Program-made: the position numbers and the translations under genes | From: Isoetes taiwanensis | Lineage: Eukaryota > Streptophyta > Lycopodiopsida > Isoetales > Isoetaceae | DNA: 64,000 nucleotides | NCBI GenBank assembly: GCA_021234155.1 | Contig: JAJEKV010000038.1 | Coordinates: 4,150,847 to 4,214,846 of the forward strand | Direction: 5' to 3' | The notes under the pieces: model-generated | Told to the model about the DNA's origin: nothing | The model's input: only the letters and a program-made list of their open reading frames with translations | The model's database searches: none | In this document: in pieces, positions 1-64,000 of the stretch | Layout: each line of letters starts with the position of its first letter | Position numbering within the stretch: the first letter of the stretch is position 1

Positions 1-467
1 AAATAATAAACCACCAGGGTACCTCAAACGAGCAGGGTTGCTTTTTATGCTCTCTTGTCTGCCGTGATAAGGAAGAAACTTGCTTTAACCTGCAAAATGA
101 AACTCACAAGATTGTCACAAGAGAGTCAAAGGAAATCGAAAATGGATGGAAGAATAGATGATTGGCTGCATTCTATAAACCAAATGTTGCAAAATTTATG
201 AACGTAGGGTCTATAAACCTTGAAGATATGTAAAAACTTCCACGAAAATTTCATCCAATGTCTACAAATTCGTCCACGGTTGAGAATTTCGCCCACCAAA
301 TTGCCAAGAACAGAAGACCCGTCCAAGATTAAGCTTCTGTCTTCACCATACACCCCTAGAAGGATCCATACGGGAGCGCCATCTCCCGCTCGACCACCTC
401 TACCGTACAGCAAACGGAGGTAGGTGGGAAAATTCGTATGGCAACCAGGCCGTACACGGACCCCTAA
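1..467. other. No supported gene
   Basis: Short open frames occur on both strands (for example 126-413 minus and 220-423 plus), but none shows a recognisable motif and they overlap each other antisense. I see no repeat structure here. Confidence 0.4.
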
Positions 468-632
468 CCCAATAAAAAATACCCCTACCAGTCACGAAGG
501 TGGTTTGTACGTGTTGTTCAAGGTGAAGCCCCCTTGGCTCGCTTGAGGAGAAGAGATAAAGACGAAGACGAGGACGGAGCTGATGATGATGATGAAGATA
601 ATGAAGAAGAGCTCGCACTAGAGCAACAATGA
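468..632 (+). CDS. 3' end of an ORF with a highly acidic C-terminal tail (fragment)
   Basis: An open frame with no ATG runs from just after a TAA (465-467) to TGA at 630-632. It reads into RRWFVRVVQGEAPLARL and then a dense Asp/Glu tail (DEDEDGADDDDEDNEEE) before LALEQQ and the stop. The compositional switch and the poly-T rich sequence just downstream suggest the last exon of a real gene, but the family is not recognised. The upstream part is closed by a stop, so it would need an intron acceptor or a frameshift. A chance acidic run cannot be excluded. Confidence 0.3.
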   Translation, partial: PNKKYPYQSRRWFVRVVQGEAPLARLRRRDKDEDEDGADDDDEDNEEELALEQQ

Positions 633-714
633 GTCGTTGTATTTTGTTTTTCAATGTAACATCTTTCACAACTTTAATCAAAAGTAACCTTTTTTTATTA
701 TTATCTTGTAAAGC

Positions 715-857
715 TTCACACGACGCGAAGCCACATAAATGCAAGCAATAGCGAACTCCACTGTTCGCGCCGTATGATACAAATAAGATCACACGACGCG
801 AAGCTACAATTGTGCAAACAAGGTTGGAGGCAAGTACTTCGCGTCGTGTGAACATGC
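715..857. repeat. Left cluster of CACACGACGCGAAG-type words
   Basis: The word CACACGACGCGAAG occurs in plus orientation near 718 and 791, and its reverse complement near 836 (CTTCGCGTCGTGTG). Related copies recur at 3.60-3.89 kb on the far side of a decayed coding region. Motifs repeated in both orientations at both ends of a coding segment are typical of subterminal repeats of DNA transposons. I could not find terminal inverted repeats or a target duplication. Confidence 0.5.
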
Positions 858-949
858 TACACATTACAAGTATACTTTACCGATTCTTTGTCTCTTAGAT
901 CTCCCTTTGTTGCGATGCTAGTGGGGCCCTAGAATTTTGCCAAGCAACT

Positions 950-1602
950 TTAGTTTTTTCTTCTTGACATTATGCCAATGGTGTTTACGACTTCTGGGTT
1001 GCTCCTTAAAGCGACCTTCTTGTCGTATTTAGCCATCGCCCTTCTATAAAACCACTCTGTCATCTGTCTTAGAGGGTTGGTTCCCACATTTCCACCCCCT
1101 CTTTGAGTGTTACGATGAAAGGCTATTTTAGCTTGTTTATCGACTTCTCCATGCCTTGTGCACTCCACCTTTGTTAGGCTTCCATACTTCCTAAAAACCA
1201 AGGTGCATGAGCCCAAAAGATGTGCAAGTAGTGCGTGACTTCACTCTCTCCCCATGCGTCTATGAAAGCTTTAATAAATTTGTTATTCGCTTGCACACGA
1301 ACATTTCGCATCTTCTCTTGTGAGGTCCATTCTCACGAATGTATGGGAACAATTCGGACAATGCATCCCATGCTTTTTTTCCTCAATGCCGAGCGAATGC
1401 CATGCATGCGGTCCTGCTCCGCATCAACCAAGCAATTTTCCAAATTCATAGACCTTTTCTCCCATCCGGTTTCCGTTCGAGCCTCTCTATGATTCTTTAT
1501 GAAGCGTCGAGCTTTTACCCCTCCAATTGACACCTTCACGAGGCACACTTGTTCTTCTGCCCGTTTCTCATCGAGCTCTAATTTTACATTGCCACCATGC
1601 AA
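950..1602 (-). pseudogene. Decayed basic-protein ORFs of element (a), downstream part
   Basis: Two minus-strand open frames (1602-1333 and 1216-950) read as Lys/Arg/Glu-rich protein, for example KLELDEKRAEEQVCLVKVSI, and later MAKYDKKVALRSNPEVVNT. Amino-acid composition is protein-like and both lie in the same orientation as the larger frames at 1.9-3.7 kb, so they probably belong to one degraded gene inside the motif-bracketed element. No family is recognised, and stops and frame changes separate the pieces. Confidence 0.35.
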
Positions 1603-1606
1603 ACAC

Positions 1607-1861
1607 CTTACGATAGAACATGTTCAACTCTCTGAAGTCCTTCCTCTCTTCTCTTCTTGTCGAAATGTTCCACACGAATCTAGCGACTCAAAAATATCAT
1701 CTTGTCGATGATTCTCACAAAGCGTGCAAACCCGCTTACGATAGAACATGTTCAACTCTACGAATTCCTTCCTCTCTTCTCTTCTTGTCTAAAATGTTCC
1801 ACACGAAACTGCAGCTCAAAAATATCATCTTGTCGATGATTCTCACAAAGCGCAGATATGA
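1607..1861. repeat. Two tandem copies of a 128-bp unit within the decayed coding region
   Basis: CTTACGATAGAACATGTTC begins at 1607 and again at 1735. The copies then share the same order of words through TGATTCTCACAAAGCG. Differences are scattered substitutions and small indels. It looks like an internal duplication of coding sequence (minus strand), since both units stay partly open. Confidence 0.7.
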
Positions 1862-1936
1862 ACCCTCTCTAATGGAATAGGGAAAATGCCATGGAACTTG
1901 GGATCTTCTTCTCCTCTATTAGGAGCATTTGCTTGG

Positions 1937-2676
1937 TTAAGGGACAAGGTTGAAGCAGTCTTCCCAAGACTTGACTTCCTTGCATGATTGAAAAGATGAA
2001 TAACTTTTGCATGTTCCTTGTCCTCCTACACTTATGTTGTACATTGCTTTCTCAGTTTTTAAATCAGACGCCAAGTGAAAAATTACTTTATAAGATCCAT
2101 AGTGATCTACTTGCAATTTTTCCCCTCTCTCGAATCTAGATATTAGACTTGGGATGTCAGTTTGATTGAACACCCATTTCAATACCTCGTGGGTTTCTTT
2201 CTGAACTTTAAAGAGACCTAACCACCAGGTGTCATCTTCAGATTGACATGAGAACCATTTTTCGGCACGCTTCTTCTCCTCGTCCGTCACCTCTACATCT
2301 TTTTTATTATTCTTGTTGCTCTTTGATTTAGCATGTGCAATTGCATTCTCAATTGCTCTATTCATGATGACAACGGATACCCTCTCATACTTCTCAAACT
2401 TGGTCAGTTCCATTTCATCCAATTTTATGCATAATATTTGACAAGGAATTGTAAGAGAGTAACCAGGTCAACCCAAAGATTATTGCGTTCATTCATTCCA
2501 ACTATATCACAACAATCCTTGCCATTTTTATCTTTTATGGCTATGGCAGGACCAGCACATTCAACGTGGTGCATCTCTCCTAATATGGCATACACCATCT
2601 TTGTCCTAGTAACCCTTGTATTCTCGACAATTTGTGGACGTGAAGCGAATACTTTTTTTGTGCCCATTCTTTTCAA
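1937..2676 (-). pseudogene. Unrecognised 161-aa ORF plus overlapping 5' piece
   Basis: The frame 2422-1937 encodes 161 aa with a Lys/Asn-rich stretch followed by a well-behaved segment rich in W, F and Y (EDDTWWLGLFKVQKETHEVL, then VDHYGSYKVIFHLASDL). The frame 2676-2425 (KVFASRPQIVENTRVTRTK, later ILGEMHHVECAGPAIAIKD) ends in another frame just upstream, so a frameshift probably separates two parts of one gene. Family unknown to me. The neighbouring same-strand ORFs and flanking repeated words suggest a transposon-borne gene. Confidence 0.45.
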
Positions 2677-2737
2677 CGCCTTAGGAAATGGCTTGAATAG
2701 AGAACGGTAACCAAACCCCTCATCGATGCCTACATCA

Positions 2738-3708
2738 TCACAAGCAGTCGTACATCGCCGCTTCTAACTTCTTGTAGATCTCTCCTAGTACCATTTCCAA
2801 TACCATCTTCTTGAGAGAAGAGTTGTAGGGCTGACAAATCATGCCCACTATCTCCCTGTTTGTCGCTAGGTTCTTCACTACGTAACCAAGATTGCTTCTA
2901 GTTTCCCCAGATCTTAATTGGCCTTTGATAGTGTTGTAAACGGACCTTGTGGGTGACCGGACAACGTCTGAATGCACCGATCCAAACTTCGGTTCCTCTA
3001 TCTACGATAGTGCTTCTTCCTTTCTCGCAAGCCAAGGGGTATTTTCTTCAAATTCTTTAACCTACATTGAAGCCCAAAGTTTGCTCTTTCGAGCTCTTGG
3101 ATCTTTTCTTGCAGCTGCCCTATCACCAATTTGGACTTGTCCACTTCGTATCTCAAAGAAGTTTCCCTCCCCAAACCGTCATTTCTTTCCTTCATCACAG
3201 TGGAGTAATGAAGCGAGAGAAAAAAGAGTTGTTGCTTTAAGTTATAATTCTCTTGTGACAATCAGAAGCAGCTCATCTCAAGGAACTGTATTCGATTCCG
3301 AATGCCTTCATCCTCTCTCAATCTCTCACAATATCCCAAGAGGCCAGAGTTACCGTCACCACAAAATCGGACTAAACTTGAAACGTCCCGAAATGAGGGT
3401 TTCTTGCCACTCAACGGATCCAATGGATATAAACTGCCATCCGCCCAGATGTCGACACTTTTTGAGCCTGCAAGACGCAACATGTCGAGGTCTAAGTTCT
3501 TATTTTTTAGACCTCCTTTTTTGCGATTGAAGACTGGAGCATATTCGTGAGTCAGTTGGATCCTTATCCACACATCATTTGGAGCTTCCATACCGCGTGG
3601 ATCGCACGACGCGAAATGAAGGTGTACAATTTGTATGCCCCAGCACAATTTGCTTCGTTTGAGCCGAACGTCCATACTAACCTCGTTTTTGAAATTTGCA
3701 ACGTGCAT
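2738..3708 (-). pseudogene. Decayed upstream part of element (a) gene, with coiled coil
   Basis: Three minus-strand pieces follow one another: 3708-3262 (148 aa, including VDIWADGSLYPLDPLSGKK), 3261-2998 (87 aa) and 2977-2738 (79 aa). The middle piece has a heptad-like Leu/Ile/Glu/Lys pattern (LVIGQLQEKIQELERANFG) predicting a coiled coil. The start region (MHVANFKNEV, then IVHLHFA) is related to sequence at 5.81-5.70 kb. No catalytic motif is recognised. The breaks are single stops or frame changes, so I treat it as a pseudogene. Confidence 0.4.
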
Positions 3709-3760
3709 ATGGAAATCGAAAAGTCCATTCTCCTATAGAATAACTTTATGCACTTAGGGT
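3585..3760. repeat. Diverged direct repeat, copy 1 (partner at 5699-5875)
   Basis: Both copies run from CTTCCATAC through AATGAAGGTGTACAATTT to CATATGGAAATCGAAAAGTC in the same orientation. The minus-strand translation is also conserved (IVHLHFA in both), so the duplicated piece is the 5' coding end of the element (a) gene. Confidence 0.75.
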
Positions 3761-3895
3761 GGTAAAGCATTAAATGAGAAGGGGTACTTGTGTTTAATTT
3801 TAATTTGACAACAAATAAGAAAGTGGATCACACGATGCGAATTTAGTGTGTTCCAATTTTGTTGCATATGTACTATTCGCTTGGTGTGATCCTTC
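3599..3895. repeat. Right cluster of CACACGACGCGAAG-type words
   Basis: Variants occur near 3602 (CGCACGACGCGAAAT), 3826 (CACACGATGCGAATT) and, inverted and weaker, near 3876 (TTCGCTTGGTGTGATCC). They mirror the cluster at 0.72-0.86 kb. Confidence 0.45.
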
Positions 3896-4210
3896 TTGAA
3901 AAATAATATGCTCTTTGAAAAGGGATAATGACTTATGTACTTAAGAGTGGTAACACATGTACAGTAAAAAAACAAGTTAGGTATTCAAATGGAATTAGAA
4001 GCAAAAACTTTTTACATTCAATTTTTTTTATGGCCGTATGGCTTTACATCAGAACATCATTTTGTAAATTTAAATGCCCGGAGGCTTCAACTATTCACAA
4101 CAAAAAAGCCCGGAGGCTTGCAGTCATATGGTAAGAAGCTGGAGGCTAAGAACAAGGAAAAAAAAATAAGAGGTGCTCTGCCCTAACAAATTTCATTCAT
4201 CTGCTTCACC

Positions 4211-4236
4211 AAAAAAAAAAAAAAAAAAAAAAAAAA
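4211..4236. repeat. Poly-A tract (26 A)
   Basis: Uninterrupted A run. Read on the minus strand it is a poly-T tract about 50 bases downstream of the exon donor at 4284, compatible with a plant intron. Confidence 0.9.
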
Positions 4237-4283
4237 GAAATAATCGTTGAATGCTTAAGAAAAGAAAGAAAACATGCATGTAC

Positions 4284-5354
4284 CATGAACTAACGCCATG
4301 AGCTCCTCGAAGTCAGCGGATTCGTCTTCAACTTCTTCATCTTCTTCATCATCTTCGGCTTCTTCTCCTTCGGTAGACCACTCATTCTCTGAAGAATCTC
4401 CTATCCAGCCTTCAAGAACACCTGTGATGAACTCCTGCTCCGAAATTTCCTCTGATTCCTCACACTACTAGAGGATGGGTTGTTTGCGATGTCCGTTTGC
4501 GATGTATATGAAACGTCCACGTCGCAAAAATCGCGTACGTTCCCATGACATCGCACAAAATTTAAATGACGTCGCAGATAGAACGTCCCACGTCGCAGTT
4601 GGAACGTCTGGTCAGACGTCGCAATGGCAAAAATCGAGTACGTTCCTACGACGTTGCATAAAATTCAAACAACGTCGCAGGTAGAAATTTAGACGTCGCA
4701 GTTGGAACGTCTGGAAGACGTTGCAATGGCCTACTATGTGCGATGCAGCACTAGTGACGTATCACGTCGCAAGTGCAACGTCATTACAACGTGGAACGGC
4801 GCAACTGCAACGTCTCATTGCGACTTAAATAATAAACACAAAATAAACAGAAATATAAGCTATTGAGGTGTTGGTAAGGCCTCAGATTTGTTAGCCAAAG
4901 GTTAGGTGTTCAAGTCCACGAAAAAACATTTTGGGCGCACATATATGTACGTCTTAGCAACATATGAGCGACGTCTGTAAAACGTCATAGGGACATATTT
5001 TGTACGTATTTGGGACGTCCATGACGTCGCTAATACTGCTTATGCGACGTGACGTCATCCTGCGACGAATCCACGACGACGTCATTTGCGACGAGCGGGA
5101 AACGTTATTAAAGCATGTGCATGCGACGTTTGATGTTCTCGTTACGTCGCTAAGATGTCGCAAACGACGTCGCAAACTGCCTATTCTGTAAAAGTGTCAT
5201 TCTCTGATTCCTCATCAAAGGAATCAGGGAAATCAGAGGCATTCAGAGCAAGAACCGTGGGCAGCGGAGGGAACTGCGGAGGGAATACCTCTTCCAGCCG
5301 TAATAGGCGCCTCTTGGAGGACACCTCCGACTCTTTCATAGCTGATCTCTTCAT
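4284..5354 (-). CDS. First exon of an acidic protein, split by a CACTA transposon
   Basis: On the minus strand an ATG at 5354-5352 is preceded by an in-frame TAG. It opens a frame beginning MKRSAMKESEVSSKRRLLRL and continuing into a Ser/Glu/Asp-rich region. The frame is interrupted by the 734-bp element at 4463-5196. Removing the element and one target-site copy leaves a continuous frame across the join (a repeated EESE motif), which runs to FEELMALVH and then a GTACATG splice-donor-like site at 4283. The exon would encode about 111 residues: a basic N-terminus, a Pro-rich patch and a very acidic tail. Family not recognised. It could be a host regulatory protein or the N-terminus of a transposon protein. 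Confidence 0.5.
4463..5196. mobile_element. Non-autonomous CACTA (En/Spm-like) DNA transposon
   Basis: The 734-bp element starts CACTACTAGAGGATGGG and ends in a sequence whose reverse complement starts CACTTTTACAGAATAGG. Both ends then continue with GTTTGCGA and CGTTTGCGA words, so the terminal inverted repeats extend about 40 bp imperfectly. It is flanked by the 3-bp duplication TCA (4460-4462 and 5197-5199), the size expected for CACTA elements. The interior holds many direct and inverted copies of TGCGACGTC-like words, matching the subterminal repeats of this superfamily. It contains no transposase ORF, so it would depend on an autonomous relative. Confidence 0.88.
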
Positions 5355-5531
5355 AGCGATGGACTAGAGAAATTGGGAGGAGGATCTAGCGAAGATTGGG
5401 CAGAGATTGGGGGGAGAATGGACGCCAATCTAGGCTGGATTAGACGTGAAAATCGTAGGAATGATTCGTATTCCAGTCCTATCAACCATCATTACATGCC
5501 ATTATGTGCATATCTCGAAATTTGAGCCATA

Positions 5532-5640
5532 TCCAATATCTTCCTTTTTTAACCTTATTATTCCTAAATATCCAATATCTTCCTTTTTTAACCTTATTCC
5601 TAAATATCCAATATCTTCCTTTTTTAACCTTATTCCTAAA
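5532..5640. repeat. Three tandem copies of a 36-39 bp unit
   Basis: The unit TCCAATATCTTCCTTTTTTA plus ACCTTATTCCTAAATA repeats from 5532, 5571 and 5607. The first copy carries an extra ATT. Confidence 0.9.
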
Positions 5641-5698
5641 CCTATATGATTTGAGTTTAACCTGAAAATGAACACCGATATAATTCGACAACAAGCAA

Positions 5699-5875
5699 CT
5701 TCCATACTGTGTGGCGCAAAATGAAGGTGTACAATTTTTATGCGCCAACACAATTATTAAAGTGAGCATGTAACGTCCGCGCTTAACTTCATTTTTGAAA
5801 TCGCTAAGATGCATATGGAAATCGAAAAGTCCATTCTTCTACAATCCATGCTTTTATACATTAAGCAAATTCAAA
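5699..5875. repeat. Diverged direct repeat, copy 2 (partner at 3585-3760)
   Basis: Same word order as copy 1 with several indels. The minus-strand translation keeps IVHLHFA but is frame-broken, so this is a truncated second copy of the element (a) 5' coding end. Confidence 0.7.
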
Positions 5876-6360
5876 TTTCGAATTGTAGGGCGGGAAGCCC
5901 TGTGATCGGGATGAAGTGAAGATCGGTTATATAGCAAAATAGCACTCGAAATGAAAGTCCGATCCGATACAAAGCTTCAACCTACACCTTCAAATTTTGA
6001 AATGTAGAAGGCTGCTGAGGACGCTGCAGACGCTTGGTATCTGACAAACCAAGAGACACCGTCATGAGTTGTCGGTATGCTATAATGCAAGTGGCATTTT
6101 AGAAGCGCCACGTGTTGCATCAGTCCGTCTGACAACCAACAGAATTAAATACATATGGCGCCATGAATGTGCAATCCCCCTTATTCCGGAAGAATATTCA
6201 AGCAAATATGTAATTATGAGAGTTTGGTATCCTAGGTGGCATGGGAAAAAAGGAGCGGAAATATGACGTGGAATGGCTGATAGGAGGCCATTTTGAGACC
6301 CCAAATCCGCCCTAATGGACTGGAAGTTTGAGAAGTGGCTTCTAATTGTCTATTGAAGAG
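5876..6360. other. No supported feature
   Basis: Moderately AT-rich sequence. Short antisense-overlapping frames only. I see no gene, repeat or terminal motif. Confidence 0.4.
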
Positions 6361-7032
6361 TCAACTAGGTTTTGGAAGACATTGGTTGATGATGGCTTGG
6401 AAATGGGCACCCATGGCCGACTCAAGACCCAAATCATGAGACTGGAGAAGCTGGTCTACTTCATGAAGAAGATATTGGAACAAAATTTGGGGCCAATCCA
6501 TAAAGCTGGTGGAATGAATGATGGCAATTGTAATATGGAAAAAATGCTTGTTTATGTGGGTGTTCTTGATAGAGTACCCATAGAACTTCCTCCATAAAAA
6601 CTTGACAAAAGCTTCATGAGGCTTCACGATGTTGGTAAGCTTATGTGTGGCGGCATCATATGGAGCTTGACCATAGACAGTGACATCATGATCCCGTACA
6701 ACAGCCCAATTTAAAGAAGGAGTGTGTCTATGCAGTTGAAATACCTGTGCCAAGAAATTCTAATTGAGGGTGATTCGTGTATGATCCACCATCTTCTGAT
6801 ATCCTGCATCTGTCTTGACCAGATGGGCGATAAACTGCCGAAGTTGTACTGGATTGGGAACAGGGAGTTCTTGTTTAGAAAAATCAAGCAACCCTGCCCT
6901 TTCAGCGATGTCGCGACTGGCACCTTCAAGAGGTTCTCGAACAGTAGCAGTGGAAAAGATTACTGGTGTAAAAAGTTCAGGATCCATGGGTGTAGCAGCC
7001 TGTAGGGTGAGCAACTTTGTGGAAGCAGCCAT
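6361..7032 (-). pseudogene. ORF with TATA box and Kozak start, interrupted by one TAG
   Basis: The start at 7032-7030 lies in a GCCATGG context. The frame begins MAASTKLLTLQAATPMDPEL and stays open for 224 codons to a stop at 6361 except for a single TAG at 6762-6760. After the TAG it continues in frame with protein-like sequence (LAQVFQLHRHTPSLNWAVV). A TATA box lies about 90 bp upstream. The product is not recognised. It resembles plant retroelement gag-like or uncharacterised cytosolic proteins only in general composition. The TAG means either a recent pseudogene or a stop spliced out: a CAG|GTATTT donor-like site lies just downstream of it. A sequencing error is also possible. Confidence 0.5.
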
Positions 7033-7117
7033 GGCGATTGAAGGAAATAGTTGAAGAGCGGAAGGCAAAGAGCGGAGAAATTTGTGGGGCTTTAGGGTTC
7101 GCGTCTGTTCAGCCAAC

Positions 7118-7126
7118 TTTTTTATA
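7118..7126 (-). promoter_or_regulatory. TATA box for the 7032 start
   Basis: TATAAAAAA on the minus strand, within GCCTATAAAAAAGTTGGC, 86-94 bp upstream of the GCCATGG start. The intervening sequence is pyrimidine-rich like a plant 5' leader. Confidence 0.55.
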
Positions 7127-7139
7127 GGCAGGTTCAAAA

Positions 7140-7979
7140 GTAGAATCTGGGCCGTTGAAAGTGCCAGATGGCAGCATAGATGAAAGAAAGATCCAGAACC
7201 AAAATTTCCAAAAAGCCAACTGAGAGAAAATCAATGGTGGAGATGGACCGGAATGAATGGTACAATGGGACATCCTGGTGGTGTACGAATAATGATTTGA
7301 CACAGTCTTGGTTTAATTGAGCGTAATTAAGAGAGGCAACTCGAGAGTCCGAACATTTTAAGGAAGGAGGCAGCAGAAGCAGCAAGTTAGAGAGAAGGTA
7401 CCGCTACTAGATTTACGACGAGATATGGGAATCTGGAATTGGAATGTACCTCGCATATGCACACGTCAGCAAAATTGACTGGACCACCGTGGCAGGCAAC
7501 AATCGGTAGGGCTATACAAGACGAACGGGGAGTGATGCAAGAACACTACCAGTTGCAGCGATGAAGATGGTGAACACTATGTCGAACAATTGCCTTGAAT
7601 GGTTAACATGCCGCATGAACGATCTGAACCTGTGGTAGATGAAGAACCGTGGGATTCCCATGGATGGCTGGCTATCCGCTTCGACGGATAATCCTGATGC
7701 GATATCCAACTATCAGAACATCATACTGCACCGGCTATGATCCGAGCAGGGCTATGTAATCCTTCAGACCTGTGCTGCTCCTATTGCAGAGTAGCCGGGT
7801 TTTTTTGAGTAGGATTTTGTATATTAATGTCCCCTGCGATTAAGGGCTATGCCTAATTTTTGTGTAATCTGACTCTTTTGGAATATAAGATAAGCCGATT
7901 TACTCAATCATGCATTTTTGTATCTTGAGTTGTGTCTGTGGTGTCCATGTGAAAAGGTTTTAGGCGAAAACCATTAACC
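7140..7979. other. Intergenic stretch between the interrupted ORF and the gypsy element
   Basis: No clear gene. The minus-strand sequence at 7.74-7.98 kb may still belong to the 3' end of the gypsy element, but I found no match to the 5' LTR end at 10.9 kb. Confidence 0.35.
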
Positions 7980-7984
7980 AAGTA

Positions 7985-8860
7985 GGTAATGGAGAGCCCT
8001 CTAACTCTGCGAGTTGAAACACTTGAAGAATTTCGTAAGGGCCAAGTCAATGAAGCTTAAGCTTGCCTGGAAAATTTTTGTACGCGAAATCAGTTCTTGA
8101 AGCTTTTATTTTTGATCTGTTTGTCATGCCAAGATTTTCGCAACTGTTGCCCAGCAAGAATCCTGAGATAAGCATCTCTGCGAAGTTCAATTAATTGTTG
8201 CAATTGATAAACCCTCTCCTGTAAAGCAGCAAGAGGATCATGAGTAGTAGCAAGTTGAAAGCAAAGAGTTGGCAGAATAAACTCAAAAGGCATTAAAGTC
8301 TCTTGGCCATAGACTAATTTGAATGGTGTCTGCCCTATGACAATCTTGTAAGTAGTTTTATAGGCCCGTAAAGCAGTGGGTATCTTGCCCTGCCAATCAG
8401 TTCTGGAAGCGTCACAAGTTTTCTTGAGAATATTGATGATAGTCTTGTTGATACTTTCAGCAAGACCATTGCCTTGTGGATAATATGGAGTGCTCTTTCG
8501 ATGATGGATATGCAAGTAGTCCATCAGTTCTTTGGCGTATGGTAATGAATACCTCGGTCACTTACTAATTCCGAAGCGTGTAATGATATGTGTGTAGAGC
8601 ATCGGCATTGTGCTGGCAGCAGTGTTATCTGGTAATGCACAGGCTCCGTTCACTTTGTTGCATAATCAGTGAGAACAAGGATGTAGCGAGCACGGAGTGT
8701 CGAGCAGGTGGATCCATGGGCCCAACAAAATCCATACCCCATTTGCTGAAGGGTAATGGCACGGCGACGGGAGTTAAGGATAGAGCACTGACAGACATCA
8801 CAATGGCGCGCATGAGCGTGGGCATCTTTGAACAGCGTGGGCCAAAGATAGCCAGCCAAA
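7985..8860 (-). pseudogene. Gypsy integrase core and C-terminus
   Basis: Fragments in several frames read WGMDFVGPM and ILVLTDYATKW (first catalytic Asp region), SDRG (second Asp), then the open frame 8524-8090 with STPYYPQGNGLAESINKT, which carries the catalytic Glu. Further downstream are fPGKLKLH and LGPYEILQVF, typical of the integrase C-terminus of plant gypsy elements. No chromodomain is visible. Confidence 0.85.
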
Positions 8861-9010
8861 AGAATTTTCTGTGCATTGTTATCGCCACTAAAATGGCCTC
8901 CACCAAGGCCCTCATGAGTTTGGCTAACAATCTCCAGGACTTTGTGAGGAAGAACACATCTGTGCAAAATCATATCCTTGCCACACTTGTAAAGATGTCC
9001 AGCAACCATG
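8860..9010 (-). pseudogene. Gypsy integrase H2C2 zinc-binding domain
   Basis: The frame starting near 9009 contains HEGLGGGHFSGDNNAQKIL followed by YLWPTLFKDAHAHARHCDVC. This is the H-x-H...C-x2-C integrase zinc finger of Ty3/gypsy elements, joined upstream to RNase H in another frame. Confidence 0.85.
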
Positions 9011-9036
9011 GTATAGTCATGGACTTCACGACGGAA

Positions 9037-9660
9037 CTATTGACCGCGTGGGCATAGCTTTTCAGGAGAGAGTGTGGGATCTTCAGATGGTAAGGCACCA
9101 GAGAGAAGATATTGTTGGCAGTCATGGAAAAAGTGTGGCGTGGTTGTAACCAAGAAGAGTTGAGCATTTGAAAAAGTGTCGAAAACTCCCCTGGACGGGT
9201 CATCAATGTGAATGCGTGAAAGATAATCAGACACCACATGAGACTTGCCTACCTTGTGAATAATTTCAAAGGGAGCAAACTCTTGGAGCAACACCCAGCG
9301 GGCAATACGTCCTGTGAGCATGGTCTTATTGATAAGATAGAGCAGAGCTTGATGATTCACAAAGAATTTGATTTTACTACCCAGCAGATAGTGACAGAAC
9401 CGATGGACACAGAAGATGAGTCCAAATGCCTCCCATTCCATGGTAGAATAATTTTTCTCAGCAGGGTTGAGTTTCTTGCTTGCATAGCGAATAGGTTTGT
9501 CAAGCTGAGAATCATATTCCTGGGAAAGAACAACACCAATAGCAAAAGCGAAAACATCTACATGAACGTGAAATAGTTTGTCCCATTGAGGTGGAACAAG
9601 AACAGGGGCTTGAGTAAGCAGAATTTTCAATTCTTGAAAGGCCGCATCCGCCTGGGGATT
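9037..9660 (-). pseudogene. Gypsy RT thumb and RNase H domain
   Basis: The open frame 9630-9037 (197 aa) begins at the RT/RNase H junction (KILLTQAPVLVPPQWDK). It contains the RNase H signatures VDVFAFAIGVVLSQ, SKKLNPAEKNYSTMEWEAFG and VNHQALLYL, ending at HVVSDYLSRI. The canonical first Asp of RNase H is present in VDVFAFAIG. Upstream only about 25 residues of RT remain. Confidence 0.9.
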
Positions 9661-9714
9661 CTAAGCCTACTGAGGCAGTTTGGTTAGTGCCTAGAAGTTG
9701 TACTTAAACTTGAG

Positions 9715-10860
9715 GAGGGAGTTGTGGGCACGCCGTGGTGGTGTGGCCCCCCTTGATAGTGATAACATTGAGCTTTCGCAGGATCAAAAGTGTGGTCCAG
9801 CATCTTGGGGTGCAAGTATTCAGTCATAAAACGAATAGCTGGAGGAAGGCCGTGCAGAAACCAAACTAAGATCTGACTCTACGTGGGATATTCTTTGAGT
9901 TTGCTAACCAAGATATGCAGACGATCCACAAAATTACGGACGGACTCCATGGATTGTTGATGAAGGTCATTGAGTTGCTTTAGAAGTTGTTGATCATCAT
10001 CGGTGGTACCATAATATAATAGAAAAGCAGTCTTCATTTCTTGCCAGTTCTGTTTTCAATGACTTCTATTGGCCATGAGCCATTGATGAGGGGCGCCACG
10101 CAGCGTGGTTGAGAAAATGTGAAACTTGAGCTGTGGCTGAGAGTGGCCATTTAAGATAGCCAGAGCTTTGAATTCCTCCATATGTGCCTGAGCACTTTGA
10201 TCAAGGATGGGCTTCCCCTTCGCATTTCCAAAAACCGGATAGGTAAGTTTGAGGTTGTGAGCAATTGACGACGGGACTGGAACCTGTGTGTAAAATGGTA
10301 GGGCATAAGAATAAGCAGGGCCTTCAGGCACAGCCGAGGGCTGGGAGCAAGGCAATTGCATGGGGACAGTGAATCCAGGAGGTCCCGAAATGGGGGCGTC
10401 ATTTGGCAAGATCTATTGTGTGCCATCCTCGATCAATTTGAGATCTCCAATATTGTAGACTTGACAGGAGGTTGAAAAGATGGAGAAATTGAAATTCTTG
10501 GACATGATTGGGACCAAAAGAAACTTGAGTGTAGCCCATACCATGCTGTGGGGAAGGCGGTTGCGAAGGTAACGACATCGGTCTGGAGGGAATGTGAATA
10601 TAAGTGTTTTCCGGTGTTTGAAAGTAGTAAGGAGTCTGATGCACCGGAGTGTAATGCGATGATTGTGGTTGAGAGCAATGTTTGCAAGCAGGGGAAGACC
10701 CCGACCTGGAACACACACGAGGGTAGGCGGTGCAAAATGAGCACGCGAGCGAACATGGCCACCTTCAATATCATAATCAGCATCATACATGTCGCGAGCA
10801 GCTTTCCTGCGTTGATGGCAATCCATCTTGAGTAAAAGCACGAACAAACATCTCATAGCC
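9715..10860 (-). pseudogene. Gypsy gag (capsid) region, frame-broken
   Basis: The frame 10409-10056 encodes a retrotransposon gag segment (LTYPVFGNAKGKPILDQSAQ, AHMEEFKALAI, FSTTLRGAPHQWLM). It continues in other frames through LKQLNDLHQQSMESVRNFVD and LVSKLKEYP. The N-terminal part (10895-10410) is basic and Pro/Ser-rich. No CCHC knuckle is seen before the deletion junction. Confidence 0.8.
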
Positions 10861-10878
10861 TGGAGAAAGGAACTAAAA

Positions 10879-10894
10879 CCCGGCAGCGGCGACA
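10879..10894 (-). other. Gypsy primer-binding-site-like sequence next to LTR end
   Basis: On the minus strand ...CTAAACA is followed by TTGTCGCCGCTGCCGGG. This resembles the TGGCGCCGTTGCCGGGG primer site common in plant gypsy elements, right after a CA that would close the 5' LTR. Confidence 0.5.
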
Positions 10895-10895
10895 A

Positions 10896-11379
10896 TGTTT
10901 AGGGTCTAGGTTCAGGATCACCTGCAAGACAACCCTCTATGAGGACCCTTGGAACAAGCAGACGAATCCTAGTATAGTGTCAAGCGGGATTTTGCAAAGA
11001 AATCAGAACAGAAAGAATGAAACTAAACAGAAAAGCAAAGAGACTATATGCCAAGATAAGACTCCTTAAATATTAGTGCCTGGAATATTAGTGTTGTCAT
11101 TAGTGCCTGGAATCCTGCTAAAATAAGGCCGAACTCCCGAAGGCAGTCATTTGTCTTGTCAGGCTCTCTTCTTTGACGGGGGCATGGACATCTCCATGGT
11201 TTTCGGCGGGGGGCGTGGGTTTGCTACCTGATGCTTGACCTGGTCCCTTGCCTCTTAACTTGTGTGGTGTTCAGGAATAGTCTAGTGCCCCGCTTCACGG
11301 GACTAACAATGAGATTTCATCGGATTAAGTTAAAGACTTATGTAGTAGTAGGTCATATGATTTCTATTTTAAATCCCAT
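10896..11379. other. Probable remnant of the gypsy 5' LTR, then unassigned sequence
   Basis: Sequence from 10895 upward (minus strand) should be the 5' LTR, but its outer boundary is not visible because no second LTR is present. A short direct repeat (TTAGTGCCTGGAAT at about 11079 and 11100) occurs within it. Confidence 0.35.
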
Positions 11380-11441
11380 CGATCCGAGCCATCGGATCGC
11401 CATTCTAGAATGGGACGAGCATGCATGTTTTGCATGCATGC
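11380..11441. repeat. Palindromic promoter-like module, copy 1
   Basis: CGATCCGAGCCATCGGATCG (8-bp arms) is followed by CCATTCT and GGGACGAGC, as in the module at 56.92-57.01 kb. A second hairpin follows (GCATGCATG, TTTTG loop, CATGCATGC). No TATA box follows in this copy. Confidence 0.6.
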
Positions 11442-11599
11442 GGGCGGCGCATGCCCATTCTGGTTGGGAGTTCGCTATTTTAGGCGCGATTCTGCATCAA
11501 CATCTCATCAAGCAGAGTTTCATTAAAGTTGGAAATTTCGTGATTCCAATTTCTCGTAAAATCAGTTTCTTCCCTATTTTATCACACATTTATGGCTAG

Positions 11600-12015
11600 A
11601 TATGGCACTATTTGCTTAAAAAGAAACCAGTTATCATGCAAAAACCGCTACATTTAATATAAAACAGCGCGGTTTTAGTTGTCAGGAAGAGAACTATGGC
11701 GCCATTTACTTGGAAAGTATGAGGAAAAGCGGCCCGAGAACCACAAAAGCAGATATTAAATTGCCAAAAAGCGCCAACAAACAAACAAAATGGCTTGGCC
11801 GCTCCTTTAGCTTAGAAATAACCACAAAGCAAATAAGCGCAAACGCGATATTTGCTTTAACGCGAAAGGAAGCAAATGGTGCAGCGCTATTTGATTGAAG
11901 CGTGAAAGCAAGCAAATAGTGCAAAGCGCTATTTAAGAGCTTAGCAAATAGTAGATGCGTATTATTTGCGTGAGCGTGAAGACCAAGCAAATAGTGCTCT
12001 CGCGCCATTTTGCTA
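11600..12015. repeat. AAATGGCGC / AGCAAATAGTGC word array, block 1
   Basis: Words such as AGCAAATAGTGC, GCGCCATTT and GCGCTATTT occur repeatedly in both orientations from 11606 to 12010. They belong to the family seen in blocks at 13.65, 15.46 and 17.26 kb. The block starts near CACTATTTGCTT, the complement of the internal word. Confidence 0.65.
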
Positions 12016-12099
12016 TAGATAACACATATTTTCAGAAGACCATGTAGATATATATATTAATAGAAATATTATATAAGATACAATTTTTCAAAACACAGA

Positions 12100-13290
12100 A
12101 TTTTTTTTAATAGTCATTGGCGAAGTGTTCATCAGAGACTTTCTCATAATCATCCAGGTTAATTTTACTGCGGTCAATTTGATCCTGCTCTGCTCCAGCT
12201 TGGCCCGACGTCTCACCTTTCTCTGTATGAGAAGCTTCTTCGTCTGCCCTTCTACGAGATTCACCATCTTGCAAAGTCAAGACTTCCGTTGGCGTTGGTC
12301 AATGGCCTTTGGGTCAAGCGAGGGGTACATGGCGTTCTCGACCCTACCTGAATGCCCGCTTCGCATTTCATCTTTCCTAACTCATGCTCGTATGTCTAAC
12401 CGATTCTTCCTACATGAAGGGATGCCCTAGAGAAGGCTCCACCGGAGAAGAAATCTAGTGCGATGTTACCTTGAGGGCGAGAGCTTATCAACAAGGTAGA
12501 ACGATTCTGCGGGACCAATCTGTTTATGCACCGGATATTCTCCTCCATACCCCGCCAACTCCACTTAAACTTTTGTCTTGCATGAGTTTTTAGCCATAAC
12601 ATCGCCCTCACTTCGATGGCTTCCTTAGGAATAGGAGGAATTTGCGGGAGCTTTCTAGGATGGTCGCCAAATAGCCTAAGGTCCAGGTCTTCGTCAGGCT
12701 CTCCCGTCTGTGCCGAAATCCTCGTAGCAAATAGAAGAGCTTGTGGCTCTTTGATTCCTGAACCACCAGCTCAGTCTCCTCTTCATAGATTCCTACAAAC
12801 ACTCTTGACCTGGATTCTAGTCTTTCAAGCGACTTTGGCAAATAGTAAGTTATGCTCTACTGTGAAACATAGAATCCAAAGTATGTCTCTACATCTGTCA
12901 TCTGTGAGACTTTATCGAAGAACGCGGTTACAGTCTCACTTTTCCAAACTGGAGTAAGCTGCCTTGCATCTAAACATATCATGCTGGCAGGTAGAACTGT
13001 ATGTTCGTTCGGAATCCCCGTGATGACATGCTCCACAAACCATCTTGGCGTGTCCTTTTTCGTTTTCAGTGAAGGATTTTTCGAATGGACCGCCAAGGAG
13101 AATGGCATGTTACCATGAACTCCCTCTTTGAGTATTCCTTCTGTACCCACTTATGGTGGCATACCCCCAAACCGGAAGTGCTTTATCCGAGAAGTGGTGC
13201 GTGGCTTTTCCAGGAGGTCCTCGAATTTCTTGTACTTAGTGCCAATTTGATCTGCAGAATGAAGTGCGATCTCTCCTTCTTCATGTAAGC
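12100..13290 (-). pseudogene. Family X downstream coding remains
   Basis: Consecutive minus-strand frames (13150-12857, 12841-12608, 12611-12396) read as protein-like sequence in shifting frames. They follow directly from the family X block at 13.3-14.3 kb. One segment (TPRWFVEHVITGIPNEHTVL, then ASMICLDARQL) loosely resembles the end of an amino-methyltransferase domain (P-x3-[FL]-[VL]-E-x-[VI]-I...TVL), but key residues are not conserved and I treat that as weak. A later Lys/Asp-rich piece (DRSKINLDDYEKVSDEHFAN) precedes block 1. The region is not translatable as it stands. Confidence 0.4.
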
Positions 13291-14310
13291 AAGTACTCTT
13301 AAGTTCTAGCCCTCGTCTTGAAGAAATTATCGCCTTTGTAATCTGAGGTGACTTTGGACGTATATATCCCCGCTTAAAGCTTCTTGAGGACCTTTCTACA
13401 ATCATCATAGTCCAAGCCCCTCATGCATCTAAGGTAGTTGTCACTGAAGTAATCTTTGTCTTTAGCAAAATTGATTACTATAGCTTGACCCCTGTTGTCC
13501 TTAAGTTCTCCCTTCCTCCATTTGTTCCACATCTGGCGGAAGAGTGCATAGACATCATCTGGCATGAAGACAAACCGATTGACATCCTTCGTGTGTTTGC
13601 CCCTCAGAATCTTGTCTGCCATTTCAAGGTAGTCTTTGCCAAGAGAGTTTGGCGATTTTAGAATTTCAAATGTTGCTATTTACATCTAATGGCGCATTTG
13701 GCGCTATGTACATCAAATGAAAAGAATTTGCGCTATTTACATCAAATAAAGCATTTGCGCTATTTGAGTTGAAATGGCGCATTGCGCCATTTCAACTCAA
13801 ATAGCGGCTGCGCCATTTGATGTAAATAAGCCAATCGCGCCATTTCGATAAATGTATGGGTAAGGAGACGTAAACATACCTTGTACTCGTCACTTCTTGA
13901 CTGTCCTTTACCAAATAGGGTCGGGTCTTCCGCATTCACGAAATGCGCTTGCGAAGATGGTGGATCGATCCACATATGGTTCCTTGAAGGCGGTCTTTGC
14001 TACTATATCATTCACATCCACACTTGGTGAAGAAGGTCAGTCAGCGATCTCTCGAAAGAACTACGCATATTCTATAGACATAGATCTTGCGAGCTCGACT
14101 CTAGCATCCTCTGTCCCCAACTTATCGCACACGCGGTGGCGGAAATGATGAGAATGATTACCATTGATAATATAAAATCTTTTTCGAATCAAGTCGATTC
14201 ACGTGACGGCTTTCAAAGAACTCCTTTGTATCCAGGATCAAAGGGCACTACATCTGCTTGGAGTGAATAAGGGTGTGGATCCTCAAACAAATGATTTGTA
14301 GAGCCTCCTA
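13290..14310 (-). pseudogene. Family X, copy c: decayed gene with G-N-H motif
   Basis: Minus-strand segments in order: PHPYSLQADVVPFDPGYKG; RFYIINGNHS; DKLGTEDARVELARSMSIEY; NDIVAKTAFKEPYVD; a GTATGTTT donor-like end after SDEYK; the hairpin block 13.65-13.85 kb; then WNKWRKGELKDNRG and DKDYFSDNYLRCMRGL; then KVTSDYKGDNFF and TLRVLAYMKKE. The same blocks in the same order occur at 52.53-51.71 kb (copy d), with the shared II-x-GNH, ND..V...T..KEP, KD[FY]F...LR..RG and KV...Y.G patterns. The GNH segment recalls ParB/sulfiredoxin-like domains (inference). Stops and frameshifts make this a pseudogene. Confidence 0.6.
13650..13850. repeat. AAATGGCGC hairpin block 2, with a 49-bp perfect palindrome
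   Basis: Dense GCGC[CT]A[T]TT and AAATGGCGC words. Bases 13758-13806 form a perfect hairpin: 24-bp arms around one central T at 13782, with the left arm starting CGCTATTTGAGTTGAAATGG. The block lies between two family X coding blocks, right after a GTATGTTT donor-like site on the minus strand, so it may be an intron. Confidence 0.85.
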
Positions 14311-14429
14311 ACATGCTCGGGGTTAATAACCGGGCGGTCATATTAGGTGGGGCCTCTTCTAGATCCCGGATAGATATTCTTACGGTGTATGTGACTCAAG
14401 GGGAACATGTGGTAGCTTTTTGTATTTTC

Positions 14430-15290
14430 TTTAGTGTTTCCTCGCCATTTCTTCTTCTTCGTCCACGGTCCATCTTTAGTTCTCGGGCACTTCAAGATCG
14501 CAATCTTTGTAATTTCACGGCCCTTATCGTGCTTTGGTTTACGGCTTTCTCTTTCTTTGGAGTGCTATCTGCTTTGTGGATGCTACATTTCTTATGTGCT
14601 TTGTAGCCTCCTTATTGTCACTAATAGTGCGGTCACTATCGCCAGGCTTCTCATCGGTGGGCTTCTCGGTGGACTTCACGCGGGAGAATCATGTTTGTGA
14701 GCATCGGTCTCATCCCTCTTCTCATCCCTATGCTCCTCCCCTTTCTCAACTTCTCGTCCTTCTTCTTGTTACGTCTCCCCTGTGTACATCACCACCTCCA
14801 CTGTTTTTGTTCCTTTGCCCGGCTTTGGTGGCATTTTTAGTTTTTACACCTTTTCTGCATCTCTCCCGTGACCATCGCTATCCATTCTGGCGGCATGTTG
14901 CACGAGATCTTCGCTCTTACAATGTAGGACCGCGGAGTTTTTGGACATGTCCATTGCTCATGAGAATCTTGAATCCTTTGAGGATCTCTAGTGCCTTTGA
15001 TATCGCTTGCTCTCTCGGACTCATAAGATGGCGTGGCCAACCTTTTCTTGGCCGGCGGTGCTTGGTCCTTCATCTTTGGACTCCATCATTGCGGGCTCGT
15101 ATAATCGCCAATCCATGCAATAGAGATCAATCTTTGCCGGTGGTGGGATCTTCCTTTGTGCAACCAAGAAAGTCAAGTCTTCCTTGTTTCTTGACTTCCC
15201 TCATGTTGACAATGATGCCCATCGGGCCCACGGTTGAGGCTCCTTCTTCACGTACACTGATTTGACAAGGAGGCAAAGTTTCGCCTCTTG
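14430..15290 (-). pseudogene. Probable 5' coding region of family X copy c
   Basis: Minus-strand frames carry protein-like pieces: IIVNMREVKKQGRLDFLGC, SPRERAISKALEILKGFKIL, and Lys/Asp/Glu-rich stretches (EKPTDEKPGDSDRTISDNKE). The 78-aa frame 15073-14837 overlaps them. The plus-strand 243-codon frame at 14534-15265 is antisense to this and is Leu/Ser/Phe-rich, as expected of a shadow. No domain is recognised. Confidence 0.35.
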
Positions 15291-15459
15291 TCTCCCTTGG
15301 TTGGGTCTCGCCCGATCAAGGGTATGGCTCTAACGATCTCCATACACCAAGACCTTCCGCCGGACTATGCTCCTCGAAGTCACCACCGTTCCATTTCTTG
15401 GCGCACTAGCCTGCGAGAGGTAAGCATGGTGAGAGAAATGGCATGTGCTAGAAAGTTAA

Positions 15460-16020
15460 AAACAGGCAAAAAGCGGCATTTTAGACTAAATGGCGCAGCA
15501 TTGCGCCATTTAGTCTAAACCTACTCGCCATTTAGCTTTTATATAATAGAGCAAATGGCGCGGTCTTTATTTAGTCTAAATAAGATCTGCCATTTGGTTT
15601 CGAAGGGGCCGATAATAGAGCAAAAGGTGCTTATTTAGACTAAAATGGCGGCAGCGCCATATTTAGTCTAAATGTATTACCTATCGCCCATTTAGCTTTT
15701 ATATAATAGAGCAAATGGCGCAAGTGCGCCATTTAGTCTAGATGGCGCATATGCGCCATTTGGTTTTCGAAGGGACCGATAATAGCAAATGCAAGCGGTG
15801 CGCATATTTAGACTAAAGCCAGCCATTTGCTCTAAATGGCGCACCTGCGCCATTTGCTCTTCTATGGGTCCGCTTCTACAAGAATATTAACAGACATTAT
15901 GGAAATGGCGCACCTGCACCATTTCACAAACTATAGGAGGAAAAGGCTGCTACAAGCCCACCCTCTCCTAATGAAATGGCGCGTCCGCGCCATTTCAGTT
16001 ACCTAAGACATTACAAATCG
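15460..16020. repeat. AAATGGCGC hairpin block 3
   Basis: Perfect hairpins: 15480-15519 (18-bp arms, GCAT loop), 15713-15734 (10-bp arms), 15742-15759 (18-bp uninterrupted palindrome), 15834-15855 (10-bp arms) and 15972-15997 (12-bp arms). They are joined by TTTAGTCTAAA, itself a palindrome, so adjacent hairpins can re-pair in alternative ways. Confidence 0.85.
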
Positions 16021-17255
16021 ATAATAGAAACAACAGATACTAACCTGGAGCCGGCTCCTGGATTTTGATCGAAGATTGCGCCATTGTATAAAAGTATAAA
16101 AGTCTGGGGACCGTATAAATCCTACTCCACTTTTTTTTTAGAAGCCCCGGATCAACAGCTAGAGAGAGAGAAGATGGTTGAATAGGAGAGAGAATGTGCA
16201 AAGCTTAGAAGCTAGGTGTCAAGGCGGAAGCGGGAGGCGGGAGAAAAGAACAATGAAATTGAAAATGAAAATTGGACTAAAAGAAAAGAAAAGAAAAAGT
16301 CGGGGAAAGAAAAGAAAAACCAATTTTACCTTGGCGAGTCTCTTCAAATTTTGGCGCCCGTAGTCACCGAAATTTTGAAAATTTCGATTTTTCCACTTCC
16401 CGCCGGTTTGTCTCTACAAATTTTAAAATTTTGAATTTTTCGCCCGTCCGTTTCTCCCGCCCGTTAAGCCATTATAAATTTTAGGTAGTTTAAGTCATTC
16501 ATACGCGACGAGTGTCTCGCCCTTGCTAGCTCAAATTTGAAATTTGAATTTGCCCGCCCGTATTTTGAACTTTGAATTTGCCCACCGATCCACTTCATAA
16601 TGAAGCCTTTCATTTGTCTATTTGTCGGGGGAACATGGTCGATAGAAAGGCGCTATATTCGACTTCGGCGGTTTGCGATTTTATGCACCTCGTCCTCGTT
16701 TCAATATTCGTAGGTATTTGCGCTTGAGATCTCTTGGTCGACAAAGCAGGGCGCTTCTCCGACGTCTATTCCGTCTTAGACGTTGGTTCCTTAGTCGATA
16801 GCAGCAGTTGCCAGCTTGGCCGCTTGTCTTTCTTTTGCAGCCGCTTAGCCCTTGTCTTCATTCTTGGTAGCGGCTTCGTTTCTTAAATTTCGGCTTCATT
16901 CTTCTTCAGCGCTTGGCTTCATTCTAGTGGCGCTTCGTCTTCATTTTTCGGCGCTTGTCGGATTCTCCAAGCTTGTCGGACTTGTCCAGATTATTCAGCG
17001 CTTTGACCAAATTCTTCAGCATTCTCTGATATGGCAGATCCGGAATCGTCAATGACCTCCAGGTTAGAGGCTATTCAGTTCTAGTAAAATGTTTTAGTAT
17101 GTTTAATGTAGGATGTAGGATGTTAAATATTTTAATATGTTTAAGGGTAGATCTTCTCTATCTTGTTCAAGTAGATAAGTTCTCAACAATTGATGTCTTC
17201 TTTGAATCTTGTAGTAATAGGAATCCATAACTCTAGCTATTAGATATAGCATTTA
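16021..17255. other. Alternating CGCCCG and AAATTTT-rich non-coding sequence
   Basis: From about 16250 to 16620 there are purine runs (AAAGAAAAG) and repeated CGCCCG islands separated by AAATTTTGAATTTTT-like tracts. From 16750 to 17040 the sequence has repeated GCGCTTGGCTTCATTCT-like words. On the minus strand this reads as Lys/Ala-rich but with many stops. No confident gene. Confidence 0.4.
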
Positions 17256-17535
17256 GAATAAAGATGCCATTTACGTCAATGGGCCATTTCCCTTTAAATG
17301 GAGCAAGAGCGCCATTTTCCTTGAAATGGGCATTTGCGCCATTTCCCTTTAAATGACGCATTTGCGTCATTTAAAGGAAATGGAAATGCTGCTCCATTTT
17401 CAAGGAAAATAACATGAAATTCCATTTCAAGGAAATGGCCGATTGATTGTAAATGGCGCAACACGGCCATTTAAAGGTAAATGGCGCGATCATTGCTCAT
17501 TTAAGTAAATGGAGCGGTTTAGCCATTTGTCTCAT
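17256..17535. repeat. AAATGGCGC hairpin block 4
   Basis: Repeated CCATTT and AAATGG words linked by CCCTTTAAATG or CCTTGAAATGG. Hairpin 17346-17377 has 15-bp arms (CCTTTAAATGACGCA) around TT. The outer-arm sequence differs from blocks 2 and 3 while the core is shared. Confidence 0.8.
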
Positions 17536-17589
17536 GTCATTATAATTTCTTTCACATTTTTCGCTATTTTTACTAAGTATATGTCATCG

Positions 17590-18215
17590 AGGGTTGCATG
17601 TCTCTAACAAGTATATATATATGTGTATTGATTCTCACGGGAAAAAGGCCCTGCGTAACCTTTGTCGATGGGGATGTGGTAGTTGCCGGGGACATGAATT
17701 GCATAGAGGCCATCGCATGGCGGGGAACATTCCATGGTGCAATGTGGTCGTGGAGGTCCTTTGAAGCCATAGTGCCCACCCATGTGCTTCCCATTAAGGT
17801 GTGAGGGAGCAGATAACATTGGCAAGGTGGGGACATTTATCGAATGGCCTCGAAATCAAGTGAAAATCTTGTGAAGGAGCCCCAACTTACTCATCGGAAA
17901 CGTCGATCTTGAAACCCCGAACTTGCCTAGTAGTCCATCCACAACATCATCGGACTTCGATTAATCGATCGCCCGCTCCTTCAAGCGAAGAAGCCTGAGA
18001 GAATATGGTGAACCTTGTCGCGAATAATATCGTGGTTGGTAAGGGTGTCTTGGTGAATAGAACTTGCATCCGTGGGAAGAATGTTGACGCACTCAACGTA
18101 GCGGTGCAAGTTACCGAGGTCGTGGTGCCTACCCACATCCTTCCAGATTCCATGTGATGGCATTGACAACATTGAAGAGAAGGCGTGGGCACGCGTTTAT
18201 CGAATGGCCTCGGCG
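17590..18215 (-). repeat. Two diverged copies of a 360-bp coding-like unit
   Basis: TTTATCGAATGGCCTCG occurs at about 17836 and 18196. On the minus strand each is followed by a GTGGGCACTA or GTAGGCACCA stretch and by similar His/Gly-rich frames: HMGGHYGFKGPPRPHC in one, DVGRHHDLGNLHRYVE in the other (frames 17825-17604 and 18172-17981). Unknown family. The second copy ends at a stop after SGFFA. Confidence 0.5.
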
Positions 18216-18299
18216 CAGGATATAAGATATCATGCCATTGATTTAGCTACTCCATCGCGACCTCGAATGTAGAATCAGAGAGGCGTTGTCGGATCTGAG

Positions 18300-20365
18300 A
18301 TGAAGAAATTGATCCCTACAGTGGATCTAGGTACACGTTTTCCTCGCAGGATAGCATCAGATGATGATGAACCACCACCTAGTTTCTCAAGAACTGATCT
18401 CTTGGATAAGCATTGCCACATTCTTCATGCATGTGACCGAAGTAAATATGCAGAGGCCATAATTGTCTTCAGTGATCCCCAGGATGCTGTTGACGATGAA
18501 TTTTTAGGAGACTCAAAGGTGGGGCTCTGTGTGGGAAAGATCCTTCCTGCACTAATTACAGAGGATCAGTATATGGAAAAGGGAATTTCCAGATGTTAGC
18601 ATTGCAAAAAATACAGCCTTCTCTAAATGCAACATCTGCGTGGTAATTAAGCAAAAGCTGGAAAAAACAAAAGATACAAGAGAGAGAGATGAAATCTTGC
18701 AATTCAACGTCGGGCTCATATGCTAGAGCAACGCTCTTGCAGAAGTCAATATTGGCATTGGAGAGCATTGTCACAGCGGTCTCCTGAAAATCATCTATGT
18801 ATAATACATGATAAGATGGATCAGGTTAAGACTTTAGTGCCTAGAAGTCATCATCTAGCAAAATCTGTATGGAGAGGTGATCGCTTGAAGAGCAGTTTGA
18901 CAGGAGCTTTGACTCATGGGCATGGTGGTCGTGCCTATGGTCATTTTTTACTTGATTTATGGAAAGATGATTCAAACTTCCACATTGGTTCACTTTCTAG
19001 AATATTGCATAACTTGGAATTGGTGCAAGAGGACAAGATAGGTGACTTATGTGGAAGTAAGCCCCAGATTGCAAATGGATGCAAGCAATCAAGGACATCA
19101 ATCCTTTGAAGAACAAACTTGCTTCCATGGGAGAAGTATTGCCAAATACTTCAACTACAAATGAATCTGAGGTGTTCAACCCTCTTCCCGAAATCTCTAT
19201 TTGCAACTTGATAATGCTGTGAGGGCAAAACAAAAATAGGTATGTCTTTTTCATACTTATCTTATTTGACTTGGCTTAAGGTCTTTGATGAGATCCAAGT
19301 GGGCTTTATGATGGTCGGCCACACCCATGATGATATTGATGCTTTATTTGGAAATTTTTCAACCTTGATGAGTTAGCTGGGATGCTTTGACACTACGAGC
19401 TACTTTACTTGTTTAGCAAATGCAATGCAAAATCCCCAATTCCATACTTTATTGATGAAGTTCTAAATTGGAAGGATTTTTGTGAAGGGATTCATCCACG
19501 ATAAGGGCCAACGCACTGGTTGGGCATCTTGAACCATTGCTCTTCAAATTTAAGATGGCGGAGATTGGCTGTTATGCAATACAAAATGCGTCCTACACAT
19601 AAAGAGTGGCTTCCAGCAGATTCTCCAGGAGTTAGAATGTGGAAAGAGGATGAACATGGTCAGCCAATGATACCAAGTGGTGTGCCACAAAATATTCCTC
19701 CTAGACCAACATTGAAAGATCTTCCAGGGTTGAAGGATAGCATCAACAAATACATCTCCCTATGGAAGGACATATGTAAGAATCAAGAAAGTGTTGCAAG
19801 GCAATACACGGCAAGTGTTGAGTATTGGAGCCAGCTTCTTATCTCTTTGGAGGATGTTGCTTCAGGACGTCCTCAAAATGATGCATTTTGGCCACAAACA
19901 AGACAAGCTCCTCTAGAACAAACAGCATTTGTTCCAGAGGTCGACGTATCTGCCTTGGTCACACGACCTTTACCATCTTATTGTGGCCCGTCAGATGGCC
20001 GTCCAGTGTTGCCTCTTGAAGAGTTTGATCCTCACGTACATGTGACAAAGGGTATGTTTGTTCTAGTCAGACCTGGAGATGATAACACTGCCACTTGGTT
20101 AGGATATGCAGAGGAGAATGCTGTTCTTGATCCAGAATCTACATATTTTGGCCATATTTTTGTATCGTGGTGGAAGCCTACTGGAGGGGACTACAAAGAC
20201 TGCTTGACTAAGCGTTGGCGGCCTAATCCTTCCGATCCTTCAAGGTATGAAAATTTAGATGCTATTCATTATGCCTGGGATGCCAATGGCAAGAGGCCGA
20301 AAACAGTCCAAATTCCGAAATATATTATAGACATGTGGAAAGACATAGCACATTGTTCATCTTAA
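18300..20365 (+). pseudogene. DUF7869-like transposon-type gene, copy A
   Basis: Plus-strand pieces in order: 18300-18599 (99 aa, FSRTDLLDKHCHILHACDRS); REILQFNVGLI and IHDKMDQVKTLVPRSHHLA; SLTGALTHGHGGRAYGHF; then LQLDNAVRAKQ and VGFMMVGHTHDDIDALFGNF at 19.19-19.35 kb; then the long open frame 19520-20365. The GHTH-[DE]-DID motif preceded by Q-[LV]-DN is the signature I know from DUF7869-type proteins, found in transposon-like genes of plants and oomycetes. Several stops and frameshifts interrupt it. Copy B at 60.2 kb has the same segments. Confidence 0.65.
19520..20365 (+). CDS. Longest open segment of the DUF7869-like gene (281 aa)
   Basis: The frame runs 281 codons to TAA. Its first residues belong to the segment WKDFCEGFI...GHLEPLLFKF, which is also found in copy B, so the real frame began further upstream and the Met at 19520 is arbitrary. 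The middle reads WLPADSPGVRMWKEDEHGQP, VPQNIPPRPTLKDL and KDICKNQESVARQYTAS. The C-terminal part (KGMFVLVRPGDDNTATWLGY, HIFVSWWKPTGGDYKDC) looks like a small beta-barrel reader or BAH-like module, but this is only an impression. The frame is remarkably intact compared with its upstream part. Confidence 0.6.
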   Translation: MGILNHCSSNLRWRRLAVMQYKMRPTHKEWLPADSPGVRMWKEDEHGQPMIPSGVPQNIPPRPTLKDLPGLKDSINKYISLWKDICKNQESVARQYTASVEYWSQLLISLEDVASGRPQNDAFWPQTRQAPLEQTAFVPEVDVSALVTRPLPSYCGPSDGRPVLPLEEFDPHVHVTKGMFVLVRPGDDNTATWLGYAEENAVLDPESTYFGHIFVSWWKPTGGDYKDCLTKRWRPNPSDPSRYENLDAIHYAWDANGKRPKTVQIPKYIIDMWKDIAHCSS

Positions 20366-20531
20366 TACATGAGATCTTGTACTTGTAATACATATCTTTC
20401 ATCTTAATACATAAGATCTTGTACATTACTATATTTGTGATCATATATAACTGCTTACATCTTTAATATATAAATGCATACATGATTCATAGATAAGATG
20501 GTCAGAAGTGCTTATATGTTGAACAGGTGAT
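20366..20531. other. 3' flank of copy A with ATGAGATCTTGTAC repeats
   Basis: CATCTTAATACATGAGATC and CATCTTAATACATAAGATC are tandem copies about 50 bp apart, in AT-rich sequence. Confidence 0.5.
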
Positions 20532-20773
20532 TCATTCATCTTCAGGATCTGTAGTAGTGATCCCTGATATCTCATAGCTCATCTTTCGAGGAGCCAAATC
20601 GGATGGATCATAACACCTAATTGACGCAGGCAATGAATCTGGCGCCCAAAAGCTTTTCTTCGCAGGTAGGGATCAAGAAGAAGATGCCTGTCTAGGCAAC
20701 CAACAAGATCAGAGTGGCTCATTGAGCACTTGATCGCCTCGATGTGGTGAATAGAAGAAGGCAAATAATCCAT
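20532..20773 (-). pseudogene. Small tandem gene, copy 1 (frameshifted near its end)
   Basis: ATG at 20773-20771 opens MDYLPSSIHHIEAIKCSMSH. The frame aligns along its whole length with copy 2 at 21420-21178 (shared: LP, a [KR]C-x-[ML]-S-x-x-DL block, [LK]LDP-[YW]-L, and a [IY]WL near the end). The annotated frame stops after WLLER at 20579. Shifting by one base restores YEISGITTTDPEDE and a stop at 20532, which matches YELNSITCFDVDDE of copy 2. So copy 1 has lost its last 15 or so residues by an indel, or the protein is now shorter. Unknown family, no signal peptide or membrane segment. Confidence 0.65.
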
Positions 20774-20809
20774 GGGAGATGAATGACCTCTAGCCCCGAA
20801 TGGAGCTGT

Positions 20810-20816
20810 TTTTATA
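20810..20816 (-). promoter_or_regulatory. TATA box of small gene copy 1
   Basis: CACTATAAAAACAGCTCC on the minus strand, 37 bp before the ATG. The 50 bp around it are nearly identical to the promoter of copy 2, including AATTCACATCAATAAT upstream. Confidence 0.7.
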
Positions 20817-21177
20817 GTGAAGTAAAATTATTGATGTGAATTATTGGGGTGGACTGTAGCGCCATCATTGAGCGTATACAAGTATCATGTACTCTTTCAA
20901 ATGCAGTATACAAGTATCATGTACTTTCAAATGCAGTACGATTCTATCATGTACTCAGATTCTATACATCAACTAATATTCACTATGCTTATATTATATA
21001 TATCCTTAACGGATACACAAATCATAAGTGCTTATATTATTATATCCTTAACAGGTATACATATCATCGATGATTCACTCGTCATTGCTGCTTGACTAAT
21101 ATAGGTGTGATTGAAATTAAAGACAGCTTGCATAGTTAGGTACTCATGTCATTATTATATCCTTAGCAGATACAGAT

Positions 21178-21420
21178 TCACTCATCATCAACATCAAAGC
21201 ACGTGATGCTATTCAGCTCATAGATCTCCTGATCAGGAAGCCAATAAAGGTGGACCTTAACACGAGTGAGCTTCTTGCAAGCACTCGCAGGACCATCTGC
21301 TTTGGACTGCAGCCATGGATCAAGTTTGATACCATTTCTGTAGCATTCACACAGATCATTATAGCTAAGGTAGCACCTGAAGGATCGGATGTTCTCTGGA
21401 CGATCAGGCAAGGAAGCCAT
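21178..21420 (-). CDS. Small uncharacterised protein gene, copy 2 (80 aa)
   Basis: ATG at 21420-21418 opens an uninterrupted 80-residue frame, MASLPDRPENIRSFRCYLSY to CFDVDDE. It has an acidic end and several Cys, Trp and Tyr residues, and no obvious transmembrane or signal segment. A TATA box sits 37 bp upstream and the start context is CCCATGG. Copy 1 lies about 650 bp away in the same orientation. Conservation of protein sequence, TATA position and leader between the copies supports a real expressed gene. I do not recognise the family; it may be specific to this lineage. Confidence 0.65.
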   Translation of the reverse strand: MASLPDRPENIRSFRCYLSYNDLCECYRNGIKLDPWLQSKADGPASACKKLTRVKVHLYWLPDQEIYELNSITCFDVDDE

Positions 21421-21456
21421 GGGAGATGAATGAGCTCTACCACCGGATGGAGCTGC

Positions 21457-21463
21457 TTTTATA
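21457..21463 (-). promoter_or_regulatory. TATA box of small gene copy 2
   Basis: CACTATAAAAGCAGCTCC on the minus strand, 37 bp from the ATG, with the same upstream AATTCACATCAATAAT element as copy 1. Confidence 0.75.
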
Positions 21464-21548
21464 GTGAAGTAAGATTATTGATGTGAATTATTGGTGTTCA
21501 TTGCCTTTATACGAGTACCATACATGTATATGATCCAATAATTTCTAT

Positions 21549-21626
21549 GTATATACTATCAATAATTTTGGTGAGTATATACCATCAATAATTTTGGTGG
21601 GTATATACCATCAATAATTTTGGTGG
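21549..21626. repeat. Three tandem 26-bp units
   Basis: GTATATACCATCAATAATTT plus TGGTGG repeats at 21549, 21575 and 21601 with one or two changes. Just after it comes GTATAAATATACATC, a possible TATA element for a plus-strand coding-like stretch (about 21650-21950: YDDYGLERDSITCKMNHEDF, then HYPDPVDVIIHLLWNREYQM) that is broken by a stop. Confidence 0.8.
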
Positions 21627-21934
21627 GTATAAATATACATCAAATTGCCGAAAGTCAAAGACAACATTGGCCTCCGTCTAGCTATGACGATTACGGTCTT
21701 GAACGTGATTCTATCACTTGCAAGATGAACCATGAGGACTTCAAGCGTGCCCGCGTGGCGAGATATACCGCTTGAAGACTGGCTCACCTGCTTGTCCTCG
21801 CCATTATCCTGATCCCGTCGATGTTATCATCCATCTCCTGTGGAATAGGGAGTATCAAATGTTCATGATCGAAAGGATCTCCGAGGCCTTATACGCTAGT
21901 TCCGATCATTTGAGTAATAGTAGAAGAATAATAT

Positions 21935-22245
21935 TACTTGTTATCTTATTGTAATCTGGTTGTGTTAGTATACAACAGGTACACATAACCTTTTGTAATA
22001 CACATAACCGTAATATAAGTAATAGTAAAATAATAGTACTTGTTATCTTATTGTAATCTGGTTGTACTCTTATTGTTATCTTATTGTAATCTTATTGTTA
22101 TCAGGTATACATAACCTTTTGTAATACACATAACCATACTATATGTATTGAGGTATACTAGTATGCAACAGGTATACATAACCTTTTGTAATACACATAA
22201 CCATACTATAAGTATTGAGGTATACATAACCCTCCAAGGTATACT
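21935..22245. repeat. Repeats of GGTATACATAACCTTTTGTA
   Basis: GGTATACATAACC followed by TTTTGTAATACACATAACC occurs three to four times with spacing of about 60-130 bp, mixed with TTATCTTATTGTAATC repeats. AT-rich, non-coding. Confidence 0.75.
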
Positions 22246-23814
22246 ATATAAAAATTATTCCAACTTGTCTTCAGAATTCCAACTTTAATGAAACTCTGCT
22301 TCATCGGCGCTTCCTCTTCGGGCGGTTTGTTGGTTTCATGCGAGTCCCATTCTAGAATAGTAGGTCATATGATTGTTGTTTTATTGCACAATTTCTTACT
22401 GATTGATGTCAATAAATTGCAGGAATTGCAAGCATGAGAAACTCTATTAGTGCTTTGGCCATAACTTTTATACAGCTAGACCAGTTAATTGTTCAATGGA
22501 ACATTATGGACAATATCACACAATTATACAATTTTCAGTGCAATAGTCCTGCTGCTGCAATTGCCATGTTTGGTGGTTTATCTTTGGGAGTTGAGAACAT
22601 AGCCATGCAATGCTCCCTGGTTTTTTTGGAAACATCAATATGTAGCATTATAACAGGGGGTTATTTTTATATTTTTGTACGCTTTTTCACATGGTTTTCC
22701 TATGATTTCGGCGTTGTATTCGTGAAGACATACTAAATAGTATTTCTAGAGTGCGCCCTTTTTGGGTCGTTGATTTGGGTTTGCTGAAATAATCAGCGGT
22801 TGATACTGTCATTGCATGCATGCATATGTATCAAGCCCCAATAACTTTTACCCTCTAGATTCTTGTGTTGCTGGCGAGCAGGATTCTTGATGACAGGAAG
22901 ATATTGGTATGGCATCATAGAAGCTTATGCTACCCCATAGTTTTTTATTGGTTTTTTATTGCAAAAAGTCCGAGCATCCCGGTTCGAGCAAGAGTCGGCT
23001 TAGAATCATCGATACTCTCTACATCCTTCTCGTTAGTTCTCACCCTAATATAGTCGATCATTGCGGCGATTTTATAAAAGTGATGCTTTTTCCTGCTTTT
23101 GTCTCGTTTCGTTCGTCCTCCGGCTCAAAAAACCACCGCCACCAAAACTTTGGCTGAACCGTTCTTACCATTTCGTCAGTAGTTCGATTTCTGGTACAAA
23201 TATGCATGAATTTGGCCGGTTATTGGATGAGGTAAAGGCGGAAGAAAAGGTATGGGCGTTCTATCTTAATCTTGGTGAAATCCCTTTTAGGTTAAGCAAA
23301 CAAGCCGCCAGCAAAGAAATTTTGTTCCTCATCTAAATCAAAAGAAGTTGTGATTTGCTTGTCTATGGTGAATAGTCCTTACAGCGTTATGCACAAATGG
23401 CTAGTTCTCAACAAACTGGTTTGCCTTCAACGCCAACAATTACATCTCCTGTTAAAGCAGCTACTCCAGTTACGTCATCCCCAACTGTTACAGTGCCGGC
23501 AGAGTAAACAAAAGTTCTTTTGCTAATTGTAACAAAATCTTTTGCATGCATGTGGCAAATGAGAGAGAATAGCACATCAGTTCCAAAGGAAGTGATCAAG
23601 AGGCAAACTATGCATGGGACATAGAGGTACTGTTGTAGTAGATATCTTGCTATTTATGCAAAACAGATGACGTAGAAGTAGTTAAGTGGCTCTAGAGTGC
23701 TCAGATGAAGATTGTTTTTACCAGTTCTCAAATGAATATTGCAGCAGAATTGAAAATTCTGTCTTAAGGGTCACAAACGTCTGTGTTCATGCTCAGTAAA
23801 CTTGGTGGGTGCAG
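22246..23814. other. Unassigned sequence
   Basis: No confident gene. AGTAGGTCATATGATT at about 22360 also occurs at about 11347. The complement of CAGAGTTTCATTAAAGTTGG (11.5 kb) occurs at about 22280, so this stretch shares rearranged pieces with the 11.3-11.6 kb region. Plus-strand frames such as MHEFGRLLDEVKAEEKVWAF (about 23.2 kb) look protein-like but are unrecognised. Confidence 0.4.
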
Positions 23815-23977
23815 GGTGTCCGTAAACTTGCTGAAAGTTTAGTGGCAGACATGAAGAGTGAGAAGAATGGAAGAGATTTTCTTATTCTGGTTTCAGATGG
23901 AGATGGAGATGATTCAGAAAGCATATTATTTGATGCATTGAAAAAAGCCATGAATGATTCTGATGTTAATACAGGAG
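23815..23977 (+). CDS. Exon-like open segment, unrecognised
   Basis: Flanked by TGGGTGCAG|GG (acceptor-like) and GGAG|GTATTT (donor-like). The 163-bp segment is open and reads GVRKLAESLVADMKSEKNGR, DFLILVSDGDGDDSESILFD, ALKKAMNDSDVNTGG. Composition is that of a soluble domain. No partner exon was identified, so it may be an exon of a decayed gene. Confidence 0.35.
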
Positions 23978-24155
23978 GTATTTTACTGGTGGTTTCAATG
24001 CTGGTTGTGGAAGATTGCAATGAGCCTCAACCGTGGAGCCTGATTGTAAATATAATGCTATTTCAAATCTTTTTCTGTATAGCACTTTTTCTACTGTTCA
24101 TGATCAGAGTTTACATCAATCATTAGGTTGAGATAGGTTCTTAGGAAACTAGCTT

Positions 24156-24290
24156 GCTCAGATTTATGGTAAATCTGGAGCTGTGCAGGATGCCCGTGCA
24201 ATGTTTGATAACATATGGATGAAGAATATATTATGGATTGTAATGCATTCCATGATAACATGCATGCATACTTTTGTTGGATGAAGCTAT
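24156..24290 (+). pseudogene. Pentatricopeptide-repeat (PPR) fragment
   Basis: The plus-strand frame reads AQIYGKSGAVQDARAMFDNI followed by WMKNILW. This is one plant PPR motif of the PLS kind (Y-G-K-[CS]-G-x-[VL]-x-[DE]-A-[RL]-x-[VM]-F-D-x-[MI]). The frame then loses PPR character within a few codons and no second repeat is visible. It is a stray piece of an RNA-editing-type PPR gene. Confidence 0.75.
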
Positions 24291-24610
24291 AAGTGCCCTT
24301 GATTGTCAATGCTATAGTGCCTTTTTTTACCTTGGGTGTGGCATTGTTCAATGCAATAGTGGTTTGTTTACTTGGGAGTGGCATCCTTTATTTTGGACAT
24401 TGTACAACGCTATAGTTTTCGAGTAAGGGGTGGAAGTTTGGCAAAGAGAGTACTAGAGAGAATGCTAAATCACATTCTTAAATTTGAAGTTGACAAGGAC
24501 GAGAATATGACGTTTTTAAAATACTTGTGTTTTACATATGCAAAGTTGTATTCTTTAACAATTTGGTCAATGTGTAACTAAGTGCACATAGATAAATGTT
24601 TGTTTTTGTT

Positions 24611-24952
24611 AGGGCCCGAAGGGCCCAAAAAGTTTTAATTTTTTTTAATATAATAATCAACACACAACTACCATTAACATTATTAACATAAACTATTGCA
24701 TTTAACACATTTAAATTAAAATCCCCCTTAAACCCCCTTTGGTTTGGGTGCATATTCACACGGGGGGTTACGTAGGGCAGCGAGAGCCCCAAAAATATAT
24801 TTACAATACATGTACAAAATTAACACCATTAAGTATATTCTCTTAAATCTTATAGTATTTTACAAACTTTAATATACAGTATACAAAAACTTGTACATGC
24901 ATACCCCACAAACGAGGATCGCTATATACGGTCCAGACTTGGAATAAAGGGC
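24611..24952. mobile_element. Half copy of a long-TIR fold-back element
   Basis: Starts AGGGCCCGAAGGGCCC, continues with the TATTGCATTTAACACATTTA stretch and GGTTTGGGTGCATATTCAC, through to GGTCCAGACTTGGAATAAAG. It matches the reverse complement of the right arm and centre of the element at 44.93-45.39 kb. The opposite arm is absent or too degraded to see. Confidence 0.75.
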
Positions 24953-25846
24953 TGTAACAGTAGGTTAGATGGCTCGATCTTGTTATTGCTATGTCTAGTG
25001 AATACCAGTATGGTTTTGTGGGATCTGCAGCCTTACATTGGCACATTATACTTACAAATACATTAACAGAAGGCAATATCATGGTTCAAATCCTACATGG
25101 CAATAGCATAGCTTCAATTCTTACGCAATCTTAAATTGACACATGGTTCAAATCTTACATGGAAATAACATAGCTTCAAATCTTGCGCTCCTACATGGCA
25201 ATAGCATAGCTTCAAATCTTGTCCGATCTTGAATTGATGCATATCTATTCTTTGTCATTATATTCATACAAACTAGCTTCCCCAAAATATAAGGGAGTCA
25301 AAAAAAGAAATGTTCGCGGCAGAGGGGAGTCAAAAGAGGAAATGTTTGGCCGCCGCGATAAATTTCTTGTAAAGATATAATAGCTGTGGTTTTGTCTTTT
25401 GGCCTATTTGCATATTCTACATGGGCAAAACTATTTTGGATTTTTTTTTTTTTTTTTTTTTTTTATATATATAGAGATAACATGTGGTATGTAAATGACC
25501 GAAGCATATAGAGATTGAGACTTGAAATTACTAGCCAAGCTTTTTACAGCCTTTAAGGCATAACATATTTGCTTACTATTATACTGGAAAATATTTAAAA
25601 TTACTTTTTGACTTAACCCTAAAGATAACGAAAAAGAAAAAATGTTCTACAGACTAATGTTTAGGGTTTTATTTCGGCTACAATCCGGCCTCAAAAATCA
25701 TGATGGCAGACCAAACGATGGTAAGGGCAACCAATCGATTCGAATTTACAGGTTTTCTATGTATATCGGCTCTGTATGGGGACTGCCTTACGCCCGATTG
25801 ATGCACAACGCTAGCTTATGGAAGAATCGTGTGATTCTACACATTA
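24953..25846. other. Non-coding, with short repeats
   Basis: ATGGCAATAGCATAGCTTCA repeats about three times at 25.09-25.22 kb. A 65-bp relative of the palindrome at 34.09 kb lies at 25308-25372 (AAATGTT...GGCCGCCGCGATAAATTTC). A poly-T tract occupies about 25441-25463. No gene is seen, apart from weak plus-strand frames near 25.64 kb. Confidence 0.6.
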
Positions 25847-26218
25847 ATGGGCAGGAAGAAAGGGGGTCGCAATAAGGCCACACTGATCAAGATGGAACAG
25901 GAAAAAAGCATGGCAGACAAAAGGAGAAGTCTATATGATTTTCACAAACCAGCTAGGAAGATCGCCCGAAACAATGAAGAAGATGGTAGCTCTTCTCTAG
26001 GTTTGCCCTCTATTGCTGGAAATGATGGAAGCCATGGGGTTTCACCAGGCATTGCTGCTGTCAATAGTCTCTCTGCTCCAGAAGCTAATGCGATAAACAT
26101 CACGAATCTTGCAACGACTGATGTAGCTGGCAACACCAATAACCAGGTTCATTTAGTTCATAGAACATCTCAAAATCTTTTGCTGTCCTCGCCTACCAGA
26201 TCTGATTTTAGGATTTAA
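25847..26218 (+). CDS. 123-aa ORF with basic N-terminus, unrecognised
   Basis: ATG at 25847 opens MGRKKGGRNKATLIKMEQEK, then SLYDFHKPARKIARNNEEDG, then a Ser/Asn/Ala-rich region ending SPTRSDFRI. The basic start followed by a F-x-K-P-x-[RK]-K-x-[AR]-R patch looks like a nuclear protein, and resembles the N-termini of some plant hAT/TTF-type transposases (weak). A CAG|GTTCAT donor-like site inside the frame suggests the true exon ends earlier. No downstream domain was found. Confidence 0.4.
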   Translation: MGRKKGGRNKATLIKMEQEKSMADKRRSLYDFHKPARKIARNNEEDGSSSLGLPSIAGNDGSHGVSPGIAAVNSLSAPEANAINITNLATTDVAGNTNNQVHLVHRTSQNLLLSSPTRSDFRI

Positions 26219-28999
26219 ATTGTTCCATTCTTTAACTTCTTATTTATTGGCTTGTAACTTATTATTTCCATCTGTAAAACATGCTCACAATCATCCATCT
26301 CCCGATTCTTTCTGCAGTCACTCTCATACAACATCATACAGCACAACTTTTGTGCCAGCCTTAACTACCATGGTCTATATCTCCTTGTTCACAGTTATAT
26401 ATGTTGCATTTCACTATGACGAGCATCTCCATATGCCAATTCACTTGCCCTAGAAGTTTATCTTAGGCCATTAAGCTTTCAATGAGATTGAAACCAGAAC
26501 CGTGTTTGCATGGAGTGTAATAGTTTCATCAGATGCCAAGCTAGGGGAGTGTGAGAACAAACTAGCAGGCAGACAAATCCAGTTTATGCTTTTGCTGCTC
26601 TGATGGAGTATGATCTTGGCCCTACATACAGAAAAACTGGCCGGGACAAAATCATTGAATTAGTCTTCAATACAATATGATGATCATAAATGCTCTTATT
26701 AGCAATATGCATGCAGTTTGGAAGAGGCTATCAGATCCCTTTGGGATGCACTTTCATCCAGCCTCAAGCAGTACAACTTTTCGCTATCACGGATTTATAT
26801 AGATGGCCTCTGCTCTATTCTTTAACGTTATATTTACTAACTTGTAAGGTAGCCATCAAATACATAATACAGGCTTTTTCAGCAGATGACCTTTCTATAT
26901 ATTCATTTATATGCATTTATATTCCTTACTTATACAAGCAGAGTTATTCTATTTATATTCAGGTCTAACACAACTAACTTTGCTGCTTATTGTACCCTTT
27001 TTGATCTTAGGATTTAAATCAGTGCATGCTTTAACGTTATATTTACTAGCTTGTAAGGTAGCCATCAAATGCATAAGACAGGCTTTTTCAGCAGATATCC
27101 TTTCACATAGGGGGATCAAGCCCCAGCCAGCATAATTCTCAAAGCCTTCATATTTACAAACACTACTATGGATATATAGAACATGCTGTGCCTCACTAGC
27201 TCTACATTATAGTTAGAGCCAGACCTGACCAACATATCTCACAGAAACACAACTAACTCTACTACCTATTGTACCCGTTATGACCTTATATTTGACTGAC
27301 ATATATCTCCTAATTTCTTAAGGTTATGTTTTAGCTTATATGATGTTCAGCTTGGATGAAAACATTGACTCAAGTTACTGCTGGTCCAGTTAAAGCTCGC
27401 AATAATTTACTATGATTTGATGTTTAATTGTTATATGTTATCTACATTCTCATCTAGGCGTTGTGGTGATGGGCCATAAGCCGATTAAGTTCATTGCTTA
27501 CCTGCTGGTGGCTTTTGCATGTGCTAACTTGCATCTGGTTTCACTGCAGGTAACCGAACTTAATCCTCCACGTTTGCGTTTTAAAGTTCAAGCATGTGCA
27601 ATTGACGTTGTACAAGCAAATTACTCAGCATATTTGGTGACAGCTTTGGATAAACTATAGAATGTCTAGTATTTTTACTGCTTTATTACCATATGTTCTG
27701 GTATTTCTCAAGTTCATAGTTGAGCAGCAAGCTGAATACTCTTTTAACTTCTGATAATGTAGTCATTCCAATGCTTTTTTGAAGTTTATGGGGTAAACTG
27801 CTATTTACTAAAGTTGGGCAGAACATGGCTCAGAAACATAAACATATTCTAATATATATTACAGTTTTTTCAACATTATGGCACGGATCCAGGCTTTTTT
27901 GGTGGGTGTACTAGTTTGACATTCCATTAATGTGCATGATCATGTCAAGAGTAGTTAGCTTTATGGTTTTAAAGCTATTTTGCAGTCTGGTGTCCTAAAA
28001 CAGTACATATTTTAACCTGTTATACTCTAGTTTTTTCCATGACTTATATGCCTTATACTTAATTTATTTCTTCCTTAAAGCCCTTTCCTTGCACCTTAAT
28101 AAGGAGAAAATTATCTTGGATATGTCTTAAACTTAGTAAGGAGTCAAATATGCCATTAATATTGGCTATAGGCTATTTTATATCGTTTCCACATGCCGCA
28201 ATATTTATCTTGCCCTTGTTTGTTTCCTTAATGTTAGTGTTTCCTAAATACATTGTCATAGTTCAAACTTTTTATATCTTGTCATATAATGTTCTTTAGC
28301 TCAAATCATGGCTTATATTAGATTGACACCTTATCTAATGTAAGATTGCATCTAAAAGGCTTGTGAGTTCTATAATTGGGGCTTTCAGGCTTAGGTCTGT
28401 TTTTCTAAATAGACTAAGGGATTTTTTTTTTTTGCATCACCATATAATAAACCACAATCTTAATTATTTAAAATTAAATTCCCCTTTGCTAGCCATATGC
28501 CTTCCTTTCCAGCAAGATTTGGCACTTTTTACAAAGGTTCATCCTATTGTTTCCGAAGAGCAAGAGGTCGTTGAGATCACTCTCAATGATTTGGCGGATG
28601 CTACGTTTTTTTTTTTGAAGCAAGGCAAATTGATATGGTGGTGCTGGGGGAGTGGCTATGGGCGCGAGAGAATGAGAAAGAAAGTTAGAATGTTCAACGC
28701 AAGATCTTGAATATGATATTAAAGATGTTGTATTAGTTAAGGTCGTAGAGAAAGGAAACTTTAATTATAGTTGTAGTCTTTAGAAAAGGTTCATGCTAAA
28801 AGGCAAAGCCTTTAAAGATATTTTAAGGTTCAAAGATAGAAGGTAAAGGCAAGGTTAAAACTATCAAAAAGGAGTCATGGCCAATATGCAAAAGCAGATC
28901 GATCTCCATATTCAGAGCATATGCGCCATAAAGGCTACTGCAGAATCAAGCTTCTTGTCTTTTTAGCAAGCAGGCTCCCAAGCTAGTAGCGTTGCCCCC
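26219..28999. other. Mostly AT-rich non-coding sequence with one local duplication
   Basis: TTTAACGTTATATTTACTA... plus GGCTTTTTCAGCAGAT occurs at about 26821 and 27030, and ACACAACTAACT...TATTGTACCC at about 26969 and 27246, marking diverged tandem copies of roughly 210-280 bp. A short plus-strand frame at 27463-27660 contains a hydrophobic stretch (FIAYLLVAFACANLHLVSL). The 28.36-28.71 kb frame is interrupted by a T run. No confident gene. Confidence 0.45.
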
Positions 29000-29244
29000 G
29001 AAGGCTTAGAACAGGATTCGAACGATTCTGTTCGTAGAACATAATCTAAATTCTCTGCCCCTACCTTCTACACCCAAATCCTCTGCCCCTGCCTTCTACG
29101 CCCAAGCTTGATTGAAGCACAAAAGCACCCAGGGACCTCGGGGCTCTGCCATAGAAGAGCATCGACAACATACGTCATCTTTGCCCTAGAAAGTCTTGCC
29201 CTTAAAATTTTATGCACAAGTGTGACCTCTGAAATCCTTCTCAG

Positions 29245-29907
29245 AACGTAAAGTTTGCTTAGAATAAATTCTGGCTTATAAGCCAGTAGCATGTTGCCAT
29301 GTGGCACAAATTCTTTCCCAAAATGTTCTGGTTTCTTGCATTCTAAAATTTGTACTCTCCATTCTGTGGATTCGTTGCATTTCCTTGGATTCTAAGATTC
29401 TTGGATCCACAACCATATTGTCAATAAGGATCGACAATCATACCCAGTTTTGATGAAAACAGAACACAAACGAGAAGCCGACAACAAGAGTCAAATAGAG
29501 AAGTTCCTCTGTGCCTCACCAAAACTGCACAGAAAAATGACTTTATCTTTGTTTTAGTCTACATAGGCTCCTTTTAGAATAAGAATTCGTTTTCGTGAAG
29601 GTCTCTACACAATCAGCTTCGATAAAGGTGCAAGAAATAGAGAATTTGCAAGAAATAGAAATAGAAAGATCTGCAAGAAATAGAAGATATGCAAGAACTT
29701 CGCGCCAAAGCACCTATTTCACCAAGAAATCAGAAAAAGAACATAAACCAGATCTAGCAAAAACGATTTTCTCTATTCAAGAACCTAGATGTGAGCAGGC
29801 GCCATAAACAGGCGCCATCATTGGAGCTGGGGTGCCATCGCCGGAGTTGGAGCGCCATAGCCGCCAAAATGAGCCGCCAGAATTTTATTCTAAGCAAACT
29901 TCACGTT
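29245..29907. mobile_element. Candidate small TIR element
   Basis: AACGTAAAGTTTGCTTAGAA followed by TAAATTCTGG at 29245-29274 is the reverse complement, with two differences, of 29877-29907. The 30-bp arms enclose about 600 bp without a long ORF. No target duplication is recognisable, so it may be a MITE or a chance inverted duplication. Confidence 0.45.
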
Positions 29908-30106
29908 ACAATAATGACTGTTTGGTTGAAATTCTGGCAGGTCAGGTGTGCCGACTGGCGGCGCTGGCGCGCGTTGGCACAGCTTCCATGCCAGAATTTA
30001 AAACAAATAGTGATTCTTGTATACAGAAAAAGTACCCTAAAAAAATATTCCATATCAAACAAAAAAAAAGAGACCGCGTTACATATATTGGGAAAAGCGC
30101 ATAGTT

Positions 30107-31210
30107 GATGGGATACACCATCAATGCCAACTAATAATGACCACTGCACTAAGTTTTGATAAGGCACATAGTAATAGACTCATAATACATACCGATAATG
30201 GTATGCTTAATTATGAAGAGAGGGATGGTCCTGTAAAAAGAAAAAATGTTAAGATGCATATGATCATAGGTTAGTACAAGCAGACAGCTTAAGACCTAGT
30301 AAATAAAGGAAACATGCTCTGAATTGCAGGTGAGACTGGGCATAGTATTTATGGGGGACCTTCTTGCAGACTCATGAACCTAGTAACTTAAATTGGTCTA
30401 ATAACATGCAACATATTTGATTATGGTGGTGATAGACCATTGTTGGTGGCAGTAAAGCAGGTAGCAAGACATCAACACTGGACTTTACACCTAGTGGCAT
30501 ACACCACCAAACCTAACAGAAAGAGCATTTAAGTCAGGTATGTCTAGGGTATAGAAGTATTGATGTTCAATCATTATATTTTATAAAAGTTCTAAGTTCC
30601 AATAGTTAACACCAAACAAAATGGTTTGGGTTGGGGTTGAGTATTAAACGTAATACCCTTGTAAACATCTAGCACACTTCAAGTCATGGGATTGATGCAT
30701 AGCACACATCAAGTCGTGGAGCATTTCTAGAAAATAAGTAGCGAAGAACAAGGAGAAGAAGTTGACCAAAGATGTTTAGATATAAAAGCCCTTAATCGAT
30801 GGGATACACCATCAATGCCAACCAATAATGATCTCTGCACTAAGGAAGAGGTAATTTTTACCGGCATAAAATTTCGCCGTGAAATTTCGGCCGCTAGGCT
30901 TGCGGGCGGTGCCACCTTACGAAAAAACTGGGGCCTTGAAATTTGCCCCCTGATCTTTTCTTTCCAGCGATTTTCTGGCAGCTCTTCCTTAACGGCACTG
31001 CTTCACAGGGGAAGGTGAAGTCAAGGGAGATCATCGCAGCGGAAGCTGTAAATCAGGTGAAGATCAGCTGCGTTTTTCGCTTTGAAAGAATGAGTAGTTT
31101 GGGGCTGAAATTTCAAGGCCCCTGTTTTTTCGTTTTGATAAGGCATCTAGTAATAGATCATAATGCACTAAGTTTTTGATAAGGCATCTAGTAATAAACT
31201 CCAATGGTTA
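30107..31210. repeat. Interrupted direct repeats around GATGGGATACACCATC
   Basis: GATGGGATACACCATCAATG...CTGCACTAAG occurs at 30107 and 30798. In the first copy it is followed directly by TTTTGATAAGGC. In the second copy 288 bp (30845-31132) intervene before the same TTTTGATAAGGC. A further CACTAAGT-TTTTGATAAGGCATC repeat follows at about 31168, and CCAAACAAAATGGTTTGGG recurs at about 30612 and 31273. Confidence 0.75.
30919..31133. mobile_element. 215-bp MITE with 26-bp terminal inverted repeats
   Basis: Left end ACGAAAAAACTGGGGCCTTG (30919 on) and right end, read in reverse, ACGAAAAAACAGGGGCCTTG, match over 26 bp with one difference. The right end coincides with the boundary of the 288-bp insertion in the flanking repeat. 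No ORF of note inside. Confidence 0.7.
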
Positions 31211-34092
31211 ACTAAGAGTTCCAATAGTTAACAAAAAACAAAATGATTTGGGTTGGGGGCAAAATGGTTAGCACCAAACAAAATGGTTTGGGTTGGGGTT
31301 TGATTTTAACTCCCGCTTGCACCTTGGGGGCAAATGGCCTCATGTAGTAATTTAATACGAGCTACCATGTTGTATTTAATGCTTGGAATTTTGAACGAGC
31401 TTTGCATCTATGACACACAGTGGCAAAAAATGTGAATTCATATAAGCTAAGTAGCAAAATCTTTTAGCCTTGACACTTATCCTTCTTATGTAATGCAGTG
31501 TCCAATTTCTGTTCTCCCTTATTTTGTTCCTTAAAAATTCTTAAAACATGGCAGGTGTATTGTGTGTGTGTGCACTCATTGGGCATTTATTGCGGCCATT
31601 AATAACCTCGAATATTTCGTCAGTCGTGACGTTGACGCTGACACAACTGGATTATCAGAGATGGCTTGCCAATTTTTCTTGCAGGAGGATCTTCTGACGG
31701 ATCTCTTCCTATCTCTAATAGGATCTGGCCCCAATTCGGACAGGCAAAAAATGACCCATCTTCACTAGATTATCACTGATCCATCTGGTAGGTTTGTGTT
31801 TGTTTCAGATCTGAGTACCGACCGAATTTATCAATTAATCATTGGTGAAGATGGATCCCTTTCCCCAAATCCTACAGCCAAAGAAATTTTTATTCTTCCT
31901 GTGAGCGCCATTGTTTAAAGCAGTTGTGTTGTTTCTGATCAGATTGATCAGCAGAAGCAGGAGCACATAAATATATACTCTGTTTTTCATATCCCCTGCA
32001 TTTCATATCCTCTGTCTGCCAATTTATGGGATTTCAAAATCCCTGGAGCTTGCAAAACTAGATGATTACAGTGTATCTCGGAGAAGAGCCATGGCCGACA
32101 GAAGCTCCGTTGCAGCTGGAGCTTCGCTAGAGCAAACCTTCGTTTTGCCAGAGCAGGAGCCATTTCCCTAACTAAACTTTGTCAAATCTGAGAACATAAT
32201 GCAAAAGCATGAGAAAAAATATCTTATTCTAATGTAAGTATTGGCATTCCAATCCCGCCGAAAATATGAGCTCCATGTATTCAATCGATGGCCAGGCAAG
32301 GCAAGCTCCACTGCTCAGATATTTGCAACCGCATTGCCCCAACGAGCTACCTAAACGGGCGCCACTATATCCAGGGATTTGCCCTGTTTAAACTCTGCAA
32401 AGGCAAGAAACAAGAAACAGTGGCAGAGTTTGCCTGGATATTATTTGCAGTGGCGCCTTGAAAAACTCAAGAGTTAGCCTGGATATTATTCAAGGAAACA
32501 AGAAACAATGACAAGAGTTTGCCCGGATATTATTTGCAAGACCAAGCAGCAAGAAACATCAGCAAGGAAAATCGAAGGCTACAAGGCAGCAGGAAACAAG
32601 CGCCAAATTTGATCTGAACAAACATAAAATAACATTTCAGTAACCAATAGGATGTTAGTGCCAGGATCAAGATCTTGGCCGTTGAAATTGCATTTGATTT
32701 AAGATCTTATTGTATTATCTAAAATTTACTTGCTTGATAGTTGGGTATTAGTATAAAGCAACCTACGCCACCAGACCGCTTCTGGAAGAAACCTGGCGGC
32801 GTTGCCACTCGCGTTGATCTTTAGTTGTCCCTTTGCTTATGGCGTCAATGATTGGAGAGCTCTATTATTCTTTCTAGATCCGACATGGATTTAGACACTC
32901 TTCAATCTGTGAAACCGTGGTCTATTGTAGATGAACCAGTGGAAAATAAGAGCGCATTGCAGCAGGATTGGCCTTATATGAAGATAATGTATTCCTGTAT
33001 ATTTCAAACAGGGATGGTGGAGAGGGGGTAATTCCATAGCCATTTTTAGTATTGACGGATCCATAGAAATTTGGTGAAATTGGGTTTTTGCAAATTTGAT
33101 TAACGATGTTCTTGCCATTTTTTGTTGGATGAAAGCTTCTGATTCTGTGTTGGTAGCATTTCAATTTTTAGACAATGTAAATGTGTATTGTCATAACTCC
33201 ATAGTCGGAGAGCTCGAGAATATGCTCTCATCTTTAGAGGGCATAAAATCAGCTTGCCTGTATTATTTATTGAGTTTATCACATGTATTATTATCTTTTG
33301 ATCTCTGTAAATTTCAATTTCCCCTGTTGTCATAGATCTTGCCTTGGTATGGAAGGGCCCGACCTGCAATTGTTTGCAAAATCCGACCTACTCCAAGAGT
33401 TTTTCCCTCCTGCCTCAAATCGGCTATGCCCAATCTGCTATGTCCTACACATATACTTCAGCTCTAAATTGGAATCCTTCTACAGCAATCCGCAACTTCA
33501 CATCCCCTATTCGAACCTCTGCATCTTTGTTAGGGCAAATTTGGCTACTTTCTGTGTGAAAAAATCGACTCTTTTGTTTTACATGGTCCCTTATTTAATT
33601 TGTTGAAAACTGCCTCCTGCTATGTCATCACAAGCATATATCATTCTCTAACGAATCCTAGATGACCAATTCTAACCATCTTATTAAATTAGATAAAATG
33701 GGGTGGATAAAAACCGCAGAAACATGCCTAAACCATGCCCTGAAGCGATCCTTGCATTATCGGGTTTATTATTGGAAGACAGCTATTCACAGCTATAGAG
33801 AATTTCAAGGTAGTCGGTATTACAAGTGTAAGATTTTTAAAATACTGGAAGACTTATAGGTTACAAATCGCTAAGTTGTAATGAAATAACTAGCAAGTGG
33901 CGCCTTCGCAGAAGGTGATAAGAAATTGTGGTGAGAAAAAACTTATGGGTGAGAAAATATTTAAGCTGTTGAAGAGAGAATTTTGATTTTGAACCTCTGT
34001 AAAGTTGTTTATAGAAATGTTCACAACGACCTTCTATTAGATTCTTTTCCAAACTCAAAAACCCTAGAAAACTTTCATTGATTATTTTGTAA
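31211..34092. other. No supported gene; short tandem repeats at 32.40-32.55 kb
   Basis: Between 32.40 and 32.55 kb the words CAAGAAACAAGAAACA and GAGTTTGCCTGGATATTATT recur two to three times. A (TG)n run lies at about 31560. Plus and minus frames around 33.1-33.6 kb overlap each other and show no motif. Confidence 0.45.
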
Positions 34093-34093
34093 A

Positions 34094-34141
34094 AGAGAAA
34101 TGTTCACGGCGGCCTTGGCCGCCGCGATAAATTTCTTGTAG
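34094..34141. repeat. 48-bp near-palindrome (mini fold-back)
   Basis: GAGAAATGTTCACGGCGGCC is followed after two bases by the near-complement GGCCGCCGCGATAAATTTCT. A relative with an enlarged centre lies at 25308-25372. Probably the two termini of a deleted MITE. Confidence 0.65.
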
Positions 34142-36137
34142 CATGAGTACACTAAAAAAATAGTCCCACAAATTGCTTTAAATGTGAATTACCAAGACAC
34201 TCATATACATATGAGGCATTTGATTCGTTGTTTATCGAAAGCTAGTGAGTTTTTATTCCTTGTATGCAAAACCATTATCCCAACCATGCTGCTCAAACAA
34301 CACCTGTATTCTTCCAGTATTGCTTCCTTTAGATTTTATATTCTGATAGTAGTAATAAATAGATACCATGTTAATCCTGTGAAAGCATGCAACGTCAGCT
34401 TATATTATTACCCCACTAGGAAACTTTCAACTTGAAGGACGGTCATGCTCCTGTTTAAATCAATTGAAAGTTGATCATGCTCCTGTTTAAATTAATTGGA
34501 TATCAATCATACATGAAATTCTGTTAAGTTTTAGATCTGCCTTAAATATGTAGCACAATAACAGGGGGTTCCAGGGGGATTTCATATGGATTTAAAAATG
34601 TCAATTCCTGAAACCATAATCATATCCCAAAAACAATTGAGTGGGTTTTAAAAAAAAATAGATTTAAAATAAAAAATAATCACGTTAGCTCATTGGTTAT
34701 GTTGGTCAAAGTAGTCTTATTAGATAAGATAAGAATTTTTACGTCCACGGGAACCCAACGGGTTATGGGACGGCACATGCAATAGCCCATCTAAAACCCG
34801 GGGACTAGGCCCCATCACTAAATACAATAACCAAATATTAAAAGGCTACCAAGAATAAGAGAAGATAATGCTAATGCTAGTGGTAAATTTATGCTTCTAA
34901 AATTATCTAGACATAGCCAGTCCAAGGATTGGACACTGCCCATTTCTTTTGCAGGCGGGCTGCCCTCACCTTGCAGAGCTCCTCCTTACGGTTACACAAT
35001 TGAAGAGGGGAGAGGTCCTCCTGTACTGAGATTCAAGCCCCTGTATTACATATTCTAAAGCCTTGGGCAAAGCCATTTAGAAGCTCGATATTCCATCAAA
35101 AGCTTAGGCAAACTCGTATTTCATACTTTAAAATCATAGGCGCCCCCAATCATAAATGACCATAAGCGAAATGAGAGGTGCCAGGAGGCTCCAACATACG
35201 ATCTAGGACGTAGGATCATTGGATCTGAAGACTGTGATAGTACAGGGTGCACTTCTTTTAGAATATGTCGCACAATAATAGGCATTTCAAGCATTTCTTT
35301 CCAGTAAAATATTTATTTATATGACTACTACTTTTCCAAAATGTAATTAAACATTTGAAACTAGGTCTGTACTTGCTTAAACCAGCAGATTGAAAATATA
35401 GAGTTAAGTATTTAGCCTGGCTAAAAAAACCATTTACAAAGGACTTATATAGTCAAAGAGACAGAAATACCATTTTGGGGATTGCAGCCACCAATAGCTG
35501 CTCAGCTTCTAATCCATCCAACATTTAAAGAAAAAATTGTTACATGTCCTCCACTTTGGCTTAATTTACAAGCATTTCTTTCCAGTATAATATTTATTTA
35601 TATGACTAGTTTTCCCAAATATAATTAAACATCTGAAACTAGGCCTATACTTGCTTAAACCAGCAGACTGAATTTATAGAGTTAAGTGTTTACCATGGCT
35701 AACAAAACCACTTATATAAAACTTATATAGTCAAAGAGACAGAAATACCATTTTGGGGATTGCAGCCACCAACAGCTACTCCTTAGCTCAACTTTGCGAA
35801 ATCCAATAGCAAAGTTTCTAATCCATCCAAATCTCATCAAATGAAAGTGCCTGTAATGAAAGGGCTACTCAAATTAATGCCACAAGACATCATGAGTGTG
35901 ATTACTGGATGCAGGTTAAATAAGACCACATGATTTATTTTGGGAAGATGTATGGTCATGTCTATCTATTAGGAAGTTGTATGGAGGGGAAGGCATTCAG
36001 AAGAAAATAAAGCTATGAGAACAAGAAGTCATCTGTGATTGAGTTCTCCAAAAAGCCTTATAAAAGGAGATAAATATTTTGGTTTCAATAACAGAAGTTT
36101 TAGATTACTGAATGGAGAACCTGAGTGAATTAGAAGG
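34142..36137. other. Non-coding flank of the copia element with a duplicated 230-bp segment
   Basis: GCATTTCTTTCCAGTAAAAT... begins at 35291 and again (GTATAAT variant) at 35572. The copies share CTTGCTTAAACCAGCAGA, GTCAAAGAGACAGAAATACC and TTGGGGATTGCAGCCACCAA, 281 bp apart. A tRNA-like A-box word (TAGCTCATTGGTTA, about 34687) is present without a matching B box. Confidence 0.6.
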
Positions 36138-36142
36138 AGAAA
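36138..36142. repeat. Target-site duplication of the copia element (left)
   Basis: AGAAA immediately before the 5' LTR equals AGAAA at 42034-42038 immediately after the 3' LTR. Five bases is the usual copia duplication. Confidence 0.9.
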
Positions 36143-36969
36143 TGATGGGAATTCACCTCATAATCCTGCAACATCTAATCTATGAGAAGCAGTGGCAGTA
36201 GATTTGATGGTGCAGAGAATGATTTAAGTGGAGCACTAAGTTAGCAAAGGTTGCAAATCATGAATTAAGTTGTCTGAAAAGTAGAGTGCCTATGAGAAGC
36301 AGTGGCAGTAGGCCAGACGAATTCAACCTTAATATTCCTTATTCATGATGCAGGGATCAAACATGTGTTTCCAGTTCAAGGTGCATGTTAAGATTTATTG
36401 TGACCTAGTGTCAATATGGTTGCAAGAAGATAACTCAAAATTGGAGATATAATTCAATGGTTCAAAGGGCCCGTTTACAATATTATGTCTGTGGGATAAT
36501 TTCGATGAAGTCATACTTCGTAAGTTATTCCTGTGGGATATATGTGGAGAATAGCCAGAGCTCGGATTGGAAAGAATGCACTTCCCTAAACCGCCAGAAT
36601 GATCTCTACATAACCATTGCACTTGCTTGTAGTAGTTGAACGTTTGAATCTAGCTGTGGAGGAGACGAGCAGACGAAGATTCTTCTGGTCAAGGATGCTA
36701 CAGTGATCGGGTCAATGCCCGATGAACAGTGAATATATAAATTGGGTTCTTAAGGTTCAATGGTTTATTGACCCTTAAAACATTGTATTACATTCCATTG
36801 TTTAAAATTGAATGAGTGAAAAATTGCACTTGATCTAGAGGAGATTAGTGACCATATTGTGGCTCTCCTCTAGACCATTAATTGCACTCTATATGCTCAA
36901 ATGTTTGTTTGAGAAATAAATCTTGCTAGGCATAGATTCAAGGTTAACATTTTCTTCATATATTCATCA
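36143..36969 (+). repeat. Copia 5' LTR
   Basis: Begins TGATGGGAATTCACC and ends TATTCATCA. Contains a TATA box TATATAA at 36734-36740, a perfect 10-bp-arm hairpin (TCTAGAGGAG at 36834-36843 with CTCCTCTAGA at 36865-36874) in the expected transcribed part, and AATAAA at 36915-36920. Confidence 0.95.
36734..36740 (+). promoter_or_regulatory. Copia LTR TATA box
   Basis: TATATAA in the 5' LTR (equivalent at 41798-41804 in the 3' LTR), about 230 bp before the LTR end. It is consistent with a U3/R boundary near 36765. Confidence 0.6.
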
Positions 36970-36970
36970 G

Positions 36971-36982
36971 TGGTATCAGAGC
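36971..36982 (+). other. Primer-binding site, initiator methionine tRNA
   Basis: TGGTATCAGAGC one base after the 5' LTR, the standard plant copia primer site complementary to the tRNA-iMet 3' end. Confidence 0.95.
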
Positions 36983-36989
36983 TACCAAT

Positions 36990-39515
36990 ATGTCTAGCAG
37001 ATTTGATGCATCATTATTGAATATTGTGGATGTATACAAAGGAGGTCCAGGTTTCCAAGTCTGGAAAGACGCTATTGCACATATATTAGAAGTGGGAGAC
37101 CTTTGGGAGCTGGTAGATCCAGCAGGAACAGTAGGTACAGGAGTACTTACAAGGACTGGTTCATCTAGTTCTGTTGTTGGAGCAGCAGGGAAGGCTGCAA
37201 CAGGGACTGAAGCTTCAGGAGATGCAGGAGCAAGTGCTAGAGCATCTGGAGCTGGAGGAAAATCACTGCTGGCCAAAACAAGGGAAGCTCAAGGCATTAT
37301 AACATGCAAGGTTAGTCCAACTATACGTTTGAAATTAAGATCATTAAGTCCTAGAGAAATGTGGAAGTTTTTGCTTAAACACTATGAGGAAAAGACATCC
37401 TCACAAATTGACTTGCTTGAGAATGAATTAAGGGGCTTAAAACTTAAAGAGGAAGAGGATGTAACAGAATTCTTCAATAAGTTTGATAATCTTATTGCTG
37501 ACCTAAATGGAGCAGGAGTTATCATTTCTGAAAGAAGTCAGGTGTTGCAAATATCTAGGGCAATTGGTGAAAATGAGACATTGGCCTTATTTATAAGAAA
37601 CTCATGCAAATCAAGAGAAGAGGCAGAAAATATATTAAGAACTGAGTGGGAGCAGAAGAAAATATTAAGGCAAAATCAATCTGATGAAACTCCAGAAATT
37701 CTATTACTTAAGAGAAAAGATAAAGTGATATGTTATAATTGCCATGAGAAAGGTCATTACAAAAATGAATGCCCTAAATTAAAAAGGGAATTCAACTGCT
37801 ACACATGTGGTGGCAGAGGACATGCAGCTTCAAAATGTCCTACACCTAAAAATTATGGCAGATCTGCAAGAGGCAGAGGTGAAGCTAGATCTGCAAGAAG
37901 TGGCAGAGGACGTGGCACTGAAAAGGCCTATGTGGCAAGGGAACAAGAAGACAAGACAAATGAAGAAGATGAGGATGAGGTATCTCATGAATTTGCAATT
38001 GTTAATGAGAGTATGTCAACTAACATTTCTGATCATTTGATAGTTGATAGTGGAGCTGAAAGATCAATAGTACAAAACATTGACCTTTTGAAGAACATAA
38101 CCAATGCAAGTTCAAGGAAGATTCAAGTGGGAAATGGAGCTCTTCAAGAGGTTCAAGGAAAAGGGTTATTGCAGTTAACAGATTTGGATGGAAATGTTAT
38201 AAACATCCAGAATGTTTTATGTGTGCCTGGAATTATCAAAACCTTAATATCAGTTAGTCAGTTGTGTGATTTGGGATATAAAGTTGTATTTGTTGCTGAT
38301 CAGTGCAATATTATGATGAATAATGAAATAAAGTTTTATGGTAAACGTGTGGGAAACTTGTATGGATTGGAAAATACTATTCATCATTCAATTAATGCAG
38401 TTCAGGAAATTGGCTTAGATATTTGGCATAATAGACTTGCCCATACCAATTATAAAAAGTTAGAATGTCTACACAAACAAGGTCATATAAGCTTGGAAAA
38501 TGCAAACCGACAAGATCTCATATGTGAAGGGTGTGCTTTGGGTAAACTAAGCAGGTTGCCATTTCATAAAAGGAAAACTAGAGCACAACAAAAGCTTGAG
38601 TTGATACATTCAGATTTATGTGGTCCCCTAAATGTCAAAAGCAGGACAAATAAGAGATACTTTATAACTTTCACAGATGATTATAGCAGAATGTGTACCA
38701 CATATTGTTTAACCAGAAAATCACAAGCAATAAATGCATTCAAGCAATATGTTGCAGAAAAGGAACGAGAAACAGGTGTCAAAGTGAAATGTATCAGATC
38801 GGATAGAGGAGGAGAATACCTTTCAGGTCAATTCAAATCTTTTTGCATATCACATGGAATCAAAAGACAATTAACCTGCAGACACTCACCTCAGCAGAAT
38901 GGAGTTTCAGAAAGAAAGAATAGAACCTTATTGGATGCTGTTAGATCAATGTTAAAGGAAAGTGGATTGCCAAACTACCTATGGGAAGAAGCACTTTATA
39001 CTGCTGTTGAAATTCAGAACATGCTGCCATCAGTAAGCCTACAAGGAAATATTCCTATGAAATTATGGAATCCAGGAAATAAGTTAAACTATGAAAAGTT
39101 CAAGGTATATGGATGTATGGCCTATGTACACGTGCCATCTCAATTAAGGAAAAAGCTGGATAACAGGGCAGAAAAAGGTTTTTTGGTAGGATATGACAAA
39201 GAATCTAAAGGGTACAGAGTCTACTTACCTGAGACCAAGGAAATCAGAATTAGTAGGGATGTATTATTTAATGAAGAAGTGTTGTACACACATAAATTCA
39301 AGAAAGGCATCAAAATTCAACCAGATAAACCTGAACAAATTCCCAAAGTGGAATTTGAAGAAGAAGATAATGAGGAACTAGAAATGCCAGAAATACCAAA
39401 GGAGACAAATGAGCTGGAACAACCTAGACCTGAAGACCTTCCAGATCAAGAACAAGCAAGTGCTGAACCTATCAAGGAATATCATGAAAAGAAGAAAGGC
39501 AGAAAGTCTTGTTGA
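36990..39515 (+). CDS. Copia gag-protease-integrase (841 aa, first part of the polyprotein)
   Basis: Starts at the first ATG after the primer site. Order: gag capsid (about 1-235) with an Ala/Gly/Ser-rich insertion at about 45-90; two CCHC knuckles starting at residues 248 (CYNCHEKGHYKNEC) and 270 (CYTCGGRGHAASKC); an Arg/Gly-rich patch; aspartic protease with DSGA at 353; the pre-integrase zinc region (WHNRLAH, CEGCALGK); and integrase with catalytic D542, D605 and E641, the last two 35 residues apart as expected. The frame ends at a TGA just after an Asp/Glu/Pro-rich linker, because of a frameshift before RT. Encodes structural, processing and integration functions of the cytoplasmic particle. 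Confidence 0.95.
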   Translation: MSSRFDASLLNIVDVYKGGPGFQVWKDAIAHILEVGDLWELVDPAGTVGTGVLTRTGSSSSVVGAAGKAATGTEASGDAGASARASGAGGKSLLAKTREAQGIITCKVSPTIRLKLRSLSPREMWKFLLKHYEEKTSSQIDLLENELRGLKLKEEEDVTEFFNKFDNLIADLNGAGVIISERSQVLQISRAIGENETLALFIRNSCKSREEAENILRTEWEQKKILRQNQSDETPEILLLKRKDKVICYNCHEKGHYKNECPKLKREFNCYTCGGRGHAASKCPTPKNYGRSARGRGEARSARSGRGRGTEKAYVAREQEDKTNEEDEDEVSHEFAIVNESMSTNISDHLIVDSGAERSIVQNIDLLKNITNASSRKIQVGNGALQEVQGKGLLQLTDLDGNVINIQNVLCVPGIIKTLISVSQLCDLGYKVVFVADQCNIMMNNEIKFYGKRVGNLYGLENTIHHSINAVQEIGLDIWHNRLAHTNYKKLECLHKQGHISLENANRQDLICEGCALGKLSRLPFHKRKTRAQQKLELIHSDLCGPLNVKSRTNKRYFITFTDDYSRMCTTYCLTRKSQAINAFKQYVAEKERETGVKVKCIRSDRGGEYLSGQFKSFCISHGIKRQLTCRHSPQQNGVSERKNRTLLDAVRSMLKESGLPNYLWEEALYTAVEIQNMLPSVSLQGNIPMKLWNPGNKLNYEKFKVYGCMAYVHVPSQLRKKLDNRAEKGFLVGYDKESKGYRVYLPETKEIRISRDVLFNEEVLYTHKFKKGIKIQPDKPEQIPKVEFEEEDNEELEMPEIPKETNELEQPRPEDLPDQEQASAEPIKEYHEKKKGRKSC

Positions 39516-41211
39516 AGAAGCTAAACTGGAAGATCAAAATTATGGCAGAAATGAAAGGGGAAGAAGTAGAAGGATTGAAGCTAAGACAGTTGAACATGAA
39601 TATATTATGGCAATATTAGAAGATGAGATAATTCCACAAACTTATGAGGATGTACAAGAAAGCATTGACAGAGATAAGTGGATAGCAGCTATGAATGATG
39701 AACTAAAATCGTTTGAAGATACTAAAACATATGAACTTGTAAAATCAGATGATAAGCACAATATTATTGGCAGCAAATGGTTATTCAGAATTAAACTAAA
39801 TCCAGATGGGACAAAGAAATATAAAGCTAGATTGGTGGCACAGGGTTATACTCAGAAAAAGGGAAGAGATTATGATGAAACATATTCTCCACTGGTCAAA
39901 TTGACAAGCATCAGAATATTGTTGGCCATGGCAAATGCAATGAAACTGGAAATACATCACATGGATGTCAAAACAGCATTCTTAAATGCAACTCTGGAAG
40001 AAGAAGCATTTTTGAGGCAACCTCCAGGCTATGAACAAGGCAAGAACATGATCTGGAAATTAAATAAAGCAATGTATGGATTGAAGCAGACATCAAGGGA
40101 ATGGTATCTTTGCATAAATCAATTTTTGCAAGAACAAGGCTTTAACAAGCTACATAATGATGGTAATCTCTACAGACTAGAACAAAACAAGGATTACTGT
40201 ATTATTGCCCTTTATGTAGATGACTGTATAATGGTGGCAACCTCACTGAACATTCTAAACAAGTGCAAAGGCATTTTAAAGTCCAGGTTTCAAATGACAG
40301 ACTTACTAGAGCTAAGGAAATTTTTGGGGATTGAAGTGGACAGAAATAAGGAAGAAAAATGGCTCAAATTGCATCAAAACAAGCATATAGAAAATATGCT
40401 TAAAAGGTTCAACTTGGTTGAGGCCAAACCTGCTAAAATACCCATGATTCCAGGACATAGGTTGACTGACATTCAGCAAGCCACAGATGAGGATATTACA
40501 AAGATGGAAAATGTACCCTATCGAGCTTTAATTGGATGTTTACTTTATTTAGCAAATAGCACTCGACCTGACATTGCTTATGCTGTAAATATTCTAAGCA
40601 GGAGAAACCATGATGCTACACAGGAACATTGGGAGGCTGCCAAACGTGTACTGAAGTATTTGAAGGGCACACAAAACCAAGGAATATGTTATGACTCAGA
40701 AAATCTCACTATGTCATGCTTTAGTGATGCAGATTGGGGAGGTGATCTCTCAACAAGAAGATCAACATCAGGATATGCTATTTTCTTTGGTGGTGGAGTG
40801 ATTACTTGGAGGTGCAAAAAACAAACATCTATAGCCATGAGCTCTGCAGAAGCAGAGTATGCTGCATCCTCACTTGTAGCTAAAGAAATTGTATGGTTGA
40901 GAAGGTTAATGGATGAATTATGTTGTGAACAAACAGGTCCCACAGTAATATGGACAGATAGCCAAAGTTGTATAGCCATAGTGAAACACCCTGTGCAGCA
41001 TGATAGAACCAAGCACATAGAGCTAAGCATTCATTTTATAAGGGAGTTGGCAGAAAGAAAATTAATTGAAATGCTTTACTTGGATACTAATCATCAAATT
41101 GCAGATATTTTTACCAAGGCTCTGTCTATAAACAAATTCAATGGATTCAAGGCAAAGTTGAAGGTGTTGGAAAAACCAGACATGCAGTCTTATGAGCTGA
41201 AGGAGGAGTGA
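39409..41211 (+). CDS. Copia reverse transcriptase-RNase H (out of frame with gag-int)
   Basis: 600-codon frame in +1 relative to the upstream ORF. The overlap 39409-39515 contains the frame switch, most likely in the purine-rich stretch 39485-39510; the first 25 or so residues of this frame are shadow sequence. RT motifs are present: KWLFRIKLNPDGTKKYKARL, ETYSPLVKLTSIRILLAMA, MDVKTAFLNA, and the catalytic YVDD at residues 269-272. RNase H has SDADWGGDLSTRRSTSGY, SSAEAEYAA and TDSQSCIAIV, ending with QIADIFTKAL. The stop TGA overlaps the first bases of the 3' LTR. All catalytic residues I can check are intact, so the frameshift is the only visible lesion. Confidence 0.95.
   Translation: MSWNNLDLKTFQIKNKQVLNLSRNIMKRRKAESLVEEAKLEDQNYGRNERGRSRRIEAKTVEHEYIMAILEDEIIPQTYEDVQESIDRDKWIAAMNDELKSFEDTKTYELVKSDDKHNIIGSKWLFRIKLNPDGTKKYKARLVAQGYTQKKGRDYDETYSPLVKLTSIRILLAMANAMKLEIHHMDVKTAFLNATLEEEAFLRQPPGYEQGKNMIWKLNKAMYGLKQTSREWYLCINQFLQEQGFNKLHNDGNLYRLEQNKDYCIIALYVDDCIMVATSLNILNKCKGILKSRFQMTDLLELRKFLGIEVDRNKEEKWLKLHQNKHIENMLKRFNLVEAKPAKIPMIPGHRLTDIQQATDEDITKMENVPYRALIGCLLYLANSTRPDIAYAVNILSRRNHDATQEHWEAAKRVLKYLKGTQNQGICYDSENLTMSCFSDADWGGDLSTRRSTSGYAIFFGGGVITWRCKKQTSIAMSSAEAEYAASSLVAKEIVWLRRLMDELCCEQTGPTVIWTDSQSCIAIVKHPVQHDRTKHIELSIHFIRELAERKLIEMLYLDTNHQIADIFTKALSINKFNGFKAKLKVLEKPDMQSYELKEE
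41199..41208 (+). other. Copia polypurine tract
   Basis: GAAGGAGGAG directly before the 3' LTR, overlapping the last codons of the polyprotein (Lys-Glu-Glu). Plus-strand priming site. Confidence 0.8.
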
Positions 41212-42033
41212 TGGGAATTCACCTCATAATCCTGCAACATCTAATCTATGAGAAGCAGTGGCAGTAGATTTGATGGTGCAGAGAATGATTTAAGTGGAGC
41301 ACTAAGTTAGCAAAGGTTGCAAATCATGAATTAAGTTGTCTGAAAAGTAGAGTGCCTATGAGAAGCAGTGGCAGTAGGCCAGACGAGTTCAACCTTAATA
41401 TTCCTTATTCATGATGCAGGGATCAAACATGTATTTCCAGTTCAAGGTGCATGTTAAGATTTATTGTGACCTAGTGTCAATATGGTTGCAAGAAGATAAC
41501 TCAAAATTGGAGATATAATTCAATGGTTCAAAGGGCCCGTTTACAATATTATGTATGTGGGATAATTTCGACGAAGTCATACTTCGTAAGTTATTCCTGT
41601 GGGATATATGTGGAGAATAGCCAGAGCTCGGATTGGAAAGAATGCACTTCCCTAAACCGCCGGAATGATCTCTACATAACCAGCACTTGCTTGTAGTAGT
41701 TGAACGTTTGAATCTAGCTGTGGAGGAGACGAGCAGACGAAGATTCTTCTGGTCAAGGATGCTACAGTGATCGGGTCAATGCCCGATGAACAGTGAATAT
41801 ATAAATTGGGTTCTTAAGGTTCAATGGTTTATTGACCCTTAAAACATTGTATTACATTCCATTGTTTAAAATTGAATGAGTGAAAAATTGCACTTGATCT
41901 AGAGGAGATTAGTGACCATATTGTGGCTCTCCTCTAGACCATTAATTGCACTCTATATGCTCAAATGTTTGTTTGAGAAATAAATCTTGCTAGGCATAGA
42001 TTCAAGGTTAACATTTTCTTCATATATTCATCA
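41209..42033 (+). repeat. Copia 3' LTR
   Basis: 825 bp. Differs from the 5' LTR by five substitutions and loss of TT (CCATTGCAC becomes CCAGCAC). Followed by the AGAAA duplication at 42034-42038. Confidence 0.95.
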
Positions 42034-42038
42034 AGAAA

Positions 42039-43375
42039 GCTGTAAATGATACAGAAAACCACAATGGCATAAGACAAACAAGTGTGGCCGCCCTGTGGAC
42101 ATTCAGTACCTTAATAGGTTAGACAACTATAATTTGTTTTTTGACATTGATCGATTTTATATACACAAATAAGTATTGTTATCCTAATTTACCCTTCAAC
42201 CCGAAGTCATGGAGATTAGGCTCGAATCTGCTATCCTAAGTTCTTATAAAAAATAATGTAATGTGTTTGATACAAAGCTCTGGGCTTGCAAAAATAGTGT
42301 TCTCATTGGAAGATAGAGAACCTCGCACACTATTATACATTCGAACCCTTATCAAAAATAATCTACTGAGTGTTTGATACATACCTACATTACACAGTCA
42401 CGTCATAAGTATATGTCAAGTACGACGACATGTACACTGGTATCAAAAGGGGTTGCACCATGAGATGCAACTATTTTGGACCATTATACTGCACATGTTA
42501 ATACACATGTGAATGTAATCCATCTTGCCACGTGGCAATTCCGCAAGGAGCCAAATGGCCCAATCGATGCTAACCCTAAAGCTTCGACACTAACCCTAAA
42601 GCGTGGGTGGATGGATGGATTAGTGCTACCCTTCAAGGCAGTATTGCTATTTATATTATGTTAGTACTTATAGTTTTGCTCCCCTTGATGTAGGAGGCCG
42701 ACACCTCTGTATCCTCTACTTGGCCATGCATATGCACGAGTTAAATGGAGGATCCATACAACGGTGCGTTCATTGGATGGGGGAAGTCCTATGACTTATA
42801 TGGTAGATTGCCATGTATGACTGAGGATGTCACAAGATAGTAGAGCAATGATCTTGATTGACCAAGATCACGCATTGGCCATTACCCTAATTAGCTAAGT
42901 AAGCAAACATTAATTAATTTGAGAAATTTGGAATTCTAGTTGTGTACGAAATAAGTTGCACGCTACCCATAGGATGCAAAGAATGGTTGGTCTGCAGCAG
43001 AAGTTTGCATTTTATTGCAGAAAAAATGCAAGGAAATTATATCTTATGTGAAATTGCATTCAAGGGGTTCTTTCCGAGCTGTTGTTTTGAGTAAAGGTTG
43101 ATAAAAAAAAGATGTTAAAATGATTGTGAAGATTGTGACGACGGAACTTTCTAGCAATTGATTGGTCATTTGGCGAAATGTACAATGAACATTCGGAACA
43201 CTAGGATAATGCATCTTTTATAATAACAATATGCTGGAGAAGATCGCTGTGGAAATCTTCTCGACAACAGTAAAGGATGTAATTAATAAAAGACTTAGAA
43301 ATATTGTCAATCAAACACGTCATTCCTATTCATCATTTGGCATAAAATTAAAAAGAGATCGCCCCGGCGATGAAA
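42039..43375. other. No supported gene
   Basis: AT-rich sequence. Two similar phrases about a hundred bases apart (ATACAAAGCTCTGG / ATACATACC, each followed by an ATTCGAA-like word) hint at a weak duplication. The 62-aa frame at 42476 shows no motif. Confidence 0.4.
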
Positions 43376-44040
43376 TCACCGAGTTTCTAATATAGATTCA
43401 GGTGTCGCATCGAGTTCATTAGCTATTCGCCAAACATGCTCTCTCCCAATCTCTATAGCCTGAGAAGTGTTCATCCCTGAATAGCCCGTCATATCGAGTA
43501 CATCCACTTCCATGGCCCGGGCAATTCTCTGCATACTTTCGGCTACGTGACGCGCTTCAGTGTCTCCAAGCAATTCCCGTTCCAGCTCACTTAAGAACTC
43601 AGTAGGATGAAATATTTTTAATTTTTTACATGAAATAGAGTGCTCCTGTGTTCCAGCCGTCTCCATCTCATCTTGTTCCTTATCATCAGAACCGAGATAC
43701 TGAAACGTATTTTCCCTGCCACAACAACCATAGCCCATTCAAAATATTGATTTATACTCTCTAGCTTTTTGAATGTAGGTTCTAAGACATCAATATCTTT
43801 CTGGGTGGACTCCAAAAGTTTCTTCGTCTCCTGCATCCTTTCCTCATAGCTCTTCTCGTCCAGCTTGTCTAAAATCTCATCCAGGTTGAACAAGTCTGTG
43901 CCTTGGGTAATCCTGAGATTGGGTCCAGAAGGGACCCCCTGAGCTATATTCTGGTCCTCTGCTTTCTGTTTCTCCAAAACACCAGTTGATTGGTTGCCAT
44001 TTTGTCTAGCATTTTCAAGAAAGATATCAAAAAATGGCAT
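43376..44040 (-). CDS. Two-exon-like unrecognised gene with coiled coil
   Basis: First frame (44040 on): MPFFDIFLENARQNGNQSTG, then LFNLDEILDKLDEKSYEERM and QETKKLLESTQKDIDVLEPT, a strong coiled-coil pattern, ending near SINQ. Then TTGTTGTGGCAG|GGAAAATA looks like a 3' splice site, and the second frame (43738-43376) reads FLSELERELLGDTEARHVAE, MQRIARAMEVDVLDMTGYSG, AIEIGREHVWRIANELDATP, ending at TGA after ETR. Both halves have protein-like composition and no internal stops. I do not recognise the family. It could be a host gene or the small ORF of an element. Confidence 0.45.
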
Positions 44041-44089
44041 ATTTTTTCATCCTTTTCGAATGGCACACTGCGCTTTCCTTGCATGAGTG

Positions 44090-44830
44090 CTATGCATGAA
44101 GCTGTATTGCTGAGAAGAAATCAAGGATGTCGCCATCTTTAAGCACCATCTGATCAATAATGTGATATGTGTATGATGTCTTCAGCTGGCATTTAAAGAC
44201 ATGGTCATCATCCATTGCAGCCCAACTGTATCTCGGCTTACCTGTGAAATACGTCTGATATTTCTTTTTTATTTTTTCATCTTCATTCTCCTTTTCGGTG
44301 AGTGGCATTTGTGGTGAGGGGAGTGCTGTTTGAAGCATTGTTCACCTGGTTGAGACGAAGTTCCAACTCTGGTTGCATTAGCAGAACACATGCCTCACTC
44401 TTGTAAATGCACATGTGGCTAATCTAATATTGATATTCTATTACTTTTGTCTTGCTCACCCACCCTTATTCGTCATAAGTTGTATTTGGTTCCGACTGTA
44501 CAAACAGTTTGGTAAGTTCACAGAATGCATTAGGATAACCAAATGATAGACTTTAGTTGTTCTCATGCTCGCTATCCTTGAAAATAGTTCCATGTATTTC
44601 TTGCAATCCCATACTTTTATGAAACCATGGATATCAATAAACACTAGGGTTGCATTCTCTGAAACGGGGCAGATAATGGATTGCCATCTTTTGTGACCAG
44701 ATGAACAATATTGTTTTTCTCCTTCCTTTTCCTAGTCTCTTCTGGCTCCAATATGGTTCTGATAGGTTCTAAAAAACAAATGGGAAAGTTACCCAGCACA
44801 TGGTCTTTATACCAATTGGCCTTCACGTAT
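44090..44830 (-). pseudogene. Unrecognised minus-strand ORF cluster
   Basis: Three successive pieces: 44826-44644 (KANWYKDHVLGNFPICFLEP, RKRKEKNNIVHLV), a +1 frame with NATLVFIDIHGFIKVWDCKK and YMELFSRIASMRTTKVYHLV (44660-44456), and 44338-44090 (82 aa, YFTGKPRYSWAAMDDDHVFK, VLKDGDILDFFSAIQ). They point the same way as the ORFs at 43.4-44.0 kb and may be its upstream exons. No known motif. Confidence 0.35.
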
Positions 44831-44928
44831 TTTGTGTCTGTGTCGACAAGAACCTAATATTCTCTGCTTAATGAAATCTGGAAAATCCACAATCAGATCT
44901 TCAAAGAATGTATATATTCACACACAAC

Positions 44929-45390
44929 TAACATTAATAACACAAACTATTGCATTTGACACATTTAAATTAAAATCCCCCTTAAGCCCCCTTTGGTTTG
45001 GGTGCATATTCACAGGGGGGTTACTCCGGGCAACGAGAGCTGTCAGATGGGCATATTTGCCCTTTATTCCAAGATCTGGACCGTACATAGTGATCCTCGT
45101 TTGTGGGGTATGCATGTACAAGTTTTTGTATACTATATATTAAGGTTTGCAAAATACTATAAGGTTTGAGAGAATGTACTTAATGGTGTTAATTTTGTAC
45201 ATGTATTGTAAATTTTTTGAGGCTTTCGCTGCCCTACGTAACCCCCCGTGTGAATATGCACCCAAACCAAAGGAGGTTTAAGGGGGATTTTAATTTAAAT
45301 GTGTCAAATGCAATAGTTTGTGTTAATAATGTTAGTTGTGTGTTAATGGTTTGTGTTGACTAAAAAAATGTTTGGCCCCTTCGGGGCCTT
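44929..45390. mobile_element. Fold-back element with long terminal inverted repeats
   Basis: The left arm (from ACACAACTAACATTAATAAC through GGTTTGGGTGCATATTCACA to GGGGGGTTACTCCGGGCAAC) is the reverse complement of the right arm 45225-45390, which ends GGCCCCTTCGGGGCCTT. The arms are over 110 bp and about 90% alike; the left one lacks the terminal 40 bp or so. The centre (CCAAGATCTGGACCGTACAT...) has no ORF. A second, half copy is at 24.61-24.95 kb in the opposite orientation. Confidence 0.8.
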
Positions 45391-45946
45391 AAGGATGGTG
45401 TAGGGGTGTAAATATAGACATTACCTAATACTCTAATGATGGATGATATAGCATAGCCTCACAAATCTAACAAACTAGATGTGCTCAAATTATGGAAACG
45501 AAAACATTGCATAGAATTAGACATATAATATTATACCAATATCAATATTAATACATGAGGTAGCTGGATATCAGCGGTTGTCCAAAGATACTTCACTTTG
45601 GAGGGTTGAAGTTATCGCTCTCTTATCTGAATACTGTTTCATTAGCCATTTGTAAGACAACGCTCATGAAGCTTCCGGTTTGATAAGGGAATTAGCAGCA
45701 TGTGATACATAACATTTATTCCACAACCTAATTGAAATGGATTCCCATGCCACACATGTCAGCAATGAATGACTAGCTGAACCTTGTATATGGATAGAAA
45801 CTAGCCTTGGACTAACAGACATTTTACATTCAACATGCCAATATCAGCAGTCTTTTCACGGAACACATGCATCAGGATAAGAGAAGAAAGTTTTCAAGAT
45901 CTGAATTCAATATAAGAAAGCAAGAACTTTGCAAAACAAACGATGA
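45391..45946. other. No supported feature
   Basis: Non-coding sequence 3' of the MTR3 exon. If the gene is live, its last intron and final exon should lie here, but I cannot identify a C-terminal exon. Confidence 0.35.
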
Positions 45947-46594
45947 TTATTGCATACCCATTGCAGCATCCTTGAGGCACGACCTCATAGCCTTTCCAAG
46001 GCTTACACATGCTTCAACACATAACTCCAAACCTTCCGAAATCCTTTCAGAAGACCATTCACCAGTCATAGTAAGATGAGTAATTTCGTTTCTTGAAGTC
46101 ATGTGTGCAACTAACAAGCTTCCATCTTCAGGTCTCTGCTCATCATCAGTAGGGTCCAAAAGGATCGTATCCCTAATAAAACTTGCAGATATAGCTGACA
46201 CAAGGTCATGCATGGCAATTCCAGCATCTGCAAGCGCAAGTGATGCGCAATTTATAACAACACTCAAATCCCCTCCACCAGATTGTAGAATCAATGCAAA
46301 AACATCTACTGTTGTCTTAGGAAATGAATGCAAATCGATAGCCCCTGCCAAAGATTTATACAGTGCACATGAATATTCTGCGGAGTCTAATGACTGATTG
46401 GGCTTCCCCCTAACAGCAGTTGCAAAGGTAGTAAATTTTACATGGCAATTGAGCCTACCTGTATTGCTGAATGCTTGGGCTTTCTTACTTTCTCGTGGGC
46501 CAAAGACATAAACTATGAGTTTAGTTTGTCCAAACTCTGCATATGCCGAACCTGCTGCTGCGATTACTGCACCTGTTTTGAAAAATGCGGGCAA
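45947..46594 (-). CDS. MTR3: Exosome subunit MTR3 (RNase PH-like), main exon
   Basis: The frame reads PAFFKTGAVIAAAGSAYAEF, then VYVFGPRESKKAQAFSNTGR, LNCHVKFTTFATAVRG, AGAIDLHSFPKTTVDVFALI, INCASLALADAGIAMHDLVS, SRNEITHLTMTGEWSSERIS. These match the plant MTR3 RNase PH fold nearly throughout. MTR3 is one of six RNase PH-type subunits of the nuclear and cytoplasmic RNA exosome ring and is non-catalytic in plants. About 214 residues are present against roughly 255 in the family: the first 40 or so (including RPDGRG) are missing. The codon before the conserved part is TTG and an in-frame TGA precedes it, with no good acceptor AG nearby, so the 5' side looks broken. At the 3' side ATGG|GTATGCA is a possible donor. 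No internal stop. Confidence 0.8.
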   Translation of the reverse strand: MPAFFKTGAVIAAAGSAYAEFGQTKLIVYVFGPRESKKAQAFSNTGRLNCHVKFTTFATAVRGKPNQSLDSAEYSCALYKSLAGAIDLHSFPKTTVDVFALILQSGGGDLSVVINCASLALADAGIAMHDLVSAISASFIRDTILLDPTDDEQRPEDGSLLVAHMTSRNEITHLTMTGEWSSERISEGLELCVEACVSLGKAMRSCLKDAAMGMQ

Positions 46595-46604
46595 TCAGCC
46601 ATGC

Positions 46605-47240
46605 ATTGAGCAACATCTTCAAGCTGTCTTGGAGCTGCATAGCCAAACGATATATCCATCCATCCTAGAAAATTTTAGAGACAATGAGATGCCCTCTTTT
46701 GTGCAACAAACACGTTTTTGGCTTAATAAATGCCTCTGGATTTGGTAAAGCGTTGCACTTTGTGGCTTTGGCTGCAACCATGACTTCTGCAAACTTCATC
46801 TGCAAGCATAGCAGCAAACAGAGCATCTGTGTTTCCCTACATCCAAAATTTTTTAGAGCCATCTTAAGCGGCATTGTCCAGCAACCGTAGTGCAAAATCT
46901 GCCAGATTATTCTCACCCAGCATGCTGCATGCCTTGTATAGATGCAACCCCACAATTATTCATCTTTGGTTTTTCTTGAGCTTTTACATTATGACCATCT
47001 TGCAACATATCATCTTCGTCACCAACTGCAAAACCATGGTCGTGTTATGAAGGGCATAAAATAAACCTTTATGAAGAAGCGTTCAAAATCTTCATACATT
47101 GTAGACCTAAAGCTTCTAGTCAATGCTGTTTCTCACCTGAAGAATCTTTGTGTCCAGAAGCGTGGTCTTCTACGTGCAGGAACAGGTCCGCCTCCTGCAA
47201 CACCTCGTCTACCATCTCGATTTCTTTCCATTAGGTAGCC
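46605..47240 (-). pseudogene. Decayed exon block upstream of MTR3
   Basis: On the minus strand, MVDEVLQEADLFLHVEDHAS ends at TCAG|GTGAGAA (donor-like, about 47138). TTTTGCAG|TTGGTGAC near 47023 (acceptor-like) resumes in frame with EDDMLQDGHNVKAQEKPKMN and GVASIQGMQH. Later pieces in other frames (LGENNLADFALRLLDNAA; NTDALFAAMLADEVCRSHG; SFGYAAPRQLEDVAQCMADC) look coding but are separated by stops and frameshifts. It runs right up to the MTR3 exon in a different frame. Family unknown. The last piece overlaps the missing MTR3 5' side, so two genes may be fused by rearrangement. Confidence 0.35.
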
Positions 47241-47517
47241 AGCGGAATGTTGGATCAAAGTCTATATTCTTATACACAGCGGACGCACCTGATCAATGGA
47301 AAAACAGTGCTTTCAATACCAATGTACATCTTTGCAACGTAGTACTGTCAAAATGGAAGAAAACAACTCTTTGAAGTCGTATTTAATTAAAGTGGGACAA
47401 ATCTTGAATTTTGGGACTCGAACTGAAAATGGGACTCATATTGACATCAAAATTTCACATCATATAACAAGGACTGGTTCATAATATTTTCTTACAGAAT
47501 TTCCAAATAAATAGTTG

Positions 47518-47788
47518 AGAAAGTTGAGCGAGGTGAGATCGAAAAGGGGAGGGGAAGGGGGAAGACGGGAGGAGAAAGGGGGGGAGAAGAGGGGCAAGGG
47601 AGAAGAGGGGCAAGAGGAAGGGGCAAGGGAGAAGAAGGGGCAAGGGGCAAGGGGAAAGGGGCAAGGGAGAAGAAGGGGCAAGGGGCAAGGAAGGGGAAAG
47701 GGGGCAAGGGGAAGGAGGCAAGGGGAAGGGGCAAGGGAGAAGAAGGAGAAAAGGGGAGAGTGGGGAAGGGGGGAGGGGAAAGCCAAAA
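47518..47788. repeat. Polypurine tract (G/A on the plus strand), about 270 bp
   Basis: Repeats of GGGGCAAGGGGAAGG-type sequence with almost no T on the plus strand. Such strand-asymmetric tracts can form triplex structures. The Pro/Ser/Leu-rich open frames on the opposite strand are by-products. It is followed by TTAATTAA-rich sequence (47790-47870). Confidence 0.9.
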
Positions 47789-47884
47789 TAATATAATTAA
47801 TATAATTAATTTAATTAATTATAAATAATTTAATTAATTTAATTAAATAAATAACCAATAAAAAAAATATAAACCATTCTCCTC

Positions 47885-47958
47885 TTCTCGACTAGTGAGT
47901 CGAGAATTGGAAAACATAAATCCCCTCATTGTTCTCTTCTCCACTAGTGAGTCGAGAA
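47885..47958. repeat. Two hairpins with TTCTCGACT / AGTCGAGAA arms
   Basis: 47885-47906 is a perfect 9-bp-arm hairpin around AGTG, and 47937-47958 is a second copy with one arm mismatch. The arm CTCGACT is the core of the larger palindrome at 50.14 kb. Confidence 0.8.
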
Positions 47959-48117
47959 TTGGAATAACCGGCTCTGTACAGAATGGTAAGAATTGCTGGG
48001 TTTTGTCCAGCAGCGCCAAAATATTTCTCCATTTCCTCCATACACATACCCACACGCTCCACCCCGCCAATCCGATCCGCCTCGAGCTCCAAAACTCCAT
48101 AGCCAGTTGGCGCAGGG

Positions 48118-48960
48118 TATGGCGCTAAGGAAGGGAAGGAATACGAATGGAGCTGGGGCAGGCACATCTAAGGGGTCGCCAGAGGCACAACGGTCCAAGG
48201 GCTCCAAAGCTGATGCACAGAAAACAGTAGAAAAGGCTCCTGATGCCAAATCCGACAGCTCCAAGGATAATACACAGAAAATAGGAAAAAAAAGAGAGGC
48301 TCGGTTCAGGCTGCAGCCGACAGTTCTGATGTCCCACCTGCTCTTCCAGATACGACCTCTGTTTTATCTATTCAGGGTATTCAAGAGCTCTCAGGCTCAG
48401 CTAACGCAGGCTTGGAGGCTCCAGTCACGATACCTGTAGGTCTGGGTATTCCTGAAATCAAGGCAAAAGTGCCCATAACAGATGCAAAAGAAAAAAAAGC
48501 CTCCTTTCAGAAATCCGATGTCTCAGATGTCCATACCTTTCAGGAATCCGATATCTCAGCTGCCCCCCTTCCCACTAGCCGTCCCCTTTTCCTCCCCTTA
48601 GCAGATGACTGCCCACGGTGAAGCTTCTAGCTCCCATCCCCGGAAGCGCCCTCACCTTCCCTTGGACTTGAGCTTGCGCTTGGGCGACTTTCACACCAAA
48701 AGATTGCACCCCCTTTCTGTCGAATCCTGTAAGGAAGATTTTTGGCTTAGCTTCGAAAATGGTGCAGGATAGCTCCGTTAGCTTTGGAGAGAGGCATTTT
48801 GTTTCCGGCAAAAAGCGCAAGAAAGCGCAAGCGAAAAGCTGAGGATGGTTGAAGAAGGATTGCCTGCGAAGCTTGTTTCCACGCCTATTTCCGGTGAAAG
48901 TAGTAAAGCTAATCCGTCAATCAGACACGCCAAGGCTTGTAAAGGCATAAAAGCTCTGTT
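48118..48960 (+). pseudogene. Decayed disordered-protein ORF (LINE ORF1-like N-terminus?)
   Basis: Start context GGTATGGCG; MALRKGRNTNGAGAGTSKGS, EAQRSKGSKADAQKTVEKAP, then a frameshift near 48290 and VQAAADSSDVPPALPDTTSV, IQGIQELSGSANAGLEAPVT, then another break, with FGERHFVSGKKRKKAQAKS near 48.8 kb. It is Ser/Ala/Lys/Pro-rich, with no folded domain. The style resembles the N-terminal part of plant LINE ORF1 proteins (compare 62.9 kb), but no conserved motif proves it. Confidence 0.4.
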
Positions 48961-50091
48961 AGGTTTGTGCCTTTCATAAGAAAACAGAGGCGTAGCTGTG
49001 AAGGCCGGAGCTGTGGAAGCTGTGAAAACAGAGGCATAGATGTGAAGGCCGGAGCTGTGGTAAGCATGATTTTAAGCATTTCTGATCGCGAAACAGAGTA
49101 TGCTGCCGAAAGAAAAAGCTATGGCATACCTGTGCCTTTTTCGATCTAAGGAGAGATTAACAGAGCCGGAGAAGCAATACTGCGGCTTCAACAACGGCGC
49201 TCTTCAACAACGGCTGGGCCGAGGTTCTTAGAAAATTTTCTTGAGAGTTCGCCATAGCCAGCCAGGATCTTGAGAGTTCGCCATAGCCAGCCACGATTTC
49301 GTAAGTGTACCAAATTTCTTCTTCTCAAAAGGTATGTACCAAATCTCCCCCCTTTTTAATTTCAAATTTGAAAATCCCCCCCCTCCCCCCCCCCCCCGTT
49401 TTCAATTTCAAATTTCTAACTTACGAGGTGGGAGAAAAAAAAAAAAGCCAAATATTAAGAGAAAAAAGCAGAATAATAATAGAGTGTACGTAAGAAAAAA
49501 AAAATACGGATATAGTGTGGACAATGGGTTATTTTTCTAAGGTTAATGGGTTATTTTTTTTAAGGTTAATGGGAAAAAAAAGCTGGTTACATTAATATAT
49601 TATAAACATACCATTAATTGGGCTATAATTTTATTAGTGTCGCCCATGTAAATATTTGAATTTTTGTCGCAAATTGATAGCATGGTTGTGTTTATATGTG
49701 TGCTTGTATAATCATATTTTACACCTTATGTTGACCTTAGGTAAAAATTTAACTTTGCGAAGATGATATAATTTACACCTTGTTTAACCCATTTTGAAGG
49801 TTCAAGACACAAAATGGGGACAAGTACATATTAATATATAGGTCTAATGCTTATTAATAGATTTAATGCATAGGTCTAATAGGTTCTCGTAGATTATAAT
49901 GTGCATTATAGGTGCATATGTTGCTATTTACATGTGCATTAGGCATTACTCTTTACATAGCTAAATATGAGCCCAATGATCCCCTCTTCATATAGCTATA
50001 TGGTATGGTCCATTAGAAAGGGGGAGGGTCCATTGGATATGTGTCCATTAGATAATACATGGGGAGGGTCTATTTTTTATGGAAAATACGT
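48961..50091. other. Low-complexity and AT-rich sequence
   Basis: AGCTGTGAAGGCCGGAGCTG is duplicated near 48995 and 49035. GATCTTGAGAGTTCGCCATA words are duplicated near 49240. A poly-C run lies at about 49379-49397, with poly-A runs at 49435 and 49495. No gene. Confidence 0.5.
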
Positions 50092-50405
50092 AGGAAAGGC
50101 CTTCTGACCCATAAAACCTGCGTTTCTGGCTTTGAGCTGCCTTTCTCGACTCGCGAGTCGAGAAAGGCCTTCTGACCCATAAAACCTGCGTTTCTGGCTT
50201 TGAGCTGCCTTCGAGAAAGGCCTTCTGACCCATAAAACCTGCGTTTTCCGCTTTGAGCTGCCTTTCTCGACTCGCGAGTTGAGAAAGGCCTTCTGACCCC
50301 TAAAACTTGCATTTTTCGCTTTGAGCTGCCTTTTCGATTTCGACTGAAGCGAGTCGAAAGGCCTTCTGACCCCTAAAACCTGCGTTTCTGAGCTGCCTTT
50401 CTCAT
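50092..50405. repeat. Five 53-74 bp tandem units with a 30-bp perfect palindrome
   Basis: GAAAGGCCTTCTGACCC[AC]TAAAAC starts near 50094, 50162, 50215, 50283 and 50356; most units are 68 bp and one is shortened to 53. The unit junction at 50139-50168 is a perfect 30-bp palindrome centred on TCGCGA (GCCTTTCTCGACTCG and its complement). The copy at 50260-50289 has one mismatch. Open frames on the minus strand across it (MGQKAFLEGSSK...) are repeat translations. Confidence 0.9.
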
Positions 50406-50499
50406 GCCTATATTTTCCAAAAATGGCACTAAGAATTGTGTTTTATTTTATTTTTTTGCATGTAGCATCACTTGACTAATTTGATTTTGTCTCTTGCAG

Positions 50500-50651
50500 T
50501 CCTTATCTCGACCAAATAGTACATGCTTGGGAGCAATGAAAAGATCAGTTCATTAAAGAAAGGTGCCGAGAAGAGGGTGGTGACATCGGTTGGACATACA
50601 AGCACGTGGCCCATAAAGGAACTCCTCATACAAATTTCTATCGTCTGTAAG
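50500..50651 (+). pseudogene. Exon-like segment with one in-frame TGA
   Basis: After TTGTCTCTTGCAG (acceptor-like) the frame reads PYLDQIVHAWEQ, a TGA, then KDQFIKERCREEGGDIGWTY, KHVAHKGTPHTNFYRL and TAA. Strongly protein-like, but I do not know the family. No upstream exon was identified. Confidence 0.4.
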
Positions 50652-51709
50652 TTGCTCCGTGACTAGGAGAGAGCTCCACGCGCCCTTTGCACTAGGTGGT
50701 TCATGTGTGAAGAGGGTGTAATGATTGTGCCCATACGACCACTATGGTCTCTTCACCCACTGTAATATATATTGTAATGAGCCCATTTATAAATATAAGG
50801 TATCTCAAAACTAGTATTTTTGGGTGATTAAGTAAACGATTTGCATAATTTTTGTTGGAATTTGTGATCTATTGTCTACCCACCTAAGAAAATAGAGCCA
50901 AAATGTTCAACTAAGAATCTTTTTCAATTAGAACTTGATAGGTCTAATGCATGTTTGCGTTGCATTGTTCTTGTTCTCGACACGCTATCCAAGAAAACTG
51001 GAAGAAAAGCTTGGATGCACACTAATAGACAAAAATTCCAATTATGGCCAGTTTTTGGGTCGGGGTGCTTCTTTTTGAGTAAATTAACAGGGTTCCGAAA
51101 AAAAATGGGAATGGAATGAGTCCCACTTTAATTAAATACGACTTTTTGCCGTTTCATTTGGATCCACCCAGCGTAGGGATATCTTTGAAATCCTTATTTT
51201 CAAAGGGCCGAAACCCGTTTGTTCAATACCCCAAATTCGAGAATACCCAAAGTCTAAGGACGAATGTAATGGCACAGGAAGACATGCAACGGGAAACATA
51301 AGAGTTACCAGAGGATATTTAAACAGATCCCAGTACATCCCGTAGAAAGCCAAGAGCCCATCCTTTGGCTCTGCTTCTTCGGCTCTGCTCTGCTATGCTT
51401 CTTCGCTCTGCATTCGGCTACACAAATCAAAGAAAAGCGACCTGTACGCAAAGTTCCTTGGCCTTCTTGGGTCTTGCTTTCGTAAAGAAATTTTGCACGA
51501 ACAACATAGAACCCTAAAATGGATTAGGTCGAGCCCTGCATGCTTCAGCTTTCGAAATTCATAGGTGAACCATTGGAAATTGGCACCAAAATCAACGCCA
51601 GCGTATGTGCACTCTAGATGTACCGATTAGTACGTCTCATGGAATACCGTCATCAAATCATATAAAAACCTTATAGAAAAAAGTATAAAAATACAAAAGA
51701 AACCCCCTG
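50652..51709. other. No supported gene
   Basis: Holds the right arm of the 25-bp inverted repeat (51120-51144) and a TCTGCTTCTTCGGCTCTGC word repeat near 51370. Otherwise unremarkable. Confidence 0.4.
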
Positions 51710-52530
51710 TTATTTTGCTATATATTCTTTCTTGACCACACTACTTGCGTAAGTCAAAATTTCTCTCTGCATAAATGTGAGAGTTCTGATGTCGAGTGCT
51801 CTTTGTTTGCAATCAAATCTGCCGGAATATCCAGGCTGCACTTTCATGAAGGTCTTGCCTTCTAGTATTTCATCAAGCAGTTGGGAGAGTTCCGCATTAG
51901 ACATGCCTCGAAGGTACCTAAGCCACGTATTGTTGAAGAAATCTTTATTTAGTCTTTCAGGGGGCTCATCATGATCATCATACAACTTCTTGCCAACTCA
52001 TCTTGTAACCACTTCCATCAATCTTTCAAACCCTCTCCTCCAAACCACTATTTTTCGTCCAACGCTTTGACCTTCAGGGTAATGGTGGTTATTTCAATAA
52101 AATCCTCTAAAAAAGAGGTTATTAGAATCGCCATCGCGATCTTCACGAGCTAAAATCAATCATACCTTCTATGCGGAGGTCGTTGCAGTGCCGATTGGTC
52201 CTTGAGCAGGACAACTATGTGCCTTATGCTGATGTTATAGTTGCTGGAGCTTTTTTATGAGTGGTTCTTTATATACCGTGTTCGCTATCACTTCGTCATT
52301 TTGGATGCTTAACTTGATGTATTCCTTGTCAGCCCAGTTCCCGTTAAGCACTCTTATTCTTTTTCTCGCATATGCTTTAGCAAATTCCAGTTGCTGCTGC
52401 AATTCTCCAACTACTCCACAAAGCAATTGTGCAACACTAATGTTGTGATTACCAAATATTATAAGGAATTTTTTTCCCTTGCAAGTCTTCAGGCGTGCTC
52501 CGGGTAACCTTTAAAATCTTCAACATTTAA
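51710..52530 (-). pseudogene. Family X, copy d
   Basis: Minus-strand blocks: KGKKFLIIFGNHNISVAQLL, GELQQQLEFAKAYARKRIRV, NGNWADKEYIKLSIQNDEVI, ANTVYKEPLIKKLQQL (stop at 52235). Then AGAAG|GTATGATT (donor-like) and, from about 52090, a W-KWLQDELAR piece followed by the 91-codon frame 51985-51710 (LNKDFFNNTWLRYLRGMSNA, KTFMKVQPGYSGRFDCKQRA, IRTLTFMQREI). The order and many residues match copy c at 14.3-13.3 kb. The first block (KKFLII-x-GNH, then an RxRV..G...D[KE]E stretch) recalls ParB/sulfiredoxin-like domains of transposon-borne proteins (inference). Two or more frame breaks make it a pseudogene. Confidence 0.6.
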
Positions 52531-54394
52531 ATACTCTACAGCTAATTGCAATCACGAGACTCTTCCAAAAGAATTGCCTAGTAATAGGGCCAAACGACAC
52601 CATGTCCATTACCTTCACAAAGTTTTTCTAAAAAGGTGTTTCTATTCCTTGTATAAGGGGACGAGTCCTTATTCTCTGGGATCAAGTTCTGAAGCAATGG
52701 ATGCCTAAGATCTGCACCCTAATCTAGATCCAGTGTGTTTCTAGCCTTTGTAGAGCAGTCATATCAATTCATGGCCAGAGCAAGGCAAATGCCTAGCTAT
52801 CCTCTTCGTCATTCTAAATTCTAGAAAAGACAAGCTCTAAAACGTACTTGTGTTGATGCTTTCGGCTACAGAGCAATGATCAAGAGATGCCATCAGGAAT
52901 AGGAGATGACATGAATCGCGACATGCTCTTATCAGGAAATGGGCAGCAAAATTTGGAAACAACAAAACTTCCCACACCAAGTGGCAGACCGGGGATGATT
53001 TAGCAATTTGGATGGCCACAAGCCATGCCTTACCTCCATCTATCTCGGCTCTGCACAAAAACATCGCCAAATCCGACGGTCTATAGAATTTCGGCAAAAA
53101 AATTTGCATATGGATGGGAAACCTAATACCACTATACTAATGGAGGCAAAAGAGCAGAACCATTTCGGCCAGAATTTCCATTTTTTGGCTTCATAGCCAT
53201 GAACTACCTCATGCCAGGGATGCAAAAAAAAGAGCAAATCCTACTGCCATTTCAGCAGAATCAATACCAACAGAAGTACCCATTCCAATGCTATTGTTGC
53301 AAATCTGGCCGCCCTATCTGGTTTTATTCTATTTTGTTGTTTACGGTCCAAATTGATCAAAATCCTCTGCATGTTAGGGTTTTTTTCGGTCCGACGGCTC
53401 AAATTTAGCCGCTCCATTCTATGGTTCAGATGGTCCCTCCAATTTGTAGGTCATGCTGCAAATTTCCTGCCATGCCCTATGCTCACACATGCTCATGCCG
53501 TGAGTCAATTATAGGATGTGGATCTCACGGTTGACTCTCGCGCCTTGGCCAATGTTGGGTAAAGTCTACGGCATATGTCAAATCGTCCATTTGATCTTGT
53601 AAATTTCATGTCTGACGTGGCAAGGCATCAGTTTTTCTCCTGTTAAAATATTAGGACATTTTGGATACTGGTCGTCGGTCTTTTTGCCAACTGGTACTTA
53701 TGCCCCAAAAAAGAAGGGAAAAACAACAAGATAAAATACTTCCCTCCATGTTTTCTGTGTTCACATCCGGTATTTTCAGGTTTGTTAGAGGCAAAAGCCA
53801 AGGATTACGTCTTATGTCTATTACTTTTGAGTTTTTTAAAGTGAATCGATGTTAATGGGCTTGGATCGCCGTGATTTTGCATGCAGGAGAAGGTTTGAAG
53901 TTAACTCACATAGCATAGTATAGTTATAGGTATGTGTTATTCTTTCTTCCACATTTTCCATTGCTATTTGTCTTTTGCTATTATGCCCCCTCCTCCCCAA
54001 CCCCCCCGCCCCTAAGGACGCCAAACTTTATTCAATATCCCAAAAAAGTGCATATATAATTGCAGAGGCAGGAATAAAATCTCAACAGACAAAGATAATC
54101 GACTGAGTGGAGCAGCCCGCCTATGCAATAGATGATATAGTAAAAAATTCATCGAAAATCAAGCGTTTCTTCTCAGGAGAAAGCTGTGAACATAGGCATG
54201 CTTTTACCAATCTACCTTATGCCTCATGAAGAACTTTCTCACCAGTAGTTGTTAAGCCCTTGAAGATACACCGCGCCTCCTTTTCTAGATAGACCACACC
54301 AACTAACCTGACATTAAATGAAAAGCTTGCTGCTGCAACCTGTTCCAAGTGGAGGGATAGATAGCAAGAAGAACCTGCTGGCTGGTCAAGGCCA
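52531..54394. other. No supported gene
   Basis: Minus-strand frame 53109-52837 and neighbours lack recognisable motifs. 53.4-54.2 kb is AT-rich and non-coding, and part of it may be the 3' end of the LINE to the right. Confidence 0.4.
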
Positions 54395-54399
54395 CATGA

Positions 54400-54510
54400 A
54401 AGAGAGACATCAACTACGACCAAACTGGCCGGACTTGGTCACAGAGAAAAAAACAATGCTCGAGAGTTTCAGGTTGCCGCTTACACAATGGGCAATGTTT
54501 GCAGTCCAGC
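54400..54510 (-). pseudogene. LINE zf-RVT zinc-binding domain
   Basis: CKHCPLCKRQPETLEHCFFS followed, after a frame change, by CDQVRPVW. This is the C-x2-C...E-[ST]-x-x-H-x-[FL]-x-x-C-x5-W pattern of the zinc region at the C-terminus of plant LINE ORF2. Confidence 0.85.
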
Positions 54511-54594
54511 ACAAACTGTCTCCACTATCCACGTTCAAATCACTGGACAACTTGTGTGCCTCTGCCACATCTTTCGTCTTCAAGCTCAACCATT

Positions 54595-55022
54595 AAAATC
54601 ACCAAAAAATAGCCATGCTACATTATGTTCAAGTCGCAGAACCTTGGTCCGTCAGGTGGCTCACAAAGAATCTCATTGACATGGTTGATTAGGTGCATAC
54701 ACGTTTACGATCCCCATTCTTGCCCATTGTCCATCCATTTGACTATTATCCAACGTCTAAACCTGTCTACTTAAGTAAAAGTAACATTGAGGAAAGGCTT
54801 CCAAGCAATGAGGACACCAACCTTAGGCGAACTAGCAGTAGCAATCAGGACATTGTAATTAGAACCTACAATGGCAGTCAACTTCTGCACACCACCTCTA
54901 CAACATTTATGCTTCTTAAAACAACAAAAACCCATTGGGAACTTGGAAAGATAATTAGATAGTATGCTCTTTTTACATTGGGATGATGCTATTCCCCTCA
55001 CATTCCATGATAATAGGTTCAT
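54595..55022 (-). pseudogene. LINE endonuclease (APE-type) domain
   Basis: Starts LLSWNVRGIASSQCKKSI, the usual ORF2 beginning. Then KVGVLIAWK, ARMGIVNVYAPNQPC (about 54.70 kb) and AWLFFGDFN (about 54.60 kb), in three frames. Asn of WNVRG and the GDFN Asp/Asn, both catalytic in this fold, are present, but the frame is broken. Confidence 0.85.
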
Positions 55023-55639
55023 CAGGAAGTATGAAGGTGTTCTACATCCATTGCAATGACATCATTTTCTGGGATCTCCAGTGGGAGATCTGCCCACTGT
55101 GTTTTGGAAATTGGTAAGGGGGAGCCTCATCTCTGTTCTACCCTTCCATTGTGTATAATATCTGCTAAAGGAGAGCCTCCGCTCTGCTCATCCCTCCTAA
55201 TGGAAGCACGTGGTAGGTCAGCTCTCTCTGTATGATGTACACATGTGGTAATGGAGAGCCTCCACTCTGCTCAACCCATCCATGCGTGGCCTCTGAAGAA
55301 TGCGGTGTCAAATAGACAGACCTATTTTGTGCCGCCTTCTTTAAACTGAGTTTTTGCAGCCCTTCAGTTATCATTTGATGCCTTTCTTGCTTCTCTTGAA
55401 TAGCTTACAATCTACGGCATGCTTTATCATCAAGTCGCTGAGTTTGGGCAGGAAGAGAAGGAACTGAGTGCATAGAAGTGGAGGACACCAGCGGAGGACA
55501 TGAAATACAGGACCAGTAATAGGATGTGTAGTCACCATAGAAGTGAGAGAGATAGGTGCAATCACAGTAGAAAGAGCAGGCATAAAGGGTGATACATGAT
55601 GGTAATTAGCAAAAGTATCAATATTAGGGAACATCTTAC

Positions 55640-56461
55640 CTAATTTAGGACCATTGAGCAAAGACAGATGATATCTAAAGAACAAAGGGCACTCCTAATC
55701 ATGACAGACTTCGGTAGCAAAGCAGAAATAGGCAGAGAGACACAAATGTGAGGACCATTGACAATAGAGTAGGCAAGATGCAACCCCAAACCAATTGCAA
55801 TAGCCACTATGAACTCAAGAACTTGCAGTTCAATTGGAAAATCTTCGAAGGCAAACCAACAAGGCATGGGGAAAGCACTAGACTTATTAGGTACAAAGCG
55901 AGGTGTATAAACATGATACAGCAAATAGTGCCCCCACAACGGCTCAACTCCACGTTGCACAAGCTTACCTACATCAACTGGGGAGTCAAACATGATCAAG
56001 GTAAATTTATTCTTTTTATCAAGAACATTCAAGGACTCAAAAGTAGGCAATCCTAGTCTGTGAAGATGCTGCTTAAACCAAAAACCCATTCTACGGAGAT
56101 CAAGGAACTGACACGTGAACTGACATATGACCGCATGAAACACCAAATTCTGGACACACTGCAAATATGAGTTGTGATTAATAGCAATCACTGGTTCACT
56201 AGCTTGAGCAAATGCACTAGCACATTGTTCTGGCTCATCGGAAGGTAGCTAAATGTCCATACGATCTGTCATAGATTGCAATTCCTTCAAGTATGCAGAG
56301 ACCTCTCGTTTGTTATTTGCAACCATAATATTCATAGTATAAGAAACTCGAGCACTTCTAATATCACGTTTAATCCAGTCACTGAAGCACGTATGTGGAG
56401 CATGAGAACCAGAATTATTTGAAGGTCCAACAACAGGGAGAGGATGATTACTCATTAGCAT
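55640..56461 (-). pseudogene. LINE ORF1 with DUF4283-like domain
   Basis: A frame of 274 codons interrupted only by a TAG at 56251-56249. Contains FSDWIKRDIRSARVSYTMNI and, further on, FWFKQHLHRLGLPTFESLNV, KNKFTLIMFDSPVDVGKLVQ, EPLWGHYLLYHVYTPRFVPN, PCWFAFEDFPIELQVLEFIV. This follows the plant DUF4283 plan (L-x-F-x-[SN]...G-P-W-x-[FL]-x-G-[HK]-x-[LV]-x[LF]...W-[VF]-x-[FL]-x-[DG]-[LF]-P). The same protein family is encoded at 62.9-64 kb on the plus strand. Confidence 0.8.
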
Positions 56462-56882
56462 AGAACTAGCATTTACTGGAGGTACTGCGACATTCGTCCT
56501 TCAGCATTTATTTATCAATAAAAAATTGAAGATCATTTTCGTCCGTAAGAATATATCAATATAAAATAGAGGACCATTTTCGTCCTTAACAAAGAGGACC
56601 ATTTGAACATATATGTTTTCCTTTGTATTTAGAATAGTCACTTGTCTCTCATTTACATGCTCTGTTTTCTTTTAATAGCACAAGATGGCGTTTCTTTTTT
56701 ATTTTATGCCATGTTCTTTTCCTTGACCTTTTTCCACACCATTCAACCCTCAGAAAATTACAGACAGAGCATGTTTTTTTTGTATTTTATTCAAGTCTGT
56801 TTCCATATGTACAAAGCTTTCTAAGTTTATAATGAAACTAAGATTCATGGATTTTGTCAAGTTTTTGTGATTAAACTATGTT
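56462..56882. other. Unassigned sequence between LINE and promoter module
   Basis: GAGGACCATTTTCGTCC[GT]TA words are repeated near 56.54 kb. T-rich non-coding sequence follows. The LINE 5' end should lie near 56.5 kb but has no visible boundary. Confidence 0.4.
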
Positions 56883-57022
56883 GCCATTGCGAATTTTATA
56901 AATAAAAATTATCGCATCGATCCGAGCCCTCGGATCGCCATTGCGAATTTTATAAATAAAAATTATCGCATCGATCCGAGCCCTCGGATCGCCATTCTGG
57001 GGAGGGACGAGCCATTATATAA
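56883..57022 (+). promoter_or_regulatory. Tandem 54-bp palindromic module followed by a TATA box
   Basis: A 54-bp unit (GCCATTGCGAATTTTATAAA...CGATCCGAGCCCTCGGATC) occurs twice (56883, 56937). Each has the 8-bp-arm hairpin CGATCCGA/TCGGATCG. It is followed by CCATTCT, GGGACGAGC and TATATAA at 57016-57022. Downstream is a long pyrimidine-rich leader-like stretch. The same hairpin plus CCATTCT plus GGGACGAGC order exists at 11.38 kb. Confidence 0.55.
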
Positions 57023-59290
57023 GGCTCTTTCCCCTTCGGGACCGGTTATCGGCGTCTTCTCACAACAGCTTTCTTCCTTCTCGTAGCTTCATTCTTTCTC
57101 GACCATCAGCCCATCTCATATCTCTTCTTCGGCCATTCCATTAGCCCATCTCATTCTAGCTTTTTCCCTCCAAAGGCTCCTCCTTTTTGCATCAGGTTCT
57201 TCTTCATGTCTTGGCATGCGTCTAAGGCGCGTCTATAATGGGAGTATTGTTCCAAGTTTGTACATGAGCATCGGATTGATTTCAGTGCATGTCCTTTCTG
57301 AGATTGTTTGACAGATTAATTTGGCGTTTTTGGCTTCATGCATTCCTATTCTCAATCGGATCTGCATGCTAGCTCGGGGAATTCTATTGTGTTGTGTTGA
57401 TCTCCAAATTCCTGTGCACGGTCTTCTTTGCATTATCTGTTTACTCATCATTAGCGGATGCATGCGAGTTTCAGGTTGGGAGGTTGCAGCCATACCATTT
57501 GTCCATATCCTGCAGGCTGGGACGTTACACTTATCCATGGGGTTGCTGCTGATTATATAGGGAGATCGATTGGATTTGGATGCCACACTCTTTTGCATCG
57601 TTTGTCGTTTTCTCACAGGGAAGGGATTGCCTGGGTTTCTCTGGGCTATTGCAGGAGGGAAGCCCGTTGCCTCGATCTGTGCATCTGCAAGCTGGGGACA
57701 GTTCCAAAGAAGACATTTCGGCTACTTATTACTAATGATACTGTTTTTCCCATTCTACAGTTTTCTTTCACCTCCTCCTGTTTTTTCTGTCTAACAAAGC
57801 AGGGATGCTGTCGGATCTGCCCAGCTGCCAAAACTGGATTCCATGGCCCTGCATCTCTACCTCTTTTTACCTACCTGGCCCGATTCGGTTAACTTCAGGA
57901 TAATAGTCTGGCCCACTGGATTTTATGCATCTCAGAAGGGGCATACGACAGAACCGACTTCTTGGATTTGCTTGACAGTTCCAATTCTTGTGCAGTTTTC
58001 CTACGGAATCCAACTTGTATCTACTGCGGGATCTCTATCAGAACCGTTTTCTTGGCTCTGTTCGATCCATCCAACCGGCCGATTACGCGGATTTGAAGCA
58101 CGTTCTCGGCTTCATTTAAATAAGCCCCTAATCTGGCCGCCTTGGCATCATTGCCCAGCCTTTTTTCTAGTTTCCAACTCTGCTTCCTTTGTCTGACCTC
58201 TTCTCTCTTTTCAATAATCTCTTTTGCTCTGCGATTCTTGCATCAGGAGGCCCAGAGCTCTCATGTTTCAGCTTGCTCAGAAGCCTAACCATGGATGCTC
58301 TCATGCTGCAGCTTACTCCGTCGCTCTAGACTAGACATATTCTGCCATCCTCCATCTCTAGCCTGTTCCTTTCCCTTCACCCGTTTCTACATTTGTTCCT
58401 CTGTTGCTTTACGGCCTTACCTTAGAGGAATACAGTCCCCTATATCCCTTCCCGTTTGTTCATGTTCTTGCAGTTATTCTCGAGCCTTTAGACTTTATTG
58501 TTGTTTTTTGCATTTTTTATTAACCCGGTTGAACCTGTTCATCATGTGTCCTACTCCTCTACTAATAACGCACATTCATATTTTGATCATATTATTGGAA
58601 ATTCATCTTATGGTTTGCGAGTCCCTTCCCAGAATATATTTTACCTCTTATTGTTCCGATTGATATGTATAGTATCAGAATGGCCGATTAAAAATCTGGA
58701 AATCATGTTAGGATGAGTAACAGTCACACTTTTTGAAAAGTAGTTAGAGTTGTGCATGCTCACGGGCCTACATGGTCACGCTTGGAGATCTCACTGGCAC
58801 TCATGTCATGCCATGATTTTACATTTTTGGGCACTCACATTGTGCGTTTATAGATATGTCCATGCCTTCATCGCAATACTCATGCTATATTCACGGATCA
58901 CAATTCCAAGAAATCCAAGGCATTCAAGTTTTATATGGCTGATAACAGGGGATGCTTTTATGATGTTTACATTTTGAAGAACCCTTTAATTGTTTTAAGT
59001 GGAATTTTAGGCTCTTTTTTTTTTGTTAAAATGGGCTATCCATGATATAAAGGAATGGTCACTATCTTTTCGTTGGCTCTGTCCCTATAATCCATGCTCA
59101 TCACCGACATTCTTTCGGATCTTATTCATCATCAACGTATTCATGAATATATTTTTTGGGCGACAATAACCAACCATTACCATTATTTACACCCTGTTTT
59201 TGGCACCATGTTGGATGATAGACTTCTCTTATAAAAGCCTATATATATTTGTGTGCTAAAAACTTTTAGGGGGAGGCAATGCTAACCACC
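57023..59290. other. Pyrimidine-rich leader or intron-like sequence, no confident gene
   Basis: 57.03-57.23 kb is CT-rich with short ATG frames, as in a long plant 5' UTR. The 144-aa and 127-aa frames at 57.2-57.9 kb overlap antisense and show no motif. 58.0-58.7 kb is again T/C-rich. No splice-consistent gene could be assembled by eye. Confidence 0.4.
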
Positions 59291-60090
59291 AAATGATTAA
59301 CATTGTGCACATGCTAGGTGTCAGTGGTGGTAGACCACGTTTGACATGTTTCGATTAGCATAAGTGTACAGCTTGGATTTAGCTAGATGTAAGGCTTAGC
59401 TTTGCAGGTCTACATTATATTAGAGTGGAGCCTCTTCATATGTACTCAAGTTTGATCTCATATTTGGAGAGCCTCATTTGGCACACATTTCCCATATTTT
59501 GTGTACATATTTGTCTTTTATTCTTGTTTCATGATCTTGAGCAGGGCAGTCTTGTAGCTAAATGATTAACATTGTGCACATGTTAGGTGTCAGTGGTGGT
59601 AGACCACGTTTGACATGTTTCGATTAGCATAAGTGTACAGCTTGGATTTAGCTAGATGTAAGGCTTAGCTTTGCAGGTCTACATTATATTAGAGTGGAGC
59701 CTCTTCATATGTACTCAGGTTTGATCTCATATTTGGAGAGCCTCATTTGGCACACATTTCCCATATTTTGTGTACATATTTGTCTTTTATTCTTGTTTCA
59801 TGATCTTGAGCAGGGCAGTCTTGTAGCTAAATGATTAACATTGTGCACATGTTAGGTGTCAGTGGTGGTAGACCACGTTTGACATGTTTCGATTAGCATA
59901 AGTGTACAGCTTAGATTTAGCTAGATGTAAGGCTTAGCTTTTCAGGTCTACATTATATTAGAGTGGAGCCTCTTTAGATGTACTCAGGTTTGATCTCATA
60001 TTTGGAGAGCCTCATTTGGCACACATTTCCCATATTTTGTGTACATATTTGTCTTTTATTCTTGTTTCATGATCTTGAGCAGGGTAGTCA
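59291..60090. repeat. Three tandem 269-bp repeats
   Basis: AAATGATTAACATTGTGCAC starts at 59291, 59560 and 59829, exactly 269 bp apart. The copies are about 98% alike. The third ends near GAGCAGGGTAGTCATGG. Each contains GTGGTGGTAGACCACGTTTG, with the small hairpin GTGGT..ACCAC. The array abuts the decayed gene copy B. Confidence 0.95.
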
Positions 60091-60166
60091 TGGGCTACTG
60101 CTGCAAGGTGTATGCCAAGAACTCAAAATTAACACTCATCATGCATTAAACGTCACTCTTACGATC

Positions 60167-61160
60167 ATAAAATGGACCAGAATAAGCTATGGTACCTAGG
60201 CTTGAAAAGTTAGCCAAGTTGGTATGGAGAGGTGAGCATCTGAAGATCAGCGTCACTAGAGCTCTAATGCATGGTCATGGTACAAGGGCACTAAGTCATT
60301 TCTCGGTTGATCTTTGCCAAGATGACTCTAACTTTCAATATTAGGTCTTTCAAACATGTATTGAAGACACTAGAAGATCCAGTTGAAGATAACTGGGGCC
60401 ACATATATCTCGCGTGCATGGTGTTCTAGAGTTATTGAGCCCGTGACTTTGAAAACCAAGGTAACCAATAAGTTAGGCTAACCATATGATGTGCCTTACC
60501 GAGAAGACTTTACCTTCAGCACGATAATTGCTCTGACCAAAACAATAACAAATCTGTGTTCATATACGCAGGGTGTGTTTGGTGAGATGCAATTGGGATG
60601 CATGATGGTTATGTTGTAATCGGCAATTAGAAGGTTAGATGCACTTACTATTCCAGAGTTAAGCAATTGTTTTGAAAATGTAGCTCGAAGGCTCCAATGC
60701 CTGACCTTGTGCACGAGATCCTTGATTGGAAGGGCTTTGTGAAAGGCTACATTAAGAAGGAACGTTTGATTGGCCATCTAGAACTGCTCCTTTTTAAGTT
60801 TTACCAAAAAGACGGTTGGCCTCTAATGTTTTTTAAGATGTAACCTAGGCACCGTGAGTGGCTGTTGTAGACGGGGATCAAAATGTGGAAGGTAGATGCA
60901 GATGGTGCACCCACTCAAGGAGTACCAAAGACGATACCCCCAATGAAAGCTCTTCAAGACATTGGTGCTTTGAGAAGGTCTATAACAAAAAACATCATGC
61001 ATTGGATAGCTATCACGAAAGGAGGGAGCACTCGTGGTCAAATGCATACATGAATGATGTTATAGTCTACTGTTTGTGTCTACTACGTGTGCTTGGAGAG
61101 GTGGATGGTGGTCCATCTGACATGCACGATTTCACACGTGGCAGGATGCTTTGGTTGAAC
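60167..61160 (+). pseudogene. DUF7869-like transposon-type gene, copy B (heavily decayed)
   Basis: Segments matching copy A in order: HKMDQNKL; LAKLVWRGEHLKISVTRALM and HGHGTRALSHFSVDLCQDDS; then VHEILDWKGFVKGYIKKERL, IGHLEPLLFKF; then HREW, IKMWKVDADGAPTQGVPKTI, PP-x-KALQDIGALRRSITK. Frames change many times, and the GHTH-type motif is mostly lost (only MHDGYVV-like remains). Same orientation as copy A, 42 kb away. Confidence 0.6.
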
Positions 61161-61234
61161 CTGAAATGGTGATTTAACAAGAATGAAATCTTTGACCATC
61201 ATATGTAGGCCTGTCTAATCAGAGGCCCAAAAAC

Positions 61235-61480
61235 CTTTAGATCTTTCTATTTGGCTCGGTGAGCTATTTTTATATTTGCAGATGATTTTGCAAAGCATAA
61301 AAGGGGTGTCTGGCTTCCTTAAATCTACATCCAATATTTGTCTATAAGGAGATTCACTCTTTAGATCTTTCTATTTGGCTCAGTGAGCTATTCTTTCATT
61401 TGTAGAGATTTTGTAGAGCAAAAGGAGGTCGTTCAAGACCATGCATTCTTAGAATGCTCAGTATCTTTTGACATGTAAGT
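61235..61480. repeat. Diverged 124-bp tandem duplication
   Basis: CTTTAGATCTTTCTATTTGG begins at 61235 and 61359. Both are followed by CTC[GA]GTGAGCTATT and a GATTTTG..AGCA word. Confidence 0.85.
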
Positions 61481-62872
61481 CAGCTTATTAGATAAAATGG
61501 AAAGGCAGAATTTCTTTTCAAGCTACATTCTTTATGTCAACATCGTTTCACTTTGAGAACATCACTTAGAAGTGCATAGAAATGTATCCTTTTTCTAGAA
61601 TACGTGATGACATTCTCATTCATATCAACTCATTTGGTATCTTAACTGTTAGTCTCGCAGATATACTTTTTGGGATAGCGACCATATGATAAATCAGATG
61701 TTGAACTCATAGAATTGCATGTTTAAAGGAAGTCACACATTTAACAGATACGTTTCAAGAATATATTTAGCTTCCAGCTAGCAACAAAATAATATCAGTC
61801 CATTGTACAAGTCTTCTCCTACATTGGAATCCCAATATGGGGTCGGTAGGGCAATGGAAAAATCGAGAAAAGGTTAAGTTTATTAGTTGTGCCAATGTGC
61901 TAATGATTGTCGACAACTTAAGCCTGTAAAAGAGATTATTAACAGCTGAAGCTCATCAGTAGTAGCCTTGAGTAATTTCCAGCCTTGAGTAACATCGCTG
62001 CCATAGATAAATTGTATTTCCATAACTGGCCAGTGACACTAGCGAGCACCTTCATAAGTAGTGAGACGCATGGAACAATAATAAGTTGCATCTTCTATAA
62101 TTTTTTTTATCAAATGCGATGAACAGATGTTGCATGTCTTTTCCTTTTCTATATGAACCAACTTGATGGTTATTTTATAAAATATATTAGCTGTTTATGT
62201 AAGCAAATATTGTGTAACTCAAGATCATACATTATACATAAGCATTCAGTTGCAAACATTAGTTAATAGAGTGTTGCATGATTCAAGCAACTTTGCACAT
62301 GATGCAACAACCCTAACAACAACTACTCTTCAATCCAACTTTAAGTGCATATATGCTATAACAAGGCACGAGCATTCATCTAAACATATTATTATAATTG
62401 GGCATAGAAGCATACTTCCAGCTCTAGAATACATTGGTATTGCAACTTCCATTAGTGGACTTACAGTGAACAACTACATCAAACATAAAGGTGGACACAA
62501 CCATCATGGTGGTGCATGTACATTGTAAGAAGGTGGCTAACATCTACGAATACCAACAAAACAAAGCCCTCTAATTTATGTCCCAAACTGCATCTACACA
62601 ATAATCGACAAATATCGATGTTAACTGATCGCAACTACAAATATGCTATATGCAATAAGAATGTTCCATGATAGCTCTACACTCCTAGGGTGGAAGTCAA
62701 TTTGGACAAATGCAGAAATTAATATCCTGTTGATCTTTGATGAGTCTTTGGGACGCTGGCGCCTAGAGCTAGGGTTCTGACGGCGAAACTTTGATCGGCG
62801 ATATCTCTCTTATCTGGTGTCAGATTTCGGCGTGCTTGGGCTCGTTGGAAAGCTTGCTCCGAGCTCTTTCCG
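61481..62872. other. No supported gene
   Basis: AT-rich non-coding sequence. From about 62.74 kb the GC content rises towards the LINE ORF1 leader (GACGCTGGCGCCTAGAGC), which is probably the LINE 5' end. Confidence 0.45.
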
Positions 62873-63697
62873 ATGGTGTATAGCATCAGCTATTTTGCAT
62901 GTGGCTTGTTGCCGCAAACAGCTGATTTCCGGACTGGGTCGGATGTCATGGCTCCTGCCAGACAGGCTGATGGGGGACCGATTGAGCCTCATGGCTTGGG
63001 GCTGAAGCCAAGGGAGATGGCGAGGAGAAAGAATCCTCCAGTAAAAGGGAAGGGCGCGGGTGTCGGCATGCATGAAGAGGCGCGGGCTGTAGGAAGTGGC
63101 ATGCAATTGGTGGCAGAGATGAGGGAGCTCTTGGAATCCCCTTCGGTTGAGAGGTATATGGATTGCTCTTCCTCTCAATATAATTTTGAGACCCAAGTAG
63201 ATTGTGTTTTGGAGACTCCGGTCTTGATTCCATCAAGCATGCTCCCTTTGAAAACTGGATCTGTGATGCCCTCTTCCCCTGTGCTTGGGAAGGGATCACT
63301 TGATGGTGATGCGCCCTCTTCTAGGGTGCATGTAGCTGATGTGCCTCCTGGGGTGCCCCTGGATACCTCTCAGGATGCCAGGGCGGCAGCCCCAACTCCT
63401 GTGCGCCCGGCCTGGTGGAGCAACGACACTGTTGCTCGCATCACTCGGCCGGGATTTTCAGATTGGATCAAGTGCAAGGCTCCAGAGTGTAGGACTGCCC
63501 GTGTTCAAGAGGCTTTGAAATTTGTGGAGGATCATCACTCTGTTGACCTGCAGGCAGCTCTTCCAGAGACTCCATGGATAGATATTGATCATACCAGGCA
63601 TGTTCAGGCCATTGAGAATCTAGTTTCATTTGCGGTATTGGGCTACTTCACGGGTTACATATTGGACACGAGGAGGTTTAGCTCTTGGCTTGCTTAG
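62873..63697 (+). pseudogene. LINE ORF1 (second LINE, plus strand)
   Basis: A 274-codon frame. The likely start is an internal ATG near 62945 or 63018 (MARRKNPPVKGKGAGVGMHE), because the first part reads less like protein. A long Pro/Ser-rich disordered region is followed by PGFSDWIKCKAPECRTARVQ, AIENLVSFAVLGYFTGYILD and TRRFSSWLA. These parallel FSDWIKRDIRSARV and VQNLVFHAVICQFTCQFLDL of the LINE ORF1 at 56.4-55.6 kb. A TAG ends the frame inside the DUF4283-like domain. Confidence 0.75.
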
Positions 63698-64000
63698 GAC
63701 ATCCGAGACGGATTGGTTTTGCCTGTGTATCGATCTCTCAAATTCCTACCAAATAATTTCTTCATAATCATGTTTGATTTGAGTCTTTTGTGCGGCAATT
63801 GGTTAGTCTGGGGTGGATACTTTGGGTGAATCATATGTGTTGTATCAATATTATACTCCCAAGCAATGTCCACCGGTTCTTTGACAATGGGTTAAAATCC
63901 CGTGTTGGTTCGCATTCGGGATCTTCCCCCGATCGATGGTGCTTGATTTCTTGGTTTCTATGGCTAATGGCCGGGTGTATATTTGGCTCATTCTATTGTG
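63698..64000 (+). pseudogene. Continuation of LINE ORF1, frame-broken, runs off the window
   Basis: After the stop, other frames give FLPNNFFIIMFDLS, NPVLVRIRDLPPIDGA and PGVYLAHSIV. These align with the NKFTLIMFDSP, PCWFAFEDFPIEL and HLAYSIV parts of the other LINE. ORF2 would lie beyond the window. Confidence 0.65.

Follow-up and report, generated by a model that had tools for sequence, protein, structure and literature searches.

DUF7869 DNA transposons of Isoetes taiwanensis carry an accessory gene with putative ParB-like and methyltransferase-like parts and lineage-specific palindromes

Results

Two decayed copies of one accessory gene

The window, the whole 64,000-nucleotide stretch of the I. 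taiwanensis genome analyzed here, holds one complete DNA transposon (element c), whose left end is common to another c-type locus (L035), and an interrupted element (element d), which starts at 42901 and for which an end scan found no right end. The features of element c are as follows.

11510 to 22301, no strand: complete c-type DNA transposon of 10,792 bp, decayed inside, with 25-bp perfect terminal inverted repeats (TIRs) at both ends and a 4-bp target site duplication (TSD), CATC, in the flanks
11510 to 11534, plus strand: TIR AAGCAGAGTTTCATTAAAGTTGGAA
22277 to 22301, minus strand: perfect inverted copy of the TIR
12110 to 15452, minus strand: ParB-methyltransferase (MTase)-like gene, a pseudogene (tblastn, c-type proteins)
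14785 to 15452, minus strand: N-terminal part of this gene (same search)
13917 to 14330, minus strand: ParB-like part (same search)
12110 to 13667, minus strand: middle plus MTase-like part (same search)
14151 to 14183, minus strand: KRFYIINGNHS block with the GNH motif of copy c, from the first-pass annotation (translation)
13772 to 13792, no strand: c-type palindrome AAATGGCGCAATGCGCCATTT within the copy c intron region (window sequence; core detected as a palindrome)
15717 to 15991, no strand: five degenerate c-type palindromes (2, 2, 1, 2, and 3 mismatches) upstream of the ParB-MTase gene
12956 to 12979, minus strand: MTase motif IV position, reading ICLDARQL, with no DPPY (translation)
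18387 to 20326, plus strand: transposase remnant, divergent from the ParB-MTase gene (tblastn, d-type 945-aa transposase, E down to 7e-72)

Element d contains the following.

42901 to 42929, plus strand: TIR at the 3' end of the element
43379 to 44844, minus strand: MTase-like domain and C-terminal tail of copy d, with motif IV reading VFIDIHGF (tblastn)
51716 to 52042, minus strand: middle part of copy d, KDFFNNTWLRYLRG block (tblastn)
52105 to 52165, minus strand: intron 2 of copy d, with limits set by analogy with intron 2 of the fetched d elements
52127: degenerate d-type palindrome (3 mismatches) inside this intron
52166 to 52477, minus strand: second half of the ParB-like domain, KKFLIIFGNHN block (tblastn)
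60189 to 61133, plus strand: transposase remnant, divergent from the ParB-MTase gene (tblastn)

The first-pass annotation had described a gene family with blocks shared by the two minus-strand copies, and these were recovered where it had placed them. Copy c reads KRFYIINGNHS, VELARS, NDIVAKTAFKEP, MWNKWRKGELKD, and KDYFSDNYLRCMRG; copy d reads KKFLIIFGNHN, LEFAKA, NDEVIANTVYKEP, WKWLQDELA, and KDFFNNTWLRYLRG. The third block is present in both, but its "ND" appears one residue out of register in a proper alignment. Homology beyond chance was borne out by proteins of better-preserved relatives, which match both loci: in tblastn, the c-type ParB open reading frame (ORF) and the c-type MTase exon found copy d at E=3.5e-17 and E=2.4e-10, the d-type ParB exon found copy c at E=3.3e-6, and each query protein matched the window copy of its own type with E down to 7e-79. 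The GT[AG]TG donor-like sites noted earlier lie at 13879 and 52165 on the minus strand and match the intron 2 donor; that intron has GT-AG borders in each of the five d elements retrieved. The statement that the family is present twice proved a large undercount: genome-wide candidates numbered 2008 with a d-type query and 1642 with a c-type query (rough first-look figures, 150 of each being scored), and all those scored matched (150/150 for either query). Stops and frame changes interrupt both copies in the window, and neither of these decayed copies holds an exact palindrome site. We conclude that copies c and d are homologous, decayed copies of the accessory gene of an approximately 10-kb DNA transposon.

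Element ends and transposase

The transposon setting proposed for the two copies was supported by TIRs, TSDs, and a DUF7869 transposase. TIRs and TSDs were found in all four d elements with both ends located (five were fetched), as well as in window element c. The TSD is mostly 4 bp (CATC in window element c; GAGT, AATA, and TTGA in C1096, C1056, and C1084; 5 bp, ACATA, in C1007), 4 bp being the TSD length of the Sola superfamily. The d-type 945-aa transposase matches PF25273 (DUF7869) at E=9.7e-43, and transposase and ParB genes were divergent in 12/12 pairs picked by eye among the matches listed. A DNA transposon is the source favored by copy number, TIRs, TSDs, and transposase, and the same features count against a host gene or virus. 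IMG/VR scans with one c-type protein and one protein of a third lineage, e, found no relatives, and the e-type ParB exon had no match to phages at E≤1.

In the accessible part of a published account (PMC10741241), Sola DNA transposons likewise have a 4-bp TSD, have a TIR length range that includes the length found here, reach sizes over 15 kb, and occur in moss. By TSD length and a published parallel, the family may be described as DUF7869-transposase DNA transposons that are Sola-like, a likeness set by element features, the transposase here being DUF7869.

A ParB-like region linked through a third lineage

Sequence comparison supports a predicted accessory protein with a ParB/sulfiredoxin (Srx)-like part, a middle part, and an amino-MTase-like part, encoded divergently to the transposase. 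The earlier suggestion of a ParB/Srx-like domain at the GNH motif was supported through the e-type paralog, but a direct profile or fold match of c or d was not obtained. The e-type ParB exon had one NCBIfam match, to the ICE ParB model TIGR03764 (E=1.5e-4, 21.5 bits, below the curated cutoff of 143.75). Against plasmids, it gave weak tblastn matches (E 0.3 to 9) to 13 records, 12 of them annotated and all 12 as "ParB family protein"; the reversed exon gave none. Sequences of d type and, less well, c type align with e over the GNH block (best blastp E=3.2e-5), with 45 alignments at E≤1 versus 0 for the reversed control. The c type alone reached E=0.003 against e, and 12.7% by hhalign. The ParB call for c and d rests on the match of e to TIGR03764 together with the similarity of d, and more weakly c, to e; by this indirect route, their GNH region is predicted to be ParB/Srx-like.

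In direct searches, c and d matched no NCBIfam ParB model, the c, d, and e exons had no ParB match in Pfam, and hhalign of c and d to canonical ParB gave at most 1.8%. Five plasmid ICE ParB references had no Pfam match either. PF02195 (ParB_N) was absent from the I. taiwanensis genome at E≤0.001 (two candidates scored), and 10 of 14 control genomes were positive. AlphaFold gave an unusable model of the c-type ParB ORF (19-row alignment, pLDDT 44.8) and a pLDDT of 56.6 for the d-type 622-aa ORF, better in residues ~1-20, 50-60, 90-130, and 150-240. Canonical ParB and Srx have an arginine after a GNH-like (G-x-H-R-like) motif; II-x-GNH or VLGGNH is kept and aligned in c, d, and e, and S or N takes the place of R at the next position. 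This substitution in c and d, along with the missing Pfam match, the failed AlphaFold model, and the direct hhalign result of 1.8%, would suit a domain of other origin whose motif is convergent. We consider that reading quite improbable in view of the chain from c and d through e to ICE ParB, with its clean reversed controls, and of the same ParB plus MTase architecture reported beside the Sola1 transposase in the accessible part of an algal study (PMC12477816).

Two profile searches were set aside. In hhalign, a joint c, d, and e alignment scored 99% against all targets, even methyltransferases, and was discarded as an artifact. A PDB search with a mixed alignment (A1) returned sulfiredoxin in 6/6 rows, all one protein (E 0.5-1.3), which carry little weight because c and d alone (A4) or e alone (A5) gave unrelated rows.

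The MTase-like domain has lost its catalytic tetrapeptide in c and d

The amino-MTase-like C terminus, of which a trace had been reported downstream of copy c, was upheld by lineage e, which keeps near-canonical MTase motifs and whose C terminus matches PF01555 at E=5.1e-18 (66.3 bits versus a cutoff of 26.7). No c or d sequence exceeded that cutoff: d locus L002 reached 17.6 bits (E=0.004), and d locus L034 and c locus L035 had no PF01555 match. The motif IV tetrapeptide [DNS]PP[YFW] is lost from the readable c and d copies (0/19 loci; 22 aligned with the d query); 18 read Dx[RH] and one HxR, the aspartate thus being kept in 18/19. The better copies have FSAGTAS or FSGGAFS in place of FxGxG. 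For the d-type MTase-like domain, Foldseek gave a best E of 0.021 and none ≤0.001, naming a methyltransferase in 19 of the 25 best rows, and hhalign gave 69.5% to phage MTases versus 0.1-0.2% to ParB sets. Structure comparison of its model gave a best Z of 6.6 (102 aligned, rmsd 3.5); the alignment spans model residues 171-289. Two phage methyltransferases considered as ParB-MTase references had no ParB match and, with their relatives, were used as MTase references only.

Among c-type copies elsewhere, omega was 0.08-0.10 for the ParB part and 0.13-0.14 for the MTase-like part in two comparisons, indicating purifying selection; omega for these parts is restricted to the c type, synonymous sites being saturated between d subfamilies. 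The MTase-like domain of c and d is probably non-catalytic yet still needed. Were the protein instead active as a methyltransferase in c, d, and e alike, methylating its own element by way of an atypical catalytic motif in the first two, the selection on this domain in c, the retained aspartate, and the motifs and PF01555 match of e would be accommodated. The tetrapeptide missing from every readable c and d locus and the changed FxGxG speak against such activity, which we judge unlikely.

Each lineage has its own palindrome

The elements carry several lineage-specific palindromes each, AAGATCGCGGCCGCGATCTT in d, AAATGGCGCAGCTGCGCCATTT in c, and AAAGTGTATTCCGGAATACACTTT in e, and in d these lie mostly in non-coding parts. 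The commonest recurrent palindrome differs among d, c, and e, and the occurrence matrix is near-diagonal; a d-type locus (L010) also carries 4 e sites. Exact genome counts versus the reversed pattern were 1415 versus 2 and 4, 189 versus 0, and 3392 versus 0. Of 41 d sites, 38 lie outside open frames as listed, 26 lie between the divergent genes, and the stretch from the left end to the transposase frame has none. Intron 2 holds one site in 5/5 d elements, and 1-2 sites lie 3' of the ParB-MTase gene in 4/5. The intron site is invariant in 13/14 columns versus 10/68 in the rest of the intron, a comparison of five copies, two of them near-identical. An exact c site lies within 2.5 kb of 11/37 c matches, versus 0.02 expected, and is absent for the other 26; an exact d site was absent nearby for 1/4 d ParB matches and 2/5 transposase matches checked on contigs C1-C190.

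These palindromes are probably parS-like cognate sites of the accessory protein. Many DNA transposons carry subterminal transposase sites, and the 26/41 d sites between the divergent genes would also suit a transposase, or a divergent promoter bound by a host transcription factor, with the ParB-MTase protein acting otherwise. The sites in intron 2 and 3' of the ParB-MTase gene speak against this alternative, as do the lack of sites from the left end up to the transposase frame and the palindromes themselves, whose length and repeated occurrence are closer to parS than to typical transposase sites; we regard it as doubtful, though a serious competitor.

Discussion

Somewhat in favor, we propose that this accessory gene of a DUF7869 transposon encodes a protein that recognizes the palindrome of its own lineage and aids escape from silencing or mobility. 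The protein would bind that palindrome as ParB binds parS and coat or mark only the DNA of its own element, and such marking would help the element to escape host silencing or coordinate its mobility. The e protein, with catalytic motifs kept, may modify the DNA near the sites by adenine or N4-cytosine methylation. On a fuller version our opinion is evenly divided: ParB-parS-like self-recognition in a eukaryotic transposon, in which each lineage's protein would bind its own array of 20-24 bp palindromes, protein and palindromes would have changed in concert across three lineages within a single plant genome, and two of these would retain the MTase as a domain that has become non-catalytic and serves anti-silencing or the control of mobility.

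If the palindromes are cognate sites, a prokaryotic DNA-partition module would now serve plant transposons as a sequence-specific address system, separate from the VANC systems of Arabidopsis. One genome with three lineages and as many palindromes would then offer a ready set of orthogonal protein-site pairs, making co-evolution of transposable element (TE) proteins and their targets testable in vitro. Such pairs could tell whether silencing is countered by DNA methylation or by mere occupancy, and the proteins may supply new sequence-specific DNA-binding modules.

Bacterial ParB-parS systems have several palindromic sites on the DNA carrying the gene, as do these elements with their ParB-like domain; here, in contrast, an amino-MTase-like domain is fused and the setting is a eukaryotic transposon. 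VANDAL elements are MuDR-type, and VANC is not known to be ParB-like. In the accessible part of the Arabidopsis work (PMC5735166), VANC is likewise a TE-encoded accessory protein, acting in sequence-specific anti-silencing, and short motifs lie in introns and upstream regions, often in tandem and differing between related TEs, comparable to the lineage-specific motif arrays in non-coding TE parts seen here. That motif is 9 bases (YAGTATTAY), with binding established by ChIP and EMSA, whereas our sites are known from sequence.

ParB-methyltransferase genes are already published for algal transposons; the Ectocarpus Sola1 gene, as described in the accessible part of that report (PMC12477816), encodes ParB-like and amino-MTase domains in one protein of ~1000 aa, on the strand opposite the transposase in a DNA transposon of >10 kb. 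By description, our case differs: the host is a vascular plant, its genome has three lineages, two of which lack the catalytic tetrapeptide, and there are lineage-specific palindromes, of which that part of the report makes no mention. What appears to be new here is that each lineage has its own palindrome in several copies. Prokaryotic ParB-methyltransferase fusions such as locus L250 share the order of ParB_N followed by amino-MTase; L250 has DPPY, whereas c and d do not, and the introns and transposon setting are particular to the plant genes.

Copies c and d and the transposons that carry them

The two minus-strand copies in the window, c and d, and the sequence blocks that they share around a GNH motif were confirmed where the first-pass annotation had placed them. 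Their relatedness goes beyond chance, as c-type and d-type proteins each match both window loci; aligned with each other, the c and d proteins share 27% identity across 438 columns (E = 6e-44, a value that applies to this single comparison). The donor-like sites also reported there proved to be those of intron 2, which is bounded by GT-AG in all five d elements. When the assembly (1,658,258,908 bases, 1110 contigs) was searched, a d-type ParB query returned 2008 first-look candidates and a c-type exon query 1642, both rough counts; 150 of each were scored, and every one matched.

The d type was sampled as five copies in stretches of 13-13.5 kb, which have both ends in common, save that C279 shares the right end only. 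Terminal inverted repeats (TIRs) are ~26 bp long and start with AAGCA, the end-to-end span is 9.7-10.5 kb, and, as read from aligned ends, target site duplications (TSDs) in the four elements with both ends found are 4 bp long in three (GAGT, AATA, TTGA) and 5 bp in one (ACATA). The transposase gene (PF25273 DUF7869, E = 9.7e-43; open frames up to 945-947 aa) and the ParB-methyltransferase (ParB-MT) gene point opposite ways in these elements, and the pair was divergent in 12/12 contigs picked by eye among the matches listed. The corresponding window features are as follows.

Elements of copies c and d in the window
11510-22301: complete element holding copy c (minus strand), with perfect 25-bp TIRs, TSD CATC and the same plan as d elements
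42901: start of the TIR of element d, which is split
43.4-44.8 kb: methyltransferase-like part of element d
51.7-52.5 kb: middle and ParB parts of element d
60.2-61.1 kb: transposase of element d

We conclude with high confidence that copies c and d represent a transposon accessory gene of ParB-methyltransferase type.

Three further observations concern these elements. The left terminal regions of four of the five d elements (L013, L017, L019 and L021) hold, on the transposase side, two diverged direct copies of a 0.17-0.49 kb block, with 71-76% identity between copies. Within element c, the best matches of the stretch 20516-21503 are to d-type elements, in their left terminal region (79-89% identity), so a terminal piece of a d-type element, or a small non-autonomous one, seems to be nested here. 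An open frame at 45947-46594, within the interrupted element d, encodes both RNase_PH domains, 1 and 2 (E = 2e-26), and resembles an exosome subunit. It may be the actual host gene, or else a copy of one that the transposon captured or that inserted into it.

The ParB-like domain

No ParB match was obtained for c or d in Pfam or NCBIfam, hhalign against canonical ParB_N gave at most 1.8% even though the GNH-GER register was aligned, and an AlphaFold model of the c-type ParB part failed to yield a usable fold. A third lineage, the e type, was found as a methyltransferase-like gene adjoining element C1056; a genome search gave 2370 first-look candidates, of which 150 were scored. Its ParB-like exon, with YVLGGNHSFKARRQL, lies upstream of the methyltransferase-like part. 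A divergent DUF7869 fragment accompanies e locus C1045 (E = 3.8e-28), and no transposase match was seen in the other five e loci, whose sequence spans only 3.3-4.5 kb each; the stretch of e locus L023 includes the end of a neighbouring d element.

The sole NCBIfam match of the e exon was TIGR03764 ICE ParB (E = 1.5e-4, under the curated cut-off). Against plasmids, it matched 13 records at E<=10, and 12/12 annotated ones were named "ParB family protein" (E 0.3-9), while the reversed sequence matched none. By hhalign, e reached 56.7% with ICE ParB (reversed control, 0.3%) and only 0.2% with canonical ParB_N. When d and c were compared with e by blastp over the helix-strand-GNH region, 45 alignments reached E<=1, against none for the reversed control. 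The top six were all from d, with a best E of 3.2e-5 (pairwise and hhalign E-values being those of a single comparison, not a database). The hhalign figures to e were 60.6% (c+d), 54.7% (d alone), 12.7% (c alone) and 0.3% (reversed). With reservations, the initial ParB/Srx call at GNH is supported indirectly, by way of the e type and its plasmid matches, but not by any direct profile match of c or d.

A degenerate methyltransferase-like domain retained by selection in c

The C-terminal methyltransferase-like part of the c, d and e proteins is labelled METHYLTRANSFERASE. In e it matches PF01555 (E = 5.1e-18), with CcrM, MboIIA and RsrI among nine matches in a PDB search; motif IV reads AD[LI]PYGF in 7/7 aligned sequences and motif I DAFSGSGTT in 5/6. 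C1056 and L023 are one locus in both sets, which leaves 6 and 5 independent sequences. In d, PF01555 was found under cut-off in L002 (E = 0.004) and was without a match in L034. In a Foldseek search with the d AlphaFold model (pLDDT 56.6), 19 of the top 25 rows carry a methyltransferase title; the lowest E was 0.021 and no row reached 0.001. Structural matches over residues 171-289 reached Z of 6.6, a level that may reflect merely a common arrangement. The c+d profile scored 69.5% with phage methyltransferases, 0.1-0.2% with two ParB sets and only 30.8% with the e methyltransferase by hhalign.

With a d query, 22 loci were aligned at motif IV and 19 were readable (unreadable: C1084, through a deletion, L005 and L010); 18 have Dx[RH], one has HxR, and none has [DNS]PP[YFW]. 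A c query, which adds window copy c (ICLDARQL) and L028-L030, likewise found no [DNS]PP[YFW] in 19 aligned loci, L028-L030 being unreadable there. Because this tetrapeptide is absent from the readable loci, methyl transfer has very probably been lost in c and d, with the domain retained. The amino-methyltransferase-like C-terminus first suspected downstream of copy c is supported by the e type; c and d fall under the PF01555 cut-off or do not match.

Omega was estimated by Nei-Gojobori on tblastn-aligned codons. Between c-type L035 and L257 or L258, omega was 0.102 and 0.082 for ParB and 0.143 and 0.129 for the methyltransferase-like part. These latter values lie well below 1, and the degenerate domain is therefore, as judged from codon comparison, kept by selection between c elements. 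Window copy c is a decaying copy (omega against L035 of 0.66 for ParB and 0.90 for the methyltransferase-like part). Synonymous sites were saturated among d subfamilies, hence no ratio, with dN of 0.12-0.21 for ParB and 0.32-0.68 for the methyltransferase-like part (0.68 in C279, which has frame breaks); the sole finite d ratio, for one C-terminal tail, was 0.16. The e exons were also saturated (dN 0.10-0.14; 0.42 for one M2 exon), and three finite transposase comparisons gave omega of 0.12-0.26.

Each lineage has its own palindrome

Intron 2 of d elements contains ATCGCGGCCGCGAT or a form of it with one letter changed. When perfect palindromes were counted de novo, each lineage had a different top recurrent one; in four other window stretches no palindrome recurs more than twice.

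Top recurrent palindrome, own sites per sequence (<=2 mismatches) and exact forward-strand genome count against letters read backwards
d type: TCGCGGCCGCGA; 3-10 sites (n = 8); 1415 vs 2 and 4
c type: GCGCAGCTGCGC; 1-10 sites (n = 9); 189 vs 0
e type: TATTCCGGAATA; 5-17 sites (n = 5); 3392 vs 0

The scan left out L002-L008 and L023; the only off-diagonal result was d-type L010 with 4 e sites, and Markov controls gave 0-0.2 sites. A separate scan found one site in L012, a d locus. Once extended, the consensus strings measure 20, 22 and 24 bp.

With gene limits taken from open frames, the 41 d sites of the five elements fall between genes (26), in intron 2 (5, one per element), 3' of the ParB-MT gene (7, in 4/5 elements), in the transposase frame (1) and elsewhere in the ParB-MT stretch (2). 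In d intron 2, 13/14 columns of the site are invariant vs 10/68 of the rest, C1096 and C279 being near-identical there. Contigs up to C957 hold 37 c hits: 26 lack an exact c 16-mer at a distance of 2.5 kb or less and 11 have one (0.02 expected), in eight cases at 61-120 bp, the expected intron position. Of 50 listed c sites, 22 have a scored c hit at no more than 2.5 kb. In contigs C1-C190, exact d sites lie near 3/4 d ParB hits (112, 113 and 1583 bp) and at 3.7-4.2 kb from 3/5 d transposase hits. The corresponding intron thus has different palindromes in c and d, in each case that of the lineage itself. The window copies have degenerate forms.

Palindromes of the window copies
15.72-15.99 kb: degenerate palindromes of copy c
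13772-13792: one palindrome in the intron region of copy c
43358 and 52127: degenerate palindromes of copy d, 3 mismatches

Possible function and known relatives

The palindromes are probably cognate sites of the ParB-MT protein, which would most likely recognise those of its own lineage as ParB does parS, restricting its action to its own element. An e enzyme, if active, might place 6mA or 4mC on its own element, and the c and d proteins would act by occupancy. The nearest functional parallel is VANC, an Arabidopsis transposon protein (PMC5735166). It binds arrays of short motifs, which are located in introns and upstream regions and differ between related elements, and it induces methylation loss. 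By this analogy the function may be anti-silencing, a tentative choice over the control of mobility or of other processes.

An excerpt of PMC12477816 describes Ectocarpus Sola1-1 with a 1104-aa ParB plus N4/N6-MTase gene opposite the transposase and cites similar proteins in green and red algae; this kind of gene is therefore already known. According to PMC10741241, Sola elements duplicate 4 bp at the target site and are present in moss. In the literature searched, we did not meet such a gene in a vascular plant, a catalytic motif lost under selection or lineage-specific palindromes.

Other features of the window

At 9037-9660 lies what remains of the polymerase of an LTR retrotransposon, with RT RNase H domains, and an open frame at 55640-56248 has a weak DUF4283 match (E = 3e-4, under cut-off). 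A Copia-type LTR retrotransposon occupies 36256-41345, with gag, integrase and RVT_2 domains and open frames at 36948-39515 and 39382-41211. The same 24 bases, flanked alike, occur at 36256 and 41322 and look like part of the two LTRs, which suggests a young insertion.
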